Assembly (NCBI GenBank): GCA_017798125.1
Contig: CP059070.1
Coordinates: 1,240,001-1,304,000, forward strand
Source of the DNA: Cryomorphaceae bacterium
GTDB taxonomy: Bacteria > Bacteroidota > Bacteroidia > Flavobacteriales > ECT2AJA-044
Reading direction: 5' to 3'
Length of the DNA: 64,000 nt
Shown: one piece after another, positions 1-64,000 of the stretch
Position numbering within the stretch: position 1 is the stretch's first letter
Layout: each line of letters starts with the position of its first letter
Translations under genes and position numbers: made by a program
Notes under the pieces: model-generated
Databases searched by the model: none
Seen by the model: the letters and a program-made list of their open reading frames with translations, nothing else
Told to the model about the DNA's origin: nothing

Positions 1-1
1 G

Positions 2-436
2 AACTGGCCCATGCACGAACTGCTCGGTGAAGGACTGCTGTACCTGTTGAGCTTTCCCTTATTTCTCTTGGGATTCGCGATCAATATCCTTCCATACAAA
101 CTCGGTCAGCGATTCACCTACAAGATCTTTAAGTCGAAGAATTTTGAGGGAACTGGACTCTTTTTCCTCGGCCTAGTGACCCACACGCTCTGGTGGTCCA
201 TTTGGGCTTTGCTGATTGGATTGAGCAGTACCTGGTGGTTCGGACTATACTTTTATTTCTTTGCTTACGCGCAAGGCTATTTCGCCTTTGTATATGCCGG
301 AAGAATTCGGAAATGGGCGGCCAAGTGGCGGTTCCGTGCAAAATATGCGCGACATCGAAAACACATGCAAGGCCTATACGAGACCCGTCAAGAGATTATT
401 CAGACGGCGAAGACGATTTGGACCCCTTCGGTTTAA
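2..436 (+). CDS. C-terminal membrane part of a glycerolipid acyltransferase-like protein (5' end outside window)
   Basis: The reading frame is open from base 2 (codons for N-W-P before the first Met at 11), so the true start lies upstream of the window. The visible 141-144 residues hold about three hydrophobic segments (around residues 9-29, 47-68 and 75-95 counted from Met 11) and a strongly basic C-terminal tail. Long Bacteroidota 1-acyl-glycerol-3-phosphate acyltransferases carry a membrane tail of this kind, with a segment like LGFAINILPYKLGQRFTYKI; that assignment rests on recall of the family and the catalytic HX4D block is not in view. Its last 41 bases overlap the 3' end of the convergent EamA gene. 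Confidence 0.5.
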   Translation, partial: NWPMHELLGEGLLYLLSFPLFLLGFAINILPYKLGQRFTYKIFKSKNFEGTGLFFLGLVTHTLWWSIWALLIGLSSTWWFGLYFYFFAYAQGYFAFVYAGRIRKWAAKWRFRAKYARHRKHMQGLYETRQEIIQTAKTIWTPSV

Positions 437-1310
437 TTCCATTGACCAAATAAACACCACTTAGGATTGCTGCCACACCGATGAAGTGGCGGGGGAGCAG
501 CTGTTCACCGTCAATCACGCCCCAGGCGATGGCAACGATGGGAATGAGGTAGGTGACGGAGGCCGCAAAAATGGGCGTGGTCATTTTGATGAGCCCATTG
601 AAGATCCAAACGGCAACGGCCGTTCCGATAATGCCCAGGATGGCGATGTAGCCCATCGCGCCGTAGGCGCCTGGCTCCTGAACTCTAATGCTTAAGTCTG
701 TCGTCAAAACGTAAATGAGGGCGATGGGTCCAACAAAACTGAAGGCGAGAACTGTGATCGCCAAGGATTTAAGGTCATGTAATTGGAACTTGATGATGTT
801 GGTGCTGATGGCGTAGAAAACCGTGGCTACAACAGCGTAGAACCCGTAGTACCAGTACTGGGCTCCTTCAAAAGAGTCCGTCGGCCACATCAAGATTGCC
901 GCGCCGACCAATCCGAGCAGAATACCGATGACTTGGAGGAGGTGCGTTTTGAGCCCAAACCAGATTATTCCGATCAAGACGACGAAGAGGGGAACCAGGG
1001 AGTTTAGAATGCCGACGATGGAACTGTCGAGCCGTGTTTCGGCCTTGCTGAAGAGGAAGGCGGGAATGCCATTTCCAAGAGCGCCGACCAAGAAAAGTGG
1101 TAGAGCGTATTTCCACTGGAAGTACTTGTAGTATTGAAAACCGAGCAGGCCTATAAAGACAAAGGCGAAGGTCATGCGCAGCCCGCCCACCTGGTCAAAG
1201 GAATAGACCGCTAGGCCCTTCTTCATCAGGATGAATGAGCTCCCCCATATGATGGCGAGAAGGATGAGAATTAGCCAATGTCCGGCTGTTGAATCAAAGC
1301 GATTGCGCAT
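396..1310 (-). CDS. EamA/DMT-family inner-membrane transporter
   Basis: A 304-residue polytopic protein of the drug/metabolite transporter superfamily. It has about ten hydrophobic segments arranged as two EamA repeats (roughly residues 12-145 and 155-295). The first repeat starts with the family-like stretch LAIIWGSSFILMKKGL and the second ends with GVAAILSGVYLVNG. Length matches the family norm. Substrate cannot be read from sequence; members export amino acids, metabolites or nucleotide sugars. It stands alone on the minus strand, convergent with the acyltransferase gene (41-bp overlap) and divergent from the HMA protein gene. Confidence 0.85.
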   Translation of the reverse strand: MRNRFDSTAGHWLILILLAIIWGSSFILMKKGLAVYSFDQVGGLRMTFAFVFIGLLGFQYYKYFQWKYALPLFLVGALGNGIPAFLFSKAETRLDSSIVGILNSLVPLFVVLIGIIWFGLKTHLLQVIGILLGLVGAAILMWPTDSFEGAQYWYYGFYAVVATVFYAISTNIIKFQLHDLKSLAITVLAFSFVGPIALIYVLTTDLSIRVQEPGAYGAMGYIAILGIIGTAVAVWIFNGLIKMTTPIFAASVTYLIPIVAIAWGVIDGEQLLPRHFIGVAAILSGVYLVNGIKPKGSKSSSPSE

Positions 1311-1356
1311 GGCCGCAAAGGTGTGGAATAATTGCTCAGGATAAGCGTTTTACCCG

Positions 1357-1364
1357 TAACTTTG
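1357..1364 (+). promoter_or_regulatory. Promoter -7 element of the HMA protein gene
   Basis: TAACTTTG matches the Bacteroidota -7 consensus TAnnTTTG. A TTG at 1332-1334, 22 bases upstream, can serve as the -33 element. The start codon at 1369 begins only four bases after the element, so the transcript should be leaderless or nearly so. Confidence 0.5.
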
Positions 1365-1368
1365 TTTT

Positions 1369-1575
1369 ATGGAACTGAACTTGGAGATTGAAGGAATGAG
1401 CTGCATGCATTGCGCACGAACAGTTCAGTCCGCTTTAGAGAGCGTTCCGGGTGTGGAACGCGCTGATGTGAGCTGGGAACGTGGAAAAGCCGTGGTTGAA
1501 GGAAATGAGGTTTCCAAAGATCGATTGGTCGAAGCGGTGGCCGAAACCGAAGCCTACCACATCGTTTCAGAATAA
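1369..1575 (+). CDS. HMA-domain soft-metal binding protein (CopZ-like)
   Basis: A 68-residue cytoplasmic protein made of one heavy-metal-associated ferredoxin-like domain. The metal site GMSCMHCARTV gives C12 and C15 in the standard CxxC spacing. Proteins of this size carry Cu(I) or other soft metals to P-type ATPases or sense metal. No metal ATPase is in the window. It ends 26 bases before the ATG of a lipoprotein that also has an HMA-like domain, so the two are probably co-transcribed. The -7 element at 1357-1364 almost touches the start codon. Confidence 0.85.
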   Translation: MELNLEIEGMSCMHCARTVQSALESVPGVERADVSWERGKAVVEGNEVSKDRLVEAVAETEAYHIVSE

Positions 1576-1601
1576 GATTGTTAACGAGAAAAATGAGGGA
1601 T

Positions 1602-2108
1602 ATGAGAAAGGTACTTTTGTCAGGAATCATCACCGCGAGTTTGGCGCTTTTTGCCGCCTGCGGACAGCAAGCGTCAACGGAGGCAGTAGCTTCTGAAGAG
1701 GTCAGCACCGAAGTGGTAGCGGCCAGCGTTGAGTTAAGCGTTGATGGTATGATGTGCTCGCACGGATGTGTCAGCACCATTGAAAAAGCCTTGGGCAACA
1801 CAGAGGGAGTGTCCTATGCCAGTGTCAATTTTGACGAAAGCTCGGCTAAAGTAGAGTTCGATTCGGAAGAGATTTCCGAAGACGAAATCATCGAAGTGAT
1901 CAACGGATTGCACGATGGAATCTACACGGCCAAATTGGCTTCATGGGACGGATCGGAAGAGGAAGCTGTTGAAGGAGAGAGCAAGAAGAATTGCGACCCT
2001 TCCAAATGCGACCCTTCCAAATGTACTTCTGAAATGAAAGAAGCCTGCGTGAAAGCGGGGAAAACCGACTGCGCTAAAGCCTGCTCGGCGAAAATGAAAG
2101 AAGCCTGA
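1602..2108 (+). CDS. Lipoprotein with HMA-like domain and cysteine-rich tail
   Basis: The ATG at 1602 is preferred over the TTG at 1578 because it places a lipoprotein signal (MRKVLLSG... with lipobox FAAC, lipid Cys 20) directly at the N-terminus; 168 residues. After an Ala/Glu/Val-rich linker comes an HMA-like fold in which the metal motif is MCSHGC, i.e. C-x3-C rather than CxxC. The tail has six cysteines and a tandem CDPSK CDPSK repeat, encoded by two perfect 15-bp repeats at 1992-2021. Likely a periplasmic or outer-membrane metal-binding or metal-sensing lipoprotein; the metal is unknown. The stop codon abuts the stop of the convergent addB-like gene. Confidence 0.7.
   Translation: MRKVLLSGIITASLALFAACGQQASTEAVASEEVSTEVVAASVELSVDGMMCSHGCVSTIEKALGNTEGVSYASVNFDESSAKVEFDSEEISEDEIIEVINGLHDGIYTAKLASWDGSEEEAVEGESKKNCDPSKCDPSKCTSEMKEACVKAGKTDCAKACSAKMKEA
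1992..2021 (+). repeat. Tandem 15-bp repeat in the lipoprotein tail
   Basis: Two perfect head-to-tail copies of TGCGACCCTTCCAAA (1992-2006 and 2007-2021). The unit is a multiple of three and encodes CDPSK twice, so copy-number change would add or remove one cysteine without a frameshift. Confidence 0.85.
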
Positions 2109-4937
2109 TCAGACTTCGGTCGGTTTCGAAAAGTGTAAAAAGGGCGCTTCGGCGGGATTCACAAAAGACACATCCGTGTCGAGAATCTCTAAAATGACTG
2201 AAGCCAGGCCCGATTCAAATTCAGAAAGGTCCTCTTCCGAGAGGGCCTTTTTTTTGTCTCCAAACGTGAGGAAATTCGGTCGATCCGGGCGGCGAAGCCA
2301 GTAAATACCTGCAGATATTTCCTGAATTTCTGTGCCTTCGGCACGATGCCAAAGCCAGCGGTAGAGCATCAATTGAACGGCCTTTTCTTGGCCTTCATTT
2401 TCACGTACGTGGGTCCATCCCTTCCACGAGATATTCTTCTCTTTGACCGACCCCGATTTGTAGTCAACAATGCACAGTGCTCCGTTTTCGCGGTGAATGC
2501 GATCAGCCATTCCTTTGATCTTAACCTCGGTTCCATCGGGAAAAATGAACTGGGTTTCCAATCGCTTCTCTGTGGCGATGAGGTGAATCTCCGTGCTTTC
2601 CACCTTCTTGCGCTCCATTTCTAAAAAGCGCCTCACATAGTTCTTGGCTGCCCGACTTCCCAGGTAGTTCTGGCCAGAGTTCGGATCTCCGCCGGCATAC
2701 TTTTCGGACCAGGAGCGCTCCACTTGCTGTTCGTGCTTCGAAAGCAACTCATCCAGGGCCTCCGGGGTCAAAACCTGACCCTCGAGAGGTTTGTAGAGCT
2801 GTTCCAATGCGTCGTGCACCACATCCCCGAAGGTGCTGTCCTCCAAAGACTCTTCTACTTCATCGGCCTCCCGAAGCCGAAGTACGTATTGGAAGTAGAA
2901 CTCCATGGGAGCCTGCAAATAGCGGTTCAAGGCAGAAGGACTCAATCCTTCGCGCATCAATTCCCGAAGCCGCTCCAAGAGCTCAGGAGACTTTTCGATC
3001 TGCCAAGGATTTAGCTCCGGGGCATTCAGGGGCGTGGTCACCACACCTTCTTTGTAGTCAATGGCACTCCTGGTCCGGCCCAATTCGTGCTCGATTTGAG
3101 TGATGTACCGACTGCGCTCTCCGCTTCCAAAGTCATCCGTTTGGGTGGTGTGGACCAGGTGAACCTCAGAAGCTCGCTGCAAGAGGCGGTAGAAGTGATA
3201 GGCAAAAATGGCGTCCTTTTCGGCTGTGCCTGGAAGCCCGTAGTGCTTTTTGAGGTCGAAGGGAATAAAGCTTTGGCCACCGCTCCCTTTAGGCAAGACC
3301 TCTTCATTCACGGAAAGGACAATGACGCACTCAAAATCCAAGGTCCGTGTTTCGAGCATCCCCATGATTTGAAGTCCCTGCAAAGGCTCTCCGTAGAACG
3401 AGAGTTCCTGTTGTTGCAGTAATGGGCGCAAAAAAGTACGCAGGGCCGTCAGGCTTTCCAACCGGCCGAACCGACTGTTTAGCTCGTGGAGCTGTACGAG
3501 CACTTTGTACACCTGAAAAAGGAATTCGCGCTCCCAGGGAATGCGTTCACTGTCGATTTCGTCTAATGCCGTTCGGAGGTCATGAGCCCAATCCAACAAG
3601 GAGGTAGTTCCAGAGGTCCAAGGCTCAAATATTCGCGCCACGTGTGGACTCCAAGTGCCTTCAGCTTCTTCCCATAGGGATTGAAGCCGTCCAGGTTTGA
3701 AATACATCATGTTCCGCCCTACAATAGCGCGATGTACCTCTGCTATGGGATCTTCCGGATAAGCCAATTTCCACAGAGGATGCGTCAGCAAGCGGATGAC
3801 ATTTCTATGATACAGGCGGAGGCCTTTTCCGGCCAAGACACCTTTCTCCATCGATTCTTGATGACGGATTAGCTGCTCCAAAAAGTCCACGACAAGTCCA
3901 TGTCGTATGGAGTAACCCATGGTTACGTTCACGTGCTTAAGCTCCTTTGGAAGGGCGTTGAGTACAGGCAAAAGCAAGTCCTCATTCGCTAAGACCAGCG
4001 CCGTTCGAGTCAAGTCTGGATCAACTTCGAGGCGATCCTGAAGTAGGCGTCCGGCATGGTGTGCTTGAGCCATATTCTTGGCCGTGGCCCAGACGCGTAT
4101 CTTCTTGGCGGTTGTTCCCCAGTAATCCCCAGTCCAAGGAAGCTCTCCGTCTTCCGTGAAGGCATCAATGTGCTGGAAACGCCGCAAGAACATACCCGCT
4201 TCGTGTTTTGCCGTCTCGAGGTAGAAGCGATCCACATCCCAGCGCAGCTGGGCATTGCGTTCCTTCACCAACCACTTGAACAGGGTTTCTTCCGCTTTAT
4301 TGATGGCGTTGAAGCCGGCAATGTACAAGGGACCGGTCCAGGAAGGAGGCCAATGCTCCTGCGCCTGCTCCAAGTCATCGCAGAGGTGTCGATAGAGCAT
4401 GCCTTGATACGCACCACTTTGCGCAGAGAGTCGATTTCGATAAGCCTGATACAAGGGCCCCAACGTGTCCCAAAAATCCAGGAATTTCTGCATGAGGGGC
4501 GTGGGTTCCGGATCTCCATCCGGCATCCAAAGCTCAATGCGCTTGATATCGACCAAGGAACGATATAGCTCCTCCGATGGAACCAAGTAGCGGTCTACTT
4601 CGTTAAAGTCCTGAAGTAGAATTTGCCCCCACTTGCTGAATTGGTCTATTGAATCTGGCGGGGAACCGTCTTCCGAGGTGTACACCTCTAGATAGCTCTC
4701 ATAAAGCTCAAAGGACAGGCGGATCTTGTCAAAGGTTTTCAAACCGCTCCAACGGGACAAAAAATGTTCGATGGATAAGATCTCCGGTCCTAGTACAGGG
4801 TTGTCGATAAATTTGGAAAGCGCTTTCCGCAGAAACAATGCTGCACGGTTGCTGGGCAATACGACAATCACATCGCCGAGCTGGTTGCGATGCTCGTTCC
4901 AAATTTCCTCGGCAAGTTGGTGGAGAAATCCATTCAT
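2109..4937 (-). CDS. AddB-like PD-(D/E)XK nuclease/helicase-fold protein
   Basis: A 942-residue protein with the layout of AddB: an N-terminal superfamily-1-like helicase fold starting with DVIVVLPSNRAALFLRKAL, and a C-terminal RecB-family PD-(D/E)XK nuclease with the GMADRI...CIVDYKSG block. Expected role is repair of double-strand breaks with AddA. The nuclease lead-in reads YLQAPMEFYFQYVLRLRE, with Ala-Pro where AddB of Firmicutes has the first Fe-S Cys, and the matching C-terminal cysteines are not apparent, so the iron-sulfur cluster is probably absent. No addA is adjacent. Start at 4937 divergent from ctaA with 38 bases between. Confidence 0.8.
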   Translation of the reverse strand: MNGFLHQLAEEIWNEHRNQLGDVIVVLPSNRAALFLRKALSKFIDNPVLGPEILSIEHFLSRWSGLKTFDKIRLSFELYESYLEVYTSEDGSPPDSIDQFSKWGQILLQDFNEVDRYLVPSEELYRSLVDIKRIELWMPDGDPEPTPLMQKFLDFWDTLGPLYQAYRNRLSAQSGAYQGMLYRHLCDDLEQAQEHWPPSWTGPLYIAGFNAINKAEETLFKWLVKERNAQLRWDVDRFYLETAKHEAGMFLRRFQHIDAFTEDGELPWTGDYWGTTAKKIRVWATAKNMAQAHHAGRLLQDRLEVDPDLTRTALVLANEDLLLPVLNALPKELKHVNVTMGYSIRHGLVVDFLEQLIRHQESMEKGVLAGKGLRLYHRNVIRLLTHPLWKLAYPEDPIAEVHRAIVGRNMMYFKPGRLQSLWEEAEGTWSPHVARIFEPWTSGTTSLLDWAHDLRTALDEIDSERIPWEREFLFQVYKVLVQLHELNSRFGRLESLTALRTFLRPLLQQQELSFYGEPLQGLQIMGMLETRTLDFECVIVLSVNEEVLPKGSGGQSFIPFDLKKHYGLPGTAEKDAIFAYHFYRLLQRASEVHLVHTTQTDDFGSGERSRYITQIEHELGRTRSAIDYKEGVVTTPLNAPELNPWQIEKSPELLERLRELMREGLSPSALNRYLQAPMEFYFQYVLRLREADEVEESLEDSTFGDVVHDALEQLYKPLEGQVLTPEALDELLSKHEQQVERSWSEKYAGGDPNSGQNYLGSRAAKNYVRRFLEMERKKVESTEIHLIATEKRLETQFIFPDGTEVKIKGMADRIHRENGALCIVDYKSGSVKEKNISWKGWTHVRENEGQEKAVQLMLYRWLWHRAEGTEIQEISAGIYWLRRPDRPNFLTFGDKKKALSEEDLSEFESGLASVILEILDTDVSFVNPAEAPFLHFSKPTEV

Positions 4938-4956
4938 AGGTCGAACTCAAAAATGA

Positions 4957-4964
4957 TAAATTTG
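4957..4964 (+). promoter_or_regulatory. Promoter -7 element of ctaA
   Basis: TAAATTTG matches TAnnTTTG, 11 bases before the ctaA start codon at 4976. No convincing -33 TTG is seen at the usual distance. Confidence 0.5.
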
Positions 4965-4975
4965 CCTCGCCTATC

Positions 4976-6019
4976 ATGAAGAAAGCACTCTTTTTTACTG
5001 CGAAAATGTCCTTGGTCTGTGTCTTGCTCGTCGTACTGGCGGGAAGCGTGGTACGGATGACCGGCAGCGGCATGGGATGTCCCGATTGGCCCAAGTGTTT
5101 TGGCTATCTGATTCCACCGACTGAGCGGGCCGTTTTGGAATGGGCTCCTGGCCGGGCTTTTGAAAGTGGGCAAATGATCATTCGGGATGAGGCGCTATGG
5201 GTTGCCCAGAGTGATTTCACCAGTGGCGAAGACTACGACGCCAGTCGTTGGGAAAAGTACACCCGACACGATTACGCCTTGTTCAACGCCCTCCATACCT
5301 GGACCGAGTACATCAATCGATTGATTGGAGCCTTTAGCGGTATTCCGGTCTTCTTGACCTTCGTTTTGAGCTTGGCGTGGCTACGCCGAGCGCCCAGCAT
5401 TCCGCTTATGGCCTTCGGCGTTCTGATTTTGCTCGGCTTTGAGGCGTGGCTCGGGAAGGTTGTGGTCGATGGCAACCTGGTACCTGGCCAAATCACCATT
5501 CACATGTTCGGTGCATTGGCCATCGTCGCCCTGCTCTTAGCTCTCTTGAGTCGGCTTCGCCGAATCACCGGAGAGATGGCCCTACGGGCCGATGCTCGCT
5601 TTCGACTTATGCTTTCCATCGCCTTAGTACTAAGCCTTATTCAGATACTATTAGGCACACAGGTACGCGAGGAAATTGACGTCATTGCCAAGGCTCTTGG
5701 CGGTGCGGACCGCGACACCTGGGTGGACGGACTGCCCATGATTTTCAAGGTGCACCGGAGCTTCTCCATCCTGGTTTTAGGCGTGAACGCGGCTCTTGTT
5801 GCCTTCAATTGGTTGCGCTGGGAGCCCATCAAAGAAGTCTACTGGTTGGGTGGCTTGGTCCTCCTCGAGATCATCACGGGAATTACCTTGGCCTATGCCG
5901 GTTTGCCCAAGGCATTTCAGCCTGTACACTTGGTATTCTCTTTTCTGATGTTCGCCCTTCAGGCCTATGTCTGGTTTAGGACGGCTGGTTCCACTCAGTC
6001 GTCTCCATCAAGTGAATGA
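4976..6019 (+). CDS. ctaA: Heme A synthase (CtaA/COX15 family)
   Basis: A 347-residue inner-membrane protein with about eight transmembrane segments. It converts heme O to heme A for cytochrome oxidase. The family signature GSVVRMTGSGMGCPDWPKC follows the first helix, and four histidine-bearing helices are visible (HTWTEYINRL, TIHMFGAL, KVHRSFSI, PVHLVFSF), the expected heme ligands. Between helix 1 and helix 2 there is a 50-residue extracytoplasmic insert (about residues 55-100) with WVAQSDFTSGEDYDASRW, which looks like a CBM5/12-type module. The last 44 bases overlap gldD tail to tail. Confidence 0.9.
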   Translation: MKKALFFTAKMSLVCVLLVVLAGSVVRMTGSGMGCPDWPKCFGYLIPPTERAVLEWAPGRAFESGQMIIRDEALWVAQSDFTSGEDYDASRWEKYTRHDYALFNALHTWTEYINRLIGAFSGIPVFLTFVLSLAWLRRAPSIPLMAFGVLILLGFEAWLGKVVVDGNLVPGQITIHMFGALAIVALLLALLSRLRRITGEMALRADARFRLMLSIALVLSLIQILLGTQVREEIDVIAKALGGADRDTWVDGLPMIFKVHRSFSILVLGVNAALVAFNWLRWEPIKEVYWLGGLVLLEIITGITLAYAGLPKAFQPVHLVFSFLMFALQAYVWFRTAGSTQSSPSSE

Positions 6020-6536
6020 CGTCGTCGCGTAGGTGCTCAAACACGGGCCGGATGGAGTCGTAGTTCGGCGTTGCGCGGAAGTACAGAGCCCCTCTTAGAA
6101 AGTGCTGGGTGCTGTCGGTGATGAAGAACTGAAGCTGAGAAGCTGCATCTCCCGAAATCTCATACATCACGCCATAAACCCTTCGGTCTGGATTCATAAA
6201 CAGGCGTTCTTGAATACCATCGGCTTTACCGGTGTGGTTGTAGACCAGGTCGCGTGATTCCTCTAGGTATTTGAAGAGATCACCGTCGAGTGGTTTATAG
6301 GTTAGGTGAATGTCGGATTTGAAGTCCTTCATTTCCACGGTGCACCAGTAATCGGGGCGCTGTCGCATCGTGCCGTAGGCAGGGAATTCAAAAGTATAGG
6401 GGTAGTCCTCAGCAAATCGAACATAGTTGTGTTCCGGAAGATCGATGCGCACATGGCCGAAGGGCTTGGGCACGGGGGCTTCCGAACTACAGGAGCTCAG
6501 GATTAGGGCAAAGACCGCCAAGAGGTTAATTCGCAT
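5976..6536 (-). CDS. gldD: Gliding motility lipoprotein GldD
   Basis: A 186-residue lipoprotein: signal peptide MRINLLAVFALILSSC with the lipid Cys at residue 16, then the family-typical start PVPKPFGHVRIDLPEHNY. GldD is needed for gliding and type IX secretion in Flavobacterium, where its gene follows gldE as here. The start overlaps the end of gldE by 11 bases, so the two are translationally coupled. The window also encodes T9SS cargo proteins, which fits a functional secretion system. Confidence 0.88.
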   Translation of the reverse strand: MRINLLAVFALILSSCSSEAPVPKPFGHVRIDLPEHNYVRFAEDYPYTFEFPAYGTMRQRPDYWCTVEMKDFKSDIHLTYKPLDGDLFKYLEESRDLVYNHTGKADGIQERLFMNPDRRVYGVMYEISGDAASQLQFFITDSTQHFLRGALYFRATPNYDSIRPVFEHLRDDVIHLMETTEWNQPS

Positions 6537-7863
6537 CGTCAGAGGCTTTCGGATCTAGAAGGGTCACTTTGATCCGCTTGATACGGCGATGATCAATCCC
6601 TTCTACCTTGAAACGGTATTGAAGGAAATCTATTTCTTCATTCTTATCTGGGAATTTTCCGGAGATCTCCAGGAGAAAACCAGCCAAGGTATCCGAATCA
6701 CCGCGCTCTTCGTCGAATTCTTCTCCGTCAATGTCCAAGACCCGATAGAAATCGTTCAGCGGCGTCTTTCCCTCAAAGACATAGTTGTGGTCGTCGAGCT
6801 TGGAGTAGATGATGGCTTCGTCGTCGAACTCGTCACTGATGTCGCCGACAATTTCTTCTAGGACGTCCTCCATGGTCACGAGGCCAGAGGTACCGCCGTA
6901 TTCGTCTACGACCAGAGCCATGTGAATTTTGCGCTCCTGAAATTCCTTCAAGAGGTCATCGATTTTCTTGTTTTCAGGAACGAAGTAAGGTGCACGAAGT
7001 AGGTTCGTCCATTTGAAGTCTTCCTCGGCATTGAGGTGGCGAAGCAGGTCTTTGATGTAAAGTAATCCCTTGACCTGGTCGAGATTTTCTTCGAAGACCG
7101 GGACGCGGGAGAATCCATTGTCCAAGATGATCTTCAGGATTTCTGGATAGCTCATCTCGGTGTCGAGGGCAATCATATCCATCCGCGGTTTCATGATCTG
7201 GCGTACTTCAATGGAGCCGAATTTCACAATACTCTCCAGCAGTTTTTGATCGTCGTCCTCCTGTTTGTCGTCCGTGGTTAATTCTAGGGCCGTACTCAAA
7301 TCTTCAACCGAGATGTTCTGGCCCGAGGGCTTGAGACGTTTCTCAATAATATTGCTAGTACCGATCAGAAAGCCGCTCAGCGGTTTGACCAAGCGCCCCA
7401 GAACGACCAGTGGCTGAGACATGGTTTTGCTGAAGCGCAGACTGTTGTGGTTGGCGTAGACTTTGGGAAGTACCTCACCAAATAAGAGCAAGATGAAGGT
7501 GATACCCAAGACTTTCACCGCAAAATTCAGAACAACGTTGTTGCCGAAATCAAACAACTGGTCCATCAACAAGGTGGAGATCAAGACGATCAAGATGTTG
7601 ATGAAGTTATTGGCAATAAGGATGGTTGCAAGAAGTCCTTTGGGCTTGTCCAGTAATTTGAGGACGGTGTCGTCGGCGCTGGTTTTACGTTTTTCAAGGG
7701 TCGCAAAATCCGCGGGCGTCAAACTGAAAAAAGCCACTTCAGCACCTGAAATCAAAGCAGAACTCATGAGCAGAACGGCCAAAGTAATGCCATAACCGAT
7801 CGTCGTCACCGGTGTTTCGAGGAGTATGCTAAGAAGAAGTAAAGGTTCGGGGTCAGGGTCCAA
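6526..7863 (-). CDS. gldE: Gliding motility-associated protein GldE (CNNM/CBS/CorC family)
   Basis: A 445-residue membrane protein with, in order, an N-terminal CNNM (DUF21) membrane domain (residues about 15-200, beginning GYGITLAVLLMSSALISGAE), a CBS pair (about 215-340, with EVRQIMKPRMDMIALD and MALVVDEYGGTSGLVTMED) and a C-terminal CorC/HlyC domain (about 355-435). Related proteins transport or sense divalent cations; in Flavobacterium GldE supports gliding together with GldD. It follows ssb by 21 bases and overlaps gldD. Confidence 0.88.
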   Translation of the reverse strand: MDPDPEPLLLLSILLETPVTTIGYGITLAVLLMSSALISGAEVAFFSLTPADFATLEKRKTSADDTVLKLLDKPKGLLATILIANNFINILIVLISTLLMDQLFDFGNNVVLNFAVKVLGITFILLLFGEVLPKVYANHNSLRFSKTMSQPLVVLGRLVKPLSGFLIGTSNIIEKRLKPSGQNISVEDLSTALELTTDDKQEDDDQKLLESIVKFGSIEVRQIMKPRMDMIALDTEMSYPEILKIILDNGFSRVPVFEENLDQVKGLLYIKDLLRHLNAEEDFKWTNLLRAPYFVPENKKIDDLLKEFQERKIHMALVVDEYGGTSGLVTMEDVLEEIVGDISDEFDDEAIIYSKLDDHNYVFEGKTPLNDFYRVLDIDGEEFDEERGDSDTLAGFLLEISGKFPDKNEEIDFLQYRFKVEGIDHRRIKRIKVTLLDPKASDDAN

Positions 7864-7884
7864 TCGCTGGAGGTTTGGTTCGTA

Positions 7885-8355
7885 CTAGAAGGGCAAGTCA
7901 TCTTCCTCGCCACCGCCGAGGTCGGCCGGTGCGGGTCCGCTTTTGCCTTGTGGGGCAGGATTCACTGGAGCTGCCGCCGGCGCCGAGGGAGGTGCCGGAT
8001 TGGCTGAGCCCGATCCTGGACCAGGGGCTCCGAGCATCGTCATGTTGATGGCGCGGATCTCCGTATTATATCGGTCGTTTCCTTGGTCATCTTGCCATTG
8101 ACGGGTGCGAATGCTTCCCTCAATGAAGATTTTATCGCCCTTTTTCAAATACTTTTCTGCCACGCCGGCCAAGCCACGTCGCAAGATGACGGTGTGCCAT
8201 TCTGTATTCTCCACGCGATTCCCTTCTCGGTCGGTATAGCTTTCGGAAGTAGCGATGCGCAGACGTGCCAAAGACCCTCCATCATCGAAATGACGTACTT
8301 CTGGGTCGGCCCCGAGATTTCCGATCAACATCACCTTATTCAAACTACCTGCCAT
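7885..8355 (-). CDS. ssb: Single-stranded DNA-binding protein
   Basis: A 156-residue SSB. The OB fold occupies residues 1-110, starting MAGSLNKVMLIGNLGADPE and including NTEWHTVILRRG. A Pro/Ala/Gly-rich linker leads to the acidic tail ending DDLPF, the conserved partner-docking tip that recruits replication and repair proteins. It lies between mutY (44 bases upstream) and gldE, an arrangement common in Flavobacteriia. Confidence 0.95.
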   Translation of the reverse strand: MAGSLNKVMLIGNLGADPEVRHFDDGGSLARLRIATSESYTDREGNRVENTEWHTVILRRGLAGVAEKYLKKGDKIFIEGSIRTRQWQDDQGNDRYNTEIRAINMTMLGAPGPGSGSANPAPPSAPAAAPVNPAPQGKSGPAPADLGGGEEDDLPF

Positions 8356-8399
8356 ACCTGAATGCTTTCTAACAAATTTAAAATTCTCACCGAATTAAA

Positions 8400-9446
8400 C
8401 TAGGCGAGACCCTGAGACATCAACCACTCGTGAATGACCACCGGGACGGCAAAGTTCGGAAGTTCTTCCCGATCCACCAGCACGATCCCTGGAAAGTCGG
8501 GCTTTTGCGCACTTTTCACACGCCAAAAGCGCACGTGGAGTAGTCGGTGACTCAATCGATGGACGATGCCCTCCGTCACGGACAGCACTTCTGCTTCGGG
8601 GTCCAGAATAGCCTTCCAAGCTTCGCTGTTTTGCGCCTCACGGCGCGATGTCTCCTTTTCCCCTTCGATCAACGGAAAGTCATAGAGTCCACTCCAAATA
8701 CCCTTGTCCGCTCTTTTTCGGATCGCAATGCCCCCTGGACTTTCCACAAAGAGGTAGTCCATCCACACTTTTTTCACCGCGGTTTTGCCTTCTTTCACTG
8801 GGCGTTCTTGAACCTTTCCCACCGCGTGTGATGCACAGCTTTCATTCAGTGGGCAGAACATGCAATCCGGATTCTTAGGCGTGCATTGCCGTGCACCGAA
8901 TTCCATGATGGCCTGATTGTGAAGGTCCGGACGATCGGTATCCAGCACTTCTTGTGCCAAGGCCGCGAAGTGCTTTTGCCCATTGGGCTTGTTGATGGGC
9001 AGATCAATATCGAAGTATCGACTCAGTACACGATATACGTTTCCATCGACCACGGCATGGGGAAGCTGGAAGGCAAAGCTGGCGATGGCCGCAGCCGTGT
9101 ACGGCCCAATGCCCGCAAGTTCAATCAACTTCTTGTAGTCCGCTGGAAACACTCCGTCATGATGGTCGGTCACCTGCCGAGCGGCCTTTTGAAGGTTGCG
9201 TGCCCGAGAATAATAACCCAATCCTTGCCACAGTTTGAGCACCTCGTCTTGCGGAGTCCTTGCGAGGTCTTCAACGGTTGGATAGGCTTCCACAAATTTG
9301 AGGTAGTAGGGAAGGCCTTGATCCACTCGGGTTTGCTGTAAAATAATCTCGCTGAGCCAAATCTTGTACGGGTCTTTAGTGTCCCTCCAGGGCAGCGAGC
9401 GGTGATCTTCTTCGTACCAGTCGATTAAAATGCTTGAAAAGCGCAT
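8400..9446 (-). CDS. mutY: A/G-specific adenine DNA glycosylase MutY
   Basis: A 348-residue base-excision repair enzyme that removes adenine paired with 8-oxoguanine. Visible are the helix-hairpin-helix ELAGIGPYTAAAIASFAF, the following catalytic aspartate in AVVDGNVYRV, the C-x6-C-x2-C-x5-C iron-sulfur loop (C-TPKNPD-C-MF-C-PLNES-C), and a C-terminal NUDIX-like domain for 8-oxoG recognition (about residues 225-340). The ATG at 9446 opens the frame just after the putative catalytic lead MRFSSILIDWYEEDHRSLPW. First gene of the mutY-ssb-gldE-gldD unit. Confidence 0.95.
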   Translation of the reverse strand: MRFSSILIDWYEEDHRSLPWRDTKDPYKIWLSEIILQQTRVDQGLPYYLKFVEAYPTVEDLARTPQDEVLKLWQGLGYYSRARNLQKAARQVTDHHDGVFPADYKKLIELAGIGPYTAAAIASFAFQLPHAVVDGNVYRVLSRYFDIDLPINKPNGQKHFAALAQEVLDTDRPDLHNQAIMEFGARQCTPKNPDCMFCPLNESCASHAVGKVQERPVKEGKTAVKKVWMDYLFVESPGGIAIRKRADKGIWSGLYDFPLIEGEKETSRREAQNSEAWKAILDPEAEVLSVTEGIVHRLSHRLLHVRFWRVKSAQKPDFPGIVLVDREELPNFAVPVVIHEWLMSQGLA

Positions 9447-9533
9447 AAAGGCCGTGTGAATTCGTTTGACTTATAGTGCTTTAGCACGAGAAATTAAACA
9501 CAATTGTGTTTTACGGTAAAGGATTTTTTGCTG

Positions 9534-9541
9534 TATATTTG
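9534..9541 (+). promoter_or_regulatory. Promoter -7 element of the HU gene
   Basis: TATATTTG is an exact match to TAnnTTTG, 57 bases before the HU start at 9599. The surrounding DNA (9490-9540) is AT-rich. A TTG at 9504-9506 is 27 bases upstream, longer than usual spacing, so the -33 element is unclear. Confidence 0.55.
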
Positions 9542-9598
9542 CACCCCTGAAAAACGACATACCTATGTCGATCGTTCAATTGTAAAATACATATACAG

Positions 9599-9892
9599 AT
9601 GACCAAGGCGGATATCGTGGCCAATATAGCGGACAAGACAGGATTAGAAAAGTTGGAAGTACAAGCCACTGTAGAAGCGTTCATGGATGAAGTAAAAGGT
9701 TCTTTGGAAGATGGCGAGAACGTTTACCTCCGTGGATTTGGAAGCTTTATCGTGAAAGAGCGCGCTGAGAAGACTGGCCGCAACATTTCAAAAAATACCA
9801 CCATCATCATTCCAGCACACAATATTCCTGCTTTCAAACCAAGCAAGACTTTTGTTGAAGGAGTGAAAAACAAAGTTCGCGTAGCGAAATGA
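9599..9892 (+). CDS. HU-family histone-like DNA-binding protein
   Basis: A 97-residue nucleoid protein of the HU/IHF family, which binds and bends DNA as a dimer. The family core is VYLRGFGSFIVKERAEKTGR and the DNA-binding arm ends with IIIPAHNIPAFKPSKTF. Length is normal. Its stop overlaps the ATG of the TPR gene (ATGA at 9889-9892), so the two are coupled. Confidence 0.95.
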   Translation: MTKADIVANIADKTGLEKLEVQATVEAFMDEVKGSLEDGENVYLRGFGSFIVKERAEKTGRNISKNTTIIIPAHNIPAFKPSKTFVEGVKNKVRVAK

Positions 9893-10362
9893 GAAAAACC
9901 GGACCGATCATATTGATCTCGGTCGGTGTTGTTCTCACCGTTCTTTTATATCTAGCGCCTAGAACAGCGCTAAATGAAACCACACCGGAAGTCACACAGA
10001 CTTCTAGTGTAGATGAGTTAATCGACGAAGCCATTGAGAAAGTTCGTGGTGATGCCCCCATGGAAGGGATCATGAGCCTCCGCCAAATCGCAGAGGAACA
10101 CCCGAATAACCCAAAAGCACAGTTTTACCTTGGATTGTTTAGTATTCAATCAGGTCAGTATGAAAAAGCTGTGGAGCGGTTCAGAAAGGTCGTCGAATTA
10201 GATCCAAACAACGTGGATGCCTACCGTTTCTTAGGGGATTCACACCGCAGTTTGGGCGACACGTTGGAAACCCGAGCGGCCTATGGGGCTTACCTTGAGT
10301 TGAGTACCGACGAAGAAGCCAAAGCTGAAGTGCAGGCGTTGCTGGATCAATGGAGTAATTAA
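9889..10362 (+). CDS. Membrane-anchored TPR protein
   Basis: A 157-residue protein with one N-terminal transmembrane segment (residues about 5-24) and a periplasmic or cytoplasmic domain of tetratricopeptide repeats, including NPKAQFYLGLFSIQSGQYEK and the next unit with NVDAYRFLGDSHRSLGD. TPRs are protein-interaction scaffolds; the partner is unknown. It starts inside the HU stop codon and is followed 30 bases later by a 29-residue basic protein and then RNase G. Confidence 0.8.
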   Translation: MRKTGPIILISVGVVLTVLLYLAPRTALNETTPEVTQTSSVDELIDEAIEKVRGDAPMEGIMSLRQIAEEHPNNPKAQFYLGLFSIQSGQYEKAVERFRKVVELDPNNVDAYRFLGDSHRSLGDTLETRAAYGAYLELSTDEEAKAEVQALLDQWSN

Positions 10363-10392
10363 AATATTATTAACGTCTTAAAGCAGAGCATT

Positions 10393-10482
10393 ATGCCTAG
10401 CGGTAAAAAACGTAAACGTCATAAGATGGCGACCCACAAGCGTAAGAAACGTTTGAAAAAGAATCGTCACAAGAAGAAGTAA
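10393..10482 (+). CDS. 29-residue basic protein, probable small ribosomal subunit component
   Basis: ATG at 10393 opens a 29-codon frame ending TAA 10480-10482. The product begins MPSGKKRKRHKMATHKRKKR and consists almost only of Lys, Arg and His. Tiny basic proteins like this, of the AURKAIP1/COX24 or bTHX/bS22 type, bind the 30S ribosome; I recall near-identical proteins just upstream of rng in other Bacteroidota. Too short for ordinary gene finders. Located between the TPR gene and rng with a pyrimidine-rich spacer after it. Confidence 0.75.
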   Translation: MPSGKKRKRHKMATHKRKKRLKKNRHKKK

Positions 10483-10518
10483 GTTCTTTCTTTTCCTTTC
10501 CCTATTGCTTTGAGCATC

Positions 10519-10553
10519 TGGCCGAATCCCTATTTGTAGGGACTCGCTGGCCA
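10519..10553 (+). promoter_or_regulatory. Stem-loop in the RNase G leader
   Basis: Bases 10519-10553 can fold into a long hairpin: TCCCTA/TAGGGA around a TTTG loop (10527-10532 with 10537-10542), then CGA/TCG, then TGGC/GCCA on the outside with a 3-base bulge. It ends 14 bases before the rng start codon and has no T-run after it, so it is not a simple terminator. RNase E of enterobacteria controls its own mRNA through leader hairpins; an analogous role here is inference. Confidence 0.45.
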
Positions 10554-10566
10554 AAACTTTATTATT

Positions 10567-12108
10567 GTGAGTACCGAACTGATCATTGATAGCAGTAACG
10601 GTTCCGATGTACAAATTGCGTTGCTTAAAGACGGACGTCTGCACGAATTGCAGAAAGAAGTAGAAGGACGCCAATTTCAGGTAGGGGACATCTACCTCGG
10701 AAAAGTAAAGAAAACAGTTCCCGGTCTCAACGCCGCATTCGTTGATGTAGGCTACGAGAAAGATGCCTTCCTCCACTACCACGACCTAGGTCCTCAGGTC
10801 AAGTCCCTTTTGAAGTATCAAAAGAGAACGACAACTGGACGTCAAAAGTGGGCGCTTGAAAATTTCGAGCGGGAGAAGGATATCAATAAAAACGGGAAAA
10901 TAGATGAGGTCCTCAAGAAGGGGATGGACGTCTTGGTCCAAGTGGCCAAAGAGCCCATCTCCACGAAAGGTCCACGTATCAGCTCTGAGATTTCGATCGC
11001 AGGCCGATACTTGGTACTGATGCCTTTCTCAGATCGCATCTCAGTTTCTTCCAAAATTCCGGACAAAGAAGAACGGAACCGACTTCGCCGATTGATTGAA
11101 TCCATTCGCCCGAAGGGTTTTGGAGTCATCATTCGTACCGTGGCTACCGGGAAAAAAGTAGCCGACCTTCACCAGGATATGAATGACTTGGTGAAGAGGT
11201 GGAAGAATATGCACCGACTCTTGCCTCGCAAGAAAGCGCCGTACCGTATCCTGACCGAAATGGATCGTGCGACAGCTATTCTCCGGGACATCTTTAACGA
11301 AACGTTCACCAGCATCGTCGTTGACGATGAAGAGCTGTTCAACGACGTGAAAGAGTACATCGGAACGATTGCTCCCGACAAGGAGAATATCGTGAAGCTG
11401 TACCAAGGACGCATTCCGTCCTTCGAACACTTCGGAATTGAACGGCAGATCAAGGCCGCCTTTGGCCGGAGCGTTTCCATGAGCAAGGGAGCCTATTTGA
11501 TTGTGGAGCACACGGAAGCCCTTCACGTGGTGGATGTGAACTCTGGAAACCGCAGCAACAGTAAGGAGAACCAAGAGCAGAACGCGCTTGAGGTGAACCT
11601 GATCGCGGCCAAGGAGATTGCCCGACAATTGCGCCTGCGCGATATGGGTGGTATCATCGTTGTCGACTTCATCGATATGCAGAAGAAGGAGAACCGTCAG
11701 GCCTTGTACAAAGGCTTGAAGGAAGCGATGGACGAAGATCGCGCCAAACACAAGATCTTGCCTCCGAGTCGATTTGGGCTGGTCGAGATCACTCGTCAGC
11801 GCGTGCGCCCAGAAATGAACATCAAAACCCGAGAGGAAGATCCAGACGGTGGAGGAGAGGTGGAAGCCCCAATCCTGATCATCGATAAGATGGAAGCGAC
11901 TTTAGAAGCTTTGATGAACAAGGGTGAGAAGGTTCACGAATTGCATACCCATCCCTTTATAGCGGCTTATCTCAACACCGGTTGGAGAAGCATGCGCAAG
12001 AAGTGGAATGCGACGTATAAAATGAAATTCAAGGTGATTCCCCGAGACGCCTATAAGTATCTCGAGTTTCATCTTTTCGATAAGAACGGCGAAGAGTTAA
12101 ACGCCTGA
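10567..12108 (+). CDS. rng: Ribonuclease G (Rne/Rng family)
   Basis: A 513-residue endoribonuclease for rRNA maturation and mRNA decay, starting at GTG 10567. The S1 RNA-binding domain covers about residues 37-130 (VGDIYLGKVKKTVPGLNAAF). Catalytic acids are D323 in HVVDVNSGN and D367 in VVDFIDM. The CPxCxG zinc-link seen in E. coli RNase E/G is absent: the matching place, after RQRVRPEMN, reads EEDPDGGGEVEAP. Cooperation with a basic 29-residue protein upstream suggests a translation/RNA cluster. Its end overlaps the convergent MFS gene by 12 bases. Confidence 0.93.
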   Translation: MSTELIIDSSNGSDVQIALLKDGRLHELQKEVEGRQFQVGDIYLGKVKKTVPGLNAAFVDVGYEKDAFLHYHDLGPQVKSLLKYQKRTTTGRQKWALENFEREKDINKNGKIDEVLKKGMDVLVQVAKEPISTKGPRISSEISIAGRYLVLMPFSDRISVSSKIPDKEERNRLRRLIESIRPKGFGVIIRTVATGKKVADLHQDMNDLVKRWKNMHRLLPRKKAPYRILTEMDRATAILRDIFNETFTSIVVDDEELFNDVKEYIGTIAPDKENIVKLYQGRIPSFEHFGIERQIKAAFGRSVSMSKGAYLIVEHTEALHVVDVNSGNRSNSKENQEQNALEVNLIAAKEIARQLRLRDMGGIIVVDFIDMQKKENRQALYKGLKEAMDEDRAKHKILPPSRFGLVEITRQRVRPEMNIKTREEDPDGGGEVEAPILIIDKMEATLEALMNKGEKVHELHTHPFIAAYLNTGWRSMRKKWNATYKMKFKVIPRDAYKYLEFHLFDKNGEELNA

Positions 12109-13386
12109 CGAGTCGATACTAAGTGCGCGTAGGTTTTTGTAGTCGATCAGCAGCGGTATAGCCGATGCGGCGACGAACAGTCCTCCAAACAAATACGCGT
12201 ATCGGACCGTAGGTCCACCCATGAAATAGGGTAGGCTGAAGACTCCGATAAGCACCGAGCGCACAATTAAATTGATTACCGTAAAAACACTATTCGTGCG
12301 ACCGATCACGTGGTTAGGGATTTGGTTGAAGAGAAAGGTCACGCGAATGATTCGAGTACCGGCATTGGTGATACCTGTAAGGAATAGGCAGGTGTAGAAG
12401 AGCAGGGTCACCTGGCCGAGACTCAAGTAGACAAAGACCGAGCCCGCCAAGAGCATCAGGATGATGACCGAGGCGATGTTGTTAGTTCGGGAAAATATTC
12501 GCCGAATGGCGAATCCGGCCGTGAGCGCGCCGACAGCGTAGTACGCCTGTCCACTCGCGAACAGGTCGGGTCCGGAAGACATCCATTGGTTGACGTACTG
12601 AGGGAGGACGACGAGGATTTGGACCAGAACGAAGGCGAAGAGCGAATGTGTGAAGAGTCCATATTTGAAGACCAAAGGATGTTTACGGAAATAGCGGAAT
12701 CCCGCTTGGAGTCGATCGAGGACCCTTCCTCGGTCGACTTTTTTCTTTTCCGTAGGAGTGTATTTGATCCGGCTGATCAGCAGCATGGCCAAGAAATAGG
12801 TCGAGGCGTCAAAGGCAAAGATTAAATGTAGATCCCAAGCTTCAATGGCAAAGGGTAGCTCCACATTCAACCCCAATACATTGATGGCTTCGTAAGCTAC
12901 GGTCCCGCTGATCAAAACGGCCGCTGTTGCCCCGCTGAAGACCTTGGTTGCTTGATTCTGAATCTCGAAGAGACTGTTGATGCGTCCGTAGTCTTTCGGG
13001 TCAGTAATCTCTTGCCCAAAGGCGTAGAGGGCGGGGTAGTGGATGTTGAAGAAGAGCGAGGTCATGCCAAAGACGGACAGGATCATCCAAGAAGGCATCG
13101 CGCCGTAGGCGAAACCGTAAATGGCCGCTAAGGCAACTAATGAACCAGCGATTAAATTGGCGTATAGGAAGAGTGATTTGCGCGAATAACGATCAATGAG
13201 CGTTCCTGCATAGAGGCTCCAGAATAGACTTAAAAAGGTGACGAGGCCATAGACAACGGCGAAGAGGCTGCTCTGGTCCAGGACGTCCGCAAAGTACCAC
13301 GGCACGGCGAGAACCGAAATGCCCTGGGCAAAGCCCGAAACGATGTTCGAGCTGAGGAGAAAAGTCAGGGCCGAGCGGTTTTTCAT
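12097..13386 (-). CDS. MFS transporter, exporter type
   Basis: A 429-residue protein with about twelve membrane segments. Cytoplasmic loop 2-3 has the MFS-like GTLIDRYSRKS motif (residues about 60-71). Overall length and layout are like the MFS_3/EntS group, which exports siderophores, macrolides or other small molecules; the substrate is unknown. It is monocistronic, convergent with rng (12-bp overlap) and divergent from recX with 28 bases between start codons. Confidence 0.8.
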   Translation of the reverse strand: MKNRSALTFLLSSNIVSGFAQGISVLAVPWYFADVLDQSSLFAVVYGLVTFLSLFWSLYAGTLIDRYSRKSLFLYANLIAGSLVALAAIYGFAYGAMPSWMILSVFGMTSLFFNIHYPALYAFGQEITDPKDYGRINSLFEIQNQATKVFSGATAAVLISGTVAYEAINVLGLNVELPFAIEAWDLHLIFAFDASTYFLAMLLISRIKYTPTEKKKVDRGRVLDRLQAGFRYFRKHPLVFKYGLFTHSLFAFVLVQILVVLPQYVNQWMSSGPDLFASGQAYYAVGALTAGFAIRRIFSRTNNIASVIILMLLAGSVFVYLSLGQVTLLFYTCLFLTGITNAGTRIIRVTFLFNQIPNHVIGRTNSVFTVINLIVRSVLIGVFSLPYFMGGPTVRYAYLFGGLFVAASAIPLLIDYKNLRALSIDSSGV

Positions 13387-13414
13387 TTGGGCCGAAGGTA
13401 GGTATCTTTAGTAC

Positions 13415-13891
13415 ATGTCAACATCAGAATCCTCATCAAGTTCTTTTGCTGAAGTCCGCGGTGACTTAGAGCGCTTTTGTGCGTATCAAGAGCGCGCCCA
13501 GTTTGAGGTGGAACAGCGCCTTCAGAAGTACGATCTAGATGCGGAACAATCGGATGAATTGATGGTGCACCTGATTTCGAACGGCTTTTTGAATGAGGAG
13601 CGCTTTGCACGTTCCTTTGCACGGGGGAAGTTCAGGTCCAATAAATGGGGACGATACAAAATCCGGCAGGCTCTGAAGCTCAAACGCGTATCCGAGGTCT
13701 GCATCAATGCTGGCCTTTCGGAAATTGATGATGAGGAGTACTATCGAGTACTCACCGATCTACTGGAGCGCAAAGCGGCCAGTGTCAAAGACAAGAACGC
13801 CTTTACGCGAAATCGGAAAATCGCCAACTACGCGCTTCAGAAGGGATTTGAATCAGACCTGGTCTGGGACATTCTCAACTCAGACCACTAA
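13415..13891 (+). CDS. recX: Regulatory protein RecX
   Basis: A 158-residue all-helical protein. Two RecX three-helix motifs are visible, including LISNGFLNEERFARSFARGK and KFRSNKWGRYKIRQALKLK. RecX restrains RecA filaments. recA is not in the window. A serine-rich N-terminus (MSTSESSSSS) precedes the fold. The 3' end overlaps fhs by 17 bases tail to tail. Confidence 0.88.
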   Translation: MSTSESSSSSFAEVRGDLERFCAYQERAQFEVEQRLQKYDLDAEQSDELMVHLISNGFLNEERFARSFARGKFRSNKWGRYKIRQALKLKRVSEVCINAGLSEIDDEEYYRVLTDLLERKAASVKDKNAFTRNRKIANYALQKGFESDLVWDILNSDH

Positions 13892-15545
13892 TCCGTCCGT
13901 GATCGTCGACGTCCATGTGGTAGGCTGCCGGTTCTTTCGGAAGTCCGGGCATCCGCATAATGGTCCCGGTGATCGGAATCACAAATCCCGCACCCGCCGC
14001 GATCTCAATCCCGCGCACATGTAGAATGTGGTTTTTCGGGCGGTTCTTCAGCTTCTCATTGTCCGATAGACTCTTCTGCGTTTTGGCGATGCACACCGGT
14101 AGTCCATCCAATCCTAGGCGGGCGATGCGACGCAAGTCCCGTTCCGCATTGGAATCAAATTCGACTTCCGAAGCTCCATAGATTTCTTGAGCGACCTTTT
14201 CAATCTTCTCTTTCACCGTAAGATCCCAGGAGTACAGGGTCTTGAAGCTCCCTTTGCGCACTCCGTTCACGGCTTCCACTACAGCACGTGCTAGGGCTTC
14301 CGTACCCTCACTGCCTTTGGCAAACCCCTCGCTCACCACCGCTTTGACACCGTGTTGTGCACAGAGTTCCTGAATCAAAGCATGCTCTTCAGGGTCATCG
14401 GTATGAAAAGCGTTGATGGCGACCACCGGTTCGATGTGGTATTTACGAACGATTTCGAGGTGCGCCAAGAGGTTTTGGAAGCCCTTTCGGACCGCTTCTA
14501 CATTGGTTTCTTTCAATTGATCCAAGGCTACACCTCCGTGGTAATGGAGTGCTTGTACCGTCGCGACCACTACCGATGCGCTGGGCTTCAAGCCCGAGTA
14601 TCCACACTTGATATCGAAGAATTTCTCGGCACCCAAATCACTGGCAAACCCGGCTTCTGTCACCACGTAGTCCGATAAGCTCAAACCCATCTTGGTCGCG
14701 ATGACGGAATTGGTGCCTTGCGCAATATTGGCAAAGGGACCTCCGTGCAGTATTGCGGGGTTTCCTTCGAGTGTTTGAACGAGATTCGGTTTAATCGCAT
14801 CTCGAAGAAGTAAAGCCATGGCGCCTACGGCGCGAATATCACGCGCATAGACCGGTTCAAGCTTCCTCGTGAAACCGACCAATATATTTCCTAGGCGCTC
14901 CTTTAAGTCTGCGAAGTTCTCGCTCAGGCATAAAATGGCCATAATCTCAGAGGCGGGGGTGATATCGAAGCCACCCGTTCTCGGGAATCCATTTGTGGGT
15001 CCGCCCAAACCTACCGTGATCTCGCGAAGTGAGCGATCATTCATGTCCGTCACCCGCTTCCACAGAATGCGCCGAGCGTCAATCAAGGGCTCGTGCCCAT
15101 AGTGCAGATGATTGTCAATCATGGCGGCCAAGAGGTTGTTGGCGCCTGTGATCGCTGCGAAGTCGCCCGTAAAGTGGAGGTTGATTTCTTCCATGGGGAC
15201 CACCTGGCTATAACCTCCACCGGCAGCACCTCCTTTGATTCCGAACACTGGACCAAGACTCGGTTCGCGAAGAACCACAGTCGTTTTCTTCTTGATTCGG
15301 TTCATACCCTCGGCCAGTCCGATGGAAACCGTTGTTTTCCCTTCACCCGCAGGAGTAGGGGTCATCGCCGTAACGAGGATGAGCTTTCCGAAATGACTCG
15401 GATCTGGATCGAGGTATTTGAGTGGGATTTTGGCCTTGGTTGGCCCATAGAACTCGAGGTCCTCGGCGTTCACGCCAATTTCAGAGGCCACTTCCGCCAA
15501 CGGGCGCATTTCATTTTCCTGTGCGATCTCGAGATCTGACTTCAT
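13875..15545 (-). CDS. fhs: Formate-tetrahydrofolate ligase
   Basis: A 556-residue cytoplasmic enzyme that makes 10-formyl-THF from formate, ATP and THF. The P-loop TPTPAGEGKTT lies at residues 62-72, followed by REPSLGPVFGIKGGAAGGGY, which is diagnostic of the family. Length is normal for the monofunctional bacterial enzyme. It starts only 3 bases after the stop of an HTH protein gene, suggesting co-transcription. With gcvP elsewhere in the window it belongs to one-carbon metabolism. Confidence 0.96.
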   Translation of the reverse strand: MKSDLEIAQENEMRPLAEVASEIGVNAEDLEFYGPTKAKIPLKYLDPDPSHFGKLILVTAMTPTPAGEGKTTVSIGLAEGMNRIKKKTTVVLREPSLGPVFGIKGGAAGGGYSQVVPMEEINLHFTGDFAAITGANNLLAAMIDNHLHYGHEPLIDARRILWKRVTDMNDRSLREITVGLGGPTNGFPRTGGFDITPASEIMAILCLSENFADLKERLGNILVGFTRKLEPVYARDIRAVGAMALLLRDAIKPNLVQTLEGNPAILHGGPFANIAQGTNSVIATKMGLSLSDYVVTEAGFASDLGAEKFFDIKCGYSGLKPSASVVVATVQALHYHGGVALDQLKETNVEAVRKGFQNLLAHLEIVRKYHIEPVVAINAFHTDDPEEHALIQELCAQHGVKAVVSEGFAKGSEGTEALARAVVEAVNGVRKGSFKTLYSWDLTVKEKIEKVAQEIYGASEVEFDSNAERDLRRIARLGLDGLPVCIAKTQKSLSDNEKLKNRPKNHILHVRGIEIAAGAGFVIPITGTIMRMPGLPKEPAAYHMDVDDHGRISGLS

Positions 15546-15548
15546 GGA

Positions 15549-16541
15549 TTAGAAGTATTTGATGTATTCGTAAAGAGAGTCGATTTGTTGGTGAAGGCGT
15601 CGATGGAATTTGACCCGTTCCTTGGATGAGCTCTTGCTCAGTAGGATGCTATTGTCCATTTGGTCATGCGCCCACTTTTCAATTTCTCCGCAGTAGTTCT
15701 GGTCTACGGTGCTCAAGTAATTCAGCCCGCTGTATGGGGCAAAATAGAGTTTACGATCCTCAGTCAGGCCCAAAACGGAATTGTCCATGACCAGGAGTTC
15801 GTGGTAGTATAATTTGAAACTAGTCCCCGGGATGGGCTCACCGGTGGCCGGATTTATTTTTTGACCCAATTTTGCCTGCTCAATGACCAAGTCTACTTGC
15901 TTCCGAACATCATCAAGTATGGAAAGGGCAAGGCGCTGAGTCTTGATGGCTCCCATTTCATAATAGTACTTCAGTTGTTTCAGGACACTGGAAATTGTGC
16001 TGTCCGTCCAAAACTCGGTACTGGATAGCTTCTGGTAGTTCAAGGCCATTTGTTGTCCCGCCTGAAGCAAGGGTTCCGGTGCGCTGCCTTCACTGTATAC
16101 CTCTTGCTGCTCATCGCTAAAGTTGTAGAGGGATTTGGCCCAAACAAAGGATTTAAATCCGCCGATTTGGCCGAAGAGGAAGTTGTAGAAAATGGGAATA
16201 TCCTTGGCCATATAGAGCATGTGTCCATCTTCTTGCCTCAAGGCACTGATGTGACCGTCGTTCTCAGAATAGATCTCTCGAAGTCGGTCCAGATTGTCGA
16301 TGGCTCCTAAACGCTGAAAAGCAATGTGGGTGCTTTGCCCACCAGTGAGTGCACCGTTTGAAAGTCCCGCATGCTGCATGAGCTGCATGCCTTCGTCAAA
16401 GCTTAGAGCGGTGTCTCCTCGCAGTCTTCGGTAGGCGCTGTCAAGACTGACATGAAGGGTTTCGGAAAGGACTTTGGCGGCTTCTTTGGTATCCGGTAAA
16501 CGGTTCTTCCAAAGCTCCAGGAGCTCGGACTGATATTTCAT
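15549..16541 (-). CDS. Uncharacterised protein with N-terminal helix-turn-helix
   Basis: A 330-residue protein I do not recognise at family level. The first 55 residues look like an HTH, with EAAKVLSETLHVSLDSAYRRLRG reading as helix-turn-recognition helix (BetR/XRE-like). The rest is a mixed alpha/beta region rich in aromatic residues without obvious membrane segments, possibly a ligand-binding or dimerisation part. It lies 3 bases upstream of fhs on the same strand. It may regulate one-carbon metabolism or be a general Bacteroidota-type regulator; neither can be told from sequence. Confidence 0.55.
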   Translation of the reverse strand: MKYQSELLELWKNRLPDTKEAAKVLSETLHVSLDSAYRRLRGDTALSFDEGMQLMQHAGLSNGALTGGQSTHIAFQRLGAIDNLDRLREIYSENDGHISALRQEDGHMLYMAKDIPIFYNFLFGQIGGFKSFVWAKSLYNFSDEQQEVYSEGSAPEPLLQAGQQMALNYQKLSSTEFWTDSTISSVLKQLKYYYEMGAIKTQRLALSILDDVRKQVDLVIEQAKLGQKINPATGEPIPGTSFKLYYHELLVMDNSVLGLTEDRKLYFAPYSGLNYLSTVDQNYCGEIEKWAHDQMDNSILLSKSSSKERVKFHRRLHQQIDSLYEYIKYF

Positions 16542-16597
16542 GTTGTTTAGGTTAGGACTTAGGTTGACCCCAAGTACGGAAAAAGCACCTGACCAAA

Positions 16598-16636
16598 CAA
16601 AAAAAGTCCCTATGCCGAGAGTGCCGACATAGGGAC
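16598..16636 (-). terminator. Intrinsic terminator of the T9SS carbohydrate-binding protein gene
   Basis: On the minus strand GTCCCTATG (16636-16628) and CATAGGGAC (16614-16606) pair, with further C-G pairs inside and a short loop, followed by seven T. It lies 24 bases beyond the stop at 16660. Confidence 0.85.
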
Positions 16637-16659
16637 CTTAAAGTTGATTATGAAAAATC

Positions 16660-18357
16660 TTACTGAACGATCAGTTTAGAAGTGTTCACTGATCCAGCCT
16701 CGTTTACAACGTTCAAGAAGTAGATTCCCGAAACGAGGTTTCCGCGCTCGATGCTCACGTTTCCGTTCACGCCGTTCATGTTGCGAACAATGCGGCCGGT
16801 TACGTCAACCATAACAACGTCAAACTGTCCTTCTGTTGGAAGAGCAATTACAGCTCCTTCAGACATTGGGTTCGGCATAATAGTCAAAGACTCTTTGCTG
16901 AATTCATCAACGCTGATGCTCAACTCTGTACAGCTGTTGAATACGTGCTGGAAGATGTGCATTTGATCGTCCGTACGCGTTGCAATCCGGTTGTCTGGGA
17001 ATGATCCGTTGACCACACCACATCCGTCTTGTGCAAAGTCGTAATCTTCTTCAACTGTTCCGGTCGCATTTGGTGTACCGTTCACGAACTTGTACTGCGC
17101 AGATCCTGGGCAGAAGTCGTTCAATACCAATTCGAAGACTGCTGGGTTTGTTGGGGTTGGGCTCAATTGAAGCGCTCCATCTTGCCAGTTAGGCTCGGTG
17201 AAGTCTCCCATGATCCATACACCACCAGACTGCAATACTTCATTGCTCATGTCTACGCGGAAAGTAACTGGACCGTTCGCTGGTTTAGGTGCACAAGCAC
17301 CGTAAACATCAGCACCGAAGCAGCGCACATCCAAAGTAGTATCACTAGACAGGTCGACAATTTTGTCGCCACCGCCTTCCCAGTTATCACTACCAGGCTT
17401 GATGATACGAGCTTTGTACTTAACTTCACCAGAGTCTGCCATTACAGTAGTCTCGTAGATTCCGTCTCCATCTGGATCCAATGCCCAAGTACGTGTTCCT
17501 CCCCATCCGTTGAAGGTACCTGCAACGTCAACAGAGTCACCGGCAGCAATATCCAACAAACAGCTCGCACTCAAATCTACTTGAATGGTCATGCTGTATT
17601 GTGGAAGCGGAGCTGCTGGACAAGCCGTACACATACCGAAGCAAAGTGGTCCCCCCACAGTGTCCCCGGCCAATACGATTTCGCGGTTTCCACCTACTTC
17701 ACAAGCAGAAGGAACGCTTTCATTGTCTGACCAAGCGTCTCCGTTGATGTACTTGTACTGGTAGGTTCCAGCAGGTACGTAGAAGATACCTTGGTAAACT
17801 CCGTCACCCAATACGTCAAACAGCTCGGTTGTTGAAGGGTCCCAGTCTCCTGGTGCTCCAGCCGCAGCTTGGAAGTTACCCGCAACGTGGATTCCGTTTG
17901 CACTTGGGGTTTGCATGTTCATGTCCACCATTTGACGCCAAGCAACCATGCCGACCGGAGCTCCTGCTCCATATACTACGGCTGGAAGTGTGGTGTCGCT
18001 TACGACTGAAACGAAACGATTGTAGTTACCGTTGCTTGGCTGAATACCAGCAACAGCGGGTGGAGCCTCATCGCTACCCCACGCGTTACCGTTGATGTAC
18101 TTGAACTCGTAGTTTCCAGCTGGCAACGAAACAGATACTTCGTAGATGGTACCAGAAACCAAGGTCAATGAAGTAGCGGCAGGATCCCAGTCTCCTGGAA
18201 AACCGGCGGCTGCTTGAAAGTTACCGGCAATATGTGGTCCATTTGGATCCACAGTCTGTCCGGTCATGTCGACTTGGAAGGTCACATTGTACGGCTGCGC
18301 AATGGCAGACCCCCCGAACAACAAACCTGCCAACAGAAAAGTGTAGAGCTTTTTCAT
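16660..18357 (-). CDS. Secreted protein with four carbohydrate-binding-like modules and T9SS sorting domain
   Basis: A 565-residue exported protein: Sec signal MKKLYTFLLAGLLFGGSAIA, four related beta-sandwich modules (about residues 21-115, 130-230, 255-350 and 365-460), then a T9SS type A C-terminal domain (about 490-565, ending VNTSKLIVQ). Modules 1 and 2 share GNFQAAAGxPGDWDP and AGxYxxKYINGxAW, a starch-binding/SusE-like pattern, so it probably binds starch or maltodextrin at the cell surface or outside. It is divergent from a GH13 gene with 131 bases between, and an operator-like site lies in that gap. Confidence 0.8.
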   Translation of the reverse strand: MKKLYTFLLAGLLFGGSAIAQPYNVTFQVDMTGQTVDPNGPHIAGNFQAAAGFPGDWDPAATSLTLVSGTIYEVSVSLPAGNYEFKYINGNAWGSDEAPPAVAGIQPSNGNYNRFVSVVSDTTLPAVVYGAGAPVGMVAWRQMVDMNMQTPSANGIHVAGNFQAAAGAPGDWDPSTTELFDVLGDGVYQGIFYVPAGTYQYKYINGDAWSDNESVPSACEVGGNREIVLAGDTVGGPLCFGMCTACPAAPLPQYSMTIQVDLSASCLLDIAAGDSVDVAGTFNGWGGTRTWALDPDGDGIYETTVMADSGEVKYKARIIKPGSDNWEGGGDKIVDLSSDTTLDVRCFGADVYGACAPKPANGPVTFRVDMSNEVLQSGGVWIMGDFTEPNWQDGALQLSPTPTNPAVFELVLNDFCPGSAQYKFVNGTPNATGTVEEDYDFAQDGCGVVNGSFPDNRIATRTDDQMHIFQHVFNSCTELSISVDEFSKESLTIMPNPMSEGAVIALPTEGQFDVVMVDVTGRIVRNMNGVNGNVSIERGNLVSGIYFLNVVNEAGSVNTSKLIVQ

Positions 18358-18368
18358 AGGTCTATGAG

Positions 18369-18376
18369 TAAAATTA
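18369..18376 (-). promoter_or_regulatory. Weak -7 element upstream of the T9SS carbohydrate-binding protein gene
   Basis: Read on the minus strand, TAATTTTA matches TAnnTTTG except for the last base and ends 11 bases before the start codon at 18357. The operator-like site at 18389-18405 lies 12 bases upstream, close to the 14-base spacing at susC. Confidence 0.3.
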
Positions 18377-18388
18377 AATTATTGACTA

Positions 18389-18405
18389 AGTGTATTTTGT
18401 ACAAT
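18389..18405. promoter_or_regulatory. Imperfect copy of the maltodextrin-locus palindrome
   Basis: AGTGTATTTTGTACAAT on the plus strand. The half nearest the minus-strand promoter reads AAATACACTT, identical to ten bases of the susC-promoter palindrome; the distal half is degenerate. Its distance to the -7 element is like that at susC. Confidence 0.4.
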
Positions 18406-18442
18406 TATAGGCCGAAGGTAAATAAAAAAATGTAAAATTTGC

Positions 18443-18456
18443 CTGACTTTAGTCAG
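18443..18456. repeat. Small palindrome in the divergent GH13/T9SS intergenic region
   Basis: CTGACTTTAGTCAG has perfect 6-base arms around TT. Just before it, 18429-18444 (AATGTAAAATTTGCCT) matches much of AGTGTAAAATTTACACT. Either could be a control site of the GH13 gene starting at 18489; no functional evidence. Confidence 0.3.
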
Positions 18457-18488
18457 TAATTGTCATTATTACACTTATTCTAAGACCT

Positions 18489-20333
18489 ATGCGCAGTACA
18501 GCTTTGCACACTTTCGGCCTTTTTCTTTTACTGGCCTTTGGAATTTCGGCCTACGGACAATCTCGGCCTACTCGAATTGATCCGCCTCATTGGTATGCGG
18601 GTATGTCGAATGATACTCTAGAGCTCTTGATTTCTGGGGAAGATTGGACGGATTGTGGTTTTGGTCTTTCTAAAGGACAGGACGTACTCTTGTCCAACGC
18701 CGAGGTTGCATCGAATCCGCGCTACGCATTTTTGACGGTTGTTATCGGGCCGCAGGCCCAAAGTCAGAACTTGGAACTCTATGTCCAAAAAGGAAAACGA
18801 AAGAAGACATTTACCTATGAGCTTCGCGAGCGTACTGCACGGCCGATGGGCTTGACTCCGGCGGATGTCATGTACTTGATCACTCCGGATCGATTTGCCA
18901 ATGGGAATCCGAACAACGATGTGGTAAAGGGCTCCAATAATATGGAGCTGGATCGGGAAGATGGCTATGCTCGACACGGGGGAGACCTCCAGGGTATAAC
19001 CCAGCATCTAGACTACATTGAGGAATTGGGGATGACTGCCTTGTGGCTTAACCCTGTTTTGGAAGCGAATGAATTCAAGGAGCCTTATCACGGATACGCC
19101 ATTAGTGACCACTACCGAATTGACCCTCATTACGGAGAGCTTTCGGACTATGGGGCTTTGGTGGACTCGATGCACGCTCGGGGAATGAAGATGGTGATGG
19201 ATGTGGTGTACAATCACTTCGGTTCGCAACATTATTTAGTCCTTGATCCTCCCTCTGAGGACTGGGTACATCAATGGGAAGCATTTACCAAGACGAATTT
19301 TCGAGCATCTGTATTGCTCGATCCTCACGCGCCGGCCTCTGAGCGCAAGCTTTTTGACGAAGGTTGGTTTGACGACCATATGCCCGACATGAACTACGAT
19401 AACGAGCATCTGGCTCGGTACATGATTCAAAACACGCTTTGGTGGATTGAGACGTACGGAGTGGATGCCTTGCGTATTGATACCTACGCTTATCCGGAAC
19501 AAGACTTCATGGCTCGATTGGGCGAAGCGGTGCGGCAAGAGCATCCGGGGTACTTTTTCTTTGGAGAAACCTGGGTTCACGGGCAACAGATTCAATCTTG
19601 GTTCCCAACCGGCATGGCGCAGCGCGAGGGATTCGATCCGGTTCAAACTTCAGTTACGGATTTCCAGATGTACTACGCCATTGAGGATGCGTCAAAGGAA
19701 CAGCCTGGTTGGGCCAGCGGGGTAGCGGCCGTATACTATACGCTCGCGGCAGATTGGATGTATGCTCATCCAGATTCGCTGGTCACCTTTGCGGACAATC
19801 ACGATCTCGCTCGATTCTACGGAGTAGTGGGTGAGGACATGTCCAAATTCCAGTTGGGACTTGGGCTACTCATGACGACTCGCGGAATTCCTTGCGTGTA
19901 CTACGGCACAGAAATCCTTATGAAAGCCACTAACGGCCACGGGGATATTCGTCAGGATTTCCCAGGAGGATGGGAAGGAGATTCGGTAAACAAATTTGAA
20001 GCTTCGGGCCGCGATAGTCTGGAGACCATCGCCTTTGACTACATCCAAGCCTTGTCTCGTTTGCGTCGAGAGCATACGGCGTTTTCAAGTGGAGCATTGA
20101 CACAGTACACTCCTCGTGGAGGCGAATACGTTTTCTTCCGGCATGATGGAGAAGCCACCTTTATGGTTTTGGTCAATGGAAGCGACAAGGAACACGAGTT
20201 TAATCTCGATCGCTACGTCGACTTTTTGTTCTCCGGATCTACGTTGCAGAATGCATTAGACTCATCCGATCAGCGGAACGGCGAGCCCATTACATTGCCC
20301 GCACGCGGTTTTGCGGTGTATCGAGTTCTTTAG
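18489..20333 (+). CDS. Exported GH13 alpha-glucanase, neopullulanase/cyclomaltodextrinase type (SusA-like)
   Basis: A 614-residue enzyme that should hydrolyse starch-derived maltooligosaccharides in the periplasm. Signal peptide about residues 1-23 (ends AYGQ), an N-terminal beta-sandwich about 25-120, then the GH13 barrel. The catalytic triad is complete: nucleophile D331 in DALRIDTYA, acid/base E360 in FFGETWVHG and D439 in FADNHDLARF. No lipobox, so soluble periplasmic. It is convergent with the MFS gene, overlapping stop codons by 4 bases with no terminator between. Confidence 0.9.
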   Translation: MRSTALHTFGLFLLLAFGISAYGQSRPTRIDPPHWYAGMSNDTLELLISGEDWTDCGFGLSKGQDVLLSNAEVASNPRYAFLTVVIGPQAQSQNLELYVQKGKRKKTFTYELRERTARPMGLTPADVMYLITPDRFANGNPNNDVVKGSNNMELDREDGYARHGGDLQGITQHLDYIEELGMTALWLNPVLEANEFKEPYHGYAISDHYRIDPHYGELSDYGALVDSMHARGMKMVMDVVYNHFGSQHYLVLDPPSEDWVHQWEAFTKTNFRASVLLDPHAPASERKLFDEGWFDDHMPDMNYDNEHLARYMIQNTLWWIETYGVDALRIDTYAYPEQDFMARLGEAVRQEHPGYFFFGETWVHGQQIQSWFPTGMAQREGFDPVQTSVTDFQMYYAIEDASKEQPGWASGVAAVYYTLAADWMYAHPDSLVTFADNHDLARFYGVVGEDMSKFQLGLGLLMTTRGIPCVYYGTEILMKATNGHGDIRQDFPGGWEGDSVNKFEASGRDSLETIAFDYIQALSRLRREHTAFSSGALTQYTPRGGEYVFFRHDGEATFMVLVNGSDKEHEFNLDRYVDFLFSGSTLQNALDSSDQRNGEPITLPARGFAVYRVL

Positions 20334-21766
20334 ACTTCCGTACTTGCGTCCAAAGTTTCGGCCTCCCCGAAAAGGGGCTCTTTAATGCGCAGGGTCAGAA
20401 TCGCCGCTAATACAAAGAACAGTCCGCCGGTCACCAAGTAGGGCATGGCGTAGTCGTCAAAAAAGGCGTGGATGATTGGACCTCCAATCAAACCGTTGAT
20501 GATTTGAGGGATCACAATGAAGAAGTTGAAGATACCCATGTAGATACCCATCTTGTTGATGGGTAGCGAATCAATCAGCAGGGCATAGGGCATGGACAGA
20601 ATACTTGCCCAGGCAAATCCGATGCCGAGCATGCTCAAGATCAACCAGTCTGTTGGCAAGAAGTACAGCCCAAGTAAGCCCAGACCTCCGCTCAACAGCG
20701 CGATGAAGTGGACAAATTTACGGCTGGTCCTCTTGGCTAATGGGGTGAGCAAGAAGGCAAAGGGAAGGGCAAAGGCGTTGTACCAACCAAAGAGGTATCC
20801 CGTCAGATTACCCGCTTCATTGAAGTCAGCCGAATGGGTATCCGTAGGAGAAAGACCGTAGTGATGCGTTGCCAAAGCTGATGTGGTGTAGACCCACATG
20901 GTGAACAGTCCAAACCAAGAGAAGAACTGAACCCAGCCTAAACGCTGCATTCGTCGAGGCATTTTCATGGCGTCCGCAAAGATCTCCTTGAACATGTTTT
21001 GCTTTGGACCTTCTTCCTCCGCCGATTCACCCATGTATTTCTTGAAGTCTTCAGGGGAGTATTCCTTAATGGTGGCAATGGTGTAAATGATGGTGGCCAG
21101 TAGAAGAATAGCACCGATGTAAAAGGACCAAACGACGCTCATCGGAACGGAGCCTTCCTCGGCTACGTTGGATACACCGAAGAAATTGGTCAATACATAA
21201 GGCAGCCAAGAACCAATAATGGCGCCGATGGCAATCAATATGGTCTGTACACTGAAGCCAATGGTCCCCTGAGATTTTGGAAGCATGTCTCCGACAAGCG
21301 CTCGGAAGGGTTCCATACTGATGTTGAAACTTGCATCCATCAAGGCCAAGAAAAGAACGCCGATCCAAAGGACTGCGCTGATTCCGATAAACTCAGTTGC
21401 CGAGAGTGACTCGCCCGCCAGGAGGTTCGAATTCGGGAGGAAAATCAAACCTAGCGCAGCCATGATGGCCCCGATCAAGAAGTAGGGTTTACGTCGGCCG
21501 AGTTTGGTCCATGTATTGTCTCCCATGTGCCCAATGATGGGCTGCACAATAAGACCGGTAAAGGGAGCTACAAGCCAGAACCAGCTCAGTTGATGAACAT
21601 CGGCGCCAAAGTTCTGAAGGATTCGACTCGCGTTACCGTTCTGAAGGCCAAAGCCCATCTGAATTCCCATAAACCCCATGCTGAGGTTAATGATGGTCCC
21701 TAGACCTAGTCTTGGTTTTTCAGCGGCTGTTGCTTCGCCGTGGGCGTGGGGTACAGATTGTGCCAT
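20330..21766 (-). CDS. MFS sugar transporter, SLC45/maltose-permease type
   Basis: A 478-residue inner-membrane protein with about twelve membrane segments. The N-terminal block GFMGIQMGFGLQNGNASRIL and the loop GDNTWTKLGRRKPYFLIG resemble the GPH/SLC45 sugar permeases, including MalT-type maltose carriers found next to maltose phosphorylase genes in Bacteroidota. By context it moves maltose or short maltodextrins into the cytoplasm. Last gene of the nine-gene minus-strand unit, 30 bases after a GH13 gene. Confidence 0.82.
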   Translation of the reverse strand: MAQSVPHAHGEATAAEKPRLGLGTIINLSMGFMGIQMGFGLQNGNASRILQNFGADVHQLSWFWLVAPFTGLIVQPIIGHMGDNTWTKLGRRKPYFLIGAIMAALGLIFLPNSNLLAGESLSATEFIGISAVLWIGVLFLALMDASFNISMEPFRALVGDMLPKSQGTIGFSVQTILIAIGAIIGSWLPYVLTNFFGVSNVAEEGSVPMSVVWSFYIGAILLLATIIYTIATIKEYSPEDFKKYMGESAEEEGPKQNMFKEIFADAMKMPRRMQRLGWVQFFSWFGLFTMWVYTTSALATHHYGLSPTDTHSADFNEAGNLTGYLFGWYNAFALPFAFLLTPLAKRTSRKFVHFIALLSGGLGLLGLYFLPTDWLILSMLGIGFAWASILSMPYALLIDSLPINKMGIYMGIFNFFIVIPQIINGLIGGPIIHAFFDDYAMPYLVTGGLFFVLAAILTLRIKEPLFGEAETLDASTEV

Positions 21767-21796
21767 AGTTCAGTTTTTCAAGTTTAGCCTTGAGTA

Positions 21797-23224
21797 TTAT
21801 TTGCGGAACATCATGAACTGCTTGCCTAGGACTACGATATCTTCTGCTTTGTCTGCATCCCAGCACACTTCATCTTGCCCGTCGAATACCCAATAAACGC
21901 TGTCTAATTCCAATGATTCAACGCTTTTTTGAATGGCCTCATCACCGAAATTGAAAAGCATGGTAACTGAGCTTTCGCCTAATTGTCTTCTGTAGGCGTA
22001 AGTTCCTTCCTCGTCATTGACGATGAGCGGAGTGAAGTCACCTCCATAGGCTCCATTGTATAAGGCCGGCGTTTTGTGGTAGATATCCATCATGGTGGTG
22101 TAGAAGTCCTTGTAATTCCAGCCCGTTAGCGAATCCGTCTCCACCGTCCAATCGATTTCATCTTTGTCGAAGAAAACTAATCTGCGGTTCAAACCGACTT
22201 CCTGTCCGCTGTAGATCAAGGGCATGCCTCGATCAAAAGTCATACAGAAGGCGAACCATTGGAAATGTGCTTTTCCATAACGTTCGAAGACCGTTCCGTT
22301 CCACGAATTCTCATCGTGATTGGTCGTAAAGTACATGCGAATATCATCACGGGTGTAGTTGCTGTCGATGACGCTTCGAAGTGCTTCAATATCACTTGGC
22401 GATTTATGTCCTTGGGCCACTTCATTGGTCATGTGGTGCACGTCCCAACCGTAGTTCATGTTGAAGTTCTGCATGTCGGTTGGCTCTGCCCATTCTGCCA
22501 GCATGAACAACTCTTTCCCCCATGTCGCACGTTCTTCTGTCAAGAAATTCCAGTATTCAATGGGCACAAATCCAGCGACGTCACAACGGAAGCCGTCGAT
22601 GTCGGTTGAATCCACCCAGAAGCGCATTTCGCCAGCCATGGCGGACCAAAGATCTCGGTTGTCAAAGTTCAAGTCTGCAACATCGGTCCAGTCGGTCAAG
22701 AACCCTTCGTTGTCTTTGGCGACGTTGATATTGCCGTCTTCATCATAGGTGTAGAAGTCGGGATGATCGACGGTCCAGCCGTGGTCGAATGAGGTGTGGT
22801 TGGTCACCCAATCTAGGATGACCTTGAAGCCCAATTCGTGGGCTTGGGAGACCATCGCTTTAAAATCGTCCATCGTCCCGAAACTCGGATTAATGGCGGT
22901 GTAGTCTTGAATGGAGTAGTAGCTACCCAATGGACCTTTTCGGTTTTTTTCGCCGATGGGTTGAACGGGCATGATCCAAAGGATGTCAACGCCTAATTCT
23001 TGCAATCGCGGTAGGTGTTCAGCAAAGGCATTGATGGTCCCTTCAGGCGTGTATTGGCGAATGTTGACTTCGTAAATGGTAGCCGAAGCAACCCATTCCG
23101 GATGACGGCTCTCCATGGCTTCTGGAGCTTCGGATTGTGCTTCCATAGCTGACTCTTCTTGTTGAGGTCCGGCACAGCTCAAAGCAATTCCGGCCCAAAT
23201 AAATACCAATAATTTCTTCATCAT
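21797..23224 (-). CDS. GH13 alpha-amylase-family lipoprotein
   Basis: A 475-residue lipoprotein with lipobox ALSC (lipid Cys 17). The residues after Cys, AGPQQEES, are acidic like the lipoprotein export signal that sends Bacteroidota lipoproteins to the cell surface, so surface exposure is likely. GH13 catalytic residues: D215 in DGFRCDVAGF, E244 in MLAEWAEP, D304 in TTNHDENSW. The barrel starts at about residue 45 without an N-terminal accessory domain. Start codon is MM at 23224; its stop-to-start neighbours are tightly packed (0 bases to the gene before, 30 to the MFS gene). Confidence 0.88.
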   Translation of the reverse strand: MMKKLLVFIWAGIALSCAGPQQEESAMEAQSEAPEAMESRHPEWVASATIYEVNIRQYTPEGTINAFAEHLPRLQELGVDILWIMPVQPIGEKNRKGPLGSYYSIQDYTAINPSFGTMDDFKAMVSQAHELGFKVILDWVTNHTSFDHGWTVDHPDFYTYDEDGNINVAKDNEGFLTDWTDVADLNFDNRDLWSAMAGEMRFWVDSTDIDGFRCDVAGFVPIEYWNFLTEERATWGKELFMLAEWAEPTDMQNFNMNYGWDVHHMTNEVAQGHKSPSDIEALRSVIDSNYTRDDIRMYFTTNHDENSWNGTVFERYGKAHFQWFAFCMTFDRGMPLIYSGQEVGLNRRLVFFDKDEIDWTVETDSLTGWNYKDFYTTMMDIYHKTPALYNGAYGGDFTPLIVNDEEGTYAYRRQLGESSVTMLFNFGDEAIQKSVESLELDSVYWVFDGQDEVCWDADKAEDIVVLGKQFMMFRK

Positions 23225-25561
23225 TTATTCTTTGATATAGACAAAACTGTGTGCTTCTAATACGTTTCCATCATCACCTTCCACGAGGTGGCCTGCTAGA
23301 ATGCCCTCGGAAGAGGCATCGCATGGAACTGGCGCAGACCCTGGATTGATCCAAATCTGGATTTTATCCCCGAGATAGGTTCGCGTAATGTGAATGACGC
23401 TTTCACCGTCGATCTCGATCTCTGTTTCTCCGTAGAGCAGTGCCATCTCGCGAGTTCGAGCTGCTGCGAGGGCTTCTACATCGGCCCGTAGGGCTGCCTC
23501 ATCCGCATCATAACCTGTGAACTTCATCATTTTCCGGTTGTCGGGATCGTTGGCGCCCCACATGCCGTACTCATCACCGTAGTAAATGACCGGAATACCG
23601 GGAATGGCGAAGTTAAGCGCATGCAGCGTAGCCAGCTGGCGATAGGCCGTTGGTTGAGGCTTCGGAATGTCTCGTGTCCAACCCGCGAGCTTCTGATCTT
23701 CGTCCATTCGAACGTCACCAGAGGCGAGGGTAATAAATCGACTGCGGTCCTGATTCCCGGAAATGTAGCCCATCAGGTTGTGGTAACCGTAGGTGTTCCA
23801 GCTTTGCTTCAGGGTTGTCACCAAGTTCTCTACAGAACTGGCGTCCTCATTCACGAAGGCGCTCACCGCAGCGTCGTACACATTGAAGTCAAATTGAGCG
23901 TCGAGCATCCCGTTGCTCACATAGCTGTTGATCAGCTCGGGGGAGCCGTAGGTTTCACCGATCTGGTAAATGCGACGATCGAGTTTGGCTTCTTTAATCT
24001 TCCGTGTCAAGGTCCGCCAATACAATTCGTCAATATGCTTTGTGGCATCATGGCGGAACCCGTCAAAATCGTAATCGGCAACCCAAACCATAGCCGAGTC
24101 TGTCATGACATTGACGACTTCCGGGTTTCGGAGTTCTAAGGTGGGCATGAAGGTGTCAAACCACGTGGTCAGGCGCTGATCGTCCCATCGCTCGGTGTTG
24201 AGCGTGCCATCCGGCAAGTACAGCGGCGTAGCCCAATCCGGGTGATCGATAAAGATCGGGTGCAGCTGGTGGACGTGGTTGGCTACGTAATCGGTCAATA
24301 CATTGAAGCCTCGATCGTGAGAGGCATCGAGCAAGGAGCGAACTTCTTCCGGCGTTCCAAAGCGAACGTCTGGACGGACATTCGAGATGGGCCAATACCC
24401 GTGGTAGCCGCTAAACTTCGAGGTGACACCTCCTTTGTCCCAAAGACCCCAGGCATCCCAAGGGTTCTGAACGATGGGAGAGATCCAAACCGTGTTCATG
24501 TGCAATTCGTCGAAGAACCCGGATTCAACGACTTGCGTGATCCCCGGGATATCGCCCCCGTAGTAGTTGGCAATCGGTTTGATATCCGGGTCATCCACGG
24601 CGCTGTCGTTCTCGGTTTTGCCATTTTTGAAACGGTCCACCATCATGAAGTACATGCGTGCGGTCTGCCAGTCGGAACGGTCGAGCGCGTCAACGTCGGT
24701 AATAATATTTCCGGCGTCCAAGGGAATCAAGAGGTCGTTGGAGCGCTGAAAGTTCCGAACGCTGAAGACACGAAGGTGACTGCGCCCTTCGGCATAGCTC
24801 GAGCTCTCGTCAATTTCGGGAATATTGATTCGGTAATGGCCTGAGGATAGACTATCCAGTTCTAGTCGCTGGTTTTGCCAGTAGGCCAAAACGTGCTGAT
24901 CGTCCGCGAGTCCTTCGAGCTCAATGGTCCGCTGATCGGCCAGCTTGGGCTCGAGCATGGCAGGACCTTCGCCTGAATGCGGGACCACTAGGTTGGAATT
25001 GAACCCTCCCATGCCATTGGAGATGCTGTCCATGGACACGTCCACCACTTCGGTCGCAGTGCCGTTCTTCCAGACGTAGTATTTGAATTGATACGTGTCG
25101 GGGGCAAGTTCCAAAGTCGTGCGGAAAAGATTGCCTTGATCCGCCATCTTATCCGCTCCCCGGTTCCACGCATTGAAGGTTCCAAAAATGAAAACGGAAT
25201 CGGCAGCCCCTCGATACTCAAAATTGATGGGTTCAATAGGAGCAAAGAATACGGGGACATCATAGGAGTCACCATTCATGGCGTGCAATTCCACCCATCC
25301 GTATTGATCCTTCGATGACTCCGGGTACAATTGGAAGGCCTTGTCGCGCGCAACTTCCATGTGCTCGAACTCTAGGCGATCCAGACTTAGGGTATCGACG
25401 ATGTAGTCCCCAGGGTAGAAATCAGGGTTGTCTTTGGTCAACACTAAGGGACCGGCCAGACCTATCATCTCAGGGCCTTGATGGAGCTTAGTAGCTGGTC
25501 CACGACTACAGGCCGTTGCGAGTAATACTCCGGCCAATGCAATGGCAAAATTCTTCATCAT
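23225..25561 (-). CDS. GH13 alpha-amylase-family lipoprotein with N-terminal E-set domains
   Basis: A 778-residue lipoprotein (lipobox ATAC, Cys 18). After Cys it has SRGPATKL without acidic residues, so it more likely faces the periplasm. Residues about 110-195 form a CBM48/E-set-like domain (VFIFGTFNAWNRGADKM), with another sandwich to about 285. The GH13 barrel follows: D505 in DGFRHDATKH, E536 in YQIGETYGS, and D605 in GNQDRSRF, where the usual NHD is NQD (Q604). Probably an alpha-amylase, pullulanase or cyclomaltodextrinase-like enzyme on branched or cyclic maltodextrins. Abuts both neighbours. Confidence 0.87.
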   Translation of the reverse strand: MMKNFAIALAGVLLATACSRGPATKLHQGPEMIGLAGPLVLTKDNPDFYPGDYIVDTLSLDRLEFEHMEVARDKAFQLYPESSKDQYGWVELHAMNGDSYDVPVFFAPIEPINFEYRGAADSVFIFGTFNAWNRGADKMADQGNLFRTTLELAPDTYQFKYYVWKNGTATEVVDVSMDSISNGMGGFNSNLVVPHSGEGPAMLEPKLADQRTIELEGLADDQHVLAYWQNQRLELDSLSSGHYRINIPEIDESSSYAEGRSHLRVFSVRNFQRSNDLLIPLDAGNIITDVDALDRSDWQTARMYFMMVDRFKNGKTENDSAVDDPDIKPIANYYGGDIPGITQVVESGFFDELHMNTVWISPIVQNPWDAWGLWDKGGVTSKFSGYHGYWPISNVRPDVRFGTPEEVRSLLDASHDRGFNVLTDYVANHVHQLHPIFIDHPDWATPLYLPDGTLNTERWDDQRLTTWFDTFMPTLELRNPEVVNVMTDSAMVWVADYDFDGFRHDATKHIDELYWRTLTRKIKEAKLDRRIYQIGETYGSPELINSYVSNGMLDAQFDFNVYDAAVSAFVNEDASSVENLVTTLKQSWNTYGYHNLMGYISGNQDRSRFITLASGDVRMDEDQKLAGWTRDIPKPQPTAYRQLATLHALNFAIPGIPVIYYGDEYGMWGANDPDNRKMMKFTGYDADEAALRADVEALAAARTREMALLYGETEIEIDGESVIHITRTYLGDKIQIWINPGSAPVPCDASSEGILAGHLVEGDDGNVLEAHSFVYIKE

Positions 25562-25562
25562 C

Positions 25563-27881
25563 TTAAGCTTTTGACGCCCCCGTCACAGCCGCTGCTCCGG
25601 GTTGAAGCGAGTGGTGTTCTCCGAGGAGGTTAAATTCAGCTGGTACAGAACCTTCATTCGTGATCTCCATTTCTTCCGGAGTAATGTTCACCGCCAAGTG
25701 GGTCCCTCTCCAGGTAATCCGGAAGTTCAAGCCCTTCCATTCAGAAGGCAAATAGGGGTCAAAGTGCAGGGCTCCGCCGTGCACGCTCATGCCACCAAAA
25801 CCTTGAACCACACTGATCCACGTTCCTGCCATACTGGTGATGTGCAGCCCCTCATGGACTTCGCGATTGTAATCGTCGAGGTCTAGGCGCGAGGTTCGGT
25901 GATACATCTCCAAGGCCTTTTCCTCATAGTCGAGTTGTGCCGCGAGCACCACGTGAATACAAGGTGATAGACTGGATTCGTGAACCGTCATCGGCTCGTA
26001 GAAATCGAAGTTCCGACGCAGGGTCTCCCGGTCGAATTCATGACCGAAGAAGTACAGTCCCTGCAACACATCCGCCTGCTTGATGAAGCAGGAGCGGAGA
26101 ATGCGGTCCCAGCTCCAATGCTGGTTGATGGGGCGTTCGCTGTCCGCTAGTGAATCCGCTCTGCGGAGTTCTTTGTCCAAGAATCCTTCTTGCTGCAAGT
26201 AAACGCCACGATCGGCATCTTCCGGATAGTACATCTTCTCGATGATCTCGTTCCAGCGCGTGCGCTCGTCCTCCGACCAGTTCAGATCGGCTGCGATTGC
26301 GCTCCATCGGTCGGCATCATTCTCCCGAACGTGATCCATCGCTTCGCCTGCATAGCGCAAACACCAGGTGGCGATGTAGTTCGTATAGAAGTTGTTGTTG
26401 ATGTTGTTCTCGTACTCGTTCGGCCCGGTGACCCCATGCATGACGAACTGCTGCTTGTGTTCGCTCCAGTGCACGCGTTGACTCCAGAATCGGGCAATAC
26501 CAATCAGCACATCCAGACCAAATTCGCCCAAGTAGGCGTAGTCCTGGGTGTGTTGAACGTAGTTGTAAATCGCATAGGCGATGGCCCCATTCCGGTGAAT
26601 TTCTTCAAAGGTGATTTCCCACTCATTGTGGCATTCTTCACCGTTCATGGTTACCATTGGGTATAAGGCCGCTCCATTAGTAAAACCGAGTTTCGCAGCA
26701 TTTTCAATGGCCTTTTGCAGGTGCTTGTGACGATACACCAAAAGGTTTCGGGCCACGTGCGGTTCGGCTGTCGCCAAGTAGAAAGGAAGGCAATAAGCCT
26801 CCGTATCCCAGTAGGTCGATCCCCCGTATTTTTCTCCAGTAAAGCCCTTCGGGCCGATGTTCAAGCGCTCATCCTCCCCCGTATACGTCTGATGCATATG
26901 GAAGATATTAAAGCGAATGCCCTGTTGTGCTTCGGCATCGCCCTCAATGACAATGTCCCCATTGTTCCATCGGGCCGCCCAGGCCTCCTTTTGCTCCTGC
27001 AATAACTGCGTAAATCCAGCTTCACGACCCTCTTGTGCACGCTCGCTGGCCTTAGTGACCAAGTCTTCTTTCGCGTGATTCATGGAGCTCAGAATCCCCA
27101 CATACTTTTGGAGCGTGATGCTCTGGCCCTCACGGGCCGATACCTTCATCCGGTTCCCTACAAACATATTGCGCTCCTCGCTGGTCTCTTCGGCCGGTTC
27201 GGCCACTCCATCGCGCAACACTTCATAACGCATAGCTGCACATACGTGGAAATCCAACTTCTTGGTTTTGGCCGTTACATGGGCTGCCGCTTTTTGGGTG
27301 GCTTGGTTAACGCCATCCCAGAACTTCTCTTCCCAGTTGGTGTCTTCGTTTTCTACGTCGAAGTCCAAGTAGGGGAGGAGGGTAATCTCACCATCGAAAT
27401 TCAAAGGGGTAATGCTGTAGCTCAAAGCACCAATTTCGTCGCGCTTCATGCTGTACAATCGCTGAGCCTGAACGCCAATCCGCTCACCACCTGGGAAGGT
27501 GACTTCAAAGGAGCGCAGCAGGTAGCCCTCTTGCATGTTCAATTCACGGTAGAAAGAATCGACTTCGACCTTTGCTAAATCGAGCATTTGGCCGTTGACT
27601 TCAACATCCAAGCCAATCCAGTTCACGCTGTTGAGGACCTTCGCGAAGTATTCGGGATAACCATTTTTCCACCAGCCCACTTTCGTTTTATCTGGATAGT
27701 AGACTCCGGCGATGTAGGAACCGCGCAAACTCTTTCCGCTATACTGCTCCTCGAAATTGGCCCGCTGACCCATGCGGCCGTTTCCGATCGAAAAGATGCT
27801 CTCTGATTTTGGATGATTTTCGGGGTCCCAGTGACGCTCGATGATGCGCCATTCATCGACCTCTAGGTATTTCGCTTGCAT
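25563..27881 (-). CDS. GH65 maltose phosphorylase-type enzyme
   Basis: A 772-residue cytoplasmic inverting phosphorylase of family GH65: disaccharide plus phosphate gives beta-glucose 1-phosphate plus glucose. The conserved block CHNEWEITFEEIHRNG sits at about residues 417-432, holding the expected general acid glutamate; phosphate-binding and barrel residues such as GGSTYWDTEAYCLPFYL are also present. Maltose is the likely substrate because of the amylases and permease downstream and beta-phosphoglucomutase upstream; kojibiose or trehalose activity cannot be excluded by sequence. No signal peptide. Confidence 0.9.
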   Translation of the reverse strand: MQAKYLEVDEWRIIERHWDPENHPKSESIFSIGNGRMGQRANFEEQYSGKSLRGSYIAGVYYPDKTKVGWWKNGYPEYFAKVLNSVNWIGLDVEVNGQMLDLAKVEVDSFYRELNMQEGYLLRSFEVTFPGGERIGVQAQRLYSMKRDEIGALSYSITPLNFDGEITLLPYLDFDVENEDTNWEEKFWDGVNQATQKAAAHVTAKTKKLDFHVCAAMRYEVLRDGVAEPAEETSEERNMFVGNRMKVSAREGQSITLQKYVGILSSMNHAKEDLVTKASERAQEGREAGFTQLLQEQKEAWAARWNNGDIVIEGDAEAQQGIRFNIFHMHQTYTGEDERLNIGPKGFTGEKYGGSTYWDTEAYCLPFYLATAEPHVARNLLVYRHKHLQKAIENAAKLGFTNGAALYPMVTMNGEECHNEWEITFEEIHRNGAIAYAIYNYVQHTQDYAYLGEFGLDVLIGIARFWSQRVHWSEHKQQFVMHGVTGPNEYENNINNNFYTNYIATWCLRYAGEAMDHVRENDADRWSAIAADLNWSEDERTRWNEIIEKMYYPEDADRGVYLQQEGFLDKELRRADSLADSERPINQHWSWDRILRSCFIKQADVLQGLYFFGHEFDRETLRRNFDFYEPMTVHESSLSPCIHVVLAAQLDYEEKALEMYHRTSRLDLDDYNREVHEGLHITSMAGTWISVVQGFGGMSVHGGALHFDPYLPSEWKGLNFRITWRGTHLAVNITPEEMEITNEGSVPAEFNLLGEHHSLQPGAAAVTGASKA

Positions 27882-27903
27882 AGGTAGTAGTGTAGAGTAG
27901 GTT

Positions 27904-28548
27904 TTAACTTAGGTATGTTGCCGTATTGAATTCATGGAGTCCTTCGACGTAGACCTCTGCGCCGGGAAGAATTTCCGGAGTTCCAATGGCCACCGTACGC
28001 ATTCCCCCTGCGATGGCCGCTTCAATACCCGCTTTGGAATCCTCAAAGACGACACATTCTTCTGGCGCTACGCCAAGCGCCGCAGCACCTTTCAGAAATA
28101 CTTCAGGGTGCGGTTTGGAGTGTGTAACCTTGGTTCCGTCAATAACGGCTTCAAAAAAATCTTCTAGTTCGCATTGCCTCAATATCATAGGTGCATTCTT
28201 CGATGCAGATCCCAGGGCAATTTTAATTCCGTGTGCCTGAGCTTGTTCGAGACATTCTTTGGCTCCAGCAAGAGTTTCATTAGGGTTCATGTGAGCGATC
28301 AGTTCAAGGTACCAATCGTTTTTCACCTTCATCCAGTGCTCGATTTCTTCTTCGCTCAATTGAATATTCCCCCATTCCATGATCTTCTCAATACTTCCGC
28401 GACGGCTCACTCCTTTGAGCTGTTCATTTTCCTCTTCGGTAAAATCCACCCCCAACTCGTTGGCGAGTCTTTTCCACGCGATGAAATGATACTTCGCCGT
28501 ATCGACAATGACCCCGTCTAAATCAAAAAGGAAGGCTTTAATAGGCAT
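27904..28548 (-). CDS. pgmB: Beta-phosphoglucomutase
   Basis: A 214-residue HAD-family enzyme that turns beta-glucose 1-phosphate into glucose 6-phosphate. The motif FLFDLDGVIVDT gives nucleophile D9 and acid/base D11; SASKN supplies motif II and VFEDSKAGIEAA motif IV. The cap-domain hinge region KGVSRRGSIEKIM is typical of beta-PGM rather than other HAD phosphatases. It directly follows the GH65 gene's substrate logic and is 22 bases upstream of it in the unit. Confidence 0.93.
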   Translation of the reverse strand: MPIKAFLFDLDGVIVDTAKYHFIAWKRLANELGVDFTEEENEQLKGVSRRGSIEKIMEWGNIQLSEEEIEHWMKVKNDWYLELIAHMNPNETLAGAKECLEQAQAHGIKIALGSASKNAPMILRQCELEDFFEAVIDGTKVTHSKPHPEVFLKGAAALGVAPEECVVFEDSKAGIEAAIAGGMRTVAIGTPEILPGAEVYVEGLHEFNTATYLS

Positions 28549-28555
28549 GGGATGA

Positions 28556-28957
28556 TCAGTGTTTCATCCGTTCGGCCATTTCTTTGCGAATATGACCCAG
28601 GATCATCAATTCAGCCGTAGCCGTATTGGTGGCTAAGGGAACATTTTGACGAATACATATTTCAATTAAGGCTTCGATATCCGGATGGTGACGCTCTTTC
28701 ACGTCCGGATCCACGAAGAACAAGACGAGTGTTACCTCACCTTTCGAGATCATGTCATTGATCTCCGAATATCCGCCGCTTTGACCAGGGCTCAGGTGTA
28801 CAATGGGAACTTTGAATTCGTTCTTTTCCAGGAACTCTGCTGAACGTCCGGTAGCGACCAAACGTTTTCCCCACAACCACTCTTCACGTTCTTTAATGAA
28901 CTCGGCCATAGTCGGCTTCATGGCATTGTGGGCCAAGATGACGATATTCTTAATCAT
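28556..28957 (-). CDS. Methylglyoxal synthase-like protein with altered active site
   Basis: A 133-residue single-domain protein of the MGS fold. Conserved pieces are ILAHNAMK, the phosphate loop VATGRSAEFL, GQSGG, FFVDPD and PLATNTATAE. Compared from memory with E. coli MgsA, H19 is kept (H10), H98 is kept (H90) and D101 is kept (D93), but the catalytic base D71 is replaced by Y63 (GGYSE instead of GGDQQ) and D20 by N11. It may therefore not make methylglyoxal and could be a triose-phosphate or phosphate sensor. It overlaps the kinase gene before it by 4 bases. Confidence 0.75.
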   Translation of the reverse strand: MIKNIVILAHNAMKPTMAEFIKEREEWLWGKRLVATGRSAEFLEKNEFKVPIVHLSPGQSGGYSEINDMISKGEVTLVLFFVDPDVKERHHPDIEALIEICIRQNVPLATNTATAELMILGHIRKEMAERMKH

Positions 28958-29817
28958 GCTTCGAGTTGAATTTTGTGCTTCAAATGATAGGCTACCAAAC
29001 CGTCCACGGGCTTCTTGATTACTCTACCGTATTTGATGTCTAAATCCTTACACGCCCGACGAAGGAGGGATTCCATGTGATAGGCAACGGACCCCACAAA
29101 GTTGACCGTCGTGTTCTTGGATTCAGGGAAACAGAGGACATGCATGCGCAAGAAGAGCAAAAAGCCCTCATAGATGATTTTTTCGAAAAAGGGATCCTCC
29201 TTGTGCTTACTGACAAATCGAGCAAAACCGGCCAAGTATACGTTGGCGTTGGGTTGATTATATACGTTGTCAATGATTTCGTCCTTATCTGTATGATAAG
29301 TGGCCAAGAAGTCCTCTTCAATACTCTTGGGTAGCTGTTTGTAGAGAAAGGCACTCAACAATTTTTTCCCCAGATAGGAACCACTCGCTTCATCACCTAA
29401 GATAAAGGCCAATGCCGGAACCTCTTCCCGTAAAGAGTGCCCGTCAAAATAGCAGGAGTTCGAACCCGTACCAATGATACAGGCGATTTCTGGTTCCCCA
29501 TTATAGGTGGAATAGGCAGCGGCAACCAAGTCGTGATCGACTTCGATCTCTGCGTGTACAAAGACCTGTTCTAGGCCTCGTTTAATTTCTTGTTTGAGCG
29601 GTTCGGTAGAGCATCCGGCTCCGTAAAAGAATATCATCTCGACATCCTTTCGGAGCTTTTGCACGCGCTGTAAATTGCGCAAATGCTCAGCGACGAATCG
29701 GGCGCTGTGGAAATACGGGTTGAAGCCCATCGTAGAGAATCGATCGGCTTCACTTCCATCTCGGTTCAACAACACCCAATCGCATTTGGTAGAACCACTT
29801 TCTGCGATCAGGATCAT
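28954..29817 (-). CDS. BadF/NagK-type sugar kinase, candidate glucokinase
   Basis: A 287-residue ASKHA-fold kinase. The phosphate-1 motif is AESGSTKCDWVLL and the phosphate-2 region IIGTGSNSCYF with ILGDEASGSYLGK, typical of the BadF/BadG group annotated as N-acetylglucosamine kinase. In this unit the only unphosphorylated sugar produced is glucose from the GH65 reaction and amylolysis, so glucose is the more likely substrate; that is inference from context. Gap of 5 bases to gapA, 4-bp overlap with the MGS-like gene. Confidence 0.82.
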   Translation of the reverse strand: MILIAESGSTKCDWVLLNRDGSEADRFSTMGFNPYFHSARFVAEHLRNLQRVQKLRKDVEMIFFYGAGCSTEPLKQEIKRGLEQVFVHAEIEVDHDLVAAAYSTYNGEPEIACIIGTGSNSCYFDGHSLREEVPALAFILGDEASGSYLGKKLLSAFLYKQLPKSIEEDFLATYHTDKDEIIDNVYNQPNANVYLAGFARFVSKHKEDPFFEKIIYEGFLLFLRMHVLCFPESKNTTVNFVGSVAYHMESLLRRACKDLDIKYGRVIKKPVDGLVAYHLKHKIQLEA

Positions 29818-29822
29818 ACTAC

Positions 29823-31804
<1,982 letters not shown>

Positions 31805-31825
31805 TTTCTTTCTTGAAGTCAAAAA

Positions 31826-31833
31826 CAAACATA
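31826..31833 (-). promoter_or_regulatory. Promoter -7 element of the pfkA operon
   Basis: Read on the minus strand TATGTTTG matches TAnnTTTG; it ends 21 bases before the pfkA ATG. No clear -33 TTG: the place is taken by the palindrome. Confidence 0.6.
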
Positions 31834-31849
31834 GTGTAAAATTTACACT
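31833..31849. promoter_or_regulatory. Palindromic operator in the pfkA promoter
   Basis: AGTGTAAAATTTACACT: perfect 8-base arms with one central base, overlapping the -7 element by one base and filling the spacer of the promoter. A protein bound here would block RNA polymerase, so repression is the simple reading. The same design recurs at 32660-32676. Confidence 0.65.
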
Positions 31850-31944
31850 TATTTTGGCCCTTTACTTGAATTTGTATACTTTTTCGGTCTCGAATGGAAG
31901 CATTTGAGACTTAAAACCTTCTACTACACTTAATTATCGGGGGA

Positions 31945-32652
31945 ATGGGTCAAGGAGTTAATCCGAACGTATCTGTGGATTGCGTAGTGTTCGGATTTGA
32001 CAATACGCAACTAAACGTATTGTTGATTAAGCAAAAAGAGCTCAAGGAGGGCATGCATTCACAATATGCATTGCCCGGAGATTTGGTGCTACAAGATGAA
32101 AGTCTAAATGACGCGGCGAATCGCGTATTAAAGGAATTAACCTTATTAGAGGGGATTTTTCTGAGGCAGTTTCACGCTTTCGGAGATCCCAATCGTGTAA
32201 GTAATATCAAGGATTTAGACTGGCTGCAGTCCTATCGTCAGAATCCTCAAGCACGGGTCATTACTGTGGGGTACTTAGCCCTCGTTCGCATGGAGGACTT
32301 CAGCCCTGCCGCATCTTCCTTTGCGGAGGAAGTATTCTGGAAAGAAGTCCATGAAGTTCCTTCACTGGCCTTCGATCACGATGCTATTTTTGACGCTGCA
32401 TTGGCGCGGTTAAAGGAGGATTTTACCCACCAAAAAATTGGCTTGGAGCTTTTGCCAGAGAAGTTTACGCTATCCCAATTCCAAGCATTGCACGAAATAA
32501 TTCTGGAGAAGAAACTCGACAAGCGAAACTTCAGAAAAAAGGTTCTTAAAGAGAAGTGGGTTGTTCCTCTTGAAGAGAAACAACAAGGCGTTCTACACAA
32601 GCCAGCGCAGCTCTTTGCACTCAATCAGGAAGAACTGGTCGAGGAAGGATAA
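31945..32652 (+). CDS. Nudix-fold transcriptional regulator (NrtR/AraR type)
   Basis: A 235-residue protein with an N-terminal Nudix fold (about residues 8-150) and a C-terminal winged helix (about 160-225, LSQFQALHEIILEKKLDKRNFRKK). In the Nudix box, which should read Gx5Ex7REUxEExGU, the aligned sequence G-x5-D-x7-N-R-V-L-K-E loses the key Arg-Glu and one metal Glu, so it is not a hydrolase but a ligand sensor, as in NrtR and the Bacteroides arabinose regulator AraR. It lies between the pfkA unit and susCD, with matching palindromes on both sides. A TACACT half-site at 31925-31930, near its start, may allow autoregulation. Ligand unknown; a sugar phosphate is plausible. Confidence 0.85.
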   Translation: MGQGVNPNVSVDCVVFGFDNTQLNVLLIKQKELKEGMHSQYALPGDLVLQDESLNDAANRVLKELTLLEGIFLRQFHAFGDPNRVSNIKDLDWLQSYRQNPQARVITVGYLALVRMEDFSPAASSFAEEVFWKEVHEVPSLAFDHDAIFDAALARLKEDFTHQKIGLELLPEKFTLSQFQALHEIILEKKLDKRNFRKKVLKEKWVVPLEEKQQGVLHKPAQLFALNQEELVEEG

Positions 32653-32659
32653 ACGTCTA

Positions 32660-32676
32660 AGTGTATTAAATACACT
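32660..32676. promoter_or_regulatory. Palindromic operator in the susC promoter
   Basis: AGTGTATTAAATACACT: perfect 8-base arms with one central base, eight bases after the regulator stop codon and 14 bases before the -7 element. It covers the -33 region. Outer bases AGTGTA/TACACT are the same as in the pfkA site. Confidence 0.65.
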
Positions 32677-32690
32677 TTACGTCTTTTTTG

Positions 32691-32698
32691 TACATTTG
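32691..32698 (+). promoter_or_regulatory. Promoter -7 element of the susCD operon
   Basis: TACATTTG matches TAnnTTTG and ends 29 bases before the susC start codon. The -33 region is occupied by the palindrome at 32660-32676. Confidence 0.65.
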
Positions 32699-32727
32699 AA
32701 ATCATTACGGATAAACATGGGTCTATT

Positions 32728-35700
32728 ATGAGGAAGTTCTACACGGGCGTCTTGACGCTCTTTCTCGGGCTCTGTCTCGGATTTACCGTCAACGGACAGA
32801 GCATTTCAGGAACCGTAATCGATGAAACCAATTTGCCACTACCGCAGGTCTCGGTTTTGGTTAAGGGTACATCGAACGGTACTGCGACAGATTTTGACGG
32901 TCGGTACACCATTTCCGGGCTTGAACCCGGTGAGGTGACCCTCGAATTCTCGTTTATTGGATATGCCACTGCAACGAGAACAGTAACAGTAAAAGCAGGT
33001 GAGAATACCGTGGTCGATTTGACCATGGACCCTGAAGCCACGGATCTCGATGAGGTTGTAGTGGTTGGGTACGGTGTTCAGCGAAAACGAGAGCTTACTA
33101 GCTCGGTAGTCAAACTTGGTTCGCAAGAACTGAACGACATGCCAACACCTTCTTTTGAAACTGCAATCCAAGGAAAAGCTCCTGGGGTCCAAGTCATCAC
33201 CGGTTCCGGTTTGGCAGGGTCAGGATCACTTGTGCGAATTCGCGGAGTTGCTTCAATCTCTGCAGGTGGTGACCCACTTTATGTAGTCGATGGAATCCCC
33301 ATCACCCAGGATTACTTTATCAAAGGGAATTCGGGAGCGATGAACAACAATCCACTCGCTACGCTGAATCCCAACGATATTGAGTCTGTTGAGATCCTCA
33401 AGGACGCGGCAGCGACTGGTATCTATGGATCTCGTGGTTCGAACGGGGTTATTCTGATTACAACCAAGCGTGGTAAAAAGAGCGGTTTGCACTTTAGCTA
33501 CAGTGCGCGCTTAGGAACTTCGAATCCAACGGCCTTGCCTGAGATGTTAAATAAGGAAGAGTACCTTCAAATGTATGAAGAGGCTTGGGTCAATGATGGA
33601 AACATCGGAACACCTGTACTTCCTGGCGGTGTAAGCTGGGAGGAAGCTCAGGCGTTTGAAGGAACCGATTGGGTGGACCAAACCGTTGCCACAGGCTTCA
33701 AGCAGAATCATGACTTCTCAGTCTCCAAGGGAGCAGAGAAATACAATTTTTACGCGGGACTCTCATACAATGATAATGAGAGCTTCCTCGTCGGTAACCG
33801 TTTCCGCAGATTGAGCTTGCGTTTGAATGGTGACGTGAACCTGACCGATGACCTACTCTTGAGCATTTCTACCAGCTTTGCCCAAGGAGTTAATGACCGG
33901 GTGGATGCCGCTTGGTCTGGAGGTCTTGGTGCAGCAATGTCCACTGCTTTGCCTATCTATCCCATCTACGATGCTGAGGGTGATTATTTCATCGGAGGAA
34001 CCAATCCGGTTCGCGTTCAGGATTTGAAGCAGTGGAGAAATACAGAGAACCGAACCATTAACAACGCAGCTCTGACGTACCGTGCTTCTGAAAAGTTGAC
34101 GTTCCGAGGTTCCGCCTCTTTGGACTACATGAAGATCAACGAAGATATCTATGAGCCTCAGGAATTGATCAACAGCGACCATGCTGGGGTTTCAAAGAGA
34201 ATCCCAACAGAGGTCATTAACTACAATGGGTCATTAACTGCTCAATACAACCTGAGTCAAAATACCTTGCACAACTGGGACTTCTTAGTTGGAACAGAGG
34301 CACAGCGCTCTTATAGCCGCTCCTCTTATGCGGAGGTGATTGACGCCACCGACCCCTTCTGGGAGGATAAGGCGATGCGCGATTCAGTAGACTTCATTTT
34401 CAACGATCCAGCGAACGAATTCACGTTTGTGAGTTTCTTTGGTCGCGTGAACTACAACTTGGCAGGCAAGTACTTTGCTCAAGTAAACTTCCGTGCTGAT
34501 GGTTCGTCTAAGTTCGGCCCGAATAATCGTTTCGGTTATTTCCCAGCGATCTCTTTTGGTTGGATTATCACCGAGGAAGAGTGGTTGAGAGACAACAATA
34601 CCTTGAGCTTTTTGAAGCTAAAAACAGGATATGGATTGACAGGAAACGCAGCGATTCCACCAAATCAATGGCGGGCGAATAATGTGAAAAATGTCAATGG
34701 ATACAACGGATCTCCGTACTACTATCCAACCATTATCGAAAATCCTAACCTGCGCTGGGAAAGCTCGTACACTTTTGACGCGGCGATTGAGTTTGGATTG
34801 TTTGATGACCGAATCCATGGAGAGCTCGGTTATTACTACAAGGATACGCGCGATGTATTCCTGCAGGTGCAAGTTCCGCAAGCCAGTGGTTTTGCCAACT
34901 TGTGGGATAATGTTGGAGGTATCTACAACACCGGGGTTGAATTCAATGTGACCACGAGAAATACGGTTGGTGACTTCAAATGGACTACGGACTTCAATAT
35001 TGCACGTAACTATAACGAGATTACCAGTATTGGAGGGTATAGCGAAGATGCGGTAAGTGGAGGTACGAATGATACGCGTACCGTTGTGGGACAGCCGGTT
35101 GGAACCAACTTCCTCGTTCGCTTCTCACACGTAGATAAGGAAACGGGAGCGCCGGTTTACCTTGACATCAATGGGAACGAAACCTATACATGGGATCCAG
35201 TCAACCGCGTGACAGTAGGAAACGTACTCCCTGATGCCGTCGGTGGGATTACCAATAGCTTCTCTTACAAGAACTGGGATTTGAGTGTCCTCTTCGTATT
35301 CACCATCGGAGGGAATATCTACGACTCTTCCAGTAAGCGTCAATTGTCCATGGTATCGGATTGGAACATGACGCGTCACGTATATGATCGTTGGACGCAA
35401 CCCGGAGATGATGCGCGTTACCCACGCCTTACACTAGACCCTGCGAACCACGGTTCTACGACACCTTGGATCAACACCGACTTATGGTTGCACGACGCCA
35501 GCTACATGCGCTTGCGAAATGTGACGTTAGGATATTCCATCCCTACGGATAAAGTACGCCGCTGGGGGCTTCAGAGCATTCGTTTGAGTGCTTTGGCCAC
35601 CAATATCTTGACCTTCACCAAATTCCCTGGTGTTGATCCGGAGATTGCCCGTGACTTTGAGAATCCAACGGACCGTAACATGAGCCCGAACATTACGTAC

Positions 35701-35754
35701 TTGACACCTCCTCAGGAGAAGACGTTCATTTTCGGACTTGAAGTTCAATTTTAA
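32728..35754 (+). CDS. SusC/RagA-type TonB-linked outer-membrane transporter
   Basis: A 1008-residue outer-membrane porin. Signal peptide 1-23 (ends TVNGQ), a carboxypeptidase-regulatory-like domain about 24-110 (ISGTVIDETNLPLPQVSVLV), the SusC TonB-box region DEVVVVGYGVQRKRELTSSV, a plug to about 230 (GSRGSNGVILITTKRG), then a beta-barrel ending FIFGLEVQF. With SusD and the amylases it should take up maltodextrins using TonB energy. First gene of a four-gene plus-strand unit ended by the terminator at 38600. Confidence 0.93.
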   Translation: MRKFYTGVLTLFLGLCLGFTVNGQSISGTVIDETNLPLPQVSVLVKGTSNGTATDFDGRYTISGLEPGEVTLEFSFIGYATATRTVTVKAGENTVVDLTMDPEATDLDEVVVVGYGVQRKRELTSSVVKLGSQELNDMPTPSFETAIQGKAPGVQVITGSGLAGSGSLVRIRGVASISAGGDPLYVVDGIPITQDYFIKGNSGAMNNNPLATLNPNDIESVEILKDAAATGIYGSRGSNGVILITTKRGKKSGLHFSYSARLGTSNPTALPEMLNKEEYLQMYEEAWVNDGNIGTPVLPGGVSWEEAQAFEGTDWVDQTVATGFKQNHDFSVSKGAEKYNFYAGLSYNDNESFLVGNRFRRLSLRLNGDVNLTDDLLLSISTSFAQGVNDRVDAAWSGGLGAAMSTALPIYPIYDAEGDYFIGGTNPVRVQDLKQWRNTENRTINNAALTYRASEKLTFRGSASLDYMKINEDIYEPQELINSDHAGVSKRIPTEVINYNGSLTAQYNLSQNTLHNWDFLVGTEAQRSYSRSSYAEVIDATDPFWEDKAMRDSVDFIFNDPANEFTFVSFFGRVNYNLAGKYFAQVNFRADGSSKFGPNNRFGYFPAISFGWIITEEEWLRDNNTLSFLKLKTGYGLTGNAAIPPNQWRANNVKNVNGYNGSPYYYPTIIENPNLRWESSYTFDAAIEFGLFDDRIHGELGYYYKDTRDVFLQVQVPQASGFANLWDNVGGIYNTGVEFNVTTRNTVGDFKWTTDFNIARNYNEITSIGGYSEDAVSGGTNDTRTVVGQPVGTNFLVRFSHVDKETGAPVYLDINGNETYTWDPVNRVTVGNVLPDAVGGITNSFSYKNWDLSVLFVFTIGGNIYDSSSKRQLSMVSDWNMTRHVYDRWTQPGDDARYPRLTLDPANHGSTTPWINTDLWLHDASYMRLRNVTLGYSIPTDKVRRWGLQSIRLSALATNILTFTKFPGVDPEIARDFENPTDRNMSPNITYLTPPQEKTFIFGLEVQF

Positions 35755-35765
35755 TACCTAAGATC

Positions 35766-37163
35766 ATGAAAAGAATAGCACTTGTATTCAGTTCTCTTGC
35801 GTTGATCTTGGTATCAGCGTCATGTGAAAAGTTTTTGGACGTGAAGCCCGATGGTTCACTCACAACTGAGGAGGCCATCGTCAATACGGATTCACTTCAG
35901 ATGTTCCTCAATGGAGCATATAGTTCGATTGGCGACTTTGCCAATGGAAACTTCCAAACCTTTAATGAATTGCTGAGCGATAATCTCGCGCGGCCGATCA
36001 GCAACCTCGATTACCGCGAGATCTACAGTTTCAATACACTTTTCTTCAATGGGACTATTGGAGGGACGTACGGGAACATGTATCGTGCAGCCATGCGGGC
36101 AAACTTCGTCATCGAGAATTTCGACTTGGCCACGGATTTGACGGAAGCGGATCGCACCAGAATGGAAGCTGAAGCTCGCTTTATCCGTGCCCTAGCTCAT
36201 TTCGAGATCGTTCGATTGTTTGCTCAGCCATGGGGATATACACCGGACAATAGTCACGCGGGAATCATGATTCGCACTACCGTCGATTTTGAGATTGGGG
36301 CGCGAAACTCTGTTCGCGAAGTGTATGAAAACCTCATTATCCCGGATTTGATTTTCGCCAAAGAGAATCTTCCACAAAGCAACGGAAACTACGCTACCAG
36401 CTATGCTGCTCAAGCGGTACTGGCTAAGGTGTACTTTCAGCAAAACCGCCTTGGTGATGCGGCGGCAGAAGCTGCTCCAGTCATTCAAGCATTTCCATTC
36501 GACACCAGCGCCGCTGGGTTGGATCGATTCGTTTTTGGAGATACCAGTTCCGTTCAAAGTGAATTTATTTTCCGTGTTGTGAGTACCTCGATCAACAATA
36601 CCGTGGATAACCGCGGAGGTGCGTTCACAGGAAACTACAGAAGTGATAATAACCCAAATCCGGAATTGAGAACGGATCGTACGTTCTTGAATCCTTATTC
36701 TGCCAACGCGGATGATAGAAGGGTGCTGCAGTTCTTCCAAATTCGGAATGATGGTGCGCCCAATGAGTTCGTGGCGGTGAGTAAGTTCGATCGCGACTTT
36801 GTCAGTGTTCCTCTGATTCATACGACCAGTATGAAACTTATGTATGCCGAGTGTATTGCGGGAACAGATCCAGCCGCTGCTGCAGGGCATGTCAATGACA
36901 TACGTCGACGTGCATATGGGACCAATGCTTATGATATTCCATCCAGTTCATCACCTTCAGAAATTCGTGAGGCGATTGAATTTGAACGTCGTATTGAGCT
37001 TTTTGCTGAAGGAGAGCGCATTCAGTGGATTAAGCGTCGTGGTGCCTTAGGCGAACAGCGCGAAGTGCGCAATGCTCCATGGGATTGTGACGGAATGATT
37101 TTGCAGTTCCCTATTTCAGAGCAAACGGATCAATTTGAGTTGAACCCAACCGGAGGTTGCTAA
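35766..37163 (+). CDS. SusD/RagB-type glycan-binding lipoprotein
   Basis: A 465-residue outer-membrane lipoprotein (lipobox SASC, Cys 20) that caps the SusC pore and binds oligosaccharide. The mature start EKFLDVKPDGSLT is typical of SusD proteins, and the helical TPR-like core includes AEARFIRALAHFEIVRLFAQPWG. Eleven bases after susC. By context the ligand is starch or maltodextrin. Confidence 0.92.
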   Translation: MKRIALVFSSLALILVSASCEKFLDVKPDGSLTTEEAIVNTDSLQMFLNGAYSSIGDFANGNFQTFNELLSDNLARPISNLDYREIYSFNTLFFNGTIGGTYGNMYRAAMRANFVIENFDLATDLTEADRTRMEAEARFIRALAHFEIVRLFAQPWGYTPDNSHAGIMIRTTVDFEIGARNSVREVYENLIIPDLIFAKENLPQSNGNYATSYAAQAVLAKVYFQQNRLGDAAAEAAPVIQAFPFDTSAAGLDRFVFGDTSSVQSEFIFRVVSTSINNTVDNRGGAFTGNYRSDNNPNPELRTDRTFLNPYSANADDRRVLQFFQIRNDGAPNEFVAVSKFDRDFVSVPLIHTTSMKLMYAECIAGTDPAAAAGHVNDIRRRAYGTNAYDIPSSSSPSEIREAIEFERRIELFAEGERIQWIKRRGALGEQREVRNAPWDCDGMILQFPISEQTDQFELNPTGGC

Positions 37164-37174
37164 AATATATAGAG

Positions 37175-37651
37175 ATGAAAAGACAATTTTCCATAGCCGC
37201 CCTAGTTGCCCTTTTTATAGGGGTAGCATCGTGCCGGCCAGATATTCCATCAGACATTGGACCTAGCTATGACGCTACTTCCGGATTCTCCGGAAAATGG
37301 CGCCTAAGCCAAGTGGATATGGTGGATAAGCAAGAAGCCTTGCAAGAAACTCGTGATATTACTCCGTTCTATGCTTCGGACTTTGGAGCAGTTACCTTGA
37401 GCGGAGGAGAGGGAACCTATACAGTTGAAGAAGGAGCCGGTGATTTCTTTATAGGGACTCAAGGGACCTACTCATTTGATGATCCGAGTTTCCCGAGCAA
37501 CATCATTTTCTACACGGACGCCGGTGATACTGTTACAGCGTCATTGTCTAGAATGGTACGCGAGATCGATAACGACATGGGCTTTAATGTCCCTCGCGAA
37601 AAATGTGATGCGCCAAGTGTTCAGTATAACTTTTCATTCACACGAGAATAA
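37175..37651 (+). CDS. Small outer-membrane lipoprotein of the susCD unit
   Basis: Starting at the ATG 37175 (a TTG 18 bases upstream lies inside susD), 158 residues. Lipobox VASC follows a basic-hydrophobic signal (MKRQFSIAALVALFIGVASC). The mature domain looks like a lipocalin/DUF5004-type beta-barrel, with SGKWRLSQVDMVD and TQGTYSFDDPSFPSNIIFYT. It takes the place that SusE or SusF holds in the Bacteroides sus operon, but does not look like them by eye. Function unknown, possibly glycan-binding. Confidence 0.7.
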   Translation: MKRQFSIAALVALFIGVASCRPDIPSDIGPSYDATSGFSGKWRLSQVDMVDKQEALQETRDITPFYASDFGAVTLSGGEGTYTVEEGAGDFFIGTQGTYSFDDPSFPSNIIFYTDAGDTVTASLSRMVREIDNDMGFNVPREKCDAPSVQYNFSFTRE

Positions 37652-37660
37652 GATAGAGCT

Positions 37661-38572
37661 ATGAAGAAGTTAGTATTTACAGCAGTAGTATTGTTCTCGG
37701 GATTGATGGCTTTTGGTCAAGTAACAAGTGACCCACCCGAGTTCACACCAGACCAAGAAATCAAGATCATTGTGAACTTGAACGAGACCTCGAATGACTG
37801 GGGGATTATTGAAATCGCCGCGGGAGGCGAGGATATGTATATCTGGACTTGGAAACCCTATGAATGGGGAGCCAATGATTCTTTGGCCAATGGGCTTGGC
37901 TCTCAGGCGTGGAAGAATTCAAATCCAGCGCTGAAGATGACCAAGGAAGCCGAGGGCATTTACAGCTACACCATGACTCCGACGGAGTTTTATGCCGTGG
38001 ACGCTTCGACCGTATATGACGAAGACATCCATTTCCTAGTGAAGCCCCTCGATGGTGGAGGATATGGAGATCCAGATCGTAAGACAGAAGATTTGATGTT
38101 GGCGGTAGATCCGGCCATTACGGTGAAGAATCCTGGTTTTGCCTTTCCTTTGAATCCGGCGAGTGATGACGTAATCCAAATCATTTACGAGTACGCTCGT
38201 GAGGATACAAGCGATAGCCGTATGACGCGTCGCGATCCATCCAATTGTTCCTCTTCTCCATTGGGGTCTGATGAGGTTTGGATGTTCGCAGAGGCCACAA
38301 CAACGGACAGCGCTAAGTATGAGATTAGTTCGTTTTTCACCACCACTCAAAATCCAGATCTCTTGATGGATTATGAAGGTGATGGGGTGTATAAGCGATA
38401 TCTCATTCCAGATGAATTCTTTGCAGATGTGGTTCCCGCTGAGAAAGAAATCATGTCGGTACGATTCGTACCCATGACGGATTACTTTATTGTCAATCCG
38501 GCTGGAGCGGGATGTTCCATCTCAGAAAACCGGACAGCAACTGATATCGTCATCCAGTTGGCTTGCCCCTAA
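37661..38572 (+). CDS. Exported protein of the susCD unit, unknown function
   Basis: A 303-residue protein with a Sec signal peptide (about 1-19, ends MAFGQ) and no lipobox. The mature part looks all-beta with two similar halves, each with a DWGI/EVWM-type start and a segment such as MTPTEFYAVD or LIPDEFFADV, hinting at two tandem carbohydrate-binding-like domains. I do not recognise the family. It begins 9 bases after the lipoprotein gene and is followed by a terminator, so it is the last gene of the unit and may bind glycan. Confidence 0.65.
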   Translation: MKKLVFTAVVLFSGLMAFGQVTSDPPEFTPDQEIKIIVNLNETSNDWGIIEIAAGGEDMYIWTWKPYEWGANDSLANGLGSQAWKNSNPALKMTKEAEGIYSYTMTPTEFYAVDASTVYDEDIHFLVKPLDGGGYGDPDRKTEDLMLAVDPAITVKNPGFAFPLNPASDDVIQIIYEYAREDTSDSRMTRRDPSNCSSSPLGSDEVWMFAEATTTDSAKYEISSFFTTTQNPDLLMDYEGDGVYKRYLIPDEFFADVVPAEKEIMSVRFVPMTDYFIVNPAGAGCSISENRTATDIVIQLACP

Positions 38573-38599
38573 CCAAACCTAGGTCCAATCAACTGAATA

Positions 38600-38629
38600 A
38601 AGCCATCGCCAACGCGGTGGCTTTTTTTA
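38600..38629 (+). terminator. Terminator of the susCD unit
   Basis: AAAGCCATCGC and GCGGTGGCTTT pair (one wobble) around a CAA(C) loop, followed by a run of T. It lies 28 bases after the last susCD-unit stop codon; it also abuts the stop of the convergent threonine aldolase gene. Confidence 0.85.
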
Positions 38630-39652
38630 TACGGCTGAAGGCAGTTGTGTGAGTAGGTGTTCGAGCTGCCCTTGATCGATGTCCAAGTGCATTACGATTC
38701 TTAGTTTTCCCTCACCCATGGAAACGATTTTAATGCCTTGAGCATCCAGTTTTTGAATCACAGCCTCGGGATCGATTCCGTCCGCTACGTAAAAGATCAC
38801 AATATTGGTTTCAATGGGTTCTAGAGACCGTACCCAAGAACACGATTCCAAGCAGGATTTCACAGCCTGAGCCTTGGCATGGTCGTCGGCAAGGCGATCA
38901 ATGTGATGGTTTAGGGCGTACTGCCCAGCGGCAGCCAAGATTCCCGCTTGACGCATACCGCCACCCATGCTTTTGCGCAAACGGTAGGCGCGATCAATAT
39001 GTACTTTCTTGCCTAGCAGAACGGAGCCCACGGGGCAGCCAAGTCCTTTGCTCAGGCATACGGAAATGGTGTCAAAAAGGGCACCATAGGCTTTCGGGTC
39101 ATCACCTTTTGCGACGAGCGCGTTCCATAGTCGGGCACCATCCAGATGGTAGGCCAAACCATACTCTTCGGCTTTGGCCCCGAGGGCCAGCAGAGTATCC
39201 CATTCGTAGCACGCACCACCACCTTTGTTCATGGTGTTTTCCACGGCCAAAAGACGCGAATAAGGCGCGTGCGGGTCCTGTGGATTGCGAACCAAGACAT
39301 CCACGTCCGAAGGCGTCATAAGGCCCCGAGGGCCACGAGCGAGGTTCACGGACGCACCTGAGTTCAGAGCGATACCGCCACCTTCATAATTGTAGATATG
39401 GCTGTACCCATGGCAAATCACTTCGTCACCAGGACGTGTATGCACGCGAATGGCGATTTGATTGGTCATCGTCCCGGAGGGACAAAACAAGGCCGCCTCC
39501 GCACCGAAGTAATGGGCTACTTCTTCCTCTAAAGCGTTGATAGAAGGGTCCTCGCCAAAGACATCATCACCGACGGGAGCGGACATCATGGCGTCCATCA
39601 TGCCCGGAGTCGGCCGGGTCACCGTATCACTGCGTAGATCTATAATCATCAC
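38627..39652 (-). CDS. ltaE: Low-specificity L-threonine aldolase
   Basis: A 341-residue PLP enzyme that splits threonine/allo-threonine into glycine and acetaldehyde. It starts with the family hallmark [18 protein letters not shown]; the PLP lysine is in [14 protein letters not shown]. Its start overlaps the preceding methyltransferase-like gene by 4 bases, so they are coupled. It supplies glycine, which links to gcvP and fhs in the window. Confidence 0.92.
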
Positions 39653-40233
39653 TTGAATTTATAGAAGGGAATCAACATTGGCACTTTGTCCTGGTAGTCT
39701 CGATAGGCCTTGCCAAATTTTTCGACCAAGCGCGCTTCTTCGAGTTGAGCGCCAATGATGATGTACAAGACAATCCAAAACATGGTCACGAGGTACACGT
39801 AGCTCGGCGAGCGAAGCAATCCTCCAAAGAGGAATACTAGAGCACTGAAGTAGAGTGGGTGCCGCACCAGTTCGTTCAGTCCTTCGGTATTGAGTTTTTG
39901 GGCGCTTTTGGGCTGCTCTAAGCCGATAAACTCCCCAAGGGAGTAGCCTTGAAAACACTTAAAGGCGAGATAGACCGCCGCTGCCATAAGGAGAAGTCCG
40001 AGGTATTCAATGAGGACGTTGGGCTCGGTCATCAGCGTGGGTTTAGGCAAACTCCAATGATAGATGAGTGGGGGTAAAATACCGAGGATCGCCACGATGT
40101 TGTACAGGACGCGGTATCGGTTTTCAGGAAGCCCGGTGAGTCCGAGGATGTTCTGTTTGATCTTTGGAGCGAGCATGGCGCTGTGCATCACGAAATAGCA
40201 AATCCATAGGAATGAGAGCAGTACGAAAGACAT
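39649..40233 (-). CDS. Isoprenylcysteine carboxylmethyltransferase/NnrU-like membrane protein
   Basis: Start taken at ATG 40233, giving 194 residues, because an in-frame upstream ATG at 40266 lies beyond the promoter. About five membrane segments; the C-terminal part has [15 protein letters not shown] and [21 protein letters not shown], the SAM-dependent ICMT/phospholipid-methyltransferase pattern. Bacterial members methylate lipids or are of unknown role. Divergent from prfB with 56 bases between starts. Confidence 0.75.
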
Positions 40234-40246
40234 GTTCTGTTTTTTA

Positions 40247-40254
40247 CAAATATA
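40247..40254 (-). promoter_or_regulatory. Promoter -7 element of the methyltransferase-ltaE unit
   Basis: Minus-strand TATATTTG, an exact TAnnTTTG match, 13 bases before the start at 40233. Confidence 0.55.
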
Positions 40255-40277
40255 AACGTTCACCATCGCCGATTGTG

Positions 40278-40285
40278 TAAATTTG
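40278..40285 (+). promoter_or_regulatory. Promoter -7 element of prfB
   Basis: TAAATTTG matches TAnnTTTG and ends four bases before the prfB ATG, so transcription would begin at or next to the start codon (leaderless mRNA). Confidence 0.5.
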
Positions 40286-40289
40286 CGCC

Positions 40290-41397
40290 ATGATTACACA
40301 AGACCAGTACAAGGACTTAGTAGGACGCGTTGACGCGTTAAGGGGGTATCTTTGACGTCGATCACAAGAAACTACTGATCGGAGAAGAAGAAGAGAAAAC
40401 GGCCGACCCCGAATTTTGGAATGATCCCAAGGCCGCCGAGATCGTCATGAAGAAAATCCGCCAGATGAAATTCTGGGTGGAGACTTATGAGGAGATCGAA
40501 ACCATGAAAGATGACCTGGGCGTACTGCTCGAATTTCATGAGATGGGTGAAGCTTCTGAAGAAGAAATTGACCAGAACCACCTAGCATTGAAGACCAAGG
40601 TAGAAGACCTTGAGTTCCGCAATATGCTTTCGGCGGAAGAAGATCCTATGAGCGCTGTTCTACAGATTACTTCTGGTGCTGGGGGAACTGAGAGCTGTGA
40701 CTGGGCCTCGATGCTCCTTCGCATGTATGTGATGTGGGCGGAAAAAGAGGGCTTCAAAGTCACCGAACTCAATTATCAAGAGGGCGATGTGGCAGGAGTG
40801 AAGACGGCCACCATCGAAATTGATGGGGATTTCGCCTTTGGTTATTTGAAAGGCGAAAATGGCGTTCACCGATTGGTGCGTATTTCTCCCTTTGACAGCA
40901 ACGCCCGACGACATACCAGTTTTGTTTCTGTGTACGTCTATCCGCTTGCGGATGACACCATCGAAATCGACATCAACCAGTCCGATATCGAATGGGATAC
41001 CTTCCGTTCTGGAGGAGCAGGAGGGCAGAACGTAAACAAGGTAGAGACCGGAGTGCGCTTGCGCCACAAACCTTCGGGCATCATTATCGAGAATACGGAG
41101 ACGCGCTCTCAGTTAGGGAACAAGGAAAAGGCCATGCAGCTTTTGAAGTCTCAGCTTTACGAACTGGAATTAGAAGCACGCCGCGCTAAGCAGAGCGAAA
41201 TCGAGGCGGGGAAAAAGAAAATCGAGTGGGGATCACAGATCCGGAACTACGTCTTTCATCCGTATAAACTCGTTAAGGACGTCCGCACACAGCACGAGAC
41301 CAGCGATGTAGAGGGCGTCATGAACGGTGATCTCGAGGCCTTCATTAAGGCCTACTTGATGCAGGAAGGCAAAGGGGTAACTAACGAAAACGAATAG
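40290..41397 (+). CDS. prfB: Peptide chain release factor 2, expressed through a +1 programmed frameshift
   Basis: Translation starts at ATG 40290 and meets an in-frame TGA at codon 22 (40353-40355). Skipping the T at 40353 joins the short first frame to the 347-codon main frame, giving 368 residues. RF2 recognises UAA/UGA: the codon-recognition tripeptide SPF is in [12 protein letters not shown] and the hydrolysis motif GGQ in [11 protein letters not shown]. The recoding site is the same as in E. coli. Followed 3 bases later by arsC. Confidence 0.95.
40341..40356 (+). promoter_or_regulatory. RF2 programmed +1 frameshift signal
   Basis: AGGGGGTATCTTTGAC: internal Shine-Dalgarno-like AGGGGG, three-base spacer, slippery CTT, stop TGA and following C. 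This is the canonical autoregulatory site: low RF2 causes pausing at UGA and slippage into the main frame. Confidence 0.95.
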
Positions 41398-41400
41398 GCG

Positions 41401-41745
41401 ATGAGCATGAAGATTTACCACAATCCGCGTTGCCGCAAGAGCCGGGAGACCTTGGCTATCATTGAGGACAATGGTGGTAATGCCGAGATCGTACTCTACC
41501 TGGAGGATCCGCCGACCGTGGATGAATTGCGCGATTTGTTGAGCAAATTGGGCCTACGGCCCGATGAGCTCGTCCGCAAAGGAGAGGCCATCTGGAAAGA
41601 GGAGTTCAAGGGTAAAGAGCTAGGCGACGAAGAGATTTTGCTCGCTATGGCAGAATACCCCAAGTTGATTGAACGACCAATAGTGGTGAAAGGAAAAAAG
41701 GCCGTCCTGGGACGACCTCCTGAAAATGTTTTAGAACTGCTGTAA
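41401..41745 (+). CDS. ArsC/Spx-family thioredoxin-fold protein (arsenate reductase-like)
   Basis: A 114-residue protein. The N-terminus KIYHNPRCRKSRETL puts the single active cysteine at C11; ERPIVV is the conserved Arg-Pro part that binds the oxyanion in glutaredoxin-dependent ArsC. No ars operon is around, so it could equally be a YffB-type housekeeping reductase. It begins 3 bases after prfB and is convergent with a 52-residue membrane protein gene 3 bases beyond its stop. Confidence 0.85.
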   Translation: MSMKIYHNPRCRKSRETLAIIEDNGGNAEIVLYLEDPPTVDELRDLLSKLGLRPDELVRKGEAIWKEEFKGKELGDEEILLAMAEYPKLIERPIVVKGKKAVLGRPPENVLELL

Positions 41746-41748
41746 GTC

Positions 41749-41907
41749 TTAAGACTCGGCAGCGACGTCGGCTTCTTCTTCTACCTCGTCACTGAACAGG
41801 TCGATGAAATATCCGACGATCCAGAAAGGGAGGAATCCGGTGATGAAGAGCATCAACCAGAAAGCCATCAAGAAAACAGCCAAAAACAGGAGGAATCCGA
41901 TAAACAT
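41749..41907 (-). CDS. 52-residue membrane protein
   Basis: ATG at 41905-41907 opens a 52-codon frame ending TAA at 41749-41751. The product has a long hydrophobic N-terminus (residues about 2-38, starting MFIGFLLFLAVFLMAFWLML, probably two short membrane helices or one hairpin) and an acidic tail DEVEEEADVAAES. Codon use and a clean hydrophobic/acidic pattern support a real gene. It lies alone, divergent from fumC. Function unknown. Confidence 0.6.
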   Translation of the reverse strand: MFIGFLLFLAVFLMAFWLMLFITGFLPFWIVGYFIDLFSDEVEEEADVAAES

Positions 41908-41963
41908 AGTTCTGTTCTTTAAGAGAGTCCAAATTTAATAATTAACCGCATAAAAAACACAAC

Positions 41964-43361
41964 ATGGAATTTCGCATTGAGAAAGATACCATGGGAGACG
42001 TTCAAGTCCCTGCTGACAAGTACTGGGGCGCCCAAACAGAACGTTCCAGAAACAACTTCAAGATTGGTCCAGCGGCCAGCATGCCCCTGGAAATCGTCTA
42101 CGGTTTCGCTTATTTGAAGAAGGCCGCAGCCCATGCAAACTGTCAGCTGGGTGTTTTGGCCGAAGAGAAAAGAGACTTGATCTCTCAAGTCTGCGAGGAA
42201 ATCCTCGACGGGGAACACGACGATCAATTTCCCTTAGTGATCTGGCAAACGGGGTCGGGAACTCAGTCCAACATGAATGTCAACGAGGTTGTTGCCAACC
42301 GTGCGCACGTGTTGAACGGCGGAACCCTGGGTGAAGGAGATCGCGTGATCCACCCGAATGACGATGTGAACAAATCTCAATCCTCGAACGACACCTTCCC
42401 AACGGGAATGCACATCGCCATCTACAAGCGCGTGGTGGAGACGACTATTCCAGGAGTTGAGCTGCTGCGCAATACGCTTCAGGCGAAATCTGAAGCCTTC
42501 ATGGATGTGGTGAAGATCGGTCGTACACACCTTATGGACGCAACGCCCTTGACGCTAGGTCAAGAGTTTTCAGGATATGTTTCACAGCTCGATCACGGAC
42601 TTAAAGCACTTCGCAACACCTTGGATCACTTGAGTGAATTGGCGCTCGGAGGAACGGCCGTAGGTACGGGTATCAATACCCCGGAAGGGTATGCGGACCT
42701 CGTGGCGGCGAAGATCGCTCAGTTCACGGGATTGCCCTTTGTCAGTGCGGAGAACAAGTTTGAGGCACTTGCGGCGCACGATGCCCTAGTGGAAACACAC
42801 GGTGCATTGAAACAGCTCGCGGTTTCTTTGAATAAGATTGCCAATGACGTTCGTCTTTTGGCCTCAGGACCGCGCTCGGGAATTGGTGAGATCATCATTC
42901 CAGCGAATGAGCCAGGAAGCTCGATCATGCCTGGAAAGGTTAATCCGACTCAGGCGGAGGCCATGACTATGGTTTGCGCTCAGGTGATTGGAAACGATAT
43001 GGCGATTGCTGTAGGGGGTGCTCAAGGGCATTACGAATTGAACGTGTTCAAGCCAGTGATGGCGGCGAATGTGCTGCAGAGTGCACGTCTGATTGGAGAT
43101 GCTTGTGTTAGCTTCAACGACCACTGCGCGGTGGGCATAGAACCCAACCGTAAGAACATCGAAGCACATGTCAACAACAGCCTGATGTTGGTCACAGCTT
43201 TGAATACCAAGATAGGATATGAGAAGGCGGCCAAGATTGCCAAGACAGCTCATGAGAATGGAACGACCTTGAAAGAGGAGGCCGTAAATCTCGGGTATTT
43301 GACTCCCGATGAATTCGATGAGTGGGTGCGTCCGGAGGATATGACCGGAAGCTTGAAGTAA
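41964..43361 (+). CDS. fumC: Fumarate hydratase, class II
   Basis: A 465-residue TCA-cycle enzyme converting fumarate to malate. The superfamily signature is [33 protein letters not shown] is the class II-specific substrate region. No Fe-S cysteines, as expected for class II. Monocistronic, ended by a bidirectional terminator at 43389. Confidence 0.96.
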
Positions 43362-43388
43362 GCATCGAGCCGTAGGCTCAAAAAAATA

Positions 43389-43416
43389 AAGCCCTGCTTA
43401 TCGGCAGGGCTTTTTT
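43389..43416. terminator. Bidirectional terminator between fumC and the DinB-family gene
   Basis: AGCCCTGC and GCAGGGCT pair around a short loop, flanked by A-run and T-run, so it can work on both strands. It lies between the stop codons at 43361 and 43418. Confidence 0.88.
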
Positions 43417-43417
43417 C

Positions 43418-44044
43418 TTACATCCTTTTCTTCAGGAATTTGATTTGTCCGTTGTGGTTGGATTCGTGCTCACAGACGTGAAACCACTTAGCGTAGTTGT
43501 TCGTTGGCTCGTTGCCGAAGAACTCCTCGGACTTCCAAAGCCAATCGTCGTCCAGTGTGGCGAACCAGCGTTCGGTTTCCGCACGAACACCGTCGAGCTT
43601 TTCGAAATAGAAATCAATGTTGTTGCCTTTGATCTTTTCACGGCCTTCCTCGCCTAGACTCATAGGAAGATCCCATTCGGCCTTGATGTCTTCACTCCAT
43701 GTACCCCATTCAAGGTTCTCAAAAGTGTTCAGTTGGTAGTAGCGCTCTGTGGCGGCTAAGTGCCAGAGCATGGCCCCGATAGAGTTCGACTTGTCGTCAA
43801 TCTGCCAATCGAGTTCTTGCACGCTGAGGCTTTCGACCTGATTTTTGACCCATGTTCGCATCATGTTCATGGTGCCCAATAAGGTGCCAATAAAGGGCGC
43901 ATAGCCTTCCGTCGGTCCAATAAGGTAGAGTCCCGTTCCCGTTTCTTGCGGTCGCGGAGTTGCGAATGCTCCCGCAATCGGGGCAATAGTTGTCGCTGCG
44001 GTCAGTGCTGCGGTCTGCTTGAGAAAGGATCTTCTGTTGGCCAT
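43418..44044 (-). CDS. DinB-superfamily protein with Tat-like signal
   Basis: A 208-residue protein with a twin-arginine-like leader (NRRSFLKQTAALTAATTIAP, Arg 4-Arg 5) and a four-helix DinB/YfiT fold. The usual metal-site histidines appear in GAMLWHLAATERYY and CEHESNHNGQIKFL. DinB-fold proteins are thiol-dependent transferases or metalloproteins; an exported one likely folds with its metal before Tat export. Spaced 3 bases after the DUF1905 gene, so probably the last gene of that unit. Confidence 0.78.
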   Translation of the reverse strand: MANRRSFLKQTAALTAATTIAPIAGAFATPRPQETGTGLYLIGPTEGYAPFIGTLLGTMNMMRTWVKNQVESLSVQELDWQIDDKSNSIGAMLWHLAATERYYQLNTFENLEWGTWSEDIKAEWDLPMSLGEEGREKIKGNNIDFYFEKLDGVRAETERWFATLDDDWLWKSEEFFGNEPTNNYAKWFHVCEHESNHNGQIKFLKKRM

Positions 44045-44047
44045 GAT

Positions 44048-44515
44048 TTATGATTTTAAAGATTGATTCAACAAGTTGATGATGGTCTGTATTTGCCGGT
44101 CGATGTCTTTAATTCGACCGATACTGAATATGATGGTGCGCTTTCGTCCGTCCGTAAGGTCGTCCCATATACGTCGCGCATTTTCGTCTTGCTCCAGCAG
44201 GACCTCGAGCACCTCAGACATTTCGACGCCCAAGGGTAGCGGGTGCTCTTGAACGGTGTATTGAACTGTTTCTCCAATGTCTTTGCCCACTTTCTTGCGG
44301 TTCCGCTTAGCGAACATGAAAAAGTAGTCTCCGTCCCCAAAACTGGTGAGCCCACAAGGCAGCTCCACCATATCTTCTACCACCACCAGCAATCGCGTGC
44401 GGTTCTTCTTGGGCAATTGAGCCACAATGCTTCCCGGAACGCGGAGTCCGGCATATGAGGACATGGTTCCGCCCAGCTGTTCAATGGGTCCTTCGAGATG
44501 AAACACCCCATCCAT
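44048..44515 (-). CDS. DUF1905/YdeI-type protein
   Basis: Start at ATG 44515, whose A is the last base of the previous gene's TGA (TGATG overlap); 155 residues. A longer upstream frame is only read-through inside the DUF389 gene. Residues about 1-90 look like DUF1905 (VPGSIVAQLPKKNRTRLLVV) and the tail like the YdeI/OmdA bacteriocin-protection domain (DGRKRTIIFSIGRIKD). Cellular role unknown. Coupled to the DUF389 gene upstream. Confidence 0.7.
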   Translation of the reverse strand: MDGVFHLEGPIEQLGGTMSSYAGLRVPGSIVAQLPKKNRTRLLVVVEDMVELPCGLTSFGDGDYFFMFAKRNRKKVGKDIGETVQYTVQEHPLPLGVEMSEVLEVLLEQDENARRIWDDLTDGRKRTIIFSIGRIKDIDRQIQTIINLLNQSLKS

Positions 44516-45936
44516 CAGTAGCGTACTACGGCAATGCTGTCCTGACTCAGTCGGACCTTGAGCCAACGAGCCATTTGTTCTTCCATCTCTTGCATGTCTC
44601 GACTTCGAGTCCCTTTTTGCCATTGCACCATGAGTAGGCAAAGAGTATCGGTTTGAGCGAAGTCGGTCCCGTAGGCCTGGCCAAAACTGAAGCGTTCCAA
44701 TTCTTCGTACTGAGCCTTGAGTTCTCGACCAATGGTTTGGAAGGGGAGCGTGTCCCGAACGATGTAGGCCAACTGTTCTTCAAGTTCTTGTATGCGGACT
44801 TCACGCTCGGCCAGGGCCTCTTGATTCTTGGAATACAAGTCGGAGAAGGTTTCCGCTCTAAAGTCATTCAGCACCGATTGGTAGTGGTCAGGATCGAACT
44901 GGGAAGACTGCACGACCTTGAGTTGTGCCTTGTCCAGCTGGTATTCCGGAAGGCGGGCAACCCATTGCTCCTTAACCGATATGGGTACACTTTTTCCACC
45001 TTCAAAAACGACAATGATCTCTTGTTCTTCTGCGGTATACTCCAGCATCCGGTCCGTAACGAGGTTTTCATCGTACTTGATCACTTCGCTGATGAAAACG
45101 TTTGCTCGGCGGTAGAAAAGAGACTCTTGGACCACGTTGTAGAAGATCCACAAAGAGGGAAGGATGATCAGGATGGTGAAAACGAGAATCAATCGACGAG
45201 CGCGGCGTTCTTTGGTGGGGTCCAAGAAATCGACCATCGGGAATCGCAGATAGCGAACGATGATGACCGTGGCCAAACAGATAAAAATGGAGTTGAGCAG
45301 GAAGAGGTAAAAAGCACCAAAGAAATAGTTCAGCTGACCGGTCGCCAGACCAAAACCCGCGGTACACAGTGGTGGCATCAAAGCGGTTGCGATGGCCACG
45401 CCGGGGATTACATTGCTCTTTTCTTTTCTCGAGCCCGCCATGATTCCCGCCAAACCACCAAATAAGGCAACAAAGACGTCGAGCAAGGTAGGATTCGTCC
45501 GGGCCAATAGCTCTGATTGTGCATCGCTCAATGGAGTCAAAAAGAAGTAACTCGTGGAGGTCAGAATCGCTATGACCACCATAGTGGCAAAGGAACGAAG
45601 CGATCTTCGCAGAGTACTGACATCATTGGTTGCAAGGGAAAGCCCGACCCCGAGGATTGGACCCATGAGGGGGCTGATTAACATGGCTCCAATGATGACC
45701 GCTCCTGAGTTGGTGTTGAGTCCAATGGAAGCGATGTAAATGGAGAAGATTAGAATCCAGACATTGTGACCCTTAAAGTCAATGTCTCGTTTGATACCTG
45801 CTGTCGTGTTTTCAGGATCGGTGCCCTCGTGGATATCGATGGTCTTCCGGGCATAGGCCAGAAACATCAGAAACAGGCGACGCGGTCCGTGCGTCACTTT
45901 TTCTTGAACCTCTTTTTCTTGGGATTCATCAGCCAT
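44515..45936 (-). CDS. DUF389 (TIGR00341-type) membrane protein
   Basis: A 473-residue inner-membrane protein. The DUF389 domain with about six membrane helices spans residues 50-260 (ASIGLNTNSGAVIIGAMLIS, MGPILGVGLS, GVAIATALMPPLCTAGFGL). A long extracytoplasmic or cytoplasmic domain follows a further helix, with a coiled-coil-like stretch at about 385-415 (EALAEREVRIQELEEQLAY). Function unknown. First gene of a three-gene unit with the DUF1905 and DinB genes. Confidence 0.85.
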   Translation of the reverse strand: MADESQEKEVQEKVTHGPRRLFLMFLAYARKTIDIHEGTDPENTTAGIKRDIDFKGHNVWILIFSIYIASIGLNTNSGAVIIGAMLISPLMGPILGVGLSLATNDVSTLRRSLRSFATMVVIAILTSTSYFFLTPLSDAQSELLARTNPTLLDVFVALFGGLAGIMAGSRKEKSNVIPGVAIATALMPPLCTAGFGLATGQLNYFFGAFYLFLLNSIFICLATVIIVRYLRFPMVDFLDPTKERRARRLILVFTILIILPSLWIFYNVVQESLFYRRANVFISEVIKYDENLVTDRMLEYTAEEQEIIVVFEGGKSVPISVKEQWVARLPEYQLDKAQLKVVQSSQFDPDHYQSVLNDFRAETFSDLYSKNQEALAEREVRIQELEEQLAYIVRDTLPFQTIGRELKAQYEELERFSFGQAYGTDFAQTDTLCLLMVQWQKGTRSRDMQEMEEQMARWLKVRLSQDSIAVVRY

Positions 45937-45978
45937 GAAGGAAAGATACTCTTTTCTTCTTTTTGGCTGAGCGGGGCT

Positions 45979-47070
45979 TTAGACGTATTTATCGCCCTTT
46001 TCAATTTTGGCTTCGGCAACGAATTGCTTGATCATCTGCTCGTCTTCTTTCTTGCAAATCAACAAGGCATTGTCGGTATTCACCACGATAAAGTCCTCCA
46101 AGCCTTGAATGACCACGAGTTTATCGCCTGACGTACTGACCATGTTCCGTTTGCTGTCGTACAGCATGACCTGCTTGGCCCCAACGACGGCATTTCCTTC
46201 ACCATCGCGATCAACATGCGTATAGAGAGAGCCCCAAGTTCCTAGGTCAGACCAACCAAATTCGGCCGGCACCGTGTAGACGTTCTTGGCTTTTTCCATG
46301 ATGCCGTAGTCAATGGAAATGTTCTTGCACGTGGGATAGATGCGACCGATGAATGCCTGTTCATCAGGAGTATTCAAAGCGTCAACTCCTTCCTCAAAGA
46401 GAAGTCCTACTTCGCTCAGATGCTCGTTGAAAGAGCTGATAATGCTCTTGGACGACCAAATGAAAATACCACTGTTCCAAAGGAAGTCGCCGCTTTCGAG
46501 GAACTTCTTAGCCAAGTCAAGGTCCGGCTTTTCCGTGAAGGTCTTAACCTTACATACTTCGTTCGAGTCCAGGATTTGGTCTTCGTTGTACTGAATATAT
46601 CCATAACCCGTATCAGGTCGACTCGGGCGAATACCTAAAGTCAAAAGGGCATCATTGTTGGCCGCCGTATCCAAAGCGAGTTCGATCACGCGGACAAATT
46701 CATCCTCTTTCAGGATGAGGTGATCAGACGGGGCAACGACAATGTTGGCCTCTGGATCCAATCCGTGAATTTTATACGCCGCATAGGCCACACATGGTGC
46801 AGTATTTCGCCGGGCTGGTTCGAGGAGGATTTGATCATCACCCATTTCCGGAAGCTGTTCTTTGACCAGATCCCGGTATTGTTCGTTGGTCACTACAAAC
46901 ACTTGCCCTTCGGGAGTGAAGCGTCGCATGCGCTCGTAGGTCTGCTGGATCAGGGTTTTGCCAGTCCCGAGTATATCGAGAAACTGCTTCGGATTCGTGG
47001 TTCGGCTCATGGGCCAAAAACGACTGCCGATACCGCCAGCCATGATGACACTATATGTATGGGTGTTCAT
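45979..47070 (-). CDS. manC: Mannose-1-phosphate guanylyltransferase
   Basis: A 363-residue nucleotidyltransferase making GDP-mannose for glycans. Signature GGIGSRFWPMSRTTNPKQFL near the N-terminus and VAPSDHLIL, FTEKPDL further on. There is no C-terminal phosphomannose isomerase cupin, so it is the short monofunctional form. Monocistronic; promoter -7 at 47090-47097. Confidence 0.93.
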   Translation of the reverse strand: MNTHTYSVIMAGGIGSRFWPMSRTTNPKQFLDILGTGKTLIQQTYERMRRFTPEGQVFVVTNEQYRDLVKEQLPEMGDDQILLEPARRNTAPCVAYAAYKIHGLDPEANIVVAPSDHLILKEDEFVRVIELALDTAANNDALLTLGIRPSRPDTGYGYIQYNEDQILDSNEVCKVKTFTEKPDLDLAKKFLESGDFLWNSGIFIWSSKSIISSFNEHLSEVGLLFEEGVDALNTPDEQAFIGRIYPTCKNISIDYGIMEKAKNVYTVPAEFGWSDLGTWGSLYTHVDRDGEGNAVVGAKQVMLYDSKRNMVSTSGDKLVVIQGLEDFIVVNTDNALLICKKEDEQMIKQFVAEAKIEKGDKYV

Positions 47071-47089
47071 CGCAATGGTTTTGATGTGG

Positions 47090-47097
47090 CAAAACTA
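47090..47097 (-). promoter_or_regulatory. Promoter -7 element of manC
   Basis: Minus-strand TAGTTTTG, a TAnnTTTG match, 19 bases before the manC start. It lies in the short gap between manC and the end of the SprT-like gene. Confidence 0.45.
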
Positions 47098-47103
47098 AGA
47101 AAA

Positions 47104-47685
47104 TCAAGAGACGATCGGGGCTAGACCGGGAACTAAAAACCATCGACCCGAGCTGATTTCCTGACACTTATACCGCGTTCGCTGCTTCGGACCCCGTCGG
47201 AACCTTCGACCTCCTGGGAGCTCGAATTCCTGGCCCTCCAGCAACATGGATACCGTAGTCACGTCATCTTCTTCGTCGTAAACCCGGAAGGCTTGAACCA
47301 ATGTGGGATCGCTGAAGGTTGATGCCTTGGGCTTCCTCAAGTGACGTTGCCAATGAGCTCGAAGCTCCTGTGGAACGTATTCGACCTCTGTCAATGGCCA
47401 CATTAGATTTTGAAAGGTCTGTTTCCATTCAGGACCATGAGGGGCGACACGCTGCCTATAGGTCTCATACACGTGAAGATGGGCGATTTCGTGAACGAGT
47501 ACCCAGAGAAAATGAAATTCATTGAGGTTGCCATTCACCGAAATTTGATGCCCTCTTTTCCCGGGACGGAAATCCCCAGTTTTGGTCCTTCTGGCACGTG
47601 AAACGCGCACATCGACCCGAAAGGGTCTCAGTAATTCGCTAACGTAGTTTTCCGCCTGCGGCGGGATGTGGGAGCTCCATGCCAT
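47104..47685 (-). CDS. SprT-like zinc metalloprotein
   Basis: A 193-residue protein with the zinc protease motif HEIAHLH (H65, E66, H69). The fold is SprT/Spartan-like, with the third ligand probably in the following helix (VAPHGPEWKQTF). SprT-like proteins are linked to proteolysis of DNA-protein crosslinks or metal handling. Its ATG follows the feoB stop with no gap (TAAATG), so it is the third gene of feoA-feoB. Confidence 0.85.
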   Translation of the reverse strand: MAWSSHIPPQAENYVSELLRPFRVDVRVSRARRTKTGDFRPGKRGHQISVNGNLNEFHFLWVLVHEIAHLHVYETYRQRVAPHGPEWKQTFQNLMWPLTEVEYVPQELRAHWQRHLRKPKASTFSDPTLVQAFRVYDEEDDVTTVSMLLEGQEFELPGGRRFRRGPKQRTRYKCQEISSGRWFLVPGLAPIVS

Positions 47686-49809
47686 TTAGGCGAGCAATTG
47701 ATAGGTGATTAGGCTGGCTACGTAGGCCATGGCACCCATGAAAAGGAATTGGGCCAAGGGCCATTTCCAGCTTCGCGTCTCCCGACGCACAACGGCTACC
47801 GTACTCATGCATTGAAGCGCAAAGGCGTAGAAGACCATTAGGGATAATCCCGTAGCAAGGCCATATTGTTTCTTCCCGGTGATGACGTTTACTTCGTCTT
47901 GCATTTTCTCTCGAATGGAGCTTTCGTTGTCTGGATCTCCCACACTGTAAATGGTTGCCATAGTACCTACAAAGACCTCTCGGGCCGCGAAGCTCGTGAT
48001 CAAGGCGATTCCGATCTTCCAATCGTAGCCCAAGGGGCGGATCGCTGGCTCGATGGTCTTGCCAATGATTCCAGCATAAGAAGCTTCCAGTTTTTCACTG
48101 CCCATAGCTGCGCGTAGACCTGCGTCGAGTTCACCGTCTACGGCCAAAGCCTCGTATTTATCATTGATCTTGGCCATTCGCTCGCCAGGGCCATAGCTCG
48201 ACAAAAACCACAGCACAATGGAAATGGCCACGATGATCTTACCTGCATCAAACAAGAAGATGCGTACTTTCTCAATGAGTGTGAATCCAATAGTTTTCCA
48301 ATCGGGCCATTTATAGCCCGGGAGCTCCATGACAAAGAAGCTGCGATCGGCTTCGTTCAGCCAGAGGTTGAGCAAGAAGGCTACGACGATGGCCGCGACA
48401 AATCCGAGTAGGTAAAGTCCCATGAGGATAAGTCCTTGGACATTGAATATCCCCCATTGTGCATCACTGGGGATCACCAGGCTGATGAGCAGGGTGTAGA
48501 CGGGGAGCCGAGCGGAACAGCTCATTAATGGAGTGATCAATATGGTGATCAAGCGCTGTTTCCATCCGCTAATGCTTCGAGTGGCCATGATGGCTGGAAT
48601 GGCACAGGCAAAGCCGCCAACCAAGGGAATCACGCTTCGTCCATTGAGTCCAAAACGCCTCATAAGTTTGTCCATCATGAAGCTCACTCGGGACATATAT
48701 CCGGTGTCTTCGAGGAGGGCGATGAAGAAAAAGAGGAAGGCGATCTGAGGTACAAAAACAACCACACCACTCAAACCAGCGAGTACACCGTCGGTGAGTA
48801 GGCCGGAGAGAATTCCCGGTGGTAGGGAGTTGGCGAGGTATTCGGTCATGCTGGTAAATACGTATTCAATCCATTCCATGGGAAGAGTTGCCCAACTGAA
48901 AACAGCTTGAAACATGACAAATAGAATACTCAGGAATATAACATAGCCCCAGACTTTGTGGGTGAGGACGTTGTCAATTCGTTCTGTTAAATGCTCACGA
49001 GTACTCTTGGACTGGCGGACATTTCTCGCGATAATTCCAGGGATGAGCTCGTAGCGCTTTTTGCTTTCGTCCGCTTGAAATCTGTAGGGCTTAAACTCGT
49101 GCTCCACAACGAGTTCCTGAATCCGTTTGCTGCGCTCCGGGTGATCCTTGAAATAGCTGATGAACTTGTAATTGCACGCAACCTGAAACGCGGCATAATC
49201 ACTGTTCACGTTAACGGATTCTCTAACGCGTTCCAGAAGCTCTGGAGAGAATTCACCGACCTTGATGAAGTCTTTTTCAGGGGCCTGAGTTTTAATCGCC
49301 AGGAGAGCCTTAAGCTTGCTCAGGTCACTTTTCTTTCTTGCATTCATAAGGACCACAGGCACTCCCAGTTCTTTTTGAAGGCGAAAGAGATCAAAGGTGA
49401 GTCCGTCCTTTTCTGCTAAATCCCCCATGTTCAAAACCAGGATGGTGGGCAGGTTGAGTTCGATGACCTGCGTGGCTAAGAAAAGGCTTCTCGTCATGTT
49501 GGTGCTGTCGGCCACCACTATGACCTGTTCTGGGTAGTCTGGATTTTCTGGATCACAGAGCACTTCGAAAGTGACCAGCTCGTCTACGGACTTTGGATAA
49601 AGGCTATAGGTTCCAGGAAGGTCAATGAGTTCGAACCTCTCCTTTTGACCTTGGGCATTCTGAATCGAGAATGATCCCATTTTCTTATCTACAGTAACCC
49701 CAGGAAAGTTGCCTACCCGCTGATTCAAGCCCGTTAAAGCATTGAATAGCGTGCTCTTTCCGCTGTTGGGGTTCCCTATGAGGGCGATCTTCTTGCTTCC
49801 CTTGGCCAA
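47686..49809 (-). CDS. feoB: Ferrous iron transporter FeoB
   Basis: A 707-residue inner-membrane Fe(II) transporter. The N-terminal G domain has G1 GNPNSGKST (12-20), G3 DLPGTYSL and G4 NMGD; the membrane part has two Gate motifs (e.g. PLVGGFACAIPAIMATR and LISPLMSCSARLPVY-like ITPLMSCSARLPVYTLL). Length is normal. It sits 3 bases after feoA and is followed directly by the SprT-like gene. Iron regulation by Fur is likely but no Fur box was identified. Confidence 0.95.
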   Translation of the reverse strand: MAKGSKKIALIGNPNSGKSTLFNALTGLNQRVGNFPGVTVDKKMGSFSIQNAQGQKERFELIDLPGTYSLYPKSVDELVTFEVLCDPENPDYPEQVIVVADSTNMTRSLFLATQVIELNLPTILVLNMGDLAEKDGLTFDLFRLQKELGVPVVLMNARKKSDLSKLKALLAIKTQAPEKDFIKVGEFSPELLERVRESVNVNSDYAAFQVACNYKFISYFKDHPERSKRIQELVVEHEFKPYRFQADESKKRYELIPGIIARNVRQSKSTREHLTERIDNVLTHKVWGYVIFLSILFVMFQAVFSWATLPMEWIEYVFTSMTEYLANSLPPGILSGLLTDGVLAGLSGVVVFVPQIAFLFFFIALLEDTGYMSRVSFMMDKLMRRFGLNGRSVIPLVGGFACAIPAIMATRSISGWKQRLITILITPLMSCSARLPVYTLLISLVIPSDAQWGIFNVQGLILMGLYLLGFVAAIVVAFLLNLWLNEADRSFFVMELPGYKWPDWKTIGFTLIEKVRIFLFDAGKIIVAISIVLWFLSSYGPGERMAKINDKYEALAVDGELDAGLRAAMGSEKLEASYAGIIGKTIEPAIRPLGYDWKIGIALITSFAAREVFVGTMATIYSVGDPDNESSIREKMQDEVNVITGKKQYGLATGLSLMVFYAFALQCMSTVAVVRRETRSWKWPLAQFLFMGAMAYVASLITYQLLA

Positions 49810-49812
49810 TCC

Positions 49813-50037
49813 TTATTGAATTTTTTCAATCTTCACCGCTTCTGCTTCATCGAGCCGAAGGGCGAGAATACTGCTTCCAATTTTGATGGCAATAGGATCA
49901 CCCGCAGGAGCGCGGCGAACCAAAGTCACCAATTCATTTGGAATCATGCCGAGTTCCATAAGCTTGAGTGCGATATCTTCTTGATCGTAGGATTTGATCA
50001 AGGCTCGGTCACCCATGCGGAGTTCAGCTAGTGTCAA
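49813..50037 (-). CDS. feoA: Ferrous iron transport protein FeoA
   Basis: A 74-residue SH3-like protein that assists FeoB at the cytoplasmic face. It shows LAELRMGDRALIKSY and LMELGMIPNELVTLVRRAP, typical of FeoA. First gene of feoA-feoB-sprT-like. Confidence 0.93.
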   Translation of the reverse strand: MTLAELRMGDRALIKSYDQEDIALKLMELGMIPNELVTLVRRAPAGDPIAIKIGSSILALRLDEAEAVKIEKIQ

Positions 50038-50066
50038 AAGCAGTTATTTAGATTGATTCTAAGCGG

Positions 50067-50074
50067 CAAAAGTA
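50067..50074 (-). promoter_or_regulatory. Promoter -7 element of feoAB
   Basis: Minus-strand TACTTTTG matches TAnnTTTG, 29 bases before the feoA start. It lies between feoA and the stop of the small lipoprotein gene, so feoAB need not depend on read-through. Confidence 0.5.
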
Positions 50075-50106
50075 AGCAATTGACCGCAAATCAAGAGAGC
50101 CTTGAA

Positions 50107-50262
50107 TCAGCTTTTTAACGGCGCTTCGGCGCTTTGGTTCATGCCGAAGGTTGGGCAATCACAACCGCGCTTTCCTGCAGAGCACGAAGAGAGAATTAGG
50201 GTCCCCAAAAAGAGGACGCTGAGAATAAGTTTTTGGATTGACTTTCGTTCCTTCAAGACCAT
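50107..50262 (-). CDS. 51-residue lipoprotein with CxC motif
   Basis: ATG at 50260-50262 opens a 51-codon frame ending TGA 50107-50109. Signal and lipobox are clear: after MVLKERKSIQKLILSVLFLG comes TLILSSC, lipid Cys 27. The mature peptide is only 25 residues, SAGKRGCDCPTFGMNQ and a short tail, with a C-D-C-P-T-F core. Small Bacteroidota lipoproteins of this build exist but I cannot name a function; the CxC and the feoAB genes 69 bases downstream suggest metal binding. Divergent from the mlaE-type gene. Confidence 0.65.
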   Translation of the reverse strand: MVLKERKSIQKLILSVLFLGTLILSSCSAGKRGCDCPTFGMNQSAEAPLKS

Positions 50263-50299
50263 GTAAAGTAATCGCTTATTTTAGCGTAAAATTATTGGA

Positions 50300-51040
50300 A
50301 TGAATTTTTTCTTCCACGTTGGAAGGTACTTTTTCTTACTCTGGCGAGTGCTGCGCATCCCGGAAAAGTGGTCGGCATTTCGCAAAGAGTTGTCCCGCGA
50401 AATCTGGGACATTGGAGTAAGCTCTCTGGGTATCGTCATATTCATCTCCATTTTTGTTGGCGCTGTTGTTGCCCTTCAGCTGGCCTTTAACATTCAGGAC
50501 AGTCCATTTTTGCCGAATTGGTACATAGGATATGGAACGCGTCAATCACTGGTATTGGAGTTTTCACCAACTATGATTTCTCTGGTATTGGCCGGAAAAG
50601 TAGGCTCCAGTATATCCTCGAACATAGGGACCATGCGCAGTTCAGAGCAGATTGACGCCCTTGAAGTAATGGGTGTTAATTCAGCACAGTTTCTGATTCT
50701 TCCCAAAATCATTGCCTCGATCTTTTTTAACCCTCTATTGATCATCTTGAGCCTTGCTGCTGGTATTCTCGGCGGTTTGGCTGCCGGACCTTTGACGGGT
50801 TTGTGGACGGTCGGAGAATTTGTCGATGGCGCTACCTTAGAGTTTAATGCCTACAGCTTCACCTATGCCATGATCAAGACGATCATTTTTGCTTTTGTGA
50901 TTGCTACAGTCAGCTCCTATCATGGATACTATACCAAAGGAGGTTCTTTGGATGTAGGACGTTCCAGTACTCAAGCGGTGGTCTACAGTTCCATCACCAT
51001 CATTATTCTGAATTTCGTCTTAACACAGGTTCTGCTATGA
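50300..51040 (+). CDS. MlaE-family lipid ABC transporter permease
   Basis: A 246-residue inner-membrane permease with about five to six helices. The family core is visible: VGAVVALQLAFNI, LVLEFSPTMISLVLAGKVGSSISSNIGTMR, with EQIDALEVMGVN. It belongs to the Mla system for phospholipid traffic between membranes. It overlaps the ATPase gene by 4 bases. An MCE (MlaD-like) gene is not present after it in the window. Confidence 0.92.
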   Translation: MNFFFHVGRYFFLLWRVLRIPEKWSAFRKELSREIWDIGVSSLGIVIFISIFVGAVVALQLAFNIQDSPFLPNWYIGYGTRQSLVLEFSPTMISLVLAGKVGSSISSNIGTMRSSEQIDALEVMGVNSAQFLILPKIIASIFFNPLLIILSLAAGILGGLAAGPLTGLWTVGEFVDGATLEFNAYSFTYAMIKTIIFAFVIATVSSYHGYYTKGGSLDVGRSSTQAVVYSSITIIILNFVLTQVLL

Positions 51041-51789
51041 TCACAGTAGATAACATTACCAAGAGTTTCGGCGAGAAACAGGTTTTAAAGGGGGTAAGCG
51101 CTCAATTCGCTGAAGGACAAACCAATTTGATCATTGGTCAAAGTGGATCGGGGAAGACCGTATTTGTGAAAAGTATGGTCGGCCTTCATGAAATAGACGG
51201 TGGGACCATTTCATACGATGGACGCGCTTTGAATGAAATGGACTACGATACGCGAAAGCGTCTTCGCCAAGAAATGGGAATGGTGTTTCAGGGCGGCGCC
51301 TTGTTCGACTCTATGACCATTCAAGAGAACGTTATGTTTCCTTTGAACATGTTCTCCGACATGTCCGAAAGCGAGAAACTCGATCGAGTCAATTTCTGTT
51401 TGAAGCGGGTCAACCTTGAGAAAGTCAATCAGCTCAGGCCGGCAGAAGTCAGTGGAGGAATGCAAAAGCGCGTGGCTATAGCGCGCTCAATAGTTATGGA
51501 GCCCAAGTACCTCTTTTGCGATGAGCCCAACAGTGGATTGGACCCTCAAACGGCGATTGTCATCGATAATCTTATCCAGGAGATTACACACGAGTTTAAC
51601 ATTACCACCGTGATCAATACGCACGACATGAATTCGGTCATGGAGATTGGAGAGCATATCGTCTTCATTAAAGAAGGATATAAGGCTTGGGAAGGGAATA
51701 GTGAAGAGCTTATCAGTACAGGGAATGAGGCCGTAAGCAACTTTGTCTTCAGCTCAAACCTCATGCGGAAGATTCGAGCGAAAATTTAG
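51037..51789 (+). CDS. MlaF-type ABC transporter ATPase
   Basis: A 250-residue ABC ATPase. Walker A GQSGSGKT at residues 34-41, signature VSGGMQKRVAIARS, Walker B YLFCDEPNSGLDP, and the switch histidine in NTHDMNS. The Mla-typical form has the EPNSGLDP box. Pairs with the permease before it for retrograde or anterograde lipid transport. Confidence 0.92.
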   Translation: MITVDNITKSFGEKQVLKGVSAQFAEGQTNLIIGQSGSGKTVFVKSMVGLHEIDGGTISYDGRALNEMDYDTRKRLRQEMGMVFQGGALFDSMTIQENVMFPLNMFSDMSESEKLDRVNFCLKRVNLEKVNQLRPAEVSGGMQKRVAIARSIVMEPKYLFCDEPNSGLDPQTAIVIDNLIQEITHEFNITTVINTHDMNSVMEIGEHIVFIKEGYKAWEGNSEELISTGNEAVSNFVFSSNLMRKIRAKI

Positions 51790-51810
51790 CCTGGCAAAAA
51801 TCAAATCATA

Positions 51811-51843
51811 AAAAAAGCCGCTCCCATCAGGAGCGGCTTTTTT
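51811..51843. terminator. Bidirectional terminator after the Mla ABC genes
   Basis: AAAAAAGCCGCTCC and GGAGCGGCTTTTTT pair around CATCA, with A- and T-runs on both sides; serves the ABC operon and the convergent T9SS protein gene. Confidence 0.9.
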
Positions 51844-51861
51844 CAATGTGTTTGGGCTTGC

Positions 51862-53013
51862 TTATCGAGTCAAGACCATTTTCTTAGTAACGGTTCCACC
51901 GTTCACGTTCAAGCTGTAGTAGTAGATACCTTCAGCCAATCCTGGAACCATCAACTTGATGGTGTGGGTTCCGGGCATTTGCTGACCTGCTTCAGTTGAG
52001 AAAACGACCGCTCCAGTAAGGTCATACACCTCCAAAGAAACATTGGCACTGTTGTCCAAAGTGTATTCGATGTTGGTGAATTGGCTAAATGGATTAGGGA
52101 AGTTTTTCACTTCAGTCAAAGCACTTGGCAATTCCTCTACCGAGATATCATCCTCAATGGTCAAAGAAACACCGAAGTTGATGTTTTGTGTAAAGTGCTC
52201 TCCATCAATTCCTGGATCGTATGCGTTGTTCTGGTTGCAATCGTAGTAGATATCTCCTCCTGCTGCTTGAGGCAATAGTCCAGCGAAATCATACTGAGAC
52301 AACAAACGGAAGCTGTTGTTTGGGAACAAAGACTCTAATGCTTTAGGCGTAGTACCCGTGCAGATTCCGTCTTCGTAGAAACCAGCAACGATTCCGAAGG
52401 TGTCCAATTTAGATCCAAAGTAGTTCACGCGAACACCGAAAGGCTCGTTCAACGTCAAGTTTGGAAGGAACGGACGGAAAACTGAGTTCGTCCAGTTGTC
52501 TCCACCGGTAAAGCTGGTGTCCGTAGTGATTGACTCTTCCCAAAGAACGTTGGTCGTTGGGCGACCCTGTCCGTCCAAGGAAACGATTTGTACGTTCACC
52601 GTATCCAACTGGCCACTGTTGTTCTCATGACCCATTTGAATCCAAACCGTATCGACAGTAGCGCTGATTACGTTACTCCAGTCAATAACACTTGTTCCGT
52701 TTGGATCATCCCAAGCTTGAAGCGTTGGATAGGTTACAATAACGTACTGGAAGTTCAAGTCTGCAGAATCCCCGCGAGAGTGAAGGTCCCAGATGAATTC
52801 AGTTTGTGGTGTACCGTAGATCTCTCCTTCGGTAGAACCATACCATACAAACATCTCGCTGATACCTCCGCGGTATTCAGTAGAGGCCTTTGGATTAAGG
52901 CTGTTCATACGTTGTGTTGGTGTGAGTTTGACCTCACCTGCAGTCTGGCGGTATTGACCGAAAGCTGCAACAGTTGCCATCATTACGACAGCTAAGAGTA
53001 CTGATCTTTTCAT
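51862..53013 (-). CDS. Secreted protein with T9SS type A sorting domain
   Basis: A 383-residue exported protein: signal peptide 1-19 (ends AAFGQ), a beta-rich middle of unknown family (about residues 30-285, with QTEFIWDLHSRGDSADL and two Trp-rich strands), then a T9SS C-terminal domain (about 300-383: VKNFPNPFSQFTNIEYTL, ending TVTKKMVLTR). It should be exported through the type IX system and attached or released. No enzymatic motif recognised. Confidence 0.8.
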   Translation of the reverse strand: MKRSVLLAVVMMATVAAFGQYRQTAGEVKLTPTQRMNSLNPKASTEYRGGISEMFVWYGSTEGEIYGTPQTEFIWDLHSRGDSADLNFQYVIVTYPTLQAWDDPNGTSVIDWSNVISATVDTVWIQMGHENNSGQLDTVNVQIVSLDGQGRPTTNVLWEESITTDTSFTGGDNWTNSVFRPFLPNLTLNEPFGVRVNYFGSKLDTFGIVAGFYEDGICTGTTPKALESLFPNNSFRLLSQYDFAGLLPQAAGGDIYYDCNQNNAYDPGIDGEHFTQNINFGVSLTIEDDISVEELPSALTEVKNFPNPFSQFTNIEYTLDNSANVSLEVYDLTGAVVFSTEAGQQMPGTHTIKLMVPGLAEGIYYYSLNVNGGTVTKKMVLTR

Positions 53014-53034
53014 AATCGTAAAAAATAAAAGTTA

Positions 53035-53074
53035 AAAACCCGAGGTAAAGATAAACAATACCTCGGGCTTTTGT
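53035..53074 (-). terminator. Terminator of the first small exported paralogue
   Basis: CCCGAGGTA (53039-53047) pairs with TACCTCGGG (53059-53067); on the minus strand the stem is followed by TTTTT. It lies 18 bases beyond the stop at 53092. Confidence 0.82.
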
Positions 53075-53091
53075 TCAAAGTTTGAGCAATG

Positions 53092-53415
53092 TTATAGGGT
53101 CACCAGATTACGTACAAAGGTGTATCCTAAGAACAAGTGCCATCCCACGCGAGTCGTTGGGCTAAACTGTGGTTTTGATCCACCAAAAACGTATGGGTTT
53201 GTTGGAGGTACCGCACCGTTGATTCGCTGCGTGTGCTCATAAGCATTTTGCTTAGAGACGTAGTTCACTTTGTCGCGATTGACATTGTGATCTGGCAATG
53301 TTTTAGAAACGAAGCTGTTTCCTTCGTGCCCTTGGTTCCACGTAACGTTGGTTTGTGCAAATGCAGAAGTTAATAGGAGGGCGAATACTGAGGTTAAAAT
53401 TGTTTTGCGAAGCAT
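53092..53415 (-). CDS. Small exported protein, paralogue A
   Basis: Start at ATG 53415 (a longer frame to 53511 would run through the promoter), 107 residues. Signal peptide about 1-20 (MLRKTILTSVFALLLTSAFA), then a mature peptide with WNQGHEGNSFVSKTLPDHNV and RINGAVPPTNPYVFGGSKPQ and the aromatic end GYTFVRNLVTL. I recognise no family. About nine tenths identical to paralogue B at 53770, including the flanking control region. A sigma-54-like promoter lies at 53450-53466 and an inverted repeat further upstream. Confidence 0.75.
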   Translation of the reverse strand: MLRKTILTSVFALLLTSAFAQTNVTWNQGHEGNSFVSKTLPDHNVNRDKVNYVSKQNAYEHTQRINGAVPPTNPYVFGGSKPQFSPTTRVGWHLFLGYTFVRNLVTL

Positions 53416-53449
53416 GATAATGAGTGTTAAGTGTTTCTGCCATAGAATA

Positions 53450-53466
53450 GTCAACCGGCGTGCCAA
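53450..53466 (-). promoter_or_regulatory. Sigma-54-like -24/-12 promoter of paralogue A
   Basis: Minus-strand TTGGCACGCCGGTTGAC. TGGCACG-N4-TTG matches the RpoN consensus (TGGCACGN4TTGCW) except for the C of TTGC. The start codon is 35 bases downstream. The same 17 bases recur at 54128-54144. Confidence 0.5.
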
Positions 53467-53513
53467 GAACATAAACACCTGAAAATCAGAATAATAAAGT
53501 TCATACCACAATT

Positions 53514-53563
53514 AAAAAGTGTTCCTTTTTGAAACAAAAATGTACTGGAATGGAACACTTTTT
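53514..53563. repeat. Inverted repeat upstream of paralogue A (candidate enhancer-binding site)
   Basis: AAAAAGTGTTCC (53514-53525) and GGAACACTTTTT (53552-53563), perfect 12-base arms, 26-base spacer. It lies about 75-125 bases upstream of the predicted start of transcription, the normal place for sigma-54 activator sites. A copy with 9-base arms and the same 26-base spacer occurs at 54195-54238. Confidence 0.6.
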
Positions 53564-53616
53564 GGAGGTGATTGAGCTTGAATTGAGCTCGCTTCAGGCC
53601 ATTTAAAGGGTGTTGT

Positions 53617-53641
53617 TTCATTCTGAATCAAATAGAATGAA
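53617..53641. repeat. Inverted repeat in the intergenic region
   Basis: TTCATTCT and AGAATGAA with a 9-base spacer, in AT-rich DNA between the paralogues. No terminator tail. The rest of 53564-53716 holds nothing recognisable. Confidence 0.3.
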
Positions 53642-53716
53642 CCCGTTGGAATTAGATTAAATGGAATTGAACCATATAGAAATGGATCAAATTGGGGTGG
53701 GTCAAAAGTTGGTGTA

Positions 53717-53744
53717 CAAAAAAAGGAGCCCTGAGGCTCCTTTT
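53717..53744 (-). terminator. Terminator of the second small exported paralogue
   Basis: AAAAGGAGCC and GGCTCCTTTT, 10-base arms around CTGA; on the minus strand followed by seven T. Located 26 bases beyond the stop at 53770. Confidence 0.88.
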
Positions 53745-53769
53745 CAAAGTGTGTTAAGTGTGTTGGTCC

Positions 53770-54093
53770 TTATAGGGTCACCAAGTTGCGAACAAAGGTG
53801 TATCCAAAGAACAAGTGCCATCCCACGCGAGTCGTTGGGCTAAACTGTGGTTTTGATCCACCAAAAACGTATGGGTTTGTTGGAGGCACGGCACCATTGA
53901 TTCGTTGCGTGTGCTCGTGAGCATTTTGCTTAGAGATGAAAACCACCTTGTCTTTATTGACATTTTGATCTGGCAATGTTTTCGATACGAAGCTGTTGCC
54001 TTCATGCCCTTGATTCCACATGACATTGTTTTGTGCAAATGCGGACGTTAATAAGAGGGCGAATACTGAGGTTAAAAGTGTTTTACGAAGCAT
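53770..54093 (-). CDS. Small exported protein, paralogue B
   Basis: Start at ATG 54093, 107 residues, signal peptide MLRKTLLTSVFALLLTSAFA. The mature part differs from paralogue A at only a few places (for example NNVMWNQGHEG and VVFISKQNAHEH). Same promoter element (54128-54144) at the same distance of 35 bases, same upstream inverted repeat. A recent tandem duplication of the whole promoter-gene unit is the simplest explanation, and retention of both reading frames suggests both are used. Function unknown. Confidence 0.75.
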   Translation of the reverse strand: MLRKTLLTSVFALLLTSAFAQNNVMWNQGHEGNSFVSKTLPDQNVNKDKVVFISKQNAHEHTQRINGAVPPTNPYVFGGSKPQFSPTTRVGWHLFFGYTFVRNLVTL

Positions 54094-54127
54094 GATAAAG
54101 AGTGTTAAGTGTTTCTGCCATAGAATA

Positions 54128-54144
54128 GTCAACCGGCGTGCCAA
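54128..54144 (-). promoter_or_regulatory. Sigma-54-like -24/-12 promoter of paralogue B
   Basis: Minus-strand TTGGCACGCCGGTTGAC, identical to the element at 53450-53466, 35 bases before the ATG at 54093. Confidence 0.5.
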
Positions 54145-54194
54145 GAACTTAAAGTGTTGATAATCAGTATACAGGGGTTTGTGCCAGAATTGAG

Positions 54195-54238
54195 AAGTGT
54201 TCCTTTTTGAAACAAAAATGTGCTATTATGGAACACTT
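54195..54238. repeat. Inverted repeat upstream of paralogue B (candidate enhancer-binding site)
   Basis: AAGTGTTCC (54195-54203) and GGAACACTT (54230-54238), spacer 26 bases. The spacer shares TTTTTGAAACAAAAATGT with the copy upstream of paralogue A. Confidence 0.6.
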
Positions 54239-54304
54239 TGGAACAGGTTTGTGGGGAGCTGGCGTAAAAAAGGTTGAATAGCCGAAGAGGATGTTTCAGA
54301 TAGG

Positions 54305-54339
54305 TACAAAAGCAAAGATCCACCCGCGAAGGTGGATCT
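54305..54339 (-). terminator. Hairpin ending the candidate small RNA
   Basis: AGATCCACC (54316-54324) pairs with GGTGGATCT (54331-54339); on the minus strand followed by TTTGCTTTTG. A 9-base stem with moderate T-tail. Confidence 0.6.
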
Positions 54340-54435
54340 CTGATCTCACTGTATATTAACCCAAACTTACACTGAGAGGAAAACCTGTCGTCTGGCTACA
54401 GACGTTCGTGTTAACGAAAGGTCTACGATTGCTAC
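54305..54435 (-). ncRNA. Candidate small RNA with its own sigma-54-like promoter and terminator
   Basis: About 130 bases from the predicted start near 54435 to the hairpin at 54316-54339. No ATG lies on this strand in the stretch, and the single GTG is followed at once by a stop. An inner hairpin CGTCTG-TAGC-CAGACG is possible around 54390-54405. The element at 54447-54463 has the same TTGGCACG-N4-TTG form as the paralogue promoters. Expression and target are unknown. Confidence 0.4.
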
Positions 54436-54446
54436 ACCCGACTAAA

Positions 54447-54463
54447 GCCAATTGCCGTGCCAA
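54447..54463 (-). promoter_or_regulatory. Third sigma-54-like element, without a gene downstream
   Basis: Minus-strand TTGGCACGGCAATTGGC. TTGGCACG and TTG are kept while the N4 differs from the paralogue promoters, so it is not only part of a recent copy. A palindrome AACACTGAGTGTT lies about 80 bases upstream. Confidence 0.42.
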
Positions 54464-54494
54464 AAAGTATAAGAAGTTGAAAATCAAGGGAAAA

Positions 54495-54523
54495 CAAAAA
54501 AAGAGGCCCGGAGGCCTCTTTTG
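54495..54523 (-). terminator. Terminator of gcvP
   Basis: AAAAGAGGCC and GGCCTCTTTT around CGGA, followed on the minus strand by seven T; 44 bases beyond the gcvP stop at 54567. Confidence 0.88.
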
Positions 54524-54540
54524 TAATTGTATCAATTCGA

Positions 54541-54553
54541 AACACTGAGTGTT
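54541..54553. repeat. Palindrome AACACTGAGTGTT in the gcvP 3' region
   Basis: Perfect 6-base arms with one central base; the right part extends to AGTGTTCC (54548-54555), the half-site of the inverted repeats upstream of the small paralogues. It is placed where an activator site for the element at 54447-54463 would be expected. Confidence 0.4.
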
Positions 54554-54566
54554 CCATTTGCGAACA

Positions 54567-57476
54567 TTAAGCCATGCTTTCTGCCGTTTCTTGCACATAG
54601 GCCTCCATGGGTTCGCAAGAACACACCAAGTGTCGATCACCATAGGCTTGATCGATCCGTCGCACAGTTGGCCAGAATTTATTGTGCTCTATCCAAGCGA
54701 GAGGAAAAGTTGCCTCCTGGCGGGAATATGAATGATTCCATTCACTGGCCATAGCCATCTCCAAGGTGTGTGGCGCATTCATCAGCGGATTATCATCTTT
54801 TGGTACGCGATCCTCTTCCAGGGCTTTAACTTCCTCGCGAATCTGGATCATGGCATCGCAGAAGCGATCCAATTGATTCTTCCCTTCGCTTTCCGTAGGC
54901 TCGATCATCAACGTACCGGCAACGGGGAAACTCACAGTAGGTGCGTGGTACCCATAATCCATCAATCGCTTCGCGATATCGGTCACTTCAACTCCGGAAG
55001 CGGCCTTGAAATCGCGACACTCCAAAATGAACTCGTGAGCGCAACGTCCATTCTCGCCAGAGTAAAGGATACCGTAGTGCTCTTCCAAACGCGTTTTGAT
55101 GTAGTTGGCGTTGAGGATGGCATACTCCGTACTTCTAGTCAAACCCTCGGGCCCTAGCATTCGGATGTAGGCATAACTGATCAACAAGATCAGTCCGCTT
55201 CCCCATGGGGCGGCACTCACCGCGCTCATACCGTCAACTCCACCGACTCGAATCATGACGTGACTTGGCAAAAAGGGTACCAAGTGCTTGGCAACACAGA
55301 TAGGACCCATTCCAGGACCGCCTCCACCGTGTGGAATGGCAAAAGTCTTGTGCAGGTTCAAGTGACAAACGTCTGCGCCAATCATTCCCGGGCTGGTCAC
55401 CCCGACCTGGGCATTCATGTTGGCCCCGTCCATATAGACTTGTCCACCGTGCTGATGAATGATGTCGGTGATCTCGCGTACGCTGGCTTCGAAAACTCCG
55501 TGCGTGGATGGATAAGTGATCATCAATGCGCTCAAGCGGTCGCTGTACTCTTCGGCCTTGGCTCGAAGGTCTTCAACGTCGATATTACCGCGCTCATCAC
55601 AAGCGACAACCACTACCTTCATTCCCGCCATAACTCCAGAGGCCGGATTGGTTCCGTGGGCACTGTTAGGGATTAAGACAATATCTCGATGATAATCTCC
55701 ACGACTCCAGTGGTACTCGCGAATCACCATGAGTCCGGTATATTCTCCCTGAGCTCCAGAATTAGGTTGCAGTGAAGTCGCTTCAAGACCGGTGATTTCG
55801 GCGAGGTAGCGCTCCAACTCGCGGAACATTTCCTGATAGCCTGCCGCCTGCTCTACTGGAGCAAATGGGTGAATATTCGCCCATGTTGGCCACGTCAACG
55901 GAATCATTTCCGTAGCCGCGTTCAACTTCATGGTACAGCTACCCAAAGCGATCATGCTGTGATTCAAAGACAAATCTCTGCGCTCCAATTTCTTGATGTA
56001 GCGCATCATATCGGTCTCCGAATGATACTTGGTGAAGATGTCGTGTTCCATAAAGGATGACGTACGCTCTAATCCTTCTCCGAGTTTTGTGCCTAACGGC
56101 ACGATGGCTTCTGGCACCTCCACAGATGCCCCTTTGGCCGTTGCAAAAATCTCTAGTATTTCTTGAACGTCGCTCAGGCGAGTGGTCTCGTTCAACGCGA
56201 TGGAAACCGTGCGATCATCGACGTAGAGGAAGTTCATTTCATGCTCTTCCGCCAATCGTGCAATCGGCTGTGTTGAATCGCCCGTCCATAGCAGGGACTC
56301 GCCCAAGTCAATCGTCAGGGTGTCGAAGTAATTCTCGTTTTTAATGGCATAGCCCAAAGAGGTCAAGCCTTCGGCAAGGGCACCAGCCAGGCCGTGAATT
56401 TTTCGCGCGATGTTGCGCAGTCCGTTGGGCCCGTGGTGCACCCCGTACATACCGGCCATAACGGCGAGCAGTACCTGTGCCGTACAAATGTTGGAGGTGG
56501 CTTTATCGCGTTTGATGTGCTGTTCGCGGGTCTGCAAGGCCATGCGTAACGCAGGCTTTCCGGCAGCATCCATAGATACTCCGATGATTCGACCAGGAAC
56601 GTGACGTTTGTAGCTCTCTTTCGTTGCGAAGTAAGCAGCGTGTGGTCCACCATATCCTAAGGGGATTCCGAATCGCTGTGTGGTACCGACAACCACTTCC
56701 GCTCCCCACTCTCCCGGAGGGGTCAACAGCACCAAGCTCATGATGTCCGCGGCAACGGCCAAGGCCAATCCAGCTTCTTTCATTTTCTCCGACCAAGCGC
56801 GGTAATCGAATACTTCTCCACTACGTCCTGGATATTGAACCAAAGCGCCGTAGAATTCATCGGTCGGTTCGAAGGTGCGGTGATCGCCGACGACGATTTC
56901 AATTCCAACCGGAACCGAACGCGTCATCAAGACGTCCAAGGTGTGGGCAAAGATCTCTTCAGATACGAAGAACTTATCCGCTCCTCGTTTTTTCTGATCA
57001 CGAGGGCGAGCAGCGTGAAGCATGGTCATGGCTTCTGCCGCCGCAGTTGCTTCATCGAGCAGTGATGCATTGGCGATTTCCATTCCGGTCAACTCCATGA
57101 TCATGGTCTGGAAGTTGACCAAGGCCTCCAATCGACCCTGTGCAATTTCAGCTTGGTATGGCGTATAGGCCGTATACCAACCCGGGTTTTCCAAGATGTT
57201 GCGTTGGATCACTCCAGGAAGGATGGTGTCATGGTATCCGAGACCGATGTAGTTTCGGTGCAGGCGATTCTTTTCACCAAGCTCGCGAGCGTGGTTCATA
57301 AATTCATATTCAGACAAGGCGATCGGCAAGTCCAAATCCGCCTTTGAGCGGATGCCATCGGGCACGGTTTCGGAGATCAATTGCTCCACTGAATCGGCGC
57401 CAATGGTTTCCAGCATTGCGGCCACGTCTGCTTCGCGTGGGCCTACATGTCGGTACAAGAAAGAATCGGTGTTCAT
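54567..57476 (-). CDS. gcvP: Glycine dehydrogenase (decarboxylating), P protein
   Basis: A 969-residue full-length P protein of the glycine cleavage system, with both halves fused as in most Bacteroidota. The PLP lysine is K710 in [18 protein letters not shown]. The N-terminal half has the family start [21 protein letters not shown]. Decarboxylates glycine and passes the aminomethyl group to H protein; T and H proteins are not in the window. Works with threonine aldolase and fhs for C1 units. Confidence 0.97.
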
Positions 57477-57497
57477 ATCTTAGCTGAATTAAGACCG

Positions 57498-57505
57498 CAA
57501 AATTA
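57498..57505 (-). promoter_or_regulatory. Promoter -7 element of gcvP
   Basis: Minus-strand TAATTTTG matches TAnnTTTG, 21 bases before the gcvP start codon. No -33 element was identified. Confidence 0.45.
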
Positions 57506-57509
57506 CAAA

Positions 57510-58361
57510 ATGTACCAGCTTCCACGCGTCGGACGTTACTTCGTTTACACGAATATTTTCGTGGCGCTCTGTACGGCCGCTCTGGTTCATTCGTCGGTCA
57601 TTTTGCTGGACTTAACCAGTTCGCGCATCACTTGGTTCACCTTCTTTTCCACCTTGGCGTCGTACAATTTCATGCGACTCTATCAACTCCTAGATCTCAA
57701 GGAGGCTCCGAAGGCTCCTTTACACCGCTGGATCAATGAACATCGACTCTTGATAGGAGCCCTAGTCGTGATCGGTTTGTCCGGATCGGCCTATCATTTT
57801 TTTCACTTCGAGCGCTTGACTCAGTGGTTCATTATTCCACTTGGGGGGCTCTCCTTTTTATATGCGGTTCGCTTGCCCGGAAAAAAAGGCCGACGACTGC
57901 GCGAAGTGCCGGGATTCAAAATCTTCATGATCGCGCTTTTGTGGTCTCTTGTGACCGTTACTCTGCCCGCCATAGAAGCTGGTGCATTCGGTAGCGTTGA
58001 GGGGGCCTTACTGACTGCTGAGCGTTTCTTGTTCATTTTTGCCATCACCCTGCCTTTTGACATTCGGGATTTGCCCTTTGACGGCAAAGAGCTCCAGACC
58101 ATTCCTCAGCGCTATGGAATGAATGGGGCCAAGGGAATTGGACTCTTCGCCATCTTGATCATGGACCTGCTCATTGTCTGGCAATGGGGCCGAGGGTTTT
58201 ATACGCTGCCCGAAATGATCGCCCTGATCGGCGTTGCGGAATTGGCCGCCGTTGGCCTATTTATGTCGAATCCCGACCGACCAGAGCCTTATTACAGCGT
58301 TGGAATAGAAGGCTTGAGCTTGCTTTGGTTGATGGCGCTGTGGCTGGCTCAGTTGTTTTGA
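57510..58361 (+). CDS. UbiA-like polytopic membrane protein
   Basis: Start at ATG 57510, giving 283 residues; a longer frame back to 57447 would overlap the divergent gcvP and its promoter. About eight membrane helices. The segment LPFDIRDLPFDGKELQTIP resembles the second Asp-rich motif of UbiA prenyltransferases, but the first motif (NDxxDxxxD) is replaced by SYNFMRLYQLLDLKE, so prenyl diphosphate binding is doubtful. Function unknown. 35 bases upstream of kynU, possibly co-transcribed with it. Confidence 0.6.
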   Translation: MYQLPRVGRYFVYTNIFVALCTAALVHSSVILLDLTSSRITWFTFFSTLASYNFMRLYQLLDLKEAPKAPLHRWINEHRLLIGALVVIGLSGSAYHFFHFERLTQWFIIPLGGLSFLYAVRLPGKKGRRLREVPGFKIFMIALLWSLVTVTLPAIEAGAFGSVEGALLTAERFLFIFAITLPFDIRDLPFDGKELQTIPQRYGMNGAKGIGLFAILIMDLLIVWQWGRGFYTLPEMIALIGVAELAAVGLFMSNPDRPEPYYSVGIEGLSLLWLMALWLAQLF

Positions 58362-58396
58362 AGTTTCCTACTTTTAAGGCCTCAAACCTAAGCTGA

Positions 58397-59680
58397 ATGG
58401 ACTACCAGTTTTCCCTCGAATTTGCCCGTGAACAAGATCGATTGGACCCCTTGGGCCATTTTCGTCAGGAGTTTTACTTCCCACAGCACGGAGGGCAGGA
58501 CGTTGTCTATCTCACGGGAAACTCCTTAGGTCTTCAGCCGAAGAAAGCCAAGGAGTACATTCAGCAGGAATTGGATGATTGGGCGACCTACGGCGTCGAA
58601 GGCCATTTTCAGGCAAAACGCCCCTGGATGCCTTACCACGAATTCTTTTTGGAGAGCCTAGCTCGACTGATGGGAGCCAAGCCGAGTGAAGTCGTCCCGA
58701 TGAATGGCTTGACCACAAACCTTCATTTATTGATGGTCAGCTTTTATCGGCCCGAAGGGCCAAGAACCAAAATACTGACGGAAGCCAAGGCCTTCCCAAG
58801 CGATCAGTACGCGGTGGAGTCCCAATTGAAGTTTCACGGTCTAGATCCCGAAGAGCATTTGATCGAGGTTGGGCCCAGGGAAGGGGAACACCTGATTCGC
58901 GAGGAGGATCTTCTCCAGGCCATTGAGGAGAATGGGGGTGAATTGGCGCTGCTTTTTATCGGTGGAGTCAATTACTACAGCGGCCAGCTCTTCGACATGG
59001 AAAAAATTACGCGCGCTGCACACGGCGTTGGAGCCCGCGTTGGCTGGGACTTAGCGCATGCGGCAGGGAACGTTGATTTAAAATTAAATGAATGGGGACC
59101 CGATTTTGCTGCGTGGTGTAGTTATAAATACTTAAATTCAGGTCCAGGAAGCGTCTCCGGAATCTTCGTCCACGAACGCCATCACGCAGATAAAGCATTA
59201 CACCGTTTTGCGGGTTGGTGGGGCCATAACAAGGAACGCCGTTTTCTAATGGAACCCGGCTTCGAACCAATCGAGTCGGCCGAGGCCTGGCAGCTCAGTA
59301 ACGCCCCGGTCTTTGCTATGGCGCCCCATCTAGCTTCCCTCCATCAATTTGATCAAATGGATTTTGCCCTACGGGCCGATAAGCGACGAGACCTCACGGG
59401 TTACCTCGAATATGTTATTGATTCAGTCGCCACGGCCCACCAAGCTTCCTTCGAAATTATTACACCGCGTGAGGTGACTCAGCGCGGTAGTCAGCTCAGC
59501 GTGTTGATGCACGGTCAAGGGAAAGCGCTTTTTGACAAGCTCACCGAAAAAGGTGTGATTGCCGATTGGCGGGAACCGAACGTTATTCGGATGGCACCTG
59601 TTCCGATGTACAACAGCTACGAAGACATTTACCGCTTTGGCCAATACTTGGATGAAGCGCTCAACGAATTAAAATCCTGA
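58397..59680 (+). CDS. kynU: Kynureninase
   Basis: A 427-residue PLP enzyme that cleaves kynurenine or 3-hydroxykynurenine to (hydroxy)anthranilate and alanine. PLP lysine K244 in WCSYKYLNSGPGS; also VYLTGNSLGLQPK near the N-terminus and GWDLAHAAGNVDLKLNEW before the lysine. Followed 3 bases later by kmo, so the pair forms the middle of the kynurenine route of tryptophan catabolism or de novo NAD synthesis. Other pathway genes are not in the window. Confidence 0.94.
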   Translation: MDYQFSLEFAREQDRLDPLGHFRQEFYFPQHGGQDVVYLTGNSLGLQPKKAKEYIQQELDDWATYGVEGHFQAKRPWMPYHEFFLESLARLMGAKPSEVVPMNGLTTNLHLLMVSFYRPEGPRTKILTEAKAFPSDQYAVESQLKFHGLDPEEHLIEVGPREGEHLIREEDLLQAIEENGGELALLFIGGVNYYSGQLFDMEKITRAAHGVGARVGWDLAHAAGNVDLKLNEWGPDFAAWCSYKYLNSGPGSVSGIFVHERHHADKALHRFAGWWGHNKERRFLMEPGFEPIESAEAWQLSNAPVFAMAPHLASLHQFDQMDFALRADKRRDLTGYLEYVIDSVATAHQASFEIITPREVTQRGSQLSVLMHGQGKALFDKLTEKGVIADWREPNVIRMAPVPMYNSYEDIYRFGQYLDEALNELKS

Positions 59681-59683
59681 ACC

Positions 59684-61030
59684 ATGGGTCAGAAGATCAA
59701 TATTAGCGGAGCCGGCTTGGTCGGATCTCTATTGTCTATTTACCTCAAAGACCGCGGTCACGATGTGAACATCTACGAACGTCGGCCCGATATGCGAGCA
59801 ACGGACATTTCTGCCGGAAAGTCCATCAACTTGGCCATGAGTGATCGAGGTTGGAAGGGACTAGAGGGTGCCGGAATCGCGGATGACGTGCGCGATGTGG
59901 CCATTCCCATGTACAAGCGTGTCATGCACGCCAAGGATGGAACCTTGACGGACCAAGCCTACGGGAAGGAAGGCCAGGCGATTTACAGTGTATCGCGCGG
60001 TGGGTTGAATGCCCGCCTTATGGACCTCGCGGAAAAGAAAGGAGTCAAACTCCACTTCAACCAGAAGTGCACCAATGTAGATTTAGATACTTCGACGGCG
60101 CATTTTGAATCCTACGAAACAGGAGAGCGCTCCATCGTTGAAGGGGATGCCCTCTTTGGAACAGATGGAGCATTTTCAGCGGTGCGCGCTGTGATGCAGA
60201 AAACCGATCGCTTTTCGTACGAACAGCAGTACATCGAACACGGCTATAAGGAGCTGAACATTGAACCCAATGAGGACGGTACCCACAAGCTGGAAAAGAA
60301 CGCCTTGCACATCTGGCCGCGGGGGCATTACATGCTCATCGCGCTTCCCAATACGGACGGAAGCTTCACGTGTACGCTCTTCTTCCCGTACGAAGGAGAC
60401 CCCAGCTTTGATACGCTGAATACCAAGGATGAGGTGCGTGCCTTTTTCGAGGAACAGTTTGCAGACGTCATTCCCTTGATGCCAGACTACGCCGATCAGT
60501 ATTTTGAGAATCCAACAGCGAGCTTGGTCATCATTCGCTGCTTCCCTTGGAGTCGCAACGGAAAAGTATGTTTGATGGGAGATGCTTCGCATGCCATCGT
60601 ACCGTTTTACGGGCAGGGGATGAACAGTGGTTTTGAAGATTGCTCCGTTTTTGCCGAACTCTTGGATATTCACGGTGATGATTGGGCCAAGGTCTTTCCG
60701 AAATTTGAAGCCTCGCGCAAACCTAATGCAGATGCTATTGCGGATTTGGCTATGCGCAACTTTGTCGAGATGCGCGACTTGACGGGTGACCCAGAATTCT
60801 TGCTTCAGAAGCAAATCGAGGCGCGGTTCTACGCCAAGTATCCGGAAAAGTGGATGCCGCTATATTCCATGGTCACCTTTAGCCATATTCCATATTCCGA
60901 GGCCTTAGCAGAAGGAAAGCGTCAAGACAAGATCATGGCGCAAATTATGGCCATGCCCGCCATCCATCGAATGTGGGACACCATTGAGGTGGAAGAGAAG
61001 ATGCTCGAACTCTTAGAAGAGTACGCTTAA
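59684..61030 (+). CDS. kmo: Kynurenine 3-monooxygenase
   Basis: A 448-residue FAD monooxygenase hydroxylating kynurenine. N-terminal Rossmann motif ISGAGLVGSLLSIYLKDRG followed by the acidic end YERRPD; the second FAD motif is MGDASHAIVPFYGQGMNSG. Length equals the usual bacterial enzyme. Coupled to kynU by 3 bases. Confidence 0.94.
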   Translation: MGQKINISGAGLVGSLLSIYLKDRGHDVNIYERRPDMRATDISAGKSINLAMSDRGWKGLEGAGIADDVRDVAIPMYKRVMHAKDGTLTDQAYGKEGQAIYSVSRGGLNARLMDLAEKKGVKLHFNQKCTNVDLDTSTAHFESYETGERSIVEGDALFGTDGAFSAVRAVMQKTDRFSYEQQYIEHGYKELNIEPNEDGTHKLEKNALHIWPRGHYMLIALPNTDGSFTCTLFFPYEGDPSFDTLNTKDEVRAFFEEQFADVIPLMPDYADQYFENPTASLVIIRCFPWSRNGKVCLMGDASHAIVPFYGQGMNSGFEDCSVFAELLDIHGDDWAKVFPKFEASRKPNADAIADLAMRNFVEMRDLTGDPEFLLQKQIEARFYAKYPEKWMPLYSMVTFSHIPYSEALAEGKRQDKIMAQIMAMPAIHRMWDTIEVEEKMLELLEEYA

Positions 61031-61041
61031 CCCAATGGGGT

Positions 61042-62892
61042 TTATTCCATGATGATCACGCGCTCGCGCTTGATCTGATCCCCATTGCTGCCCTTGACCA
61101 CTAGTACGTAGTGACCGGCAGGTAGATGAGCCGTATCGAACGAAAAGCGATGCGCTCCAATGGGTGTTTGTCGCTTTAGAAGCACGTCCGAAAACTGTCC
61201 ATTCACGCTTACAATTTCGAAGGTCAGCATCTGCGCCGAAGCCAATACGAATTCAATATAGAAGTGGTCCGCGCTGGGGTTTGGGAATAGAATTCCTTCA
61301 AACGTCTCATCGGGAATTGTCGGAGGAAGGTCAATGGTCGGTGCGTGTAAATGTCCGGCTCTGGTTCCCGTGACCTTCCCAAATCCAGAACGCCCATAAC
61401 TTCCCGTAGCCCACACGGCTCCTGGATTGCTGTAATCCCTTTGAGCACCTGTATAGTCTCCCCAGCGTTCGTTGATGCTGGTCAAGACATTGACTACACC
61501 ATTTCCTTTCAAAATGGGTGTGATTCGGCTGTACTTTCCGGCGTTGTCGTAGTAGATGGCTCCGAAGCTGGCGTACTGAGTTTCTCCGCTGTAGAGAAAA
61601 GTAAGCATGGCATCGTTTTCCAAGAAGCTCTTTCCGGTATAGGTCAAACTGGAGTAAGCCAAATCAATGGTGTCTCGAGAGATCACATTGGCCCAAGTTT
61701 CATACGATCCGGTGGAGATATTTTTGATTCCGCCATGGTAGATTCCCGCGCTGTTGTTGGTGAAATCTCGTGTATTCAGAACAAACTGGATTTGATCGTT
61801 CTCCATGAAGGCGTCTTGGACGCGGCCGTCATTGGTGTCAAAAGTAGGAGAACCTTCTTGTCGCGCTTCAGGAGGAAGACCGTACGGATTTTCCATGACC
61901 ACGGGAATGATCTCAAGATCGGGATCGCCAAGGCCGTGGTCAGTCACATGCACCAAGAATACGGTGTCGTTCTGAGGGTCTAGGTTACGCGTGTTCAAAA
62001 GATAGAAGTCCGGGCCGTAGAGCTCAGAGCCGCCTTGGACTCCGGTGTGGTTAAACATGGGCTGATTGCCGTATTCGAGATCGTAGTAATAGTTGCTTTC
62101 TGTCAACGTTCCGTCGTACATCTGTTGCAATGGCACTTGCCAAAATGTAGATTCTACATATCCACTGTTGTTGGATGAGCCATTGAAGAAGGTGTTGAAG
62201 GTGATGTACAGATCGTGTGTCGACAAGGAAATGTGCGGGTAATCGCTCCAAGTGTCGTTTTCCAGTGGATTGCCCGGTAAAGAATAGAGAAGCCAGTCAT
62301 CCGATGGGTCCGGGCTTGCACTAACCGCAATAATGACTTGGCTGGTTTGATAGGTGAATCCATTGAGCCAAACGGCAATAAAGCGATCGGCGTCTGGGTC
62401 ATAGACCACCCTTGGGTCGTACTTCGCGTTTCCGAAACCGAGATCAACACAGAATGAACCCAATGAGCTTTGCCATAAAGTGCTGTCTCCTTCTAAATCG
62501 TGACAGCGAATCCGCGAGTTCAACACGGTAATCATGTATCCATTTTTGGATACGGCGCCGGAGTTGTCATTGGGCACGCCGTCCGCAGAGTTGGCGGCCC
62601 ACTCCTTGATCAGGATCGGTCGGTCCGCGGTATCGGTCAGCGATTGCCCGGAAGATTTGTGCGTCCCAAAGCGCGCGTTCGCCTTGATCTTGGCCAATTC
62701 TTTAGGGCTGACTTGCTTCCCAGGAGTAGGCTTTTCAAGGGTGATGAGTTGGGGCGAATAATCGACCCGTTCGGCCATGGGATTGACGCGAACGACCTTG
62801 GTCGGGGCCACTTTAATGCGTTTATGGCTAATCTGGCCGTAGGCCGAAAAAAAGAAACTCAAAGCGACAAACGAGAGAAGAAGTCTTTTCAT
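61042..62892 (-). CDS. Large secreted protein with T9SS type A sorting domain
   Basis: A 616-residue exported protein. Signal peptide 1-19 (ends FSAYGQ), a central region with beta-propeller-like blades (for example DPRVVYDPDADRFIAVWLNG and WSDYPHISLSTHDLYITFN, about residues 95-500), and a T9SS domain about 535-616 (FEGILFPNPSADHFYIEF, ending KRERVIIME). No catalytic motif seen; probably a surface or extracellular protein. Convergent with kmo, 11 bases between stops. Confidence 0.8.
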   Translation of the reverse strand: MKRLLLSFVALSFFFSAYGQISHKRIKVAPTKVVRVNPMAERVDYSPQLITLEKPTPGKQVSPKELAKIKANARFGTHKSSGQSLTDTADRPILIKEWAANSADGVPNDNSGAVSKNGYMITVLNSRIRCHDLEGDSTLWQSSLGSFCVDLGFGNAKYDPRVVYDPDADRFIAVWLNGFTYQTSQVIIAVSASPDPSDDWLLYSLPGNPLENDTWSDYPHISLSTHDLYITFNTFFNGSSNNSGYVESTFWQVPLQQMYDGTLTESNYYYDLEYGNQPMFNHTGVQGGSELYGPDFYLLNTRNLDPQNDTVFLVHVTDHGLGDPDLEIIPVVMENPYGLPPEARQEGSPTFDTNDGRVQDAFMENDQIQFVLNTRDFTNNSAGIYHGGIKNISTGSYETWANVISRDTIDLAYSSLTYTGKSFLENDAMLTFLYSGETQYASFGAIYYDNAGKYSRITPILKGNGVVNVLTSINERWGDYTGAQRDYSNPGAVWATGSYGRSGFGKVTGTRAGHLHAPTIDLPPTIPDETFEGILFPNPSADHFYIEFVLASAQMLTFEIVSVNGQFSDVLLKRQTPIGAHRFSFDTAHLPAGHYVLVVKGSNGDQIKRERVIIME

Positions 62893-62998
62893 GAAGTTAA
62901 AAATAGGGAAAAGCCAACATTTGACGCGTTTTCCACGTTTTTACCCATGCAACCCGCCGAGGATATTTGTTATCTTCGGTAGTTCACTGATCAGTACA

Positions 62999-64000
62999 TT
63001 GCTCAAAAAGTTTTCGACATACCTGGTGCTCCTGGGCGTATTCCTGGGCAGCGGCTTCAGCGCCGCCGGTCAGTTCTATTACGGTATGCAACAAGAATTC
63101 GGTAAAAACCGTGTTCAATACAATGATTTTCTCTGGTCTTATTATCGCTTCGAGCGGTACGATGTATACTACTACAAGGAGGGAAAGGAGCTCGCTCAGT
63201 TCGCCGCTCGTGAGGTCAATGCGCATCTGAAGGAAATAGAGAAATACCTTGATTTTCCAGTCGATGATCGGCTTCAAATTCTGGTGTTCAACAACATGTC
63301 GGACCTCAAACAGAGCAACATCAATCTCAGTACAGAGGAGGACTACAATACGGGTGGGCAAACGACCATTGTAGGAACGCGCATGTTCGTCTACTTCAAT
63401 GGGGACCACAATGACTTTATCCGGCAGATTAGGGCTGGAGTGGCAGAGATCGTGATTCAGAACCTGATTTACGGGGGTAGTCTGAAGGATGCGGTTCGCA
63501 GCAGTACCCTTGTTCACTTGCCGGAATGGTACACGGAAGGCTTGAAGAGCTTCATTGCTCAGCCGTGGAATGTGGAGGTTGACAGTCGCGTTCGCGATGG
63601 AATCTTGAGCAACAAGTACAAGCGATTTAATTCGCTGAGCGGTGATGATGCGCGCTATGCAGGACACAGCTTCTGGAACTATGTGGTGAATACCTACGGG
63701 GAGAAGGTGATTCCGCACATCCTGTTTATGACCATCATCAATCGGAATGTCGATTCTGGATTCTTGTTTGTACTAGGTTCATCATTGACTAGTGTAGCAG
63801 AGGATTGGATGGCCTACTACGAAAAGAGGTATGGCGTGCTGAAGGACTTCAAGCCGCCCGATACGGAAGAGCTAAAGAAGGCCAAAAAAGACCAGGTGTT
63901 ATCGCAGTTCCGATTTAGCCCGACGGGGAGTCATTACGCCTATGTGCGCAATGAGTTGGGCTTGTACAAGGTGTACTTGGTCGATATCCGAAAGGACAAG
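62999..64000 (+). CDS. Peptidase-MA-like pseudoprotease with C-terminal TolB-type propeller (3' end outside window)
   Basis: The frame is open from the TTG at 62999 to the window end; about 334 residues seen. TTG start gives a signal peptide MLKKFSTYLVLLGVFLGSGF then SAAG. Residues about 50-260 look like a gluzincin (peptidase MA) fold: LVHLPEWYTEGLKSF matches the downstream Glu helix, but the HExxH helix reads VAEIVIQNL and lacks both histidines. From about residue 300, QFRFSPTGSHYAYVRNEL begins a TolB/PD40-type beta-propeller. I recall such long proteins as typical of Flavobacteriia. An antisense frame at 62984-63718 is not real. Confidence 0.72.
   Translation, partial: MLKKFSTYLVLLGVFLGSGFSAAGQFYYGMQQEFGKNRVQYNDFLWSYYRFERYDVYYYKEGKELAQFAAREVNAHLKEIEKYLDFPVDDRLQILVFNNMSDLKQSNINLSTEEDYNTGGQTTIVGTRMFVYFNGDHNDFIRQIRAGVAEIVIQNLIYGGSLKDAVRSSTLVHLPEWYTEGLKSFIAQPWNVEVDSRVRDGILSNKYKRFNSLSGDDARYAGHSFWNYVVNTYGEKVIPHILFMTIINRNVDSGFLFVLGSSLTSVAEDWMAYYEKRYGVLKDFKPPDTEELKKAKKDQVLSQFRFSPTGSHYAYVRNELGLYKVYLVDIRKDK

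Follow-up and report, generated by a model that had tools for sequence, protein, structure and literature searches.

To our knowledge, little is known of how free-living Bacteroidota control their central carbon flow. In enterobacteria, Cra/FruR represses glycolytic genes from sites overlapping their promoters, and activates gluconeogenic genes, e.g., pckA, from sites located upstream. Sugar-responsive regulators of the NrtR family have been described for the arabinose (PMC4666351) and xylose (PMC3878776) pathways. The closest of the described systems is BtAraR (BT0354; PMC4666351; PDB 5bs6 and 5deq), the arabinose regulator of Bacteroides, which is composed of a Nudix-like domain and a winged helix. 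In the crystal structure of AraR with its operator, residues Lys179, Arg180, Asn181 and Lys184 touch the GTGT half-sites, and the published operator DNA includes AGTGTATTTGATACACC (PMC4666351). XylR (BT0791; PMC3878776), compared here by its description, is likewise an NrtR-family sugar regulator in Bacteroidota, with a xylose regulon, and the NrtR protein from Shewanella (PDB 3gz5 and 3gz6) is an ADP-ribose-responsive regulator that targets NAD metabolism (PMC4666351). While the scaffold and the operator type of the regulator presented here are known from AraR, its regulon and its likely Cra-like role appear to be new to the open-access literature, in which we found no report of an NrtR-family regulator acting on pfkA-gapA, pckA or starch uptake.

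The DNA analyzed here (the window) is a 64-kb stretch of a 2.84-Mb genome, from an organism whose order includes the Flavobacteriales relatives that were found. Two operator-like palindromes and the regulator gene that they flank, encoding a protein hereafter named P0001, sit within an alpha-glucan locus (Table 1), in which the regulator gene is followed on the plus strand by susC, susD and two more genes. For this regulator and its relatives, the computed results cover family and fold, the recognition residues, the sites with their conservation and spacing, and the content of the regulon.

Table 1. Coordinates of the features of the window, counted from its first nucleotide, and the basis of each assignment.
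Feature	Coordinates	Strand	Basis
SusF-like protein, starch/glycogen-binding-type domains	16660..18357	-	Pfam X25_BaPul_like, AMPK1_CBM, CBM_48
Candidate weaker operator AGTGTATTTTGTACAAT	18389..18405	.	One mismatch; between the SusF-like gene (-) and the cyclomaltodextrinase-type GH13 gene (+)
Cyclomaltodextrinase-type GH13	18489..20333	+	Pfam Alpha-amylase, Cyc-maltodext_N, Cyc-maltodext_C
MFS sugar transporter, end of the minus-strand run	20330..21766	-	Family match
GH13 alpha-amylase family	21797..23224	-	Family match
GH13 alpha-amylase family	23225..25561	-	Family match
GH65, maltose-phosphorylase-type	25563..27881	-	Family matches; substrate inferred from context
HAD hydrolase, probable beta-phosphoglucomutase	27904..28548	-	HAD family; specific function inferred from GH65 context
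Methylglyoxal synthase-like	28556..28957	-	Profile matches
BadF/BcrA-family sugar-kinase-like ATPase	28954..29817	-	Family match; weak NagK match
gapA, type I GAPDH, overlaps pfkA	29823..30818	-	Profile matches
pfkA, ATP-dependent 6-phosphofructokinase	30815..31804	-	Pfam PFK, TIGR02482
pfkA -7 promoter element TATGTTTG	31826..31833	-	Sequence; abutting geometry in most f8 loci and Marivirga sericea
Predicted operator of pfkA operon, AGTGTAAAATTTACACT	31833..31849	.	Pattern and conservation upstream of pfkA
NrtR/AraR-family regulator P0001, 235 aa	31945..32652	+	Pfam, PDB sequence and fold matches
Predicted operator of susC operon, AGTGTATTAAATACACT	32660..32676	.	Pattern and conservation upstream of susC
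susC -7 promoter element TACATTTG	32691..32698	+	Sequence; 14 nt after operator; 14-17 nt in most relatives
SusC/RagA TonB-dependent receptor	32728..35754	+	Family matches
SusD-family lipoprotein	35766..37163	+	Family match
DUF5004 protein and 303-aa protein without Pfam match	37157..38572	+	Two genes, kept after susCD

A preliminary description of this DNA had assigned a Nudix fold to the regulator, and both profile and structural matches agree with that assignment. P0001 consists of an N-terminal Nudix-like effector domain and a C-terminal NrtR winged helix, with Pfam matches to NrtR_WHD (8.9e-23), NUDIX (1.9e-6) and AraR_C (2e-5), all above the cut-offs. Its nearest solved structure is BtAraR, by sequence (2.5e-34) as well as by fold (E 6.9e-20), and the AlphaFold model (pLDDT 84.9) has AraR, followed by NrtR, as its best fold matches in the PDB. 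By reading, the Nudix motif is degenerate, as it is in BtAraR, with GDLVLQDE-SLNDAAN-RVLKELTLL standing against GX5EX7REUXEEXGU and the second half being without two glutamates and the glycine. With these domains, this degenerate motif and palindromes near its gene, P0001 is a member of the NrtR/AraR family. The likeness to BtAraR extends to the recognition helix, DKRNFRK, which is identical in the two proteins, to the GTGT half-sites and their spacing, and to the predicted control of susCD-type genes. Since recognition helix and half-site both match those of BtAraR, protein and DNA together predict that P0001 binds AGTGTA-N5-TACACT, and the two palindromes are very probably its operators.

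The effector pocket, in contrast, differs from that of BtAraR. Of the residues that contact arabinose, Arg34 is changed to Gln and the hydrophobic Phe36 and Phe49 to Glu and Leu, while at Arg86 and His131 P0001 also has Arg and His; in addition, Gly48 is changed to Asp. Moreover, in the clade of P0001 about 15 residues are inserted after FGDPNR. Because of these differences, the effector is probably other than arabinose. A tree of 140 proteins places P0001 in a clade of 62 sequences, mainly from Flavobacteriales (support 100/98), with BtAraR outside on a long branch. The changed residues Arg34, Phe36 and Phe49, together with this position in the tree, led us to reject P0001 as an orthologue of the arabinose regulator AraR; its predicted targets belong to starch and central metabolism, and no arabinose genes were seen near its gene. 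With the NrtR protein from Shewanella, P0001 has the fold and the order of domains in common, but a function as NAD-metabolism NrtR was also rejected, as P0001 reached 105 bits with the NCBIfam NtrR equivalog, whose cut-off is 400, and no NAD biosynthesis genes were found among the sites examined in this genome and its relatives.

Both palindromes have perfect outer arms, AGTGTA and TACACT, just as first described. A pattern search for AGTGTA-N5-TACACT without mismatch returned exactly two matches in the whole genome, one on the pfkA side and one on the susC side of the same regulator gene, rather than the random scatter which the preliminary description had named as grounds for refutation. 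From base composition, approximately 0.18 perfect sites would be expected by chance in the genome, and 1e-5 in the two intergenic gaps. One-mismatch matches number eight genome-wide, which is the chance level, similar to that of a control pattern (the reversed motif, an imperfect control as it resembles a CRP-type motif), and one-mismatch sites of this genome alone were not counted as evidence. Several of them lie upstream of alpha-glucan genes. The third, weaker site of the preliminary description (18389-18405), which has one arm mismatch, is among the eight: by eye, a -7-like element, TAATTTTA, does stand 12 nt downstream of it, towards the SusF-like gene, but the match itself belongs to the class found at chance level, and for this reason it is its position, together with the sites at SusF-like genes in relatives, that argues for this candidate.

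In this phylum, the consensus -7 element is TAnnTTTG (PMC7366714). Our search for -7 elements covered TAnnTTTG only, so promoters with a variant -7 were given no spacing. The first T of the pfkA -7 element (minus strand, 31833-31826) is also part of the pfkA-side palindrome, in a one-base overlap, and the susC-side palindrome occupies the place expected for a -33 box; the different promoter positions originally claimed for the two sites were thereby recovered.

To evaluate conservation, related loci were gathered with an alignment query, a site with at most one mismatch was taken as conserved, and the background was obtained from a Markov model. A site was found upstream of pfkA in 29 of 30 orthologous loci (background expectation approximately 0.03) and upstream of susC in all 15 (approximately 0.02), and the lack of conservation that would have spoken against operators was not borne out. 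Together with its site, pfkA adjoins the regulator gene in several orders of Bacteroidota. In Marivirga sericea (Cytophagales), the pfkA site is kept with the identical one-base overlap of operator and -7, and Pedobacter and Sphingobacterium have a closely similar site adjoining a TATATTCG- or TATCTTTG-type element. The spacing from site to TAnnTTTG is target-specific, namely -1 at pfkA, 5-6 at BadF/GH13 and 14-17 at susC (most loci), with 7-9 or 14 at pfkA in some lineages and two deviating susC loci as exceptions. Where pfkA lies apart from the regulator gene (genomes G050 and G021), only two-mismatch sites were found, with the -1 offset kept.

Perfect sites elsewhere in the relatives are mostly intergenic (49 of 60), although 90% of the DNA is coding, and together with the pfkA and susC counts they sustain the proposal that the palindromes define a regulon. 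These sites adjoin genes for GH13 enzymes, SusF-like proteins, SusC, MFS transporters and glycogen phosphorylase, and also for phosphoglycerate kinase, a pyruvate kinase, PEP carboxykinase (pckA) and a long GAPDH (NCBIfam NF006139), named gapB in this analysis and presumably gluconeogenic. Perfect sites at genes without an obvious link, e.g., uvrC and an Lrp-type regulator, may be due to chance. In systematic checks allowing one mismatch, a site was present at gapB in 12 of 30 genomes and at pckA in 10 of 27, with an expectation of 0 for both. Counts for pyk (3 of 30 genomes, two of the sites sharing a conserved position within one genus) and fbp (1 of 28) were near background; these genes were rejected as regulon members and, being essentially empty, were used as controls. 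Genera mostly use one of the two gluconeogenic targets: pckA in g24 and in the genus of the window (there with two mismatches), gapB in g27, g45 and g81, and both in g39 and g71 (one of two genomes). The sites lie 53-56 nt upstream of the -7 at pckA and 76-79 nt upstream at gapB, with lineage variants of 63, 65 and 87, and the one fbp site is 44 nt upstream. The spacings fit a period of 10.5-11 (Rayleigh p 0.003-0.015, seven gene-by-spacing classes), as would be expected if the protein has to face the polymerase; with a test chosen after the spacings had been seen, and data that are not independent, helical phasing is suggestive.

By analogy with AraR, an effector-free dimer of P0001 would bind these operators. 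At pfkA it would cover the -7 and the spacer and block the pfkA-gapA-maltose-phosphorylase operon, at susC it would sit on the -33 region and block starch uptake, and at some SusF-like genes of relatives, four loci of which have the -7 just upstream of the site, it would bind just downstream of the -7; all three positions are suited to repression. Release would then come from a sugar, or a sugar phosphate, derived from starch. We hold with good confidence that P0001 works in this way, repressing starch uptake and the pfkA-gapA-maltose operon until a sugar or sugar phosphate releases it. When sugar is absent, P0001 placed 53-87 nt upstream of the -7 probably also activates pckA and/or the long GAPDH gene in many relatives, while pckA binding in the genome studied here is weakly indicated.

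Since the same sites recur at sugar-breakdown and sugar-building genes, P0001 is maybe a central sugar-on/sugar-off switch. More tentatively, and with doubt slightly outweighing belief, we suggest that in a large part of Bacteroidota it may be a Nudix-fold master switch of the Cra type: responding to a sugar phosphate, it would set gluconeogenesis against glycolysis and starch uptake, with repression from sites that overlap promoters, and with activation of gapB and pckA from upstream sites in helical phase. In relatives the layout is Cra-like, with sites overlapping glycolytic promoters and others upstream of gluconeogenic ones; in the genome of the window, the gluconeogenic half of it consists of the two-mismatch pckA site only, with no site at gapB. 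P0001 would thus treat glycolytic and gluconeogenic genes as Cra does, its activating side being predicted, but Cra belongs to the LacI family, with an unrelated protein and operator, and P0001 would cover starch uptake as well. If true, one protein ties polysaccharide uptake to glycolysis, through a ready set of operators with defined spacings that could be tested in cultured Marivirga sericea and Pedobacter.

Besides the P0001 orthologue, between one and three additional NrtR paralogues are encoded in most relatives (some genomes are drafts, from which paralogues may be missing), and some of the sites may be shared with, or owned by, these proteins. It is possible, though on balance unlikely, that P0001 acts purely locally, repressing only starch uptake and the pfkA-maltose operon, and that the gapB and pckA sites of relatives belong to another NrtR paralogue. 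One genome (G217) that has the P0001 orthologue alone fits this explanation, as its pfkA and susC sites are kept and gapB and pckA sites are absent; so does the third paralogue type of the window's genome (DKRNFQK), which shares most of the recognition helix with P0001 and has a site of this kind upstream of its own gene, its homologue in a relative having a perfect one. However, G073, in which the P0001 orthologue is the only NrtR winged-helix protein found, has sites at pfkA, susC, gapB and pckA alike, so one protein can serve all four targets. Moreover, gapB sites occur in three genomes without the third type (G081, G222 and G242), and the second type (DKANFRK or DKGNFRK) is without the intercalating arginine.

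The preliminary description had also proposed that one protein could act differently on the two arms, in which case P0001 would activate susC. The susC site does lie 14-17 nt upstream of the -7 and over the -33 region, and a clear -33 box was not seen there; the missing box says little, because in Flavobacterium johnsoniae a -33 motif likewise could not be identified (PMC7366714). On the other hand, this position equally suits repression, and within the same pathway the sites of SusF-like genes stand at the transcription start, which makes activation of susC improbable. Both the pfkA and the susC positions are compatible with plain repression, and the contrast between them is by itself no proof of opposite action, for which the far-upstream gapB and pckA sites make the better argued case. 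Finally, it is very improbable that the palindromes serve an unrelated regulator or act as transcript hairpins or terminators: palindromes near promoters are common, but here the half-site is that of the BtAraR operator and the two proteins have the same recognition helix, pfkA and its site accompany the regulator gene across orders, and the distances from sites to promoter elements are fixed.

The proposed dual control by P0001 aside, several minor observations were made. In six Pedobacter loci (L342, L347, L351, L354, L367 and L368), the pfkA site is joined by a perfect AGTGTAAAAAATACACT near 2450-2620, on the far side of gapA, and at approximately 7780 a site with one mismatch separates a BadF-type kinase gene from a threonine-aldolase-like gene; these sites hint at additional members of the regulon. 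In several small Flavobacteriales genomes (L078-L080 and L083-L084; families f12 and f15) a relative of P0001 is kept and no pfkA homologue was found; in one of them (L078), a perfect site stands ahead of a BadF-type kinase gene. Regarding the paralogues of the window's genome, the second-type gene (L087, 9121-9858; genome 535120-535857; helix DKANFRK) stands first in a run that also contains an SSF symporter, a sugar transporter, GH16 and GH30, and probably encodes a beta-glucan regulator. The third (L088, 9025-9708) has the one-mismatch site AGTGTCTAAAATACACT at 9720 (genome 1347219), just upstream of its own start, and a related gene in L154 has a perfect site in the corresponding position, which suggests autoregulation. 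Lastly, the glycolysis-maltose operon includes the methylglyoxal synthase gene, flanked by the kinase and HAD phosphatase genes; the sister species has it as well.
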